A DNA stretch of 32,952 nt from Sphingobacteriales bacterium (GTDB lineage Bacteria; Bacteroidota; Bacteroidia; Sphingobacteriales; Sphingobacteriaceae). The position numbers and the translations under genes are program-made. Where the stretch lies: NCBI GenBank assembly GCA_015654985.1, contig JAATFW010000089.1, forward strand, positions 1-32,952. The letters are read 5' to 3'. How positions within the stretch are numbered: the first letter of the stretch is position 1; each line of letters opens with the position of its first letter. The notes beneath the pieces were generated by a model. That model was not told where the DNA came from. It saw only the letters and a program-made list of their open reading frames with translations, and did not search any database. Below, in pieces: positions 1 to 32,952 of the stretch.

Positions 1-83
1 AGCTAAAGCTTATTATTTTTCGACCTATATTCTTTGGCATCTAACTATGATTTTCTTGATTGGGTAAATAAGAATTACTAAAG

Positions 84-210
84 ATGAAAAAAAGTTTAAA
101 AACGGTTCCGCTTTGATAAAATGATTGACAAGCATATTGGTAAACGAGGCACTGATAGACGTGAAGCTTTTGAAAACAAGTTGAGGATCGATTTATTGGG
201 GCAGGCCGTT
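84..210 (+). pseudogene. Frameshifted, truncated HigA-like antitoxin remnant
   Basis: Reading from ATG 84 gives MKKSLKTVPL and then a stop (TGA 114-116). Dropping one T in the run at 112-114 moves into the frame GAT AAA ATG, and the protein continues as DKMIDKHIGKRGTDRREAF, then ENKLRIDLLGQAV. From memory, this is the N-terminal lead-in of Bacteroidota HTH antitoxins of the HigA/XRE type, which precedes the HTH. The HTH itself is absent: the frame diverges near 207-211, where the convergent HTH gene on the other strand ends, and stops about 35 bases later. Bases 1-83 hold a short open frame ending in TAA 79-81, three bases before this ATG, which may be the tail of the partner toxin gene; I could not identify it. 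The family call rests on recognition of the lead-in only. Confidence 0.55.
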
Positions 211-880
211 ATACCGCCGCAACATAATGAATTCCGCCATTTATAGTCTTCATAAGCAGTGTCTTGTTGGCAATTAAACGGTACAGCACTTCCTTCAGAA
301 ACCGTGGACGCAAAACAGGATCATGATGGGCAAGCCGTATGCGCTCGTAGATTTGCAGGGGCGATTGCGGATATTGGAAAAATGAAATATGGAAAAGCCA
401 GTTCACAGCCTCAGCAAATAAGGCTATGGCCTGTTTTTCCTGCTGTGCTTCCAGTTGGAAGGGAATCTCTGTAAACCTTATCGGCAGGTTCTCTTTAATT
501 TCTATTTTGCCTTTTTGAACCCTGACTAGCCAGGGATGATGCAACGTGTAGTGATACACACCTTGCTTCTCTTCGCGTTCACCTTTTATCAGGCGCTTAC
601 AACCATATCCGAAATCATCGCGATCAAGCCTTATGGGGCTGCTTAGTGACGTCTTGAATAGTAAGGGAAGCAATATATTTTCCTCTTCTGTCAATTTTGT
701 CCCATCCCGCATTTCTTCGTATTCACCATAAAAGTAAGGAAGCTTTCCCATCAGGAACGATACTTCTTCCTGCGTATAACCGATAGCGATCCGTGCCTGA
801 CTGAAACCAAAACGAATATTAAAATCATCCTGCGTAACCAGGCCTTTATAGATATATTTTCTATTTCTTGAGTGAACCAT
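209..880 (-). CDS. Small protein with N-terminal XRE-like helix-turn-helix
   Basis: 223 residues. Residues about 22-62 follow the XRE/Cro pattern (an A-R-I-A-I-G-Y-T-Q-E-E-V core, then a degenerate recognition helix ending in YEEM), so DNA binding is plausible. The remaining 160 residues are rich in charged and aromatic residues, with no motif I recognise and no membrane segment. It begins 18 bases after the stop of the HEPN gene and is the last gene of the minus-strand helicase-HEPN-HTH operon. Its stop codon lies exactly where the homology of the broken antitoxin remnant ends, which suggests a recombination junction. It could be an accessory regulator of the operon or an antitoxin-like partner of the HEPN protein. 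Function is inferred only; the gene call is fairly safe. Confidence 0.6.
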   Translation of the reverse strand: MVHSRNRKYIYKGLVTQDDFNIRFGFSQARIAIGYTQEEVSFLMGKLPYFYGEYEEMRDGTKLTEEENILLPLLFKTSLSSPIRLDRDDFGYGCKRLIKGEREEKQGVYHYTLHHPWLVRVQKGKIEIKENLPIRFTEIPFQLEAQQEKQAIALFAEAVNWLFHISFFQYPQSPLQIYERIRLAHHDPVLRPRFLKEVLYRLIANKTLLMKTINGGIHYVAAV

Positions 881-898
881 AAGCGTGCGATTTTTAGA

Positions 899-2677
899 CT
901 ATTGAGTTGTTTCCAGTAGCTCCGAAGGCAAAGACTCACCCTGATCTACACAAGCCAGCTTTTTAAGCCTTTCCAGCTCAGCTTTGCAATGCGTCTCCGC
1001 TATTTGAATGACCTCTTCCACCCGCTGTAACCAATATAACATATCATCATAATCCAGGGAGACCGCCTGCTTCATGCGAATATTCTGCAGACAGTTAACC
1101 AGGGCATTCACCTGTTTCTTTCCGCCGGGTGATTGCTGTTGGAAAAAGTTCGAAATTTCGGGGCTGACCAGCTTACACATATCTAAAAGAAAACCCAGAT
1201 CATGGCGCTCGGCCCGATATCCGGTCTGTACATAGATATACGTCAGACAAACCTGTTCAAGGCATTGGCTCAACAATAATGTAGAGGCAATAAAACCATC
1301 GTCAACATTGTCCGAAATTTCTTCAGCCGATTCATGAAACATTTTTGCCAACTCATTTAGCCTATAATCCATCAGCTTTTCTGCACGTTCATAGCTATGT
1401 TTCCAATCCGGCTGAGGCACAACAAATTCAACAGGGTGTTCCTCATTTTTATATAATAAAGTTCCCTTGCTTAGTGCCTCAATGAAAAAGCGGTTGTGTT
1501 TCCCCAATGCATACCGAACGCTGTCTTCCTGATGGAAAAGCAATGTTACGTTCAATCCGTTTTGCGTGATCGTACGGCTCCTGCCGGATTGACTTTTAGG
1601 AATAATAGCCAACACATGGTAATGAAATACTTCGCTTGATTGCTGCTTAGCCGCTAATAAGTTATTGACGGTATGCGAAGCAGACCTGGCACTGAGGAGG
1701 ATAAACTGCAACACCTGCTGATCCTTACGGATCTTGTTGAGAATATTGTTCAGCCGGTTTTGCGGTTTGTTATCCGGAGACTTCGGTAAGGACTGTACGG
1801 CTGTTTTATCTATTTGCTTAACTGCCGGAATGGTAGCAGATTCCATTGATGCAGTCAAACAATACTGGTAAAAACGATTGCACCAGTCCAGTAACAGATC
1901 TATTTTACGGGTCAGTTCGCCTATCTCTTCTTCTTCAATGTGATAATTATTTTGATACCGTACGGATGTATACGACTTATCCAGCAACTTCAACAGACCT
2001 TCGTTCCCATCGTGGAATAAGGTAAGAATCTCAGGGATAAAGGATGCGGCTATTTTCAACAGGTTTTGAAGACTATGTTTTCGCTTATCCTTTTTAAACA
2101 CGGCCTTACAAAACCCTTTCAGAGCCAGTTCAGCGGTTTGATGGAGCATAAATGCCGCCTGCTGAAGATTGCCCTGACTCTTATAAAAATTCACCCCCTC
2201 CCTAAAATCGGCCGACTTCCGCAGATCATTCTGAAAATGTTCCGCAGCCCTGACCCGCATGGCCTCCAGTCCATCTGATGGAGGGAATATCAGTGGTTTT
2301 CTCCCATTGTTATACACCTGGTTCTGTTCACTACAAACCATCGAATAGAATAAATGGCCGCCCTTAATAGCGGTTTTCAGTTCCCCGGAAGAAATCAGCA
2401 TATAGGTCAGTCCCTCACATTCCGCCAGGCACCTATCCACCGAAGGCGCTAAAGTAGCCGGTGAAGCTTGAACTTTAGAATCCAATACAATAAGCAACCT
2501 TTCGTATGCGTTCTCCTGAAAAGAATAACCGAACTGAAAAATCCGCTCAACCGGAACGCGGTCTGTAAGTTGTTGAAGAACGTGCTGGGAAAGTTTGATA
2601 TTCTTTTCCGGCATTAAACCCTTGATTTCCTTCGGATCATTCTCTCCGGTTTCTGAAATTTTTGTTATTTCTTCCAT
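899..2677 (-). CDS. Tandem nucleotidyltransferase-like/HEPN protein
   Basis: 592 residues, built as an internal duplication. Each half has a degenerate nucleotidyltransferase-like part followed by a HEPN domain. In the first half the NT-like part is near residues 30-130 (FQFGYS then LLIVLD) and HEPN near 138-280, with the typical A-E-L-A-L-K helix, an R199-K-H201-S-L turn and a later SVRYQNNY. In the second half these are near 315-425 and 428-565, with R488 and R491-H492-D-L. Both halves share a segment of the type (GH)LFYSM...VYNNG / NRFFIEA...LLYKN. The acidic catalytic pair of active nucleotidyltransferases is not visible. HEPN domains often act as RNases or RNA-binding modules in toxin-antitoxin and defence loci. 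It lies 75 bases after the SNF2 helicase gene in the same direction. Whether it cleaves RNA cannot be told from sequence. Confidence 0.72.
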   Translation of the reverse strand: MEEITKISETGENDPKEIKGLMPEKNIKLSQHVLQQLTDRVPVERIFQFGYSFQENAYERLLIVLDSKVQASPATLAPSVDRCLAECEGLTYMLISSGELKTAIKGGHLFYSMVCSEQNQVYNNGRKPLIFPPSDGLEAMRVRAAEHFQNDLRKSADFREGVNFYKSQGNLQQAAFMLHQTAELALKGFCKAVFKKDKRKHSLQNLLKIAASFIPEILTLFHDGNEGLLKLLDKSYTSVRYQNNYHIEEEEIGELTRKIDLLLDWCNRFYQYCLTASMESATIPAVKQIDKTAVQSLPKSPDNKPQNRLNNILNKIRKDQQVLQFILLSARSASHTVNNLLAAKQQSSEVFHYHVLAIIPKSQSGRSRTITQNGLNVTLLFHQEDSVRYALGKHNRFFIEALSKGTLLYKNEEHPVEFVVPQPDWKHSYERAEKLMDYRLNELAKMFHESAEEISDNVDDGFIASTLLLSQCLEQVCLTYIYVQTGYRAERHDLGFLLDMCKLVSPEISNFFQQQSPGGKKQVNALVNCLQNIRMKQAVSLDYDDMLYWLQRVEEVIQIAETHCKAELERLKKLACVDQGESLPSELLETTQ

Positions 2678-2752
2678 GTTGTGATCATTTTATTAGTTTG
2701 AATTGATGTTAATTACTTCGGTCGCAGACATTAGCCAGATCGTGTGGTTACA

Positions 2753-5700
2753 TTAGTCAAACAATCTCATTAAGTCATCTTTATTCAGCGACTTAAGCAT
2801 ACCTGCATCGTTTTGAATGAGCGTATCCGCGAGTTGCTTTTTCCCTGCCTGCATGCTCAGGATTTTTTCCTCAATGCTGTTTGTACAAACCATCCGGTAA
2901 GCCATGACATGCTTCTCCTGCCCTATACGATAGCAGCGGTCAATAGCCTGAGCTTCGGCGGCTGGGTTCCACCATGGGTCGAGGATATATACATAATCGG
3001 CAGCGGTGAGATTCAGCCCGGTTCCCCCTGCTTTAAGGCTTATCAGGAATAAGCGACAGTCTTCCCGCTCCTGAAATCTGCTGACCTGGACTTGCCGTTC
3101 GTCGCTGGAAGTCTGTCCGTCCAGATAAGCATAGGATATCCCTGATTCATCCAGTTGAGCCTTCAACAGGCCAAGCATCGAGGTGAACGAAGAGAATATC
3201 AGTAATTTATGCCCGTCGATTTGATTCAGGATATGCTCCAGGATTTCCTGCAATTTGGCAGAATGGTTTGGATGGTGCCCATTTTTGATCAGGGCAGGCG
3301 AATTACATACCTGCCGTAATTTCATGAGCCCTTCGATGACAAAAAACTTTGCCTTATCCATCCCTTCATTGAATTTACCTTCAAGTTCGCTTTTATAATG
3401 CAGCCTGTAATACTCGTAGATCTTACGTTGTTCGGGCAGCATTTCGCAATACAGCAACATTTCGGTCTTTTCAGGCAGGTCTTTTGCCACCTGCGCTTTT
3501 GTGCGCCGTAACAGAAACGGACTGATAATACGTTGCAGCGATTCTACCGTTTCGGCACGTGCGGTACCGTCGGCTATACCGGGAAAGTTCTTCTTAAACT
3601 GCCCAAACGGGCCTAAAAAACCAGGATTAACGAAGTCCAGTTGTGCATAAAGGTCGGATATGCCGTTTTCTATCGGCGTTCCCGTCAGAGCCAGGCGAAA
3701 ATCGGCCTGTACAGCTTGTGCACATTCAAACCGTTTGGATTGCGGATTTTTGATAGCCTGCGATTCATCAAGGACCAGGTAGCTGAATTTTGTTGCAGTA
3801 AAGAGCGCAATATCGGAGATCAGCGTGCCGTAAGTGGTAAATATCAACTGCCCGGCTTTCGTTTCCAGACTACCCTGGCGATTGGTACCATGGTGTACGA
3901 TCCCCTCCCGATGGGGTACAAATTTAGAGATCTCCTGCTGCCAGTTAAACAACAAGGAATTGGGCACTACGATCAGTGATGCTGGGGCATCCGGCGATTG
4001 TTCGTAATGGTATTCCAATAAAGTTAGTACCTGCAACGTCTTCCCCAGTCCCATATCATCCGCCAGGATACCACCCCACTCAAACTCCCGCAGAAAGCCC
4101 ATCCAGCTAAAGCCTGCTTCCTGATATGGACGGAGAATGGCCTGCACGCGGGAAGGAGTGTTTAAGGGTTGAATTTTATCAAGGGACAAAAGTTTAAGCC
4201 TTTGTTCTTTAATTCGCTCCCGAAGCCGTTCATTATTGATCTTATTGGTAAAAGACTGGACAGTTGTAAAATGATGCGAAGACAGCCGCAGGCCTTTATG
4301 TGTGACTTCACCAAGCGAGAAAAGCGGTCGAAGCTTCTGTTGCAAGACAAGAGGCATTAAACCAGCAGAACCGTCAGGCAACTCCAGGATTTCCTGCCCT
4401 GATTTTAAACTTTTCTTTAGTTGCTCCAGATTAAGCTGCTGTTCGCCAAAAAAGACATTTATGCCGATATCCAGCCAGTCCTTCTCTCCGTCAATTTTCA
4501 TTTCCCAGTTGACGGGGTAAGGATTAATTTGAAAGCCCTTCAGGTTTTCAAGGCCCAATACTTCTACCCCACTTTCCTGTAAGGTTTTAACAGACTGAGC
4601 TAACCATGCTGTTTTTCGAATGTCCGATACCTGTACATATAGTTCTCCGGATTCTGATTGATCAGCAAAATCCGTGTGGAGTGACATCAATAGCGTTCGA
4701 TATCTATTCTCAATAACTTTGTCGCGATAAAAGATCTCCCTTTTCGCATTATTGCCCTTGATCACCACATTGGCATCGGATAACGGATTGCATGAAACAG
4801 AATGGCCATAAGACGTCTTTGGCCTTAGAAAGAGCAGGTTCTCTTCTACAGTGAACTCCATGCGGTTAATAATAAATCTCAGGAACTCCTTTTCCCCGAA
4901 ATGATTGCATTCCGTTCCTGAAGATTCATAAGAGACAGGATAAAACTCAATTAATAGCGATAAAAGGTCTTTCTCAAACCGGGCGAGATCTTCTTGAAGT
5001 ACCGTAATGCAAAAATTATATCGGTTAAAGAATTTTAAAATCTCAGCATCACGCAGTGTATGTACCACGTAATAAACGTGATCGTCCTTATCGCAAATCA
5101 GCAACCACTGTGATGAAAGCGATTGGGGATTGGTTACTCTTTGACCATTAATAAACAGATCAAGTCTTAATCTCACATGATCGGCATGATCGAATATTGA
5201 AAAGCGAAGCTCTGGACGTGCCGTTTCAAAGGATAAAAATGAAACCACCCCATTAGGCGGAGTAACAAGGTGCGGATTAGACCGGTTAGAATGGAACTGT
5301 ATAACTTTCTCATCTTTAAGATGCGGCGATGCCGCTTTCCATAGCTGGATGAACAAATATTTCTTTAAGGATAGTAATTGATCTTTGGAACTCAGATTTT
5401 GGGCCTCACTTTCACCTGATATCATCAATTTATCAGGTATTGTATACCCATAAAGACGCTGCAAACTTTCCTCATTTGCTTCATAAACTTCTACCATTTC
5501 TGAACAGATAGAATTTAATGCATGTTGCGCGGACGAAAACCTGCGCAAGGTTCCTCCTTTCTCAAACACGAAACTTTTTTGATAATTGACAAACTTGATT
5601 TTTGAATTGTCCTTTAAATTTTTCCCGGCGATATATGGAATGAGAGCAGGTAGTTCCCCCCATTGATAGCCATAAGGTATCCCATAAATAATGGTTGTTT

Positions 5701-6277
5701 GAGGTTGATCCGGTAACTTTTGAAAGTTGCCTGTAATCAAAACAAACTTTCTGGCATTTGTAAATCCGTAAACTACGCCATATTGAGGATGCGGTTTCAT
5801 ACTGAACCCCGGCCATTCATCACTAAAATGGAAGAATTTATATGCAGATTCGCCGAGCTTTAAAATATCAGGAAAATAAAACCTTTTTAGATAGAAGTCG
5901 TCATATCCTTTTCTTATAAAACTCTTGAGAGCTAAGTATTCCGGAGGCCGTAGCATTTTTAAGGCAGGTTGGCTTTCAAAAATCACATTCAGATGCTCCG
6001 GCAGAATTTGTAAATGGAATATCGTTTTCCGATCGATATAGGATGCCTCTATTGTTAGGGTATTGCCATACAACCCTTTTATAGATGTATAACAACGTTC
6101 TTTTTCAATATCTTCTTTATATCCTATGACAAGGGATTTGACGTATTCCCTGGTCAACTTAAAGGGCTGCCCATCCTCCCAGTGGATCAGATAAGGCTCC
6201 GCAGACTTTATCAGAGGTTCCTGCTTTTGCTGTCCGAAAGGATTTGTCTGGTTGGAATAGTCTGTATGTTCCGTCAT
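2753..6277 (-). CDS. SNF2-family DEAD/DEAH-box helicase
   Basis: 1174 residues. The C-terminal half is a complete Swi2/Snf2 ATPase: a Walker A box DDMGLGKT near residue 740, a Walker B variant DESQ near 837, LTGTPIEN after it, then the helicase C lobe with YLDGQTSS, LKAGGTGLNL and QAIDRCYRIGQ. Such proteins use ATP to move along double-stranded DNA and remodel bound proteins. Just before the ATPase is a stretch (LDIGINVFF...LELPDGS) resembling the bacterial SNF2-associated domain. The first 600 or so residues are unassigned; I see no SWIM zinc motif and no nuclease. It is the first gene of the minus-strand operon and is divergent from the XRE regulator, with the operator array in between. SNF2 proteins occur in phage-defence loci (for example DISARM) but also as ordinary Bacteroidota genes, so the role is open. 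Confidence 0.88.
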   Translation of the reverse strand: MTEHTDYSNQTNPFGQQKQEPLIKSAEPYLIHWEDGQPFKLTREYVKSLVIGYKEDIEKERCYTSIKGLYGNTLTIEASYIDRKTIFHLQILPEHLNVIFESQPALKMLRPPEYLALKSFIRKGYDDFYLKRFYFPDILKLGESAYKFFHFSDEWPGFSMKPHPQYGVVYGFTNARKFVLITGNFQKLPDQPQTTIIYGIPYGYQWGELPALIPYIAGKNLKDNSKIKFVNYQKSFVFEKGGTLRRFSSAQHALNSICSEMVEVYEANEESLQRLYGYTIPDKLMISGESEAQNLSSKDQLLSLKKYLFIQLWKAASPHLKDEKVIQFHSNRSNPHLVTPPNGVVSFLSFETARPELRFSIFDHADHVRLRLDLFINGQRVTNPQSLSSQWLLICDKDDHVYYVVHTLRDAEILKFFNRYNFCITVLQEDLARFEKDLLSLLIEFYPVSYESSGTECNHFGEKEFLRFIINRMEFTVEENLLFLRPKTSYGHSVSCNPLSDANVVIKGNNAKREIFYRDKVIENRYRTLLMSLHTDFADQSESGELYVQVSDIRKTAWLAQSVKTLQESGVEVLGLENLKGFQINPYPVNWEMKIDGEKDWLDIGINVFFGEQQLNLEQLKKSLKSGQEILELPDGSAGLMPLVLQQKLRPLFSLGEVTHKGLRLSSHHFTTVQSFTNKINNERLRERIKEQRLKLLSLDKIQPLNTPSRVQAILRPYQEAGFSWMGFLREFEWGGILADDMGLGKTLQVLTLLEYHYEQSPDAPASLIVVPNSLLFNWQQEISKFVPHREGIVHHGTNRQGSLETKAGQLIFTTYGTLISDIALFTATKFSYLVLDESQAIKNPQSKRFECAQAVQADFRLALTGTPIENGISDLYAQLDFVNPGFLGPFGQFKKNFPGIADGTARAETVESLQRIISPFLLRRTKAQVAKDLPEKTEMLLYCEMLPEQRKIYEYYRLHYKSELEGKFNEGMDKAKFFVIEGLMKLRQVCNSPALIKNGHHPNHSAKLQEILEHILNQIDGHKLLIFSSFTSMLGLLKAQLDESGISYAYLDGQTSSDERQVQVSRFQEREDCRLFLISLKAGGTGLNLTAADYVYILDPWWNPAAEAQAIDRCYRIGQEKHVMAYRMVCTNSIEEKILSMQAGKKQLADTLIQNDAGMLKSLNKDDLMRLFD

Positions 6278-6313
6278 GTTAATTAAATTTCGATAATTAG
6301 AGAGAGTATTATA

Positions 6314-6337
6314 CCGGGACTTTTCTTAATCTCCCGG
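6314..6337 (-). other. GC-rich stem-loop in the helicase 5' leader
   Basis: CCGGGA (6314-6319) and TCCCGG (6332-6337) are perfect complements with a 12-base loop. They would lie in the untranslated leader of the helicase transcript, about 37 bases before its ATG. This may be a stability or regulatory element; function is not known. Confidence 0.3.
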
Positions 6338-6347
6338 CATATGCTGT

Positions 6348-6355
6348 CAAAGTAA
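6348..6355 (-). promoter_or_regulatory. Possible -7 element of the helicase operon
   Basis: Read on the minus strand, the octamer is TTACTTTG, one base from the Bacteroidota consensus TAnnTTTG. It would start transcription about 65 bases before the helicase ATG. The operator array begins about 33 bases upstream, so a protein bound there could block or recruit polymerase. No good -33 element is at ideal spacing. Confidence 0.3.
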
Positions 6356-6388
6356 CGGAGTCCTTTTTCCGTACCGAACCAAAACTGC

Positions 6389-6445
6389 TTGTATATTATC
6401 AATGGAAACTTGTACTATACAAGTGGTTATTTGTATGTTACAAAT
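6389..6445. promoter_or_regulatory. Array of three operator-like repeats phased at 21 bp
   Basis: Two perfect 17-bp inverted repeats with 7-bp arms and a 3-bp spacer lie in the divergent intergenic region: ACTTGTA-CTA-TACAAGT at 6408-6424 and ATTTGTA-TGT-TACAAAT at 6429-6445. Their cores TTGTA-N3-TACAA start at 6410 and 6431, exactly 21 bp apart. A degenerate third copy (TTGTATATTATCA) starts at 6389, again 21 bp away. Two-turn spacing puts all sites on one face of the helix, as expected for cooperative binding of a dimeric regulator. The adjacent XRE protein is the natural candidate for binding. The repeats are seen directly; the binding protein is inferred. Confidence 0.65.
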
Positions 6446-6456
6446 ACGTTCATTAT

Positions 6457-6473
6457 TTACAGGAAATCTGTAA
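6457..6473. promoter_or_regulatory. Inverted repeat over the XRE promoter
   Basis: TTACAG-GAAAT-CTGTAA is a perfect 6-bp inverted repeat with a 5-bp spacer. It ends 7 bases before the TACCTTTG element, where a -33 box would otherwise be expected. Its half-sites differ from the TTGTA/TACAA array, so it may bind another protein or the same one more weakly. Confidence 0.4.
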
Positions 6474-6480
6474 GAATAAG

Positions 6481-6488
6481 TACCTTTG
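6481..6488 (+). promoter_or_regulatory. -7 element of the XRE regulator gene
   Basis: TACCTTTG matches the Bacteroidota -7 consensus TAnnTTTG exactly. The ATG of the regulator begins only 5 bases after it, so the transcript would have almost no leader. No TTTG is present at normal -33 spacing, where the inverted repeat 6457-6473 sits instead. Confidence 0.55.
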
Positions 6489-6492
6489 AGAT

Positions 6493-6918
6493 ATGAGCTC
6501 AACTTCAACCCCCAGTCACATTGGCCGAAAAATAGGCCGCATACGCGAACTCCGCGGCATTAAGCAGGAAACACTTGCCCAGGAATTAGGTGTAAGCCAG
6601 CAAACTGTTTCTAATATAGAGAGGAGCGAAACTATTGAAAAAGGCTTATTGGTGCAGGTGGCTAAGATTTTGGGTGTTACGCCGGAGGTAATTGAGAATT
6701 TTGACGAGGATAAGGTGATTAATTTCTTTAATAATTTTCATGACAGCAGTGCCGGAACGTTTGGTAATGGGGGGACTCTTAATCACCATTGCACCTTCAA
6801 TCCCCTCGACAAACTCATTGAGGTTTACGAGGAAAACAAGAAACTATACGAACGCTTGGTTCAAGCTGAAAAGGAAAAGGTTGCATATCTGGAGCAACTC
6901 TTAAAATCGAGGGAATAG
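6493..6918 (+). CDS. XRE-family transcriptional regulator with C-terminal coiled coil
   Basis: 141 residues. Residues about 9-64 are a clear Cro/C1-type HTH: IGRKIGRIRELRGIKQETLA, then QELGVSQQTVSNIERSE, then KILGVTPEVI. Residues about 70-95 are polar and glycine-rich; from about 98 to the end there is a leucine- and glutamate-rich stretch (LIEVYEENKKLYERLVQAE) that should form a coiled coil for dimerisation. No ligand domain is visible. No other Met occurs before the HTH, so the start at 6493 is firm even though a -7 element lies 5 bases upstream. It is transcribed away from the helicase operon, and the phased inverted repeats lie just upstream, so autoregulation and control of the helicase operon are likely. 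The lipoprotein gene follows 47 bases downstream. Confidence 0.85.
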   Translation: MSSTSTPSHIGRKIGRIRELRGIKQETLAQELGVSQQTVSNIERSETIEKGLLVQVAKILGVTPEVIENFDEDKVINFFNNFHDSSAGTFGNGGTLNHHCTFNPLDKLIEVYEENKKLYERLVQAEKEKVAYLEQLLKSRE

Positions 6919-6965
6919 AACCGCTTAGCACATGAACACTCAGTGTAGGATTTAATATCTATATA

Positions 6966-7454
6966 ATGGCGCGATTTAAAACTTTATCCTTTTTTCTTCT
7001 GATCGGTACCTTAGCCTTTTCAGGATGCAATACGGCACACAAGCTTGCCGTGAATCAAATGCATTACAATCAGGATGTGGAAGTAAAAATTGAAAGGATG
7101 GTAGAGCAAAGCGGACAAAGCACCTGGGGGGGAACAGCTACCCGGATACAGGCGTATGTTCCACCCGTTGGCCATAATTTCAAGACACTAACCATTCGCC
7201 TGATCAATCATTCCTCAGAAGATCAGGAAATTGATTTTGCAAAATTCTATCTTGTGAAGCCGGATAAGAAGATTATCTATCCTCCGACCAGAATTTACGT
7301 AAATTCAAAAGTCTTCGTTATTGGAGCAAGAGAACATCTTACACTAAAAGCCAATGACGAAGTTACCAGGAGAATGATGTTTGCATTTCCGAAGAAAGAA
7401 CGGCCTGAATATATTCAGATAGACGAAACTATCTATCCAATAAACTATCAATAA
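6966..7454 (+). CDS. Small lipoprotein, function unknown
   Basis: 162 residues. The N-terminus has a basic start, a hydrophobic core (FFLLIGTLAF) and a lipobox ending SGC at residue 20, so this should be an envelope lipoprotein. The mature part is predicted to be mostly beta strand: a conserved-looking TLTIRLINHSSEDQEIDFAKFYLV segment near residues 77-100 recalls the immunoglobulin-like folds of DUF4352-type extracellular proteins, but I do not assign it. It lies 47 bases after the XRE gene on the same strand, so co-transcription is likely. A weak stem-loop followed by T-rich sequence comes shortly after its stop. Its link to the helicase operon is by position only. Confidence 0.7.
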   Translation: MARFKTLSFFLLIGTLAFSGCNTAHKLAVNQMHYNQDVEVKIERMVEQSGQSTWGGTATRIQAYVPPVGHNFKTLTIRLINHSSEDQEIDFAKFYLVKPDKKIIYPPTRIYVNSKVFVIGAREHLTLKANDEVTRRMMFAFPKKERPEYIQIDETIYPINYQ

Positions 7455-7463
7455 ACAAGTTTG

Positions 7464-7479
7464 CCCGCTTCTAACCGGG
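7464..7479 (+). terminator. Weak stem-loop after the lipoprotein gene
   Basis: CCCG and CGGG form a 4-bp GC stem with an 8-base loop, 10 bases after the stop codon and followed by CATTTT. It could end the XRE-lipoprotein transcript but is short. Confidence 0.3.
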
Positions 7480-7533
7480 TCATTTTAAAATATCGCAGAT
7501 AGAATATTATCTTTCCTATAAGGAAGAAAAGCG

Positions 7534-7767
7534 TCATGGAAAACAAAGAAGTGCAGGGATTCCTTTCAAATAATGAATATCACGCCAGCTGAAGGCGATC
7601 ACGGTGCCTGCTTTCCCGGGAACGAGGCCAATGGTCCAGGTACTAATTCTCTCATTTTGATTTAATGTTAAGGTTGAACCATCATACTCAAAAGCAAAAA
7701 GCTCCTTACCATAAAAAGAGAAAAAGACGGATGAAAGTTTATAAAAACCCTTAAGATTGTCTGACAA
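7534..7767 (-). CDS. Doubtful short reading frame
   Basis: 77 residues from a TTG codon; the frame extends slightly into the adjacent hairpin with no ATG. The translation (for example SVFFSFYGKELFAFEYDG and ISTWTIGLVPGKAG) has a reasonable residue mix for a real protein, so it may be the remnant of a longer gene cut by the repeat element. I recognise no family, signal peptide or HTH. No promoter consensus is visible upstream, only the hairpin. It could equally be chance. Confidence 0.2.
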   Translation of the reverse strand: MSDNLKGFYKLSSVFFSFYGKELFAFEYDGSTLTLNQNERISTWTIGLVPGKAGTVIAFSWRDIHYLKGIPALLCFP

Positions 7768-7769
7768 AT

Positions 7770-7906
7770 CCCTTACCAGTACCTGATGTTATCAGGGTCT
7801 CGTCAGCATCTTGTTAGCATCATGTCAGACTCTCGTCAGACTAAAGTCTGACATGATCCTGACATGATGCTGACGAGATGCTGACATGACGTGGTACTGG
7901 TAAGGG
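7770..7906. repeat. 137-bp hairpin element of 11-bp repeats
   Basis: The outer arms CCCTTACCAGTACC (7770-7783) and GGTACTGGTAAGGG (7893-7906) are perfect complements. The apex is GTCAGACT-AA-AGTCTGAC (7835-7852). Between them the arms pair almost continuously with a few mismatches and G-T pairs, apart from an 11-base bulge at 7784-7794 that is itself a mini-palindrome (TGAT-GTT-ATCA). Each arm is made of diverged 11-bp units such as TCATGTCAGCA, TCTCGTCAGCA and TCATGTCAGAC. Similar bases (GTCTGACAAATC / GTCTAACAAATC) occur again outside both arms. It could be a REP-like or MITE-like element, or it could encode a long structured RNA. No target-site duplication is evident. Confidence 0.75.
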
Positions 7907-7922
7907 TTTTATCTGAGATTTG

Positions 7923-7967
7923 TTAGACAGTGGACAGTTAGACAGTGGACAGTTAGACAGTGGACAG
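7923..7967. repeat. Three perfect 15-bp tandem repeats
   Basis: TTAGACAGTGGACAG occurs three times head to tail with no variation, then breaks off into TTTGATACTGG. The units start at 7923, 7938 and 7953, 17 bases after the large hairpin. Perfect identity suggests recent expansion or slippage. Confidence 0.9.
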
Positions 7968-8008
7968 TTTGATACTGGTCAGAACGTAAACACCCAACCA
8001 TCCAACCA

Positions 8009-8038
8009 TTGAACTTTGAAACAAATTCCTTAACTTTG
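8009..8038 (+). promoter_or_regulatory. Promoter of the VapB-like antitoxin gene
   Basis: TTG at 8009-8011, 19 bases of spacer, then TAACTTTG at 8031-8038, a perfect match to TAnnTTTG. The expected start of transcription is about 10-15 bases before ATG 8060. Confidence 0.55.
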
Positions 8039-8059
8039 ATATGATAACTATTTAAGACT

Positions 8060-8287
8060 ATGCGGACACTGAATATTGAAATATCAGACTTTGAATATGA
8101 AAAGCTTGGCATTAAAAATGACCAGCTTTCGTTTACAGACTTTGTGGATATAATAAGCCGTGAAATAAACAGGCAAAATCTTAGAAAATCGGTCGAACTG
8201 GCAAAGCGTTATGGACTGTCGGATATAACCTTAGACGAGATTTCAGCAGAAATAAAAGCCATTAGAAATAATGCGGCTCATTCTTGA
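8060..8287 (+). CDS. VapB-like antitoxin
   Basis: 75 residues. It begins MRTLNIEISDFEYEKLGI, a ribbon-like N-terminus, followed by a helical region with SFTDFVDIISREI and a C-terminal tail. From memory this matches small Bacteroidota antitoxins paired with PIN-domain toxins. The role would be to bind and neutralise the VapC RNase and repress the promoter. Its last 17 bases overlap the start of a PIN-toxin reading frame, the usual overlap of such operons, but that toxin is cut short after 23 codons. The antitoxin therefore appears intact but orphaned. A good promoter lies just upstream. Confidence 0.6.
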   Translation: MRTLNIEISDFEYEKLGIKNDQLSFTDFVDIISREINRQNLRKSVELAKRYGLSDITLDEISAEIKAIRNNAAHS

Positions 8288-8342
8288 TACCAATGTGCTT
8301 GTATCAGCATTAATACAGCGAAGCTATCCATACCTTAAATAG
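8271..8342 (+). pseudogene. Truncated PIN-domain (VapC-like) toxin
   Basis: ATG 8271 opens a frame reading MRLILDTNVLVSALIQRSYP and then YLK before TAG at 8340-8342. MRLILDTNVLVSAL is the classic first strand of a PIN-domain RNase, carrying the first metal-binding aspartate (D6). Full VapC toxins are about 130-145 residues with three or four acidic catalytic residues, so the remaining 80-85% is missing. The 26 bases between this stop and the end of convergent murI cannot hold it. It overlaps the antitoxin by 17 bases, as an intact pair would. Confidence 0.75.
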
Positions 8343-8368
8343 ATGATATGAACTCTCAATAACTATTA

Positions 8369-9217
8369 TCAGATATCCAAATGCCCAGCCTCCACTTCAT
8401 ATCCCAGAAATATTGCTGCCTGTGTGCAGAAATTACTGGCCGATTCCGTAGTATAAAATTTAAATTCGCCGCCTTTTGAGCAAAGCACTTCGATTTCGGG
8501 ATGTCGGGTTAAATAATCCTTTAGACTTTCTGCCACCAATTCACCCTGGGAAATCACAGCTATGTGCGGCGGTAAGAATTGGCGAATTTTTTCGATCAGC
8601 AGTGGATAATGCGTACAGGCGAGGATAATAGCATCGGTGTCAGGCGCTTTTTGAAGCAGCGCTCTTAAATTCTTTTTAACGAAATAATCAGCTCCGGGAG
8701 AATTATATTCGTTATTCTCTACAAGGGGCACCCACATCGGGCAGGCCTCCTGTGTCACCTTTACTTCGGGAAAGAACTTTTCAATTTCGATGACATATGA
8801 TTCTGAGGCAACGGTTCCGGGGGTTGCCAAAATGCCTACATTTCCGGTTTGAGTATACTGCCCAACGACCTCTGCGGTAGGCCTGATCACTCCGAGCACC
8901 CTGTGTAATCCGGGAATATGGGGAAGATCGTTTTGCTGAATGCTTCTGAGCGCTTTGGCAGAGGCCGTATTACACGCCAGAACCACCAAACGACAGCCCA
9001 TATCAAATAATTTCTGCACACATTCAAGCGTATAGCGATAAACCGTTTCAAACGACCGGTTTCCGTAGGGTACGCGCGCATTATCACCAAGGTAGATGTA
9101 ATTGTATTGAGGCAGTGTTTTTACGATCTCTTTAAAGACTGTCAGTCCGCCGTAACCTGAATCGAATATACCGATGGGGGCGCTTTCTGTTGTCATATCC
9201 GCATATACATTTTTCAT
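8369..9217 (-). CDS. murI: Glutamate racemase
   Basis: 282 residues, normal length. MurI interconverts L- and D-glutamate in the cytoplasm and supplies D-glutamate for peptidoglycan. Hallmarks are IGIFDSGYGGLTV (D19-S20), GDNARVPYG at 44-52, the first catalytic cysteine in LACNTAS (C82) and the second in LACTHYPLL (C201). The ATG overlaps the stop of the DUF1634 gene in a TAATG arrangement, so it is the last gene of the TSUP-DUF1634-murI operon and probably translationally coupled. A second Met at residue 8 is an alternative start. It converges on the broken PIN toxin gene. Confidence 0.95.
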   Translation of the reverse strand: MKNVYADMTTESAPIGIFDSGYGGLTVFKEIVKTLPQYNYIYLGDNARVPYGNRSFETVYRYTLECVQKLFDMGCRLVVLACNTASAKALRSIQQNDLPHIPGLHRVLGVIRPTAEVVGQYTQTGNVGILATPGTVASESYVIEIEKFFPEVKVTQEACPMWVPLVENNEYNSPGADYFVKKNLRALLQKAPDTDAIILACTHYPLLIEKIRQFLPPHIAVISQGELVAESLKDYLTRHPEIEVLCSKGGEFKFYTTESASNFCTQAAIFLGYEVEAGHLDI

Positions 9218-9612
9218 TATCCTCCCAAGCCTCCAACCATTCCAAACACAATGATACCAAGAACGATGAGTGTAATCCCTACATATAAATAATCCTTCTC
9301 AAGAGCAAAGGCAATGGCAGAAAAGAAGATCCGCAGAATTGGCGTGGCAAGCAGAACCACTACTCCAAGCTGAATGATAGCCTGACCGCTCAATGAAAAT
9401 ACTCCTTTTAAAATACCCGGCATGTGGCGGAGATTTTCAGGCGCACCAATAAACTCTGTATAATGAGGAACACCGGCACCATGCCTTATCAGGTAGATAA
9501 TACCTCCGATAAATGCGATAATGCTTGATGTAACTACTCCTGCACGCAATAATTTTCCTACAAGTGAAGCAACATCCCTGTCGTTATTAAATGAGCGAAA
9601 AATATTTTTCAT
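9217..9612 (-). CDS. DUF1634 membrane protein
   Basis: 131 residues with three hydrophobic segments, near residues 25-45 (VVTSSIIAFIGGIIYLI), 72-96 and 108-127. DUF1634 proteins are small membrane proteins nearly always encoded next to a TSUP (TauE/SafE) permease, as here. Its ATG overlaps the permease stop by 4 bases and its stop overlaps the murI start. It is probably an accessory subunit of the permease, but the biochemical role is unknown. Confidence 0.8.
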   Translation of the reverse strand: MKNIFRSFNNDRDVASLVGKLLRAGVVTSSIIAFIGGIIYLIRHGAGVPHYTEFIGAPENLRHMPGILKGVFSLSGQAIIQLGVVVLLATPILRIFFSAIAFALEKDYLYVGITLIVLGIIVFGMVGGLGG

Positions 9613-10445
9613 AATTTACCCATTAGTCCGTTATATATCATTTCGATTGCCAGAAAACCAATTACTATGCTAAACAGAAGACGGAGCTTTTTAGTGCTTG
9701 CCCCCACCAGTATTTTGGAACCGGTAAATGATCCTGCCAATACCCCAATTACTACCGGCATGGCAATACCAGGATCAATGTACCCACGCTGTAAATACAC
9801 TACCGCACTGGCAGCGGCCGTTACCCCAATCATAAAGTTACTTGTTGTGGTACTCACTTTAAAAGGTACCCGCATAATGGTGTCCATTGCCAGAACTTTA
9901 AGAGCTCCTGAACCAATACCAAGAAGTCCGGAAAGAACACCGGCGACTGTCATCAGAGAATAACCTCCCAGTACATTGTTTACTTTATATTCTACCGTCC
10001 TGCCACCTGCGGGATAACTGCCGTTTAGCTTAAGCTTACGCGCTAAATAACTTTTTTCTTCTGTTTCGGGGACTTCATTTTTTTTTCGCAGTGACATAAA
10101 GGCTGAGAACAGCAACACTATTCCGAAGATGATGGCCACTATATGAGTAGCGGTGTAAACAGCTATCAGGGCTCCGATAATTGCCCCTGTAGTGGTGGCT
10201 ATTTCGAGAAACATCCCGATGCGGATATTGGTGATTCCTTCCTTGATATACGCAGCGGCAGAACCCGATGAGGTTGCAATGGAGGCTACCAGGGCAGATC
10301 CGATGGCATACCTGATGTCTACATTAAAAATAAGAGTGAGCAGCGGGATAAGCACTACCCCTCCTCCAAGGCCTGTAAGCGACCCCAGTAATCCTGCTGC
10401 AAAAGCGCCTGCAAGCAGGATGAGGGTGAAGAAAAGTATCGACAT
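9609..10445 (-). CDS. TSUP-family (TauE/SafE) permease
   Basis: 278 residues from the start chosen here, with about eight membrane segments. The two-fold internal repeat typical of the family shows as GLLGSLTGLGGGVVLIPLL near the N-terminus and GVLSGLLGIGSGALKV in the second half. TSUP proteins move small organic or sulfur anions such as sulfite, sulfoacetate or related compounds; the substrate here is unknown. An ATG 26 codons upstream (10523) keeps the frame open, but a perfect TACTTTTG promoter element lies inside that extension, and the shorter start puts the hydrophobic core right at the N-terminus. It is first of a three-gene operon with DUF1634 and murI. Confidence 0.85.
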   Translation of the reverse strand: MSILFFTLILLAGAFAAGLLGSLTGLGGGVVLIPLLTLIFNVDIRYAIGSALVASIATSSGSAAAYIKEGITNIRIGMFLEIATTTGAIIGALIAVYTATHIVAIIFGIVLLFSAFMSLRKKNEVPETEEKSYLARKLKLNGSYPAGGRTVEYKVNNVLGGYSLMTVAGVLSGLLGIGSGALKVLAMDTIMRVPFKVSTTTSNFMIGVTAAASAVVYLQRGYIDPGIAMPVVIGVLAGSFTGSKILVGASTKKLRLLFSIVIGFLAIEMIYNGLMGKL

Positions 10446-10457
10446 AATTATAAGCTG

Positions 10458-10465
10458 CAAAAGTA
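10458..10465 (-). promoter_or_regulatory. -7 element of the TSUP-DUF1634-murI operon
   Basis: On the minus strand this reads TACTTTTG, an exact match to TAnnTTTG, 12 bases before ATG 10445. The leader would be very short. It argues for the internal start of the permease gene. Confidence 0.5.
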
Positions 10466-10550
10466 GATAAATCGGCCGCCAAACTGAAAGATATTCTGTT
10501 AAAGCTTTTGAGATTCCGGTCAAATACCTCTCTATAAACCTTATCCCGGT

Positions 10551-11654
10551 TTACAGGCCGGTCTCCTGGATTATTTCCTGATCACCGGAAAGGATTTTAT
10601 GAGCCGCCCTTACTATCTCTCCGGGAGTAATCATAGGTACCGGGGATGAGAAACACTTTTCATTTGCAAAACGGATCACTTCATTTCTGCTTTTGATTTC
10701 GCCGGGGACTTCAAATTGCAGGACTTTCCCGGGCACTTTCCATGGAAAATGCTGCGGATTTGTACGCGCATAGAGTACAATTACGGGAGTAGCGGTTGCT
10801 GCGGCAAGATGTACCGTTCCGGTGTTTACAGAGATAACAAGGGGCGCTTTTTTAATGAGCAGGATAAATTCTTCCAGATCCAGATCGCCTGCCAGAGAAA
10901 AAGCATTCTCACCTATTCCCTCTCTCAGCTTATCGGCCAATGGCTTTTCAGCGAGTGCGCCTGTTATCAGTACCTGGTGGCTATTTGCCAGAGCGATACC
11001 TGTTTCAATCCAAAGGTCCGCAGGGTATTCGCGCTTTTTCTCGCTCACACCCGGATGCAGGATCAACAAGGGGCGTAAAATATTAATACCTTTTAAAGAA
11101 AGCTTCTTGCTGAGTGCAGGCCAAAGGCGGTTATTTACAGAAACAGAAAGTTTTTCATTCGAAGTGCAGGCACCGATATACGCTGCCAGGTCAAGGTCCC
11201 TCCTTACCTGGTGCTTTATTTCTGTATAAGGTTCCGTATCGGGCACCCAGTCGGTAAGAAGTTCATAAGGATTTTCCCTGCAGTAAGCCAGTCGTTTGGG
11301 GATTTCCGCCAGATAGGCCAGCATAGCGGCTGGAAGGGGATTCTGGCTGTACACTGTAAAAATTACCGCAGCATCGAAATTCTTTGAGCGGACACCGGCA
11401 ATAATTTCATTAAAAGAATCTGCATGAATAGTCTTTTCAGCCTTTATCCATGGAAGATCGTAAACCATTACTTCATCAATTTCGGGAATCATACGGGCTG
11501 CGCCTGCTGCCATTGAAGAAGTAAGTACTGTAATGCGGGCACCGGTACTTTCTTTTAAAGCCCGTATTGCAGGCACCGTCATCAGCAGATCGCCCATATT
11601 GTCGGGACGGATACAGAGTATATTTTCACAATCTTTCCAGTTGCCTTTTAACAT
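10551..11654 (-). CDS. GT9 family glycosyltransferase (heptosyltransferase-like)
   Basis: 367 residues. The N-terminal half has ILCIRPDNMGDLLMTVPAIR near residues 13-32, the acceptor-side signature of ADP-heptose:LPS heptosyltransferases. The C-terminal half has LILHPGVSEKKREYP and the donor-site motif SVNTGTVHLAAA. These GT-B enzymes add heptose or a related sugar to lipid A-core or other glycans at the inner face of the membrane. It is the last gene of the five-gene glycosylation cluster, 42 bases after the GmhB-like phosphatase. No ADP-heptose synthesis genes other than that phosphatase are in the window, so the donor is uncertain. Confidence 0.85.
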   Translation of the reverse strand: MLKGNWKDCENILCIRPDNMGDLLMTVPAIRALKESTGARITVLTSSMAAGAARMIPEIDEVMVYDLPWIKAEKTIHADSFNEIIAGVRSKNFDAAVIFTVYSQNPLPAAMLAYLAEIPKRLAYCRENPYELLTDWVPDTEPYTEIKHQVRRDLDLAAYIGACTSNEKLSVSVNNRLWPALSKKLSLKGINILRPLLILHPGVSEKKREYPADLWIETGIALANSHQVLITGALAEKPLADKLREGIGENAFSLAGDLDLEEFILLIKKAPLVISVNTGTVHLAAATATPVIVLYARTNPQHFPWKVPGKVLQFEVPGEIKSRNEVIRFANEKCFSSPVPMITPGEIVRAAHKILSGDQEIIQETGL

Positions 11655-11696
11655 AATGATAATTGCCCTTAAGGGGCGCAGATAGCTAATGGCGTA

Positions 11697-12251
11697 TTAT
11701 GTTCTTAATATAAGTAGTGCAGCCTCATCGATGGTTTTCAACATATACTCCGGAATACGGTCGGGATTGATATGCCATTCAGTCTCGTTTCCGTTGTTAA
11801 TTAAAACAGTCCGGCTTCCTGCTTTTTTTCCGGCTTCCATATCATTAAGGATATCCCCGATCATCCAGGATGATGAGAGATCAATATTTAGATCGTTTGC
11901 TGCCTTAAAGAACAACCCGGCTTCGGGCTTCCGGCAATTGCAAACAATGCTGTATTCTTTAACTATCCCTTCAGGATAATGCGGACAATAGTAGAATCCG
12001 TTGAGTACTATCTGCTCATCCAGCAATAAACTGCTTATTTTAGTCTTTACACCGGCAAGAGCTTCTTCTTTAAAATAGCCCCTGGCAACTCCGGACTGGT
12101 TGGATATGATGATAATCAGATATCCCTTGTCCTGAATCTGCCTGAGGCCATCAGCAGCATCTGCCTGCAGAGTTATCAGGGCGGGGTCAACATTATAAGG
12201 GATATCAGGGATCAGTGTCCCGTCTTTATCAATAAATACAGCCTTGTTCAT
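11697..12251 (-). CDS. HAD-IIIA phosphatase, GmhB/histidinol-phosphatase type
   Basis: 184 residues, normal for the family. The HAD nucleophile motif is FIDKDGT (D8, D10); motif II is ISNQSG; a zinc loop is seen as C89-P-H91 and C104-N-C106-R-K108; the acidic end motif is GDILNDM (D133, D137). GmhB removes the C7 phosphate of heptose-1,7-bisphosphate in ADP-heptose synthesis; close relatives act on histidinol phosphate or other sugar phosphates. Standing between an SDR and a GT9 glycosyltransferase, a sugar role is more likely than histidine synthesis. It begins 9 bases after the SDR stop. Confidence 0.85.
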   Translation of the reverse strand: MNKAVFIDKDGTLIPDIPYNVDPALITLQADAADGLRQIQDKGYLIIIISNQSGVARGYFKEEALAGVKTKISSLLLDEQIVLNGFYYCPHYPEGIVKEYSIVCNCRKPEAGLFFKAANDLNIDLSSSWMIGDILNDMEAGKKAGSRTVLINNGNETEWHINPDRIPEYMLKTIDEAALLILRT

Positions 12252-12260
12252 TTTTATGAA

Positions 12261-12986
12261 TTATGGCCAGGAAGTTTCCCTGAACGGAATAACCAGCAAT
12301 TCTGGGATGACAGTATCCGTATCGTTTAATAACAGATGCTTAATTTGTGCCGCTACATTGGCCGGATCCTGCAAAACCCCGGGGTCTATATCCGGGAAAC
12401 GATCAAGCAGAAAGGGAGTACGCATGCCTCCGGCAATTAAACCGGTAACTTTAACATTAACCTTACGTGCTTCTGTAAATAATGCCTGGGTAAAACCGCG
12501 CAGGCCCCATTTGGTTGCATGATAGACGGAGGCTTCTGTCCAGGCCCGTAACGCAGCGGTAGATACGATATTAATAATATATCCGCTGTGCTGCTCTGCC
12601 ATTACTGCCAGGCCGAACTTAGCCGTTAAAAATGGCCCGCGCAGGTTAACCTTCATTGCACTGTCCCATTCTGAAACCGATAGTTCTGCTATTGGCTTAG
12701 TAAAGTCAATGCCTGCATTATTAATAAGCACGTCAAGGCTTCCGTAATCCCTTTTAATCGAATTTATTACATCTTCAACACTTTTTTCCTCACTGAGGTC
12801 AAGGCGTTTAAATTCAGCTTTAAAATTTTTTTTCTGAATTTCAGCAGCAGTTTGCTCAGCCTTTTCCTGCTGGATATCACCGATGATAACGGCAGCACCA
12901 GCTTCGGCCAGGGTAACGCAAATTGCCTTTCCGAGGCCCTGGGCTCCTCCTGTTACTAAAACTACTTTTCCGTTTAAGTTTTCCAT
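12261..12986 (-). CDS. Short-chain dehydrogenase/reductase
   Basis: 241 residues, classical SDR length. The nucleotide-binding TGGAQGLG is at 12-19, NNAG at 89-92, the catalytic serine near 142, and Y155-xxx-K159 (YHATK). An aspartate (D37) after strand two favours NAD(H). These enzymes oxidise or reduce hydroxyl or keto groups; inside a glycosyltransferase cluster the substrate may be a sugar or sugar nucleotide, but SDR substrates cannot be read from sequence. It is third in the cluster, 33 bases after the GT4 gene. Confidence 0.85.
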   Translation of the reverse strand: MENLNGKVVLVTGGAQGLGKAICVTLAEAGAAVIIGDIQQEKAEQTAAEIQKKNFKAEFKRLDLSEEKSVEDVINSIKRDYGSLDVLINNAGIDFTKPIAELSVSEWDSAMKVNLRGPFLTAKFGLAVMAEQHSGYIINIVSTAALRAWTEASVYHATKWGLRGFTQALFTEARKVNVKVTGLIAGGMRTPFLLDRFPDIDPGVLQDPANVAAQIKHLLLNDTDTVIPELLVIPFRETSWP

Positions 12987-13019
12987 TTTTATTTGTTAGC
13001 GATTAGCTGTTAATTACTC

Positions 13020-14315
13020 TTACGCCGCCTGGCTCTTCTTATTCAGTTTCATCTGTGCCTGCAGGTCAAGAGACGATTGGTAGGCAGGCATCAGTACACG
13101 TTCATACAGGTTACCGGTCATTTTTGCAATGTTCTCCCAGGTAAACATAGCATTGACACGTTTGAGTGATTCTTTCTGCATTTTTTTCATAAGAGACTCA
13201 TCTGAAATCATTTCTATAACTCTGGATGCAAGAGCCTCAGGGTTATTGGGAGGAACAAGGAATCCTGTTTTCCCATTGATAACACTATATTTTATGCCTC
13301 CAACATTTGAACCGATCACAGGTGTGCCGCATGCCATGGCTTCCAGGGGGGTAATTCCGAAAGGCTCATACCAGGGGGTAGTAATGAAGATATCTGCAGC
13401 GGCATAATAATATTTAAGGGCATCACGGTTGCGGCGGCCAACAAAAGTTACAGAGGAATCAACTCCTTTTTCCTCAGCAATAGCCTGAAGTCTCGCTATT
13501 TCAGGACAGCAACGGGGGTCGGGAATATCCGTTTCTCCGCCAACAATAACCAGTCGTACCGGTTTATTCGTTTCTTTTACACATTCAAGGCTTTTGATCA
13601 CATTATCCACTCCTTTTCTTGGAACCATTCGCCCCAGTTGCAGAAGTATATGTTCATCATTATTCAGGTTCAGGCATTTCCTTGCTTCTGCCTTATCTAT
13701 AGGATAGAATTCTTCGGGACTGAAGCCACATGGAATAACCGTGATCCTCCTTGCCGAAGCGTTATAGTATTCTATCAGGTCTTCACGGTCCTGCGGACAT
13801 TCGGCGACGATTTTATCTGCTTTTCGTATCGTTTCCTCTTCTATCAAAAGCCTTTCTGCCGGAAATTTATCTTGTTCTTTCTGGTGCACTCTCCTGACAT
13901 GCCCCAATGCATGGAACGTAACAATAAAAGGAATATCGAGGATCTCCTTCAGGTCGGCAGCAACCTTGGCCGACATGAAAAAATTTGCATGAATGAGATC
14001 ATACCGGACGCGTTCATGTTCGATAAAAGACAGCATGCTTTCCCTGAACTCGGGCATAAACGGCAGCAGTTCCTCCTTGGGTATAAAACAAACGGGGCCT
14101 GCCTTTACATGAATAACCCTTACTCCCGGCATCCAGTTTACAATTTGGGGTAACTCCTCACTATCCCATCGTGTAAAAACATCTATTTCGAATTCTGTAC
14201 GGGCTAAAAACCTGGCAAGTTCGGCTACATATACATTTTGTCCTCCACTATCTACTCCGCCAAGTGTTGCTAAGGGCGATGCGTGTTCGCTGATGAAAGC
14301 TATTTTCTTCTTCAT
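13020..14315 (-). CDS. GT4 family glycosyltransferase (sucrose-synthase/MshA-like)
   Basis: 431 residues. It starts KIAFISEHASPLATLGGVDS followed by GGQNVYVAELA, the donor/acceptor loop shared by MshA, sucrose-phosphate synthases and related retaining GT4 enzymes. The C-terminal half has RMVPRKGVDNVIKSL and the EPFGITPLEAMACGTPVIGS motif with the conserved E-x7-E pair (EPFGITPLE) that binds the nucleotide sugar. It is probably cytoplasmic. It is second in the cluster, 34 bases after the first glycosyltransferase. Acceptor and product are unknown; the combination with HAD and SDR genes suggests a dedicated glycoconjugate. Confidence 0.85.
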   Translation of the reverse strand: MKKKIAFISEHASPLATLGGVDSGGQNVYVAELARFLARTEFEIDVFTRWDSEELPQIVNWMPGVRVIHVKAGPVCFIPKEELLPFMPEFRESMLSFIEHERVRYDLIHANFFMSAKVAADLKEILDIPFIVTFHALGHVRRVHQKEQDKFPAERLLIEEETIRKADKIVAECPQDREDLIEYYNASARRITVIPCGFSPEEFYPIDKAEARKCLNLNNDEHILLQLGRMVPRKGVDNVIKSLECVKETNKPVRLVIVGGETDIPDPRCCPEIARLQAIAEEKGVDSSVTFVGRRNRDALKYYYAAADIFITTPWYEPFGITPLEAMACGTPVIGSNVGGIKYSVINGKTGFLVPPNNPEALASRVIEMISDESLMKKMQKESLKRVNAMFTWENIAKMTGNLYERVLMPAYQSSLDLQAQMKLNKKSQAA

Positions 14316-14349
14316 GTAATTATAGGTAAGATGTATTGTAAAACTTTAT

Positions 14350-15363
14350 TTACGCCTCTGTCTCAATCCGGATGAGGCTTTTGCTCTTATCTCTTTCTGC
14401 TATAACTTTATTAAAAGTTTCTTCCCAATCACGGGCAAAACGGTTGATATTAAAACGCTCCTGCGCTATTTTCCGGCCTTCATTTCCCAATTGTACGGCG
14501 AGTTCATGGTTATCAAGAAGTTCCTTCATTTTATCTGCCAGATAACGGGTATCAGTATGTACATAACCGGAAACGCCATTTTGTATCACTGTAACCAGCT
14601 CTGTGGTAGCCATTCCAACTACAGGAACTCCGATCATCATTGCTTCCAGTATGGAAAGCCCGAGACTGGTATAACGGATAGGATTGAAAAAAAAGCGGTA
14701 CCTGCTGATAAATCCGGGCAGTTGCCCATGCTTTATTTCACCTAAGCCGGGTTCTTCAGATCCCATTCCTACCAGGTCTAAAGGAATATATTTCTTTAAT
14801 TCGAGGAAAACATCCAGACCAAGCCTTCTCCCCCTTTTCTGAATATTATTTATAACAACTATCCCTTTGTTAAGTTCACCGCTGTAGCTTATTCCCGGAT
14901 CTGTCACCCCATGATCGATCACCCGGACGGGAGTACGGTTGTTATTCCACATCAGCTTATTGAAGTGGGTTACATGTACCAGCAGGACTTCCGGATCGTC
15001 AACGATATGTTTTGTATCGGTGGGAGTTTGCCTCGGAGGATCGTGCTCAAGATAAATTTTGGGTAATTCACGCTGTTCGGCACTTAGTATTTCAAATTGA
15101 TCGGACTCATAGTTCTTTGCTGACTGGAATAAAATGCAATCCAATTCCAGGTTTTTAACTTCATCTGCAGGAACTACATGAAGATTATCTCCAAAAGGAA
15201 AGGTGTCTCCGCGCCCATAATAGCCCTCTGATTTATCGTCTTTTACAGGAATATAGATATCGTAATTACCCAGTGAGAGGTAATAAAGATAACTGCCGTG
15301 GATATGCCATGTAAATATCCGCGGCCTTTTTACAGCAGCACGTATAGGTAGAAAATGTAGCAT
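14350..15363 (-). CDS. GT4-like glycosyltransferase
   Basis: 337 residues. The C-terminal half carries GLDVFLELKKYIPLDLVGMG, then RYTSLGLSILEAMMIGVPVVG, which is the GT-B donor-binding motif with EAMM-G-PVV. The N-terminal half (residues 1-150) is less typical; TWHIHGSYLYYLSL near residue 18 is an aromatic, histidine-rich acceptor segment. It is slightly short for the family, and an earlier start is not available because no extended frame with a start codon precedes it. It is the first gene of the five-gene cluster; no strong promoter consensus is visible in the 137 bases before it. Confidence 0.75.
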   Translation of the reverse strand: MLHFLPIRAAVKRPRIFTWHIHGSYLYYLSLGNYDIYIPVKDDKSEGYYGRGDTFPFGDNLHVVPADEVKNLELDCILFQSAKNYESDQFEILSAEQRELPKIYLEHDPPRQTPTDTKHIVDDPEVLLVHVTHFNKLMWNNNRTPVRVIDHGVTDPGISYSGELNKGIVVINNIQKRGRRLGLDVFLELKKYIPLDLVGMGSEEPGLGEIKHGQLPGFISRYRFFFNPIRYTSLGLSILEAMMIGVPVVGMATTELVTVIQNGVSGYVHTDTRYLADKMKELLDNHELAVQLGNEGRKIAQERFNINRFARDWEETFNKVIAERDKSKSLIRIETEA

Positions 15364-15500
15364 AAGTTTTTCAAAGATTCTTATGCAATAACACTTTCTT
15401 AGAAGAACAGTTTTTTATTAAAGCCCGAAATATGTGTTTTTAGTTAGAAACAAGCGTTTCTTCATGGGAAAAAAATGATAAATCATGGAAGTAAGGAGTG

Positions 15501-16403
15501 CTATAAGGCTATTTTAGCGTCATTTTGTTTAATATTTTTATCTATGAGCACCTGGATAATTCCATCAACCATCCCAACCCTGGGAACATAAATCTGCCTG
15601 ATCCCAGCCCATTTCATTACTGTCAGATAAATCTCGCAGGCAGGAATAATTACGTCTGCACGATCCTGGTTCAGGCCCAGAACGCTGATCCTTTCTTTCA
15701 GAGAGTGCGACCTGAGATGGAGATAAATTTCATTCAGCTTGTTTATATTTAAAGGCTTGCCATCCTTCTCTTCCGAAATCCGGAACAGTTTATTGATATT
15801 GCCGCCTGTACCTATCCCAAGCAGGTTTTTATATTGCCGGGTATGATCTTTTATCCATGATTTCATCTCTTCCCAGGTTTCCGGCGAATCGGCATTGTCG
15901 AGCATACGGACGGTGCCTACCGGAAAAGATTTAGACATTTCTATCTTACCATTGGCAAAGACAGAAAGTTCCGTGCTGCCCCCGCCGACGTCTATGTATA
16001 AATAGTTTTTCTTAAATTCCAGATTTTCTGCTATATGGGTAGAATAAATGATATCAGCCTCTTTATGTCCTTCTACAATTTCAAGTTCTATGCCTGCTTC
16101 ATTCTTTACCCTTGCCACTATATCGGCTCCATTTTTTGCTTCGCGCATAGCGGAGGTGGCACATGCCATATAATCCTCAACTTTATAAACGTCCATGAGT
16201 TGTTTGAAGGCCCCCATCGTTTTAACAAGGTCGTCTGCCTTTTTAGATGAGATACTCTTGTCGAGAAAAGCATCATCCCCCAGTCGTAACGGAACGCGGA
16301 TCAATGTATTTTTTTTAAATTCCGTATCTTTTCCTTTTTGAATAATATCTGCTATCAGCAAACGCACTGCGTTCGATCCGATATCTATTGCTGCGTATCT
16401 CAA
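15501..16403 (-). CDS. ppx: Exopolyphosphatase, Ppx/GppA family
   Basis: 300 residues, the short single-module form. It shows the actin-like ATPase fold motifs: AIDIGSNAVRLLIADI at the N-terminus, YIDVGGGSTELSVF near 137-150 and GIGTGGNINKL near 196. It removes terminal phosphates from polyphosphate, or hydrolyses pppGpp to ppGpp. The start codon is TTG, placed directly after the TAA stop of ppk with no gap; an in-frame stop lies immediately upstream and no ATG occurs before the first motif. Translation therefore probably depends on termination of ppk translation. A weak AGAAAC-GCTT-GTTTCT stem lies about 40 bases after its stop (15446-15461). Confidence 0.9.
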   Translation of the reverse strand: MRYAAIDIGSNAVRLLIADIIQKGKDTEFKKNTLIRVPLRLGDDAFLDKSISSKKADDLVKTMGAFKQLMDVYKVEDYMACATSAMREAKNGADIVARVKNEAGIELEIVEGHKEADIIYSTHIAENLEFKKNYLYIDVGGGSTELSVFANGKIEMSKSFPVGTVRMLDNADSPETWEEMKSWIKDHTRQYKNLLGIGTGGNINKLFRISEEKDGKPLNINKLNEIYLHLRSHSLKERISVLGLNQDRADVIIPACEIYLTVMKWAGIRQIYVPRVGMVDGIIQVLIDKNIKQNDAKIAL

Positions 16404-18464
16404 TTATTGTTTCTTATTTTTAAGGTATGTATAAATGTCGTACTGTGCCCTGTATTGCTTTCCGCTTCGTGTTCTTACGTAGCGGTTATTATTAAACTTA
16501 TTGATCTCCCGCGCTTTCGTATTGTCGTTCAACTGAATGGAAATAATATCAGAGATCTCCTGCTTTACATAAGGATCGAGAACAGGGAAACCAACTTCTA
16601 CCCGGCGATCAAGATTACGGGTCAGAAAGTCTGCGGACGAAAGATAAATTTTCTCGTCCCCCCCATTTGTAAAAATCCAGATCCTGGCATGTTCCAGGTA
16701 TTTATCGATAATACTGATCACTTTTATATTTTCACTTAATCCCGGGACTCCGGGAATCAGGCAGCACATGCCTCTGATAATCATCTGGATCTTTACCCCT
16801 GCTGCACCTGCCTCATATATTTTATCGATCATTTCTTCATCAGCGAGGCTGTTCATTTTTAAAATAATCCCCGCGGGTTTACCTGCTGAAGCATTCCGGA
16901 TTTCCCCGTCAATAAGCGCGTAGATCTTCTTTCTTGTTTCAAGCGGAGATACAATGAGATATTTATAGTCGTTATAAAAAACCTTTTTCTCTAATCCCTT
17001 AAACAACTTTTTAAGTTCTTTTGCAATTCCCTGATGGGTGGTAAACAGGCTATGATCGCAATAAAGGTTTGCGGTCTTTTCATTAAAATTGCCAGTGGCC
17101 AGATTGGCATAATACACTGCTTTCCCCTTCTCTATCCGGGTAATTAAACAGATCTTGGAATGTACTTTGTAGTCCAGTAATCCGTAATTAACAAAAACGC
17201 CCTCTTCTTCCAGCCTGTTTGTCCAGTAGATATTATTTTGCTCGTCGAAGCGGGCTTTCAGTTCTATGAGGCAGAAAACTTTTTTCCCGTTCTTTGCGGC
17301 ATTGATCAGTGCATTAATGACCCTCGAATTCTCTGCGAGCCGGTAGAGGGTAATATGGATCTCGGTTACCTTCGGATCGATAGCCGCCTCGCGTAAAAAG
17401 TGAATGATGTAATCAAAAGACTGATACGGCAGATTGATCAGGTAATAGCGTAAAGCAATCTGACCGAAAATGCTTTTACCAAGATCGAGATCAGGAACTT
17501 CCAGGGGCTCCCTTCTTGGATATTCCAGCTCCTTTCTTCCAATATTAGGGAAATTTATAAAGTCCTTGAAATTATGGTACCGGTTGCCCGGTATTAATCC
17601 GTCGGCGGTAAGATCAAGTTTATCTACAAGATATTTAAGCATTTCGGGGGGTATATTGCTATCATATAACAACCTCATAGGCTTCCCCTTTTTACGTTTC
17701 AGAAGGCTTCGGGTCAGTGCGTCTATAAATTTCTCGCTAACAGTTCTGTCGAGCTCGATTTCTGCGTCGCGGGTAAGCTGTACGGAGTATGCTTCTACAT
17801 TCGGGTAATCAAAAATGAAAAAAATATCCTTTAGGCAATACCTTATAATATCATCAAGAAGAATAATAAATTTAAGATCGTTTGTTTCGGGCAGCTCAAT
17901 AAACCGCTCCAGGCTTTCTACGGGTATCTCGATAAGGCTGTATTTGAGTTTTGCCTTTTTATCGTCACGGCTTAACCTCACAAAAAAATAAATAGCACGG
18001 TCTTTCAGTTCAGGAAAAGGCTTACCTTCGTCAAGCATTACAGGTACAAGTGTGGAGAGCAGCTTTTCACGGAAGTATTTCCTCAGAAATTCTCCCCTTT
18101 TAACGTTCAGTTGATGTTCATTTATGATGAAGATCTTTTCCTTTGCAAGCTCCTGAATAATTTCTTTTTCATAGAGATCGTCGAATTTACGTTCCTGCTT
18201 TACAACAATCTCTTTTATTTCCTTAAGGATCTTTTTAGGATTATATCCCAGTTGCTCTTTGGCCCTGGTATTAATATTTGCCAGCCTGCTTAACGTTGGT
18301 ACCCTTACGCGGTAAAATTCGTCAAGATTAGAAGAAAAAATTGCCAGGAAATGGATACGTTCTATCAGTGGAACCGTTTTATCTGCGGCTTCCTGCAATA
18401 CCCGTTCATTGAAATGCAACCAACTGATCTCTCTGTTTGTAAGCAGTATCCTTTGTCTGGACAT
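16404..18464 (-). CDS. ppk1: Polyphosphate kinase 1
   Basis: 686 residues, the normal length. PPK1 makes polyphosphate from ATP at the membrane via a phospho-histidine. The N domain begins LLTNREISWLHFNERVLQEA, typical of the family. The two catalytic histidines fall at H435 (YKVHSKICL) and H592 (LEHARIW), the same numbers as in the E. coli enzyme. An NTP-binding FDEQNNIYW segment precedes the first. It forms a two-gene operon with ppx, so synthesis and breakdown of polyphosphate are co-transcribed with the weaker start on the degrading enzyme. It is divergent from yajQ. Confidence 0.97.
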   Translation of the reverse strand: MSRQRILLTNREISWLHFNERVLQEAADKTVPLIERIHFLAIFSSNLDEFYRVRVPTLSRLANINTRAKEQLGYNPKKILKEIKEIVVKQERKFDDLYEKEIIQELAKEKIFIINEHQLNVKRGEFLRKYFREKLLSTLVPVMLDEGKPFPELKDRAIYFFVRLSRDDKKAKLKYSLIEIPVESLERFIELPETNDLKFIILLDDIIRYCLKDIFFIFDYPNVEAYSVQLTRDAEIELDRTVSEKFIDALTRSLLKRKKGKPMRLLYDSNIPPEMLKYLVDKLDLTADGLIPGNRYHNFKDFINFPNIGRKELEYPRREPLEVPDLDLGKSIFGQIALRYYLINLPYQSFDYIIHFLREAAIDPKVTEIHITLYRLAENSRVINALINAAKNGKKVFCLIELKARFDEQNNIYWTNRLEEEGVFVNYGLLDYKVHSKICLITRIEKGKAVYYANLATGNFNEKTANLYCDHSLFTTHQGIAKELKKLFKGLEKKVFYNDYKYLIVSPLETRKKIYALIDGEIRNASAGKPAGIILKMNSLADEEMIDKIYEAGAAGVKIQMIIRGMCCLIPGVPGLSENIKVISIIDKYLEHARIWIFTNGGDEKIYLSSADFLTRNLDRRVEVGFPVLDPYVKQEISDIISIQLNDNTKAREINKFNNNRYVRTRSGKQYRAQYDIYTYLKNKKQ

Positions 18465-18687
18465 GTGTATAATTAAGCAGCCGGCATTAGCACCGGAATT
18501 ACAAAGCTGCGTATATTTTTGTTAAGTTAATATTAAATAACCTGATTACTGTTAAGTAATATTTTAAACTGTTTAAAGAGCAAAGTGTTCTTATTAAAAA
18601 TAATATGATCTGATCAGGAGGCAGCAATGTTATTCTGGTCAGTGCCGATGAAATACTTTTTTCAATAATTCATTTAATATTTATAGC

Positions 18688-18695
18688 TAGATTTC
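18688..18695 (+). promoter_or_regulatory. Possible -7 element of yajQ
   Basis: TAGATTTC is one base from TAnnTTTG and lies 44 bases before the yajQ ATG. The rest of the 275-bp divergent space to ppk (18465-18739) is AT-rich; I see no clear promoter for ppk, no RNA gene and no strong repeat in it. Confidence 0.3.
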
Positions 18696-18739
18696 CTGAT
18701 AATAAATAATATCAAACATTATAACTCAAATTCAGCGAC

Positions 18740-19231
18740 ATGCCTTCTTTCGACATTGTAAGTAAAATAGATTCTCAGACATTAGATAATGCCATTAATA
18801 ATGCAAAAAAAGAAATTCTGAACAGATATGACTTTAACGACTCTAAAAGCAGTGTAGAACTGGATAAGAAAACTAATGAAATTACCATTATCACAGAGAA
18901 TGATATGCGGTTAAAAGCTATTCAGGACTCCATTATCTCGCGGATGGTTAAACAGCAGCTTGACCCGGGTTCCCTTGATATGGGCAGGGAAGAATATGCC
19001 TCCGGAAATATGATCCGTAAAGAGATTAAAGTAAAAGAGGGAATTGATAAGGAAACGGCTAAAAAGATCGTTAAAAAGATTAAAGACAGCGGCCTTAAAG
19101 TCCAGGCTTCAGTTATGGACGAACAGGTAAGGGTGCAGGGTAAAAAAACAGACGATCTTCAGGCCGTTATTTCATTATGCCGGACAGAGGATTTTGGCCA
19201 GCCCCTGCAGTATATTAATATGAGAAACTGA
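18740..19231 (+). CDS. yajQ: YajQ-family nucleotide-binding protein
   Basis: 163 residues, typical length. The N-terminus MPSFDIVSKID, the NRYDFNDSKSSVELDK stretch near 28-44, and the C-terminal pair KVQASVMDEQVRVQGKKTDD and LQ..I are diagnostic. YajQ proteins have two ferredoxin-like domains; some bind cyclic di-GMP and act as regulators, others bind RNA or nucleotides. The specific ligand in Bacteroidota is not established. It is encoded alone, divergent from ppk; 250 bases with a large inverted repeat separate it from the PEBP gene. Confidence 0.95.
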   Translation: MPSFDIVSKIDSQTLDNAINNAKKEILNRYDFNDSKSSVELDKKTNEITIITENDMRLKAIQDSIISRMVKQQLDPGSLDMGREEYASGNMIRKEIKVKEGIDKETAKKIVKKIKDSGLKVQASVMDEQVRVQGKKTDDLQAVISLCRTEDFGQPLQYINMRN

Positions 19232-19234
19232 ATT

Positions 19235-19458
19235 GGTTGCGGGTTGAAGGTTTCCAGCGATTTAACAAAAATTGATTTAGATATACAACACACTTTTCTA
19301 GCTGATAATCATAGAGTTGGAAATGTGTTGTACAGTTTATGGGTTGAAGGCCCGGGGCTGCTGGTTGAAGGGATATTATACGTTATATACAATGAGTTAT
19401 GGACACATCAGCATTTGCTCCTGTCATTCGGCCGCGAGGAAACTTTCAACCCGCAACC
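19235..19458. repeat. Nested inverted repeat between yajQ and the PEBP gene
   Basis: The outer arms are 20 bp with one mismatch: 19235-19254 (GGTTGCGGGTTGAAGGTTTC) and 19439-19458. Inside them TACAACACA (19284-19292) pairs with TGTGTTGTA (19324-19332), flanked by partly matching TTTC/GAAA. The right arm runs on into CTTCAACTTACAACTTACAA, a tandem of CAACTTA units, just before the next ATG. The layout, 224 bp with terminal inverted repeats and no gene, resembles a small non-autonomous mobile element or REP-type element. No target-site duplication is evident. Confidence 0.6.
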
Positions 19459-19484
19459 TTCAACTTACAACTTACAACTTACAT

Positions 19485-19940
19485 ATGAAAATAAAAACTG
19501 CTTTTGAACATGATCAGGAGATACCGCGGCCTTATACCTGCCTCGGACCCAATATCAGCCTGCCTTTGCAATTTGAAGACCTTCCTGAAGGAACAGAAAG
19601 TCTGGTACTGATCTTTGAGGACGTTGATGCTACACCACGCCCCTGGACACACTGGATGGTTTTTAACATCCCTCCCTCTACAGTTAAAACAGATGAGGGA
19701 ACAATTCCTCAGGGAGGCGTTGAGGGACTGGCAAATAATCATAGTTTCGGGTACGAAGGGCCATGTCCCCGGTACTTTCATGGAACACATCATTATTGGT
19801 TGCGGCTTTACGCCCTCGACAGGATGCTTGATCTTCCGGCAAATTCAGAAAGGGAGAATGTGGAACAGGCAATGAAGGGACATATCCTTGATCAGGCAGA
19901 ATTGCTGGGCTTGTGCACAAGACCTGAAGAACTTGAATAA
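19485..19940 (+). CDS. YbhB/YbcL family PEBP-like protein
   Basis: 151 residues from ATG 19485. The family signatures are all present: YTCLGPNISLPLQF near 18-31, LVLIFEDVDATPRPWTHWMV near 43-62, the phosphate-pocket region GPCPRYFHGTHHYWLRLYAL near 99-118. The bacterial members are small cytoplasmic or periplasmic proteins related to Raf kinase inhibitor and phosphatidylethanolamine-binding protein; their role is not settled. No signal peptide is seen. The frame is open back to 19317, but that extension is translated repeat sequence (the inverted-repeat element) and does not resemble the family, so the internal start is preferred. Confidence 0.92.
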   Translation: MKIKTAFEHDQEIPRPYTCLGPNISLPLQFEDLPEGTESLVLIFEDVDATPRPWTHWMVFNIPPSTVKTDEGTIPQGGVEGLANNHSFGYEGPCPRYFHGTHHYWLRLYALDRMLDLPANSERENVEQAMKGHILDQAELLGLCTRPEELE

Positions 19941-19983
19941 TTAAAATATCTGGCTATAAATTAAGCATTTACGAATCGAAGAA

Positions 19984-20003
19984 AGCTTTCAGCGCTGAAA
20001 GCT
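19984..20003. repeat. Perfect 20-bp palindrome
   Basis: AGCTTTCAGC joined directly to its complement GCTGAAAGCT, 43 bases after the PEBP stop. It is followed within a few bases by a second short palindrome (CCCCGGGG) and then ATTTCATTTTT. With no loop it is not a standard terminator; it might act as a transcript-end hairpin, a protein-binding site or a repeat unit. Confidence 0.7.
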
Positions 20004-20144
20004 GACCTCCCCGGGGGATTTCATTTTTGTATTGCCTGGCCTGCGGGTGCTGAAAGATCGTCCCTAAATACCTGCTCCATTAAAATGGAAAAAGTAAGCA
20101 CATCTGAATAGGTCTTCAACCAGATACAGATATAACGGAAGACA

Positions 20145-20177
20145 AAGAAGAGGTCTTAACATTAAAAGCCTCTTCTT
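20145..20177. terminator. Terminator between the PEBP gene and glpD
   Basis: AAGAAGAGG (20145-20153) and CCTCTTCTT (20169-20177) form a perfect 9-bp stem with a 15-base loop. On the plus strand it is followed by CCTGTTTTTTC, fitting an intrinsic terminator for the PEBP gene. It also lies about 20 bases beyond the glpD stop on the other strand and may serve both convergent genes. Confidence 0.65.
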
Positions 20178-20197
20178 CCTGTTTTTTCAGTCAGCGC

Positions 20198-21799
20198 TCA
20201 GGCTTCCGCACCGACAGGTTTTCTGTAAGGCTTTAGCAGATATCCTTTAGCTACACCTATAAACACATCAACCTGTTGCTTTTCCCATTCGAAATCTCTG
20301 TTAAGTTCGGCTGCAAGCAAAGCAGCTACTGCAGCAGCCATATCAATAGCAGCCTGGGCATCCAGAAATAAGGCCCTTACCCTTCTTGCCAGTACATCCT
20401 CCACAGTCCTCGCCATTTCATGACGTACAGCCCATATTACTTCTGCTTTCATATAGGGCATATCCGGGTGAAGCCTTTGCTTCCACAGCGGGTTTTCTTT
20501 TATAAGGTCTAAAAGTTCCGCCCGGTCACTTCCATATACGTATAAATGATCGGTAAAATCAATTGTCTTCTTACTGCCATGAATCGGAAGATCTTTAGTC
20601 TTACATGGCCGGGGAGTAAGGTTACACGTTTTTATAGCCCTGTCTATAGTATCTTCTCCCATTCTTCTGAATGTAGTCCATTTACCACCGGTTATCGTGA
20701 TCATACCAGATTGTGATACTATGATCTTATGACTGCGGGAAATTTCTTTGGTCTTTGCCGAATCGCCCTGGGGAGCCGCCAGTGGACGGAGTCCGGCAAA
20801 TACACTAAGAACATCTTTGCGGGCAGGCGCTTTCGCAAGATACCGGGCTGAAGTGCGCAGAATAAACTCAACCTCCTCATCGAGAGCTTTAGGCTCAAGG
20901 CTATGCTCATTTAAAGGAGTATCAGTTGTGCCTACAACCAGCTTATCATGCCATGGCACAGCAAAAAGGACCCGTCCATCGTCAGTCTTTGGGATCATAA
21001 GGGCATCGTTCCCATTCATAAAAGATCTATCGAGAATGAGATGAACTCCCTGGCTCGGCCTTACCAACGGCTTATGTCCCGGCTCGTCCATTTTAAGTAA
21101 ATCGTCTACAAAAACGCCTGTAGCATTTATAACAGACTTGCCTTTAACATTATAAGTTTTGCCACTTTCCATATCCTTTACAACCACCCCGGCTACCTTA
21201 TTCTGATATTTTATCAGACTGGCAACATTAAAGTAATTAAGGGTAATGGCGCCCTTCTCAACGCAGGTCTGAGCGAGATTTACCGCAAGCCTTGAATCAT
21301 CAAATTGACCATCGTGATAAACAACCCCTCCATACAAGCCGCTCTGCCTGATAGTGGGGATCCTTCGGATCACTTCCTTCCTGGAAATATGTTTTGAATG
21401 CCCCAGACTCAGTTTACCCGCAAGTAAATCGTATAATGTTAATCCAATAGTATAAAACGGACCACCCCACCACTCGTAATTCGGAATAATAAAAGACTCG
21501 TTTTTCACCAGGTGAGGTGCGTTCTTAAGCAACAGCCCCCGCTCATAAAGAGCTTCCCTTACGAGGCCTATATCGCCCTGGGCCAGATATCGTACACCGC
21601 CGTGTACCAGCTTCGTGCTGCGGCTGGATGTTCCTTTTGCAAAATCCGCCTGTTCAAATAGTACTGTTTTATATCCTCTGGAAGCTGCATCTAAGGCCGC
21701 TCCTAACCCTGTTGCTCCCCCCCCCACTACTATTACATCCCATACAGTTTCAAGTCCTGAAATTTTTTGGATAAGATCATCCCGTTTAATATTATTCAT
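20198..21799 (-). CDS. glpD: FAD-dependent glycerol-3-phosphate dehydrogenase
   Basis: 533 residues from ATG 21799. GlpD oxidises glycerol-3-phosphate to dihydroxyacetone phosphate at the inner membrane and passes electrons to quinone. The FAD-binding motif VIVVGGGATGLGAALDAASR is at 23-42, followed by GTSSRSTKLVHGGVRYL and later VNATGVFVDDL, VRPSQGVHL, and the C-terminal ITGGKWTTFRRM and VRHEMARTVEDVLARRVR. An ATG 20 codons upstream lies beyond the TACTTTTG promoter and is rejected. It is divergent from a DeoR/GlpR-type regulator and close to the GlpQ-PLD-SusCD-GlpT operon, which would supply its substrate. Confidence 0.96.
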   Translation of the reverse strand: MNNIKRDDLIQKISGLETVWDVIVVGGGATGLGAALDAASRGYKTVLFEQADFAKGTSSRSTKLVHGGVRYLAQGDIGLVREALYERGLLLKNAPHLVKNESFIIPNYEWWGGPFYTIGLTLYDLLAGKLSLGHSKHISRKEVIRRIPTIRQSGLYGGVVYHDGQFDDSRLAVNLAQTCVEKGAITLNYFNVASLIKYQNKVAGVVVKDMESGKTYNVKGKSVINATGVFVDDLLKMDEPGHKPLVRPSQGVHLILDRSFMNGNDALMIPKTDDGRVLFAVPWHDKLVVGTTDTPLNEHSLEPKALDEEVEFILRTSARYLAKAPARKDVLSVFAGLRPLAAPQGDSAKTKEISRSHKIIVSQSGMITITGGKWTTFRRMGEDTIDRAIKTCNLTPRPCKTKDLPIHGSKKTIDFTDHLYVYGSDRAELLDLIKENPLWKQRLHPDMPYMKAEVIWAVRHEMARTVEDVLARRVRALFLDAQAAIDMAAAVAALLAAELNRDFEWEKQQVDVFIGVAKGYLLKPYRKPVGAEA

Positions 21800-21840
21800 G
21801 TTTATGTTCCGGTTTAATATTGTCTGAATATAAATATATT

Positions 21841-21848
21841 CAAAAGTA
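21841..21848 (-). promoter_or_regulatory. -7 element of glpD
   Basis: On the minus strand this is TACTTTTG, an exact match to TAnnTTTG, 41 bases before ATG 21799. It fixes the choice of start for glpD. No clear -33 box. Confidence 0.55.
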
Positions 21849-22134
21849 AAAAATAACAAAACGAAATAAAAGAAAAATTTAAAAATAATATGTCGGAATA
21901 TTTACAGCACTATTTCCGGAACTATTTCTTTTCATGGAGTCACCTGATGCAGGAGCAAGGCATACAAGACTATATAAAAAAGATATAAAGCATTAAGCCA
22001 CCCGGTTTGCCTGAGACATAACATTATAAACTGAAATATGTATGTGTTAAATTTGTGATAGATTTATAACTTTATAGTGAAAATAAAATTCAGATTATAT
22101 TAACATTAAAGCTTACATAATAAGCCAATTAACA

Positions 22135-22142
22135 TACTTTTA
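22135..22142 (+). promoter_or_regulatory. Possible -7 element of the DeoR regulator gene
   Basis: TACTTTTA is one base from TAnnTTTG and lies 20 bases before ATG 22163. Confidence 0.35.
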
Positions 22143-22162
22143 ACCTGGTCAAATTAAATTAA

Positions 22163-22930
22163 ATGATAAGTATAACTGATCGACATCAACTGATATTAAA
22201 AAAGCTAAAGGAAAACGGGCATGTAAATGTACAGGACCTGAGCGCTGAAATGAACGTTTCGGATGTAACAATAAGAAAGGATCTGAAACTTTTGGAAGAT
22301 AAAAATCTTTTATTCAGAACACATGGCGGAGGGTCTGTTAAAAACCCCTATGCCAACGACCGTCCTGTAAACGAGAAAGAACAGATCTTCAGGGAGGAAA
22401 AGCAAAAAATTGCAAGAGAAGCAGCAAAAATGATAGGGAGCCATGATTCTATCATTATTGCATCGGGAACAACAGTGCTTGCGGTGGCAAGATGCATTAA
22501 CCCGGCCACACACCTCACCGTGATCACTTCTGCTCTTAACGTAGCACTCGAACTCTCGCTGAGGCCGAATGTTGAGATCCTGCAATTAGGCGGACAGCTC
22601 CGTCAAAATTCATCCTCTGTTGCAGGCCCATATGCCGAAGAGTTATTAAAAGATGTAACATGCGGGGTTTTATTCCTCGGAGTGGATGGTATTGATCTAG
22701 AATCAGGACTAACAACAACCAGTCTTATGGAAGCCCGTCTAAATCAGAAAATGATGGAAGCGGCACAGGTGACTGTTGTTGTAGCAGACAGTTCCAAATT
22801 TGGAAGACGGGGCTTAGGGAAAATTTGCAGCATTGATAAAATCCAGCATGTCATCACAGATAGCGGGATCTCTGAATCGATGAAACGGGCCCTGGAAGAA
22901 AGCGGCATTAAAGTTACGGTTGCAGAGTAA
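22163..22930 (+). CDS. DeoR/GlpR-family transcriptional regulator
   Basis: 255 residues. The N-terminal winged HTH (residues about 4-58) has the DeoR signature RHQLILKKLKENGHVNVQDL and VSDVTIRKDLKLLE, then the THGG wing. The C-terminal sugar-phosphate sensor (about 75-230) has IASGTTVLAVARC, ITSALNVALEL, LGGQLRQNS and the VDGIDLESGLTTT loop. Members of this family respond to phosphorylated sugars or, for GlpR, glycerol-3-phosphate. Its position, divergent from glpD and convergent with the glycerophosphodiester operon, makes it the likely repressor of glycerol-3-phosphate metabolism. It is the only regulator encoded next to that SusCD operon within this window. Confidence 0.9.
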   Translation: MISITDRHQLILKKLKENGHVNVQDLSAEMNVSDVTIRKDLKLLEDKNLLFRTHGGGSVKNPYANDRPVNEKEQIFREEKQKIAREAAKMIGSHDSIIIASGTTVLAVARCINPATHLTVITSALNVALELSLRPNVEILQLGGQLRQNSSSVAGPYAEELLKDVTCGVLFLGVDGIDLESGLTTTSLMEARLNQKMMEAAQVTVVVADSSKFGRRGLGKICSIDKIQHVITDSGISESMKRALEESGIKVTVAE

Positions 22931-22935
22931 GAGGA

Positions 22936-22971
22936 TCAGCAGTTAAATATCAGGGAATACTTAACTGCTGA
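22936..22971. terminator. Stem-loop after deoR, between convergent genes
   Basis: TCAGCAGTTAA (22936-22946) and TTAACTGCTGA (22961-22971) form a perfect 11-bp stem with a 14-base loop, 6 bases after the deoR stop. A run of six T follows only 30 bases later (23001-23006), so it is not a textbook terminator, but it is the only strong hairpin between deoR and the end of the glpQ operon and may terminate both. Confidence 0.5.
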
Positions 22972-23029
22972 CGAAGGCGGGTTGAGATTTCCTGCTTCCC
23001 TTTTTTAATCAACGTAGTGTACTTTTTCA

Positions 23030-23947
23030 TTATTTACCATTTATCTTATTAAATAAATCAGGGTAGTCGGAAATAATCCCGTCAACTCCCATCTTCATTA
23101 ACGAGCGGATTGCATCTTCTTCGTTCACCGTCCATGGAATTACTTTAATATTACGCTGATGGCAGGCGTCAACCATCTCTTTAGTTACAATTGAAGACTC
23201 CGGGCTATAGACAGCGGGATTAAAACCAAGAGATTTTAAGTTCTGCGCAAGTTCTCCGGTTTTTTTGTCGACCAGATAAGAAAGCCTTACCCGGGGATAA
23301 AGGCGATGTATAATTTGCAATGGTCTTATGTCAAATGACTGAATGATGGTGCGGTCAATGAGATTTTTTTGCTTGAGTACTCCTATAACGAGGTCAACAA
23401 ATTCCTGTGGTTCGGGATGATACACGTTATCATTTGCCTTATTTGATTTGATCTCCATATTGTATTGCATCTTCCTTCCTTTTGAAGCAGCATAAGCCCC
23501 GGCAGAATCAATAAGCGCTGTTAACAGCGGTTTTACCGCAGCTACCTTTTTCTGACGGGGAAAATCAGGGTGCGGTTTTAATCCTACATCATATTTTCTG
23601 ATACTATCATAGGTCATAGAATAAAGAAGAGTTTTTCTGGCCTGCTGGGGGGTAAGATACCCGCCGGAGGGAGTGGTAGAAAATAAGTTATGAAAATAAG
23701 AGTCGTGAGAGACCACTACCTTCTTATCCTTCGATATCTGAAGATCCAGCTCGAGAGTTGTTGCATTGAGGTCTATTGCATTTTTCATGGCTGCTATTGT
23801 ATTTTCAGGCATTAATCCCCTTCCACCCCGGTGCGCTTCAAAATCAAAAACGGAAGGTTTAGTGCCTGAAGAGGCCGGTTTGCGCGAAGAGCAGCTCATC
23901 AAAATACTTCCGACTGCAAGGAAGATGTAAATACTTGTGTTCTTCAT
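23030..23947 (-). CDS. glpQ: Glycerophosphodiester phosphodiesterase lipoprotein
   Basis: 305 residues. It hydrolyses glycerophosphodiesters (for example glycerophosphocholine or -ethanolamine) to glycerol-3-phosphate and an alcohol, in the envelope. The lipobox is SILMSC with Cys19. The GDPD signature is complete: H39-R40-GGRGLM-P47-E48-N49-T, E66-L-D68 for the metal and H81 as second catalytic histidine; MEIKSN and the IISDYP end motif follow. The residues after the lipid cysteine are SSRKPASS, without the acidic patch that promotes surface export in Bacteroidota, so it may face the periplasm. It is the last gene of the glpT-susCD operon, 15 bases after the phosphoesterase gene. Confidence 0.92.
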   Translation of the reverse strand: MKNTSIYIFLAVGSILMSCSSRKPASSGTKPSVFDFEAHRGGRGLMPENTIAAMKNAIDLNATTLELDLQISKDKKVVVSHDSYFHNLFSTTPSGGYLTPQQARKTLLYSMTYDSIRKYDVGLKPHPDFPRQKKVAAVKPLLTALIDSAGAYAASKGRKMQYNMEIKSNKANDNVYHPEPQEFVDLVIGVLKQKNLIDRTIIQSFDIRPLQIIHRLYPRVRLSYLVDKKTGELAQNLKSLGFNPAVYSPESSIVTKEMVDACHQRNIKVIPWTVNEEDAIRSLMKMGVDGIISDYPDLFNKINGK

Positions 23948-23962
23948 AATATATTTAGCTAT

Positions 23963-25381
23963 TTAGCGGGTAACTTCAGATTCGTATTTTTTACCAAAGC
24001 GATCGGTAGCCACAACCTTAATTGTTTTTACTTCCGTCGATGCATGTACAAGAAAGAGGTGATTTGTTTTATGCGGTTCTATCCACGCACGTCTGTCGGC
24101 AGGTAGTTTATCACCTTTATATAGTATCAATGAAAGCGGATCAAATCCCTTAACCTGTTCCGGAGCTCCCATGTATTTATCGTCGGCCCACCACTCCACT
24201 TTCCATTCAGGATCCCAGTTCCAGACATTAGCTATTACGCGTGTCTGGCCATTCAGATCTTCAATATTAACGCTTAACTGATAATCCCGGTCATGGCCGG
24301 TTGATTTGTAATGCCATTTAAGATCATTGCCGTCAACTTCATAAACGCCGTAACCACGGGGTGTGCCATCGCCACATACCGGTCCTGTCCACCAGGCTCC
24401 GCAAACGGTTCCGTGATTATGCTCAAAAATCTCGTTCTTAATAGTATTGATATTATAATGAGTATGTCCGGACATAATATGAACATTTTTGAACGAAGCC
24501 AGCAAAGCATAGAGATCTTCGTTGTTTTTGACGGCATTATGTACGGGAATATGAAGGCAGATAATAATCAGAGAATCTTTTCCGACATGTTCAAGATCAA
24601 GCTTTAACCAGTCCAGTTGCTGCTGTGTAATATAGCCATCATAGTTTCTTTCCGTTCCCAGATACCTTACGTCATCCAGAACTATATAATGCGCCCTGCC
24701 CCTGTTAAACGAATAGTAAGTTGGCCCATACAGACTTTGAAATGTATCATCCGAGCTTTCATCACCCCCTTTATTATAATCCATGTCGTGGTTGCCAAGA
24801 GCCTGAAAAAATGGGATATTCATTTTTTCTACCGCCTCGTTATACTGTCTAAATAAAGAATGGTTATCCCAGACCAGGTCTCCGACACTTATGCCGTGTA
24901 TTAAAGCTCCCGCTCCAAGCGACTGAACAAACTGCTGTACATCGGGAACTGAAGTACTCAGCATCTGGCCGACATCGTTGTTGTCTTTAACCTGGGGATC
25001 TGCCCATATGATAAATTGATGACGGGTATCGTCTTTCTTAAGAGGAACGAGATGAAAATCGTAAGGCTTTTTATTATCAGTGATCGTGTGATAAAACCTT
25101 GCTATACTTTTCTCCCGGGGAAATTCATATCCCGGCGGAACTGATACAAATACAAATTGTGCCTCCTTGTTATAAGGGAGTTCATAACGGCCGTCAGAAT
25201 TAGTAAAAGCCACACTAAACCCATCGGAGACTGTTACTCTTTTCAGCTTTTTATTGCCAGCCGTTACAGTCCCACTGATCTTCTGTACGGAGGCAGCAGC
25301 AAATAAGTTGCCGGGTTTAGAGGAAAATACAAGTCCTCCTGAAATCAGTGAAACTGTCTTAATGAAAAATCTTCTGTTCAT
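23963..25381 (-). CDS. Calcineurin-like metallophosphoesterase with N- and C-terminal extra domains
   Basis: 472 residues. The start MNRRFFIK followed by a hydrophobic stretch and LFAAAS resembles a twin-arginine (Tat) signal. Residues about 35-112 form a beta-rich domain (ISGTVTAG...NSDGRYELPY), as in MetallophosN. The catalytic core has D128-P-Q130, G167-D168, G196-N-H-D199, H277 and G305-H-T-H308; a glutamine takes the place of the usual histidine in the first motif. Residues about 330-472 match the MetallophosC-type domain. The family cleaves phosphomonoesters or phosphodiesters. It lies between PLD-like and GlpQ genes, 31 and 15 bases away, and probably removes or opens a phosphate group of the same substrate. 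Exact reaction unknown. Confidence 0.88.
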   Translation of the reverse strand: MNRRFFIKTVSLISGGLVFSSKPGNLFAAASVQKISGTVTAGNKKLKRVTVSDGFSVAFTNSDGRYELPYNKEAQFVFVSVPPGYEFPREKSIARFYHTITDNKKPYDFHLVPLKKDDTRHQFIIWADPQVKDNNDVGQMLSTSVPDVQQFVQSLGAGALIHGISVGDLVWDNHSLFRQYNEAVEKMNIPFFQALGNHDMDYNKGGDESSDDTFQSLYGPTYYSFNRGRAHYIVLDDVRYLGTERNYDGYITQQQLDWLKLDLEHVGKDSLIIICLHIPVHNAVKNNEDLYALLASFKNVHIMSGHTHYNINTIKNEIFEHNHGTVCGAWWTGPVCGDGTPRGYGVYEVDGNDLKWHYKSTGHDRDYQLSVNIEDLNGQTRVIANVWNWDPEWKVEWWADDKYMGAPEQVKGFDPLSLILYKGDKLPADRRAWIEPHKTNHLFLVHASTEVKTIKVVATDRFGKKYESEVTR

Positions 25382-25412
25382 TTTTATTTAATCTGAAAAA
25401 TCATGAAAGGGG

Positions 25413-26576
25413 TTAATTTATGCCAGGTAACTTCTTCATTTCATTGTAATAACTTATATAAGAATTATATAAACTACTATAGTTTTTAAGCATTAAAAGG
25501 GTTTCATTATTATTACGCAACGCATTGGTGGTATAGTTATGGCTTCCGGTGGCAATAATTGTACACTGTTCTCCTTTATACTTCCCCTCAATGAGCAAAA
25601 ACTTAGAGTGGATATTGGTTTTTGAGATGTTATATATCTTTATAAACGCTCCTCTCGTTTGCATATTTTTAAGCACTGTTTGCACTTCATCGTCTATTTT
25701 GTCTTTTACCACCACCTCAACTTTTGCACCGGAGGATAATAAATCGCTTAATTTATTTGCTACATTAATTCGTGATACCACCCAATCAGACATACCAACA
25801 CGAATGGTTGCTGTAGCGGGATCTGTAATATTATTAAGAATTTCAATAATCGTGTCGTCTCCATATGAAGCGCCATTCCTTCTCTTAGGGAAGAAGAAGG
25901 CAGTTATTCCATCAGTAGTGCCGTTGTATTCCCGGTAATAAAAATCTTCCATGTCGCCGGAAGCCTTAGCTCTCACATCATTCCAATAAGTGAGGTATGC
26001 ATTATAGAGTCCCTCATTACTCAGGGTTACGGCATCCTGTATTTTTTTGGAATCATCAACTGTGAAATTATGCGACGTCTGAAATATAACATTTGCAGCT
26101 TTGCCCTGATCCGTATTAAGTTCGGAGAACAGGACGAATTTATTATGGCTGATAGAAGACGTATTCACATCATTGGTAACTACAACTACTTCGGAACCGG
26201 CCTTAATAGAACTTTTCAACGACGTTATAGCTGATGAATTTTGTAAAATAGTCTCATCTACACTCATGTCAATCAGAATATGAAGTGCAACACCGCGCCC
26301 GGCAGCTCCTTTCAGAGCCCCGATTACCCCACTATGGTCAAAGCCATATACCGATAAGTAAATGCTGGCGTTGTCGGGAGTGGCTTCAATCATACCAATT
26401 AGCTTATCCATAATTATCGGCGATGCCTGTGCATTAGAGACTTTTGCTAACTCAGTAAAATAAACGCCAGGGAGATTTACATTGACAGAAGTATCAGCAG
26501 GCTGTTTATTAGTATTTTTCTTACAGGAGACAAAGACTAAAAGTACTATAAAAAGATTATAAACAATTTTTTTCAT
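25413..26576 (-). CDS. PLD-like phosphodiesterase lipoprotein
   Basis: 387 residues from ATG 26576. The N-terminus is a lipoprotein signal with Cys18 (VLLVFVSCKK). Two phospholipase-D-like halves follow. The first has H144-N-K146 with a serine where the motif aspartate is expected (151), then T-S-H-N at 167-170. The second has H323-S-K325 with glutamate at 330, then G-S-H-N at 344-347. PLD enzymes cleave phosphodiester bonds through the two histidines; both are kept, so activity is plausible. An ATG 37 codons earlier overlaps the preceding gene and lacks a signal peptide, so it was rejected. It sits in the glpT-susCD-glpQ operon, 28 bases after the DUF5689 gene. Candidate substrates are phospholipids, glycerophosphodiesters or teichoic-acid-like polymers; a nuclease role cannot be excluded. 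Confidence 0.8.
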   Translation of the reverse strand: MKKIVYNLFIVLLVFVSCKKNTNKQPADTSVNVNLPGVYFTELAKVSNAQASPIIMDKLIGMIEATPDNASIYLSVYGFDHSGVIGALKGAAGRGVALHILIDMSVDETILQNSSAITSLKSSIKAGSEVVVVTNDVNTSSISHNKFVLFSELNTDQGKAANVIFQTSHNFTVDDSKKIQDAVTLSNEGLYNAYLTYWNDVRAKASGDMEDFYYREYNGTTDGITAFFFPKRRNGASYGDDTIIEILNNITDPATATIRVGMSDWVVSRINVANKLSDLLSSGAKVEVVVKDKIDDEVQTVLKNMQTRGAFIKIYNISKTNIHSKFLLIEGKYKGEQCTIIATGSHNYTTNALRNNNETLLMLKNYSSLYNSYISYYNEMKKLPGIN

Positions 26577-26604
26577 ATTAAAATCTCTATCAAAGTATTT
26601 AACC

Positions 26605-27870
26605 TCAATATCCCTGATAAATGGCAAAGTCATCAATACCCAAACGTCCGTTATATATTGTTGGAATACTGGTTGGACCGAGCCCAAGTTTAAAAATCCG
26701 GAACCTCACAGGCCCTTTAATATCCATTAGAAAAGTAGCCTGCTTAGGCGCAGTACTTGTACTGGTTGGCAAAGGATCTGATATAATATCCCCCGTTTGG
26801 TGCCATGTTACTCCCTGATCTGTTGAATATTCTAAAATGAATGATGATGATGCATCAGTATAATAACACCCATACCAGAAGGTTACTTTTGTCGCTCCAT
26901 TTGTTAGATCATAATTCATTTGGAGATAACAGGGAGTCGCATCTGTCAGGCCTTGCTGGAAACGTATTGACTGGGTCCCTGAAACAATCCTGTCGCGGCC
27001 TGCTGTATTACCTAATAAACACTGCTCCAGCCGCCAGCTCCCGGTTTTAAGATCAATACTTTTCCCTGCGTAGGTGCCTTTAAGGGAGAAGTCAGGCGAT
27101 TCAAAATCCTCGGGATATCCGGGATAAATAGGGCCGCTGGGATTCAGCATATCACCAATCGTACGTAACCGCAACTGCTGGGTTTCACTATTGGCCATAT
27201 AAGGAATACCTATAAAAGTCGCACTGGGAGCTATGTTCAGATCTGCAAAAGCTGAATTAGATTCGGTATACAGATTATAAGATGAATTAGCCCCATCACT
27301 TATAGTTTTATTACCCGAAAAAGTCTCATTAACAGGAAATGGCGTTACATCTGCAGTAATACTTATCAAAGTATTTTCGTAATTATAAAAGTTCTTAGTC
27401 AGTTCCGAAATGGAGACCGGCCGGGTGATTACAGTTTGGTTACTTGATATTTTGTTTACATTAGAACCATTCAACCCGGTAACAATCAAAGGCCCGGCAG
27501 ATCTGGAAAGAGTTGTACCATTAAGTTCAACTACAACAGAATCGCCCACCACCAGACTAGAAGCAGTAGTCTGATCTAATGCAAGTACAAGACCACGAAC
27601 AAGACCACGCCACCTGTTCTGTATTACCACATAACCGTCAGGAAGATTATGGGAGGAAGCATCCGAAACGACAATTCCAGCAGTCAGATGGGCTCCTGCC
27701 AGCGTTTGAGGCCCGAGCTTAACATCAGCATCTTTATAAGCAGCCCGGACAACATATACAGATGCCATCGGATTCAGTACCCCTTCGGCCGCATTAAAAT
27801 TCTCTTTAAGACATGACGATAAGCTAAAAACACTTATCAATATAGTCAAAAAATAAAATACCTTTTTCAT
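26605..27870 (-). CDS. DUF5689-type surface lipoprotein
   Basis: 421 residues with lipobox SLSSC (Cys20), followed by L-K-E, an acidic-containing tail like those of surface-exposed Bacteroidota lipoproteins. Residues about 35-240 have the beta-rich OB-like pattern of DUF5689 (AGIVVSDASSHNLPDGYVVIQ, VGDSVVVELNG, LRTIGDM). Residues about 255-421 look like a jelly-roll or MAM-like carbohydrate/ligand-binding domain (EDFESPDFSLKGTYAGKS, TKVTFWYGCYY, GIDDFAIYQGY). No catalytic motif is visible. Genes of this type usually follow susCD and are thought to be accessory substrate-binding proteins (SusE/F-like role). It starts 22 bases after susD. Confidence 0.78.
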   Translation of the reverse strand: MKKVFYFLTILISVFSLSSCLKENFNAAEGVLNPMASVYVVRAAYKDADVKLGPQTLAGAHLTAGIVVSDASSHNLPDGYVVIQNRWRGLVRGLVLALDQTTASSLVVGDSVVVELNGTTLSRSAGPLIVTGLNGSNVNKISSNQTVITRPVSISELTKNFYNYENTLISITADVTPFPVNETFSGNKTISDGANSSYNLYTESNSAFADLNIAPSATFIGIPYMANSETQQLRLRTIGDMLNPSGPIYPGYPEDFESPDFSLKGTYAGKSIDLKTGSWRLEQCLLGNTAGRDRIVSGTQSIRFQQGLTDATPCYLQMNYDLTNGATKVTFWYGCYYTDASSSFILEYSTDQGVTWHQTGDIISDPLPTSTSTAPKQATFLMDIKGPVRFRIFKLGLGPTSIPTIYNGRLGIDDFAIYQGY

Positions 27871-27892
27871 CTTACATTAAGTTACTAATGAA

Positions 27893-29356
27893 TTAATCGG
27901 GTGTATTCCACCATACCTTTATATTGATATCATCACCGCCTATGGCGTTAACAGCCTCCTGATAATTAACGGGATTTGTAGCCTGGGTATTAATAGGATA
28001 CCTGAACCTGGAAGGCATTTGCCCGTTATTTTGCACACCGGGACCTATTGGAAGCACGGGATGTCTGGTCCGTCTGAATTCAGACCAGGACTGAAAATCG
28101 GTAAAGAACAGGGTATAGTATTTCTGAAGCAGAATCTGATCCATTTTCTCATCAAATGATCCTGCATCATTCCATTTAACATCCTCTTTATCCAGATGCC
28201 CGGTTGGCATTGCTACATCCCACATTGTAATTGCGCTCTCCACACCTTTATCATAAAAGGATTTGGGAGAACCACTGATGTATTCTTTTAAGGCCGCCTC
28301 CGCAAGGATAAACTGCAGTTCAGCATAATTCAGAATATTGCCTAAGCGACGTTCTGATTTCAGAGCACTTAATAATGTCGACATAATTTCAGGCACTTGC
28401 CCTGTAGCATATCCACTGGACATCCCTATGTATCCTCCACCAACTGTCGTCGCCCATTTGGTCAGACGGGGATCCTGCCAGGCATTCAGGTTATTAATAA
28501 AAAACTCCGTATAACCTTTTCCTCCGCTAAAATCAAGATCACGATAATTCGCAAACTCAGAGATAAGCGGAGTAGTACCACCTATGGGAAGAATAGCAGA
28601 TTCAGCATTACTCGTAAATACAGGATATTTTGCGCTGTTGGTATTTATAATCTCGTTAATTTTGGCTATGGCACCTGATTCAGCTTTTCCGGAGACACGC
28701 AGCAGCAAACGCAAATAAAGCGAATTCCCAAATTTTCTCCAATTTACCGCGAGACCACCATATAAAGGATCAAGAGATTTTTGGTCTTCCGGAAAGTCTG
28801 TATTTTCAGTTAACAATGTATTGGCCTCTTCCAGCTTCCTGAAAAGATCCTGATAAATATCTTTCTGTTTGTCAAACCTAGGCTGCACGAGCGCTTCTTT
28901 TCCCATATTCGATTGAAAATAAGGCACATCGCCATACATGTCTGTTATCATCGAACTTACCCATGTATCCAGGATGAGACCTATAGCCATAAAAGTTTTA
29001 TATGCTGGCTGTTTGGTAATATTTGCGCTGGTATACATATCCCTGAAGTTCGTCAGTTGCAGATACCAGTTTCTCCACATGTAGTCAGATTCACTGGGTT
29101 TAATTTCATATCGATGAAAATCTCTTGATTCTGAAGTTGTTACATGAACCTGCATCAATTCATTACTTATTCGCAATGCGCGGGTGAGATCGCTGTTGAC
29201 AACTGCAAGTAAGGCCGGGGCTAAAAGAGCCTCAGGTGTAGCTGCTGCAGTACCATTAGGATTTTTGTTAATTTCTGCAAAATCCTTAGTACAAGATGGG
29301 CTGAATATGGTTATTGCCAATGTAACAATCCATATAAAGTTCCTTATATTTTTCAT
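27893..29356 (-). CDS. susD: SusD/RagB-family outer-membrane lipoprotein
   Basis: 487 residues. The signal ends SPSC followed by T-K-D-F, matching a surface-export tail. Residues 30-60 have the NKNPNGTAAATPEALLAPAL opening of the SusD-like type 2 group; TPR-like helices include YKTFMAIGLILDTWVSSMITDMYGDVPYFQ and LNYAELQFILAEAALKEY; the C-terminal LFFTDFQSWSEFRRTRHPVL motif is typical. SusD proteins form the lid over SusC and bind the substrate. It begins 11 bases after susC. The ligand here is not a known glycan; the operon points to a glycerophosphate compound. Confidence 0.92.
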   Translation of the reverse strand: MKNIRNFIWIVTLAITIFSPSCTKDFAEINKNPNGTAAATPEALLAPALLAVVNSDLTRALRISNELMQVHVTTSESRDFHRYEIKPSESDYMWRNWYLQLTNFRDMYTSANITKQPAYKTFMAIGLILDTWVSSMITDMYGDVPYFQSNMGKEALVQPRFDKQKDIYQDLFRKLEEANTLLTENTDFPEDQKSLDPLYGGLAVNWRKFGNSLYLRLLLRVSGKAESGAIAKINEIINTNSAKYPVFTSNAESAILPIGGTTPLISEFANYRDLDFSGGKGYTEFFINNLNAWQDPRLTKWATTVGGGYIGMSSGYATGQVPEIMSTLLSALKSERRLGNILNYAELQFILAEAALKEYISGSPKSFYDKGVESAITMWDVAMPTGHLDKEDVKWNDAGSFDEKMDQILLQKYYTLFFTDFQSWSEFRRTRHPVLPIGPGVQNNGQMPSRFRYPINTQATNPVNYQEAVNAIGGDDINIKVWWNTPD

Positions 29357-29367
29357 AATTCTATTCT

Positions 29368-32300
29368 TTATAAACTTAAGTTCAAGTTAATCCCAACAGT
29401 TCGGGTAGAAGGAAACTGCGCTATTTCTGAACCCTGGGTAATTTCTCCGTCTGCAAGCGTTCCAAATTCGGGGTCAAACGCCGGCCACTTAGAGAAAACC
29501 AGCAAATCCCTTCCATATATACCAATTGTTGCTTTTTGGATTTTTAATCTGCGAACTAATTTTGGAGGCAACGTATAATCAAACCGGGCCTCCCTCAATT
29601 TAATATAATCGGTCCTGAACATATTAGCCTCCAGGTTATCTCTTTGAAAATGAGCAAAATAGTAATCTCCAATATTTGTTGCCACTACATCATTTTTGCG
29701 GTATGTGCCGTCATCATTCTTAATCACACCATTGCCAATAATTCCATTATACCTTCCGGGAATTGTTTCTTTCAGTTTCCCCTCTTCAGCCAAAACAGCA
29801 TGGGTAAGAGAATAGGCCCATCCGCCAATCTGCCCGTCAAAAAGGAAACTAAACCCGAACTGTTTATAATTAAACTGATTTCCTAATCCAAACTTCCATT
29901 TTGGCACGTAATTTCCCAAATAAAGCAGGGAATCGCCTAATAAAGGATAACCGTTTTCATAAACTATCTGGCCATCAGGAGAACGAACATACCCAAGTCC
30001 GTACATATCCCCCAGGCTTCCTCCCGTACGAGCTTCGACAGACCCGCGGCTTCCAAAAACGGTAGTCAGCACTTTCTGATCACCAGGAATGCTGATAACT
30101 TTATTGCGGTTTGACGAAAAATTCCCGTATGTTTTCCAATTTAATCCATTTTTCGATTTAAGGGGCGTCCCGTTTATCTGAACTTCCAGACCCTTGTTCT
30201 GAATATTTCCTGCATTCACTACCATTAAAGCATAACCGCTTGACAGATCAACGGGACCTTGCACGATCTGATCGAAAGTATTATTCTTATAAACTGAAAG
30301 ATCTAATCCTATCCTGCTTTTAAATAAACGAACATCGGCTCCAAGCTCAAGACTCCTGGTTCTCAAAGGTTTCAGATCTTCATTAGGGATAACTGTGGGA
30401 TTGGATAAACCTCCGGGAAAATAAACATCAGAATTATAAGTATAAGACGTTAAGTAGGGGGTTGCTGATCCGCTTCCAACTTCCGCCCATGAAGCCCGAA
30501 GCTTGGCAAAAGAAATCGCTTCAGGTAAAGTAAAAGCATCCGACAGAACGGCACTAAGATTAACTGACGGATAAAAGAAAGGTTTCGCACCGGTTGCTAT
30601 ATTCGGGTTAACCAGAGTACTGGTCCAGTCTATACGAGAAGTTATATCAAGATACAGATAGTTTTTATAACTTATAGAGCCAAGTCCGTACAAACCATTC
30701 ACTGAGTACCGCGAACGATAAGGTCTCGATTCTATATTGAGCTTACTGTTCGACAGATTGAATATGCCTGGAAATAAAAGCTTCTCTGCCCGGTATTCAT
30801 CTCTCCGGTACCGGTTATTCATTAAACTCCCACCTACAGAAACATTGTAATTAAACAGGGAATTCTTTTTTTCGCCATTATATCTTAGTAAAAAATCACT
30901 GTTAATTTCCTGAGTAATAATATCCTGTTCGCGATACATTCCATCAGCGTATTTTTGAGTATTCTTGGGACGCTGCTGAGATCTCTCCTCTGCCATAAAG
31001 TCTACGGCGGTCCTTAACATGAGGCTTAATTTCTCGTTAAAATTATAAGTGGCAGATACATTTCCTACTACTCCATTACGCTTGGATTTGTTCAGCATTT
31101 CATATGCCTGCAAAAAAGGATTATCCAGCTGTAATGAAAATGGCCTGCGCTGTGTAACGCCTTCCTCTCCCGGAATCCAATAATCCTTAAACCAGTTTAT
31201 ATCCATATTAGGAGTAATACCTCTTATGAAATACATAATTGTTTGGTTATTATATCCGGTTGAAGGTAAATTATCGCTCCACCGGTTGTTATAGCTTATT
31301 TTACTGGATATAGATAAATTATCGCTTACTTTATGGTTAAGTTGTAATGCCACTGTATTTCGGTTATAGCCGGTATTTGGCACAATCCAGCTATTAACCA
31401 TATTGGTGTATGACAACCGCGCTGAAGTCTTTTCTGTACCCCCTGAAACAGTTAAACTATTGGTATATGTCTTTGCTATTTCAAAAAAATCTTTCCTGTT
31501 GTCAGGATATGCAACCCAGGGAGTTTTTACAGCCGTACCCGAAGGTATAGCAGTAAGCCGGTACCGGGCGGGATCGTATTGATAATAAAGCTGTCCTTCA
31601 AACTTCGGCCCCCAGGCAGAACTGGAGCTATATGTTCTTGCTCCGTCCTCACTGTCTCCGTACGAATAATATAAATCGCCATTAGCTGCCCGGTCTCCCT
31701 GACCATATTCATACTGGTAATCCGGCCAGCGGTTAATGGCAGCAAATGCAGTATTGGAATTGAAGGAAATTCCGAGGCCTTTCTGCTGGCGGGCCCCCTG
31801 CTTTGTGGTGATTATAACAGCTCCGTTAGCACCGCGGGATCCATATAATGCTGCTGCACCCGGCCCTTTTAATACAGAAACACTTTCAATATCGTCTGGA
31901 TTAATATCCGCGAGGCTCGATCCAAAGTCAACCGGAGAATCAGCGTCAAGATAATTACCATTACCTTTACCCTGTCCTGTCAATTTGCCGCTGCTGCCAC
32001 TTATAACCACTCCGTCTACTACAATCAGGGCTTCACTACTGCCAAGCAACGAATTTTCACCACGAAGTATTATTTTATCGGAGCCAACCGGGCCAGAGCC
32101 CGATTTAATAATATTCAATCCGGCTACCTTTCCGGTCAATGCATCGGTCCAGTTGTTTGACATAGCCTCAGTAAGGTCTCCTCCTTTTACTGTGGTAACA
32201 GAATATCCCAATGATTTTTCTTCACGCTGGATACCAAGTGCCGTCACTACAGCTTCCTGTAACTGGACCGCATCTTCCGTTAACCGAACATTCATTACAG

Positions 32301-32598
32301 TCTGGGTTTTAACTGGCACTTCCGTCGTTTTAAATCCGATAGCTGAAATAACCAACGTTTCATTACCGGCAACAGAAATTGTAAACTGTCCGCTTACATT
32401 GGTCGAGGTTCCTCTCGTTGTTCCCTTTACTCTTACTGAGGCCCCGATAACCGGTAACCCATCAGCCGTACTTTTAACAGTGCCACTGATACGTCGTTGC
32501 TGGCCAAAGCTTACCGAAGCTAAGGCAACAAACAGGAGAAATAGTACCAGTTTCAAGCCGATACCTCTCCCTCGTGAGGAGTGTAGATTTATACGCAT
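29368..32598 (-). CDS. susC: SusC/RagA TonB-linked outer-membrane transporter
   Basis: 1076 residues. After a signal peptide ending SFGQ (residue about 33) comes a carboxypeptidase-regulatory-like domain (RISGTVKSTADGLPVIGASV, about 36-105), then the plug with KSLGYSVTTVKGGDL, KIILRGENSLLG, ALIVVDGVVISG and the family hallmark GPGAAALYGSRGANGAVIIT (about 246-265), then a 22-strand-type beta barrel to the C-terminal aromatic end. SusC imports bulky substrates through the outer membrane using TonB energy. It follows glpT by 24 bases and precedes susD by 11, so all three are in one transcript. The length is usual for the family. Confidence 0.95.
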   Translation of the reverse strand: MRINLHSSRGRGIGLKLVLFLLFVALASVSFGQQRRISGTVKSTADGLPVIGASVRVKGTTRGTSTNVSGQFTISVAGNETLVISAIGFKTTEVPVKTQTVMNVRLTEDAVQLQEAVVTALGIQREEKSLGYSVTTVKGGDLTEAMSNNWTDALTGKVAGLNIIKSGSGPVGSDKIILRGENSLLGSSEALIVVDGVVISGSSGKLTGQGKGNGNYLDADSPVDFGSSLADINPDDIESVSVLKGPGAAALYGSRGANGAVIITTKQGARQQKGLGISFNSNTAFAAINRWPDYQYEYGQGDRAANGDLYYSYGDSEDGARTYSSSSAWGPKFEGQLYYQYDPARYRLTAIPSGTAVKTPWVAYPDNRKDFFEIAKTYTNSLTVSGGTEKTSARLSYTNMVNSWIVPNTGYNRNTVALQLNHKVSDNLSISSKISYNNRWSDNLPSTGYNNQTIMYFIRGITPNMDINWFKDYWIPGEEGVTQRRPFSLQLDNPFLQAYEMLNKSKRNGVVGNVSATYNFNEKLSLMLRTAVDFMAEERSQQRPKNTQKYADGMYREQDIITQEINSDFLLRYNGEKKNSLFNYNVSVGGSLMNNRYRRDEYRAEKLLFPGIFNLSNSKLNIESRPYRSRYSVNGLYGLGSISYKNYLYLDITSRIDWTSTLVNPNIATGAKPFFYPSVNLSAVLSDAFTLPEAISFAKLRASWAEVGSGSATPYLTSYTYNSDVYFPGGLSNPTVIPNEDLKPLRTRSLELGADVRLFKSRIGLDLSVYKNNTFDQIVQGPVDLSSGYALMVVNAGNIQNKGLEVQINGTPLKSKNGLNWKTYGNFSSNRNKVISIPGDQKVLTTVFGSRGSVEARTGGSLGDMYGLGYVRSPDGQIVYENGYPLLGDSLLYLGNYVPKWKFGLGNQFNYKQFGFSFLFDGQIGGWAYSLTHAVLAEEGKLKETIPGRYNGIIGNGVIKNDDGTYRKNDVVATNIGDYYFAHFQRDNLEANMFRTDYIKLREARFDYTLPPKLVRRLKIQKATIGIYGRDLLVFSKWPAFDPEFGTLADGEITQGSEIAQFPSTRTVGINLNLSL

Positions 32599-32622
32599 AT
32601 TTTATCAGTTTGGTTAATTTAT

Positions 32623-32952
32623 TTATATTGATATTTTGTTCAACTCTCTTTTCCATGTAAAGGCAGTAAATACAATTGCCAGAAGGCATGATGAACTCAG
32701 CACAATAAAACCGCCGTCCCAACCCCACCTGTCAACTACATACCCTATAGCGATGTTGGCAAAAACAGCCCCGCCCAGATAGCCGAACAAGCCGGTAAAA
32801 CCAGCGGCTGTTCCGGCTGCATTTTTAGGTACCAGATCAAGTGCCTGTACACCGATAAGCATTACCGGGCCATAGATCAGGAATCCGATAGTAACCAGGG
32901 CAATATTGTCGACCGCAGGATGTCCGGGAGGGTTTTTCCAGTAAACAATCAC
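32623..32952 (-). CDS. glpT: Glycerol-3-phosphate transporter, C-terminal part
   Basis: The last 109 residues of an MFS protein; the start lies beyond the window edge. [20 protein letters not shown], then [19 protein letters not shown] and [12 protein letters not shown] match the C-terminal part of GlpT (and its organophosphate:phosphate antiporter relatives) closely, as I recall the E. coli sequence. It would exchange periplasmic glycerol-3-phosphate for cytoplasmic phosphate. It ends 24 bases before susC, so it is upstream in the same operon. UhpT-type hexose phosphate transporters are related but diverge in this segment, and the glpQ and glpD neighbours support glycerol-3-phosphate. Confidence 0.85.

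What the first reader, a model, noticed from the sequence alone, without database searches (positions are those of the whole stretch)
20198..32952. A SusCD operon dedicated to a glycerophosphate substrate
Seen: seven consecutive minus-strand genes with gaps of 11-31 bases encode GlpT, SusC, SusD, a DUF5689 lipoprotein, a PLD-like lipoprotein, a metallophosphoesterase and GlpQ, with glpD and a DeoR/GlpR regulator next door. Known: SusCD loci mostly handle glycans, while GlpQ-GlpT-GlpD is the route for glycerophosphodiesters. Inference: this is a non-glycan utilisation locus that captures a glycerophosphate compound (phospholipid head group, glycerophosphodiester or poly-glycerophosphate), cleaves it to glycerol-3-phosphate and oxidises it. 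No glycoside hydrolase is present, which fits.
Basis: partly seen in the sequence, partly recalled or inferred. Interest (0 to 1): 0.78.

Follow-up and report, generated by a model that had tools for sequence, protein, structure and literature searches.

The report
Glycerophosphate-capture SusCD operon
This is a conserved set of genes with which many Bacteroidota probably take in phosphate-linked glycerol compounds, such as the head groups of dead cells' membrane lipids, through an outer-membrane gate family best known for importing sugars.

Summary
The gene run is real: (GlpT fragment)-SusC-SusD-DUF5689-PLD-like-metallophosphoesterase-GDPD on the minus strand, gaps of 11-31 bases, beside GlpD and a DeoR-family regulator. 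The window is a whole contig and cuts GlpT. In 79 named loci of this SusD clade, DUF5689 occurs in 78, the metallophosphoesterase in 55, GDPD in 36 and a glp gene in 27; in 20 control loci around more distant SusD relatives, each occurs in 0. A putative operator core (AAACGAAA) precedes glpD in 22 of 26 regions and some free-standing susC genes. Catalytic residues of the hydrolases are conserved. Best reading: a SusCD system that imports glycerophosphodiesters, hydrolyses them in the periplasm to glycerol-3-phosphate and oxidises that with GlpD. It works like the Flavobacterium PUS phosphate systems but has another SusD subfamily and a glp/DeoR setting. The exact substrate is not shown; glycosylated polyglycerophosphate (teichoic acid) remains open.

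The parts
32623..32952 (-). GlpT, glycerol-3-phosphate transporter, C-terminal 109 codons only (cut by the contig end)
   Evidence: TIGR00712 153 bits over positions 337-438; 88.9% identical to a full-length GlpT in L029 that is over the TIGR00712 cut-off
29368..32598 (-). SusC-like TonB-dependent outer-membrane transporter
   Evidence: TIGR04056 581 bits, PF13715, PF07715
27893..29356 (-). SusD-like surface lipoprotein (SusD-like_2 type)
   Evidence: PF12771 334 bits; profile matches 26 distinct solved sequences, mostly SusD-like
26605..27870 (-). DUF5689 lipoprotein, probable surface substrate-binding accessory
   Evidence: PF18942; in 78 of 79 clade loci, 0 of 20 controls; model pLDDT 90.7, jelly-roll/CBM/reelin/MAM-like matches
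25413..26576 (-). PLD-superfamily lipoprotein with two HxK motifs
   Evidence: PF13091 two stretches; H145xK147 and H324xK326 invariant in 7 of 7 sequences; start at 26576
23963..25381 (-). Calcineurin-like metallophosphoesterase, Tat-like N terminus, Rv0805/GpdQ-like fold
   Evidence: PF16371/PF16370; metal-ligand residues and R3, R4, F6 invariant in 30 of 30; Foldseek best hits Rv0805, then GpdQ at rank 6
23030..23947 (-). GDPD lipoprotein, glycerophosphodiester phosphodiesterase
   Evidence: PF03009 134 bits; closest solved relative 3ch0, E 1.4e-80; H39, R40, E66, D68, H81, K167 invariant in 20 of 20
22163..22930 (+). DeoR-family regulator
   Evidence: PF08220 and PF00455; closest NCBIfam model AgaR, below cut-off
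21859..21866 (.). Putative operator core AAACGAAA, 60 bases before the likely glpD ATG
   Evidence: exact motif upstream of glpD in 22 of 26 regions vs 13 of 378 control intergenic regions
20198..21799 (-). GlpD, FAD-dependent glycerol-3-phosphate dehydrogenase (likely ATG at 21799)
   Evidence: PF01266 and PF16901; start

Best explanation
A glycerophosphodiester utilisation locus. Shown from sequence: SusC/SusD with a third surface-type lipoprotein (DUF5689) are co-encoded with three predicted phosphodiester/phosphate hydrolases and GlpT, and in many genera are linked with glpD, glpK, glpF and a DeoR-type regulator. Inferred mechanism: SusD and DUF5689 bind a glycerophosphate compound at the cell surface (glycerophosphocholine, -ethanolamine, -glycerol, -inositol, or lysophospholipid/oligo-glycerophosphate). 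SusC imports it whole, driven by TonB. In the periplasm GDPD, the GpdQ-like metallophosphoesterase and, where present, the PLD-like protein and a GDSL esterase release glycerol-3-phosphate (or glycerol) and the head-group alcohol. GlpT brings glycerol-3-phosphate into the cytoplasm (GlpF/GlpK handle glycerol) and GlpD oxidises it to dihydroxyacetone phosphate. The DeoR-family protein, acting at AAACGAAA-type sites before glpD and free-standing susC genes, would induce the set when the phosphorylated intermediate appears, so it serves mainly carbon, with phosphate as a by-product.
For: Identical seven-gene order in a same-genus genome; 79 named clade loci vs 20 control loci: DUF5689 78 vs 0, metallophosphoesterase 55 vs 0, GDPD 36 vs 0, any GlpD/K/F/T 27 vs 0, DeoR 25 vs 0. 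Selecting by glpT instead of SusD: 47 of 201 order genomes have glpT; of the 47 stretches, 40 hold SusD, 37 the metallophosphoesterase, 47 GDPD, 29 a GDSL gene (some genomes occur in both sets). In 27 of 79 loci a glp gene stands in the same-strand run as SusCD. On the SusD tree the glp label needs at least 14 changes (losses and cut contigs included). Conserved active-site residues: GDPD 20 of 20, metallophosphoesterase 30 of 30, PLD 7 of 7. Metallophosphoesterase fold nearest Rv0805 and near the glycerophosphodiesterase GpdQ. Motif: 22 of 26 glpD upstream regions vs 13 of 378 (L031 and L086 are the same locus, so 21 of 25 without the duplicate). Free-standing susC genes: 4 of 5, plus L187 and L034.
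Against: No expression, binding or growth data. SusD specificity cannot be read from sequence. 37 of 79 clade loci have ECF/FecR genes and only 3 of those also have a glp gene; 18 of 79 have neither. Five of 47 glpT stretches carry glpD-glpK-glpF-GDPD-glpT without SusD (one of them, L203, has a SusC-type gene), and L188/L189 lack SusCD within the fetched stretch. 154 of 201 order genomes had no glpT match at E 1e-100. Some relatives carry GH36, GH89, GH95 or other glycosidases. The exact motif is absent upstream of glpT in G002, upstream of susC in L232, L238 and L243 and L203 and L218, and it also occurs elsewhere (3 times in the 33-kb window, 4 times in 20 kb of L147). The window operon's own promoter lies off the contig. 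The PLD resembles nucleases NucT and Nuc, weakly.
Confidence: 0.72

Rival explanations
1. The substrate is a glycosylated polyglycerophosphate (lipoteichoic or glycerol-type wall teichoic acid) or a related phosphoglycan: SusCD takes in oligomers, a GDSL esterase removes acyl or D-alanyl groups, alpha-glycosidases trim sugars where present, and GDPD/PLD/metallophosphoesterase break the glycerophosphate chain.
For: Some relatives add GH36 alpha-galactosidase (L029, L047, L117), GH89 alpha-N-acetylglucosaminidase (L027, L029, L036) or phosphodiester glycosidases of the NAGPA family (6 of 114 scanned operon proteins). DUF5689 has CBM-like matches. A SusCD suits an oligomer.
Against: Glycosidases are sporadic and of various families (also GH95, GH35, GH43, alpha-L-fucosidase). 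The window operon has none. A literature search with SusC, teichoic acid and related terms listed no paper on such a locus by title.
Confidence: 0.15
2. A phosphate-scavenging (PUS-type) system for mixed organophosphates, controlled by phosphate starvation, with glycerophosphate only one of several substrates. This overlaps with the main reading in mechanism; the odds are not exclusive.
For: Flavobacterium PusCD complexes sit with phosphodiesterases and are induced by phosphate depletion (PMC8115612; passages and sections 16 and 19 read). PUSI has an ECF sigma factor, as do 36 of 79 clade loci here. Clade members also carry EEP and PF04185 phosphoesterases.
Against: PusD1 and PusD2 are PF07980/PF14322 proteins, not PF12771 as here; the other PusD forms were not compared. 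The glp-linked loci use a DeoR-type regulator and include glpD/glpK/glpF, which point to carbon use.
Confidence: 0.2
3. A nucleic-acid scavenging locus: DUF5689 and PLD act on DNA or nucleotides.
For: PLD's only solved relatives by sequence are the nucleases NucT and Nuc. A different DUF5689 protein is listed among those essential for natural transformation in Riemerella anatipestifer (PMC8459023, passages). Some relatives carry EEP-family proteins.
Against: GDPD, GlpT, GlpD, GlpK and GlpF have no known role in nucleic-acid use (recalled), and PLD clusters in only 8 of the 92 stretches compared.
Confidence: 0.04

Closest known systems
PUS / PusCD phosphate utilisation systems of Flavobacterium johnsoniae (Lidbury et al. 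2020, PMC8115612)
   Same: A SusC/SusD pair co-encoded with predicted periplasmic phosphodiesterases; outer-membrane binding and transport followed by periplasmic degradation was proposed there.
   Different: PusD1 and PusD2 belong to PF07980/PF14322, this SusD to PF12771. GlpT, glpQ and glycerol do not occur in that main text, although it mentions unnamed inner-membrane organophosphate transporters. Here the nearby regulator is DeoR-type and glp genes are linked. Phosphate response untested here.
Polysaccharide utilisation loci (SusCD PULs)
   Same: SusC-SusD-third surface lipoprotein-hydrolases-inner-membrane transporter layout.
   Different: The window operon has phosphoesterases instead of CAZymes.
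Escherichia coli glp regulon (glpTQ, glpD, glpFK, glpR; recalled)
   Same: GDPD to GlpT to GlpD logic with a DeoR-family regulator.
   Different: Adds a TonB-type outer-membrane capture system, a surface DUF5689 protein, a GpdQ-like metallophosphoesterase and a PLD-like protein.
GpdQ of Enterobacter aerogenes and Rv0805 (class III phosphodiesterases; class name recalled)
   Same: Among the best Foldseek matches of the metallophosphoesterase model; metal-ligand residues conserved.
   Different: About 17% identity, TM-score by query length only 0.38-0.39 because of extra N- and C-terminal domains; Tat-like start; activity untested.

Membership tests
SusCD outer-membrane uptake system | SusC/RagA TonB-dependent transporter | tested here: met
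   TIGR04056 581 bits vs cut-off 368
SusCD outer-membrane uptake system | Adjacent SusD family lipoprotein | tested here: met
   PF12771 334 bits, 11 bases from SusC
Glycan PUL | Co-encoded carbohydrate-active enzymes | tested here: not met
   none among the window operon's proteins; sporadic in relatives
PUS / PusCD | SusCD next to phosphomono- or phosphodiesterases | tested here: met
   GDPD, metallophosphoesterase, PLD; GDPD or metallophosphoesterase in 62 of 79 clade loci
PUS / PusCD | Induction by phosphate depletion | not testable with these tools
   needs expression data
PUS / PusCD | Same SusD subfamily as PusD1/PusD2 (PF07980, PF14322) | tested here: not met
   window SusD matches PF12771 and PF12741 only; PusD domains from PMC8115612 Table 1. 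The other four PusD forms not compared
GDPD glycerophosphodiester phosphodiesterase | GDPD domain with catalytic residues | tested here: met
   PF03009 over cut-off; residues invariant in 20 of 20; role of each residue recalled
GlpT glycerol-3-phosphate transporter | GlpT equivalog score | tested here: inconclusive
   fragment scores 153 bits; 88.9% identical relative scores 730 vs cut-off 632.55 for TIGR00712, but 738.5 vs 748 for PRK11273
GlpR (DeoR family) | Equivalog-level match to a GlpR model | tested here: not met
   131 bits vs 331 for PRK10906; only the DeoR family is supported
Class III phosphodiesterase (GpdQ/Rv0805) | Fold and metal-ligand residues | tested here: met
   (role of residues recalled); glycerophosphodiesterase activity not testable here
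PLD superfamily | Two HxK motifs | tested here: met
   invariant in 7 of 7; phospholipase versus nuclease not resolved

The most novel reading that the evidence does not exclude
A teichoic-acid (glycosylated polyglycerophosphate) utilisation locus: Bacteroidota would take up oligomers of Gram-positive lipo- or wall teichoic acid with SusCD, strip acyl and sugar substituents, and burn the glycerophosphate backbone as carbon and phosphate source.
Probability: 0.14. Interest if true: 0.82.

Novelty: new variant of a known kind. Interest (0 to 1): 0.58.

Why it matters
SusCD systems are mostly annotated as glycan importers. A widespread SusD clade whose partners are mainly phosphoesterases and, in a third of loci, the glp pathway gives a concrete, testable example of a dedicated organophosphate/carbon importer in Bacteroidota. 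It offers a substrate hypothesis for DUF5689 and for the PF16370/PF16371 metallophosphoesterases, and a route for recycling membrane-lipid head groups or teichoic acids from dead cells.

Tried and rejected
Chance arrangement: rejected by the conserved order in relatives and by the control loci. Plain glycan PUL: not supported by the census of operon partners. Membership in PUSI/PUSII: SusD subfamily differs. A sequence search of solved structures with the metallophosphoesterase alone found nothing; the profile gave weak matches to purple acid phosphatases and Rv0805 and the model matched Rv0805 and GpdQ. The DUF5689 fold search gave only general jelly-roll relatives, TM-score by query length at most 0.30 among the 50 rows shown. 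Extending AAACGAAA to a longer consensus or a fixed repeat spacing failed. Two tickets were polled before they were ready.

Limits. The profiles were built from clade loci, so distant members of the same families in control loci may be missed. Loci are related, so Fisher values are not independent. L115 was dropped because no SusD ORF was called (80 to 79). Several loci lie on short contigs with cut neighbourhoods (L059, L062, L079, L080, L092). The motif was found on the same 56 regions on which 22 of 26 was counted, against mononucleotide shuffles; the stretches were fetched afterwards. The grouping '6 of 9 free-standing susC genes' was made after seeing the data; with L203 and L218 (negative, class unsure) it is 6 of 11. 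In one search, 4 of 6 further susC genes with a gap of at least 240 bases in loci with glp or DeoR genes have the motif, but those four are close relatives (Sphingobacterium) without glp genes in reach; other clade loci 0 of 9, controls 1 of 22. The lipobox rule is home-made.
Full report
What is there. The minus strand of 23030-32952 holds, in transcription order, the last 109 codons of GlpT, then SusC, SusD, a DUF5689 lipoprotein, a PLD-superfamily lipoprotein, a calcineurin-like metallophosphoesterase (MPE below) and a GDPD lipoprotein; GlpD (-) and a DeoR-family regulator (+) follow. Gaps are 24, 11, 22, 28, 31 and 15 bases once the PLD start is set at 26576. The window is the whole contig C5 of its assembly, so the head of the operon and its promoter are missing. 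The window's genome shares its genus with G004, whose contig C117 has the same length (292,961 bases) as a Pararcticibacter amylolyticus contig; that species is in Sphingobacteriaceae, Sphingobacteriales. This placement is inference from contig length.

Conservation. In the same-genus genome G002 the order GlpT-SusC-SusD-DUF5689-PLD-MPE-GDPD is identical, followed by a GDSL esterase, a GH89 protein and a DeoR gene. A profile of ten SusD proteins brought 80 named loci, the best of 569 relatives found, from Pontibacter, Rufibacter, Belliella, Hymenobacter, Sediminibacterium, Pedobacter, Mucilaginibacter, Sphingobacterium, Chitinophaga, Dysgonomonas, Alistipes and others. Same-strand runs such as GlpD-GlpK-GlpF-GlpT-SusC-SusD-DUF5689-x-PLD-MPE-GDPD-GDSL (L049) or GlpD-GlpT-SusC-SusD-DUF5689-MPE-GDPD-GDSL-GlpK-GlpF (L054) occur; 27 of 79 loci have a glp gene in the run. 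Counted with profiles built from these loci, 79 loci (L115 dropped, no SusD ORF) against 20 control loci (more distant SusD relatives in the relatives' genomes at E about 1e-52 to 1e-35, taken in rank order, two fragment rows skipped) give: DUF5689 78 vs 0, MPE 55 vs 0, GDPD 36 vs 0, DeoR 25 vs 0, GlpD 23 vs 0, GlpK 19 vs 0, GlpF 18 vs 0, GlpT 18 vs 0, any glp gene 27 vs 0; SusC 78 vs 20; FecR 37 vs 3; ECF 36 vs 3; GDSL 13 vs 1; PLD 6 vs 0. GDPD or MPE is present in 62 of 79.

Selection from the other side. A search for the TIGR00712 GlpT family at E 1e-100 in 201 genomes of the order found 47 with a match. All 47 surroundings (19 kb, one 12.5 kb) were typed: GDPD in 47, SusD in 40, SusC and SusD in 38, DUF5689 in 37, MPE in 37, GDSL in 29, PLD in 4. 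Of the seven without SusD, five carry glpD-glpK-glpF with GDPD and GlpT (L201, L203, L205, L206, L209; L203 has a SusC-type gene). The other two are L188 and L189; in G023 (L188) a SusCD-MPE operon lies just beyond the fetched stretch on the far side of glpD (L035). So in this order, where glpT is present, it most often stands in a SusCD operon.

Two regulatory forms. Of 27 loci with a glp gene 21 carry a DeoR gene within reach; 37 of 79 carry an ECF/FecR set instead, only 3 of them together with a glp gene; 18 have neither. On a quick tree of 86 SusD proteins the glp label needs at least 14 changes and the ECF label at least 16; labels are by same-strand run, those of the window and four G loci set by hand. 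The association was therefore made or broken repeatedly, though cut contigs add some changes. The window SusD groups with Rufibacter (65% identity) and Belliella (set of three, support 95) rather than with its own genus, which suggests exchange between lineages.

Putative operator. AAACGAAA (either strand) is the most enriched 8-mer in 56 glp-locus upstream regions: in 23, with 1.1 expected from base shuffles. It lies upstream of glpD in 22 of 26 regions (21 of 25 without the duplicate L031/L086), in 1 of 21 internal regions upstream of SusC/GlpT/GlpK, in 0 of 9 upstream of DeoR genes that stand apart from GlpD, and in 13 of 378 control intergenic regions. Of nine usable SusC genes in the glpT loci two have it, L180 and L187. 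Twenty further stretches fetched later show it upstream of SusC in 4 of 5 loci classed 'other' (no glp gene before SusC), in 3 of 14 where a glp or DeoR gene precedes SusC, and in the one ECF locus. Pooling free-standing susC genes after seeing the data, 6 of 9 carry it (L034, L187, L228, L230, L231, L241; not L232, L238, L243), or 6 of 11 with L203 and L218. In the window's genome it lies 60 bases before the likely glpD ATG and 268 bases before the start of the GlpK match on contig C129. It was not found before glpT in G002, and single sites turn up elsewhere. That the DeoR protein binds it is inference.

The enzymes. GDPD: nearest solved relative 3ch0 (E 1.4e-80); H39, R40, E66, D68, H81 and K167 invariant in 20 of 20. 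MPE: D128xQ130, D168, N197-H198, H277 and H306-T-H308 invariant, as are R3, R4 and F6 of a Tat-like start, in 30 of 30; model of mean pLDDT 85.3; Foldseek matches Rv0805 (E 2.4e-10) and GpdQ (E 2.7e-8), TM-score by query length 0.38-0.39. PLD: two HxK motifs invariant in 7 of 7; weak sequence similarity to NucT and Nuc, so phospholipase or nuclease is open. DUF5689: model pLDDT 90.7 whose matches are jelly-roll domains (reelin, CBM22, CBM61, MAM, gingipain adhesin); a surface-binding role is inferred.

Location. Behind a detectable lipobox, SusD and DUF5689 carry acidic residues at +2 to +8 in 62 of 64 and 58 of 59 cases, whereas GDPD has at least one in 7 of 16 and never two. Acidic tails resemble published Bacteroidota surface-export signals (recalled), so SusD and DUF5689 probably face outward and GDPD inward. 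The rule is my own and found no lipobox in 15 of 79 SusD, 24 of 83 DUF5689 and 17 of 33 GDPD proteins; it also missed the window's SusD. PLD is unclear: 4 of 4 with a lipobox in other loci are acidic, the window copy is not. Uptake of the intact compound with periplasmic hydrolysis follows, as inference.

Results against the reading. Many clade members have ECF/FecR control and no glp genes. Of 135 unlabelled operon proteins, 114 of 150-999 residues were scanned. Among the 25 families listed of 113, the enzyme families with most members are PF04185 phosphoesterases (6), NAGPA phosphodiester glycosidases (6), GFO/IDH oxidoreductases (5) and EEP (4); beta-propeller families have up to 7; GH95, GH35, GH43 and alpha-L-fucosidase have 2 each. 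GH36 occurs with L029, L047 and L117, GH89 with L027, L029 and L036, GH27 in L028 and a 33%-identical relative in L125. These sugar-cleaving partners keep glycosylated polyglycerophosphate possible.

Literature. Lidbury et al. 2020 (PMC8115612; sections 16 and 19 and passages read) describe phosphate-induced PusCD complexes beside phosphodiesterases in Flavobacterium, some with inner-membrane organophosphate transporters. The main text does not contain GlpT, glpQ, UgpQ, glycerol or teichoic as word starts; its figures and supplements were not seen, so a GlpT there cannot be excluded. Searches for PusCD/SusCD with phosphate, SusD with glycerophosphodiester, DUF5689, SusC with teichoic acid, SusC with GDPD and GlpT, SusCD with phospholipid terms, Sphingobacteriales terms and Flavobacterium phosphodiesterase terms showed no other title or abstract opening on a glp-SusCD locus. 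Several of those lists were cut at 20 (20 of 1,994), and only open-licence papers are held. A metasecretome on wheat straw lists Sphingobacterium glycerophosphodiester phosphodiesterases (PMC4666044, passages).

Verdict. It is a new variant of a known kind (SusCD uptake loci; PUS-like in function), widespread and testable, with the exact substrate open.

Noticed in passing
15501-18464: A Ppx/GppA-like gene and a polyphosphate-kinase-like gene lie adjacent on the minus strand about 2 kb from glpD; not part of the operon (names from reading the translations, not from a family search).
   Followed up: no
27893-29356: The SusD is closer to Rufibacter (65%) than to the best copies of its own genus (50-52%), while the GlpT fragment is 88.9% identical to a same-genus copy: a mosaic operon or fast-evolving surface proteins.
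   Followed up: partly
L027 10238-20000 and L028 1-5199 (contig C271 of the window's genome): A second SusCD-DUF5689 locus in the same genome with two EEP-family proteins, GH89, GDSL, GH27 and a GDPD gene; none of the window's glp proteins matched there.
   Followed up: partly
L030 5056-8570 and L085 (same locus): SusC is split into two reading frames; described only.
   Followed up: no
L201, L203, L205, L206, L209: glp operons with glpD-glpK-glpF, GDPD and GlpT but no SusD, as if the SusCD cassette had been lost or never gained.
   Followed up: no
32952 (contig end): The N-terminal three quarters of glpT were not found elsewhere in the 88%-complete assembly.
   Followed up: partly
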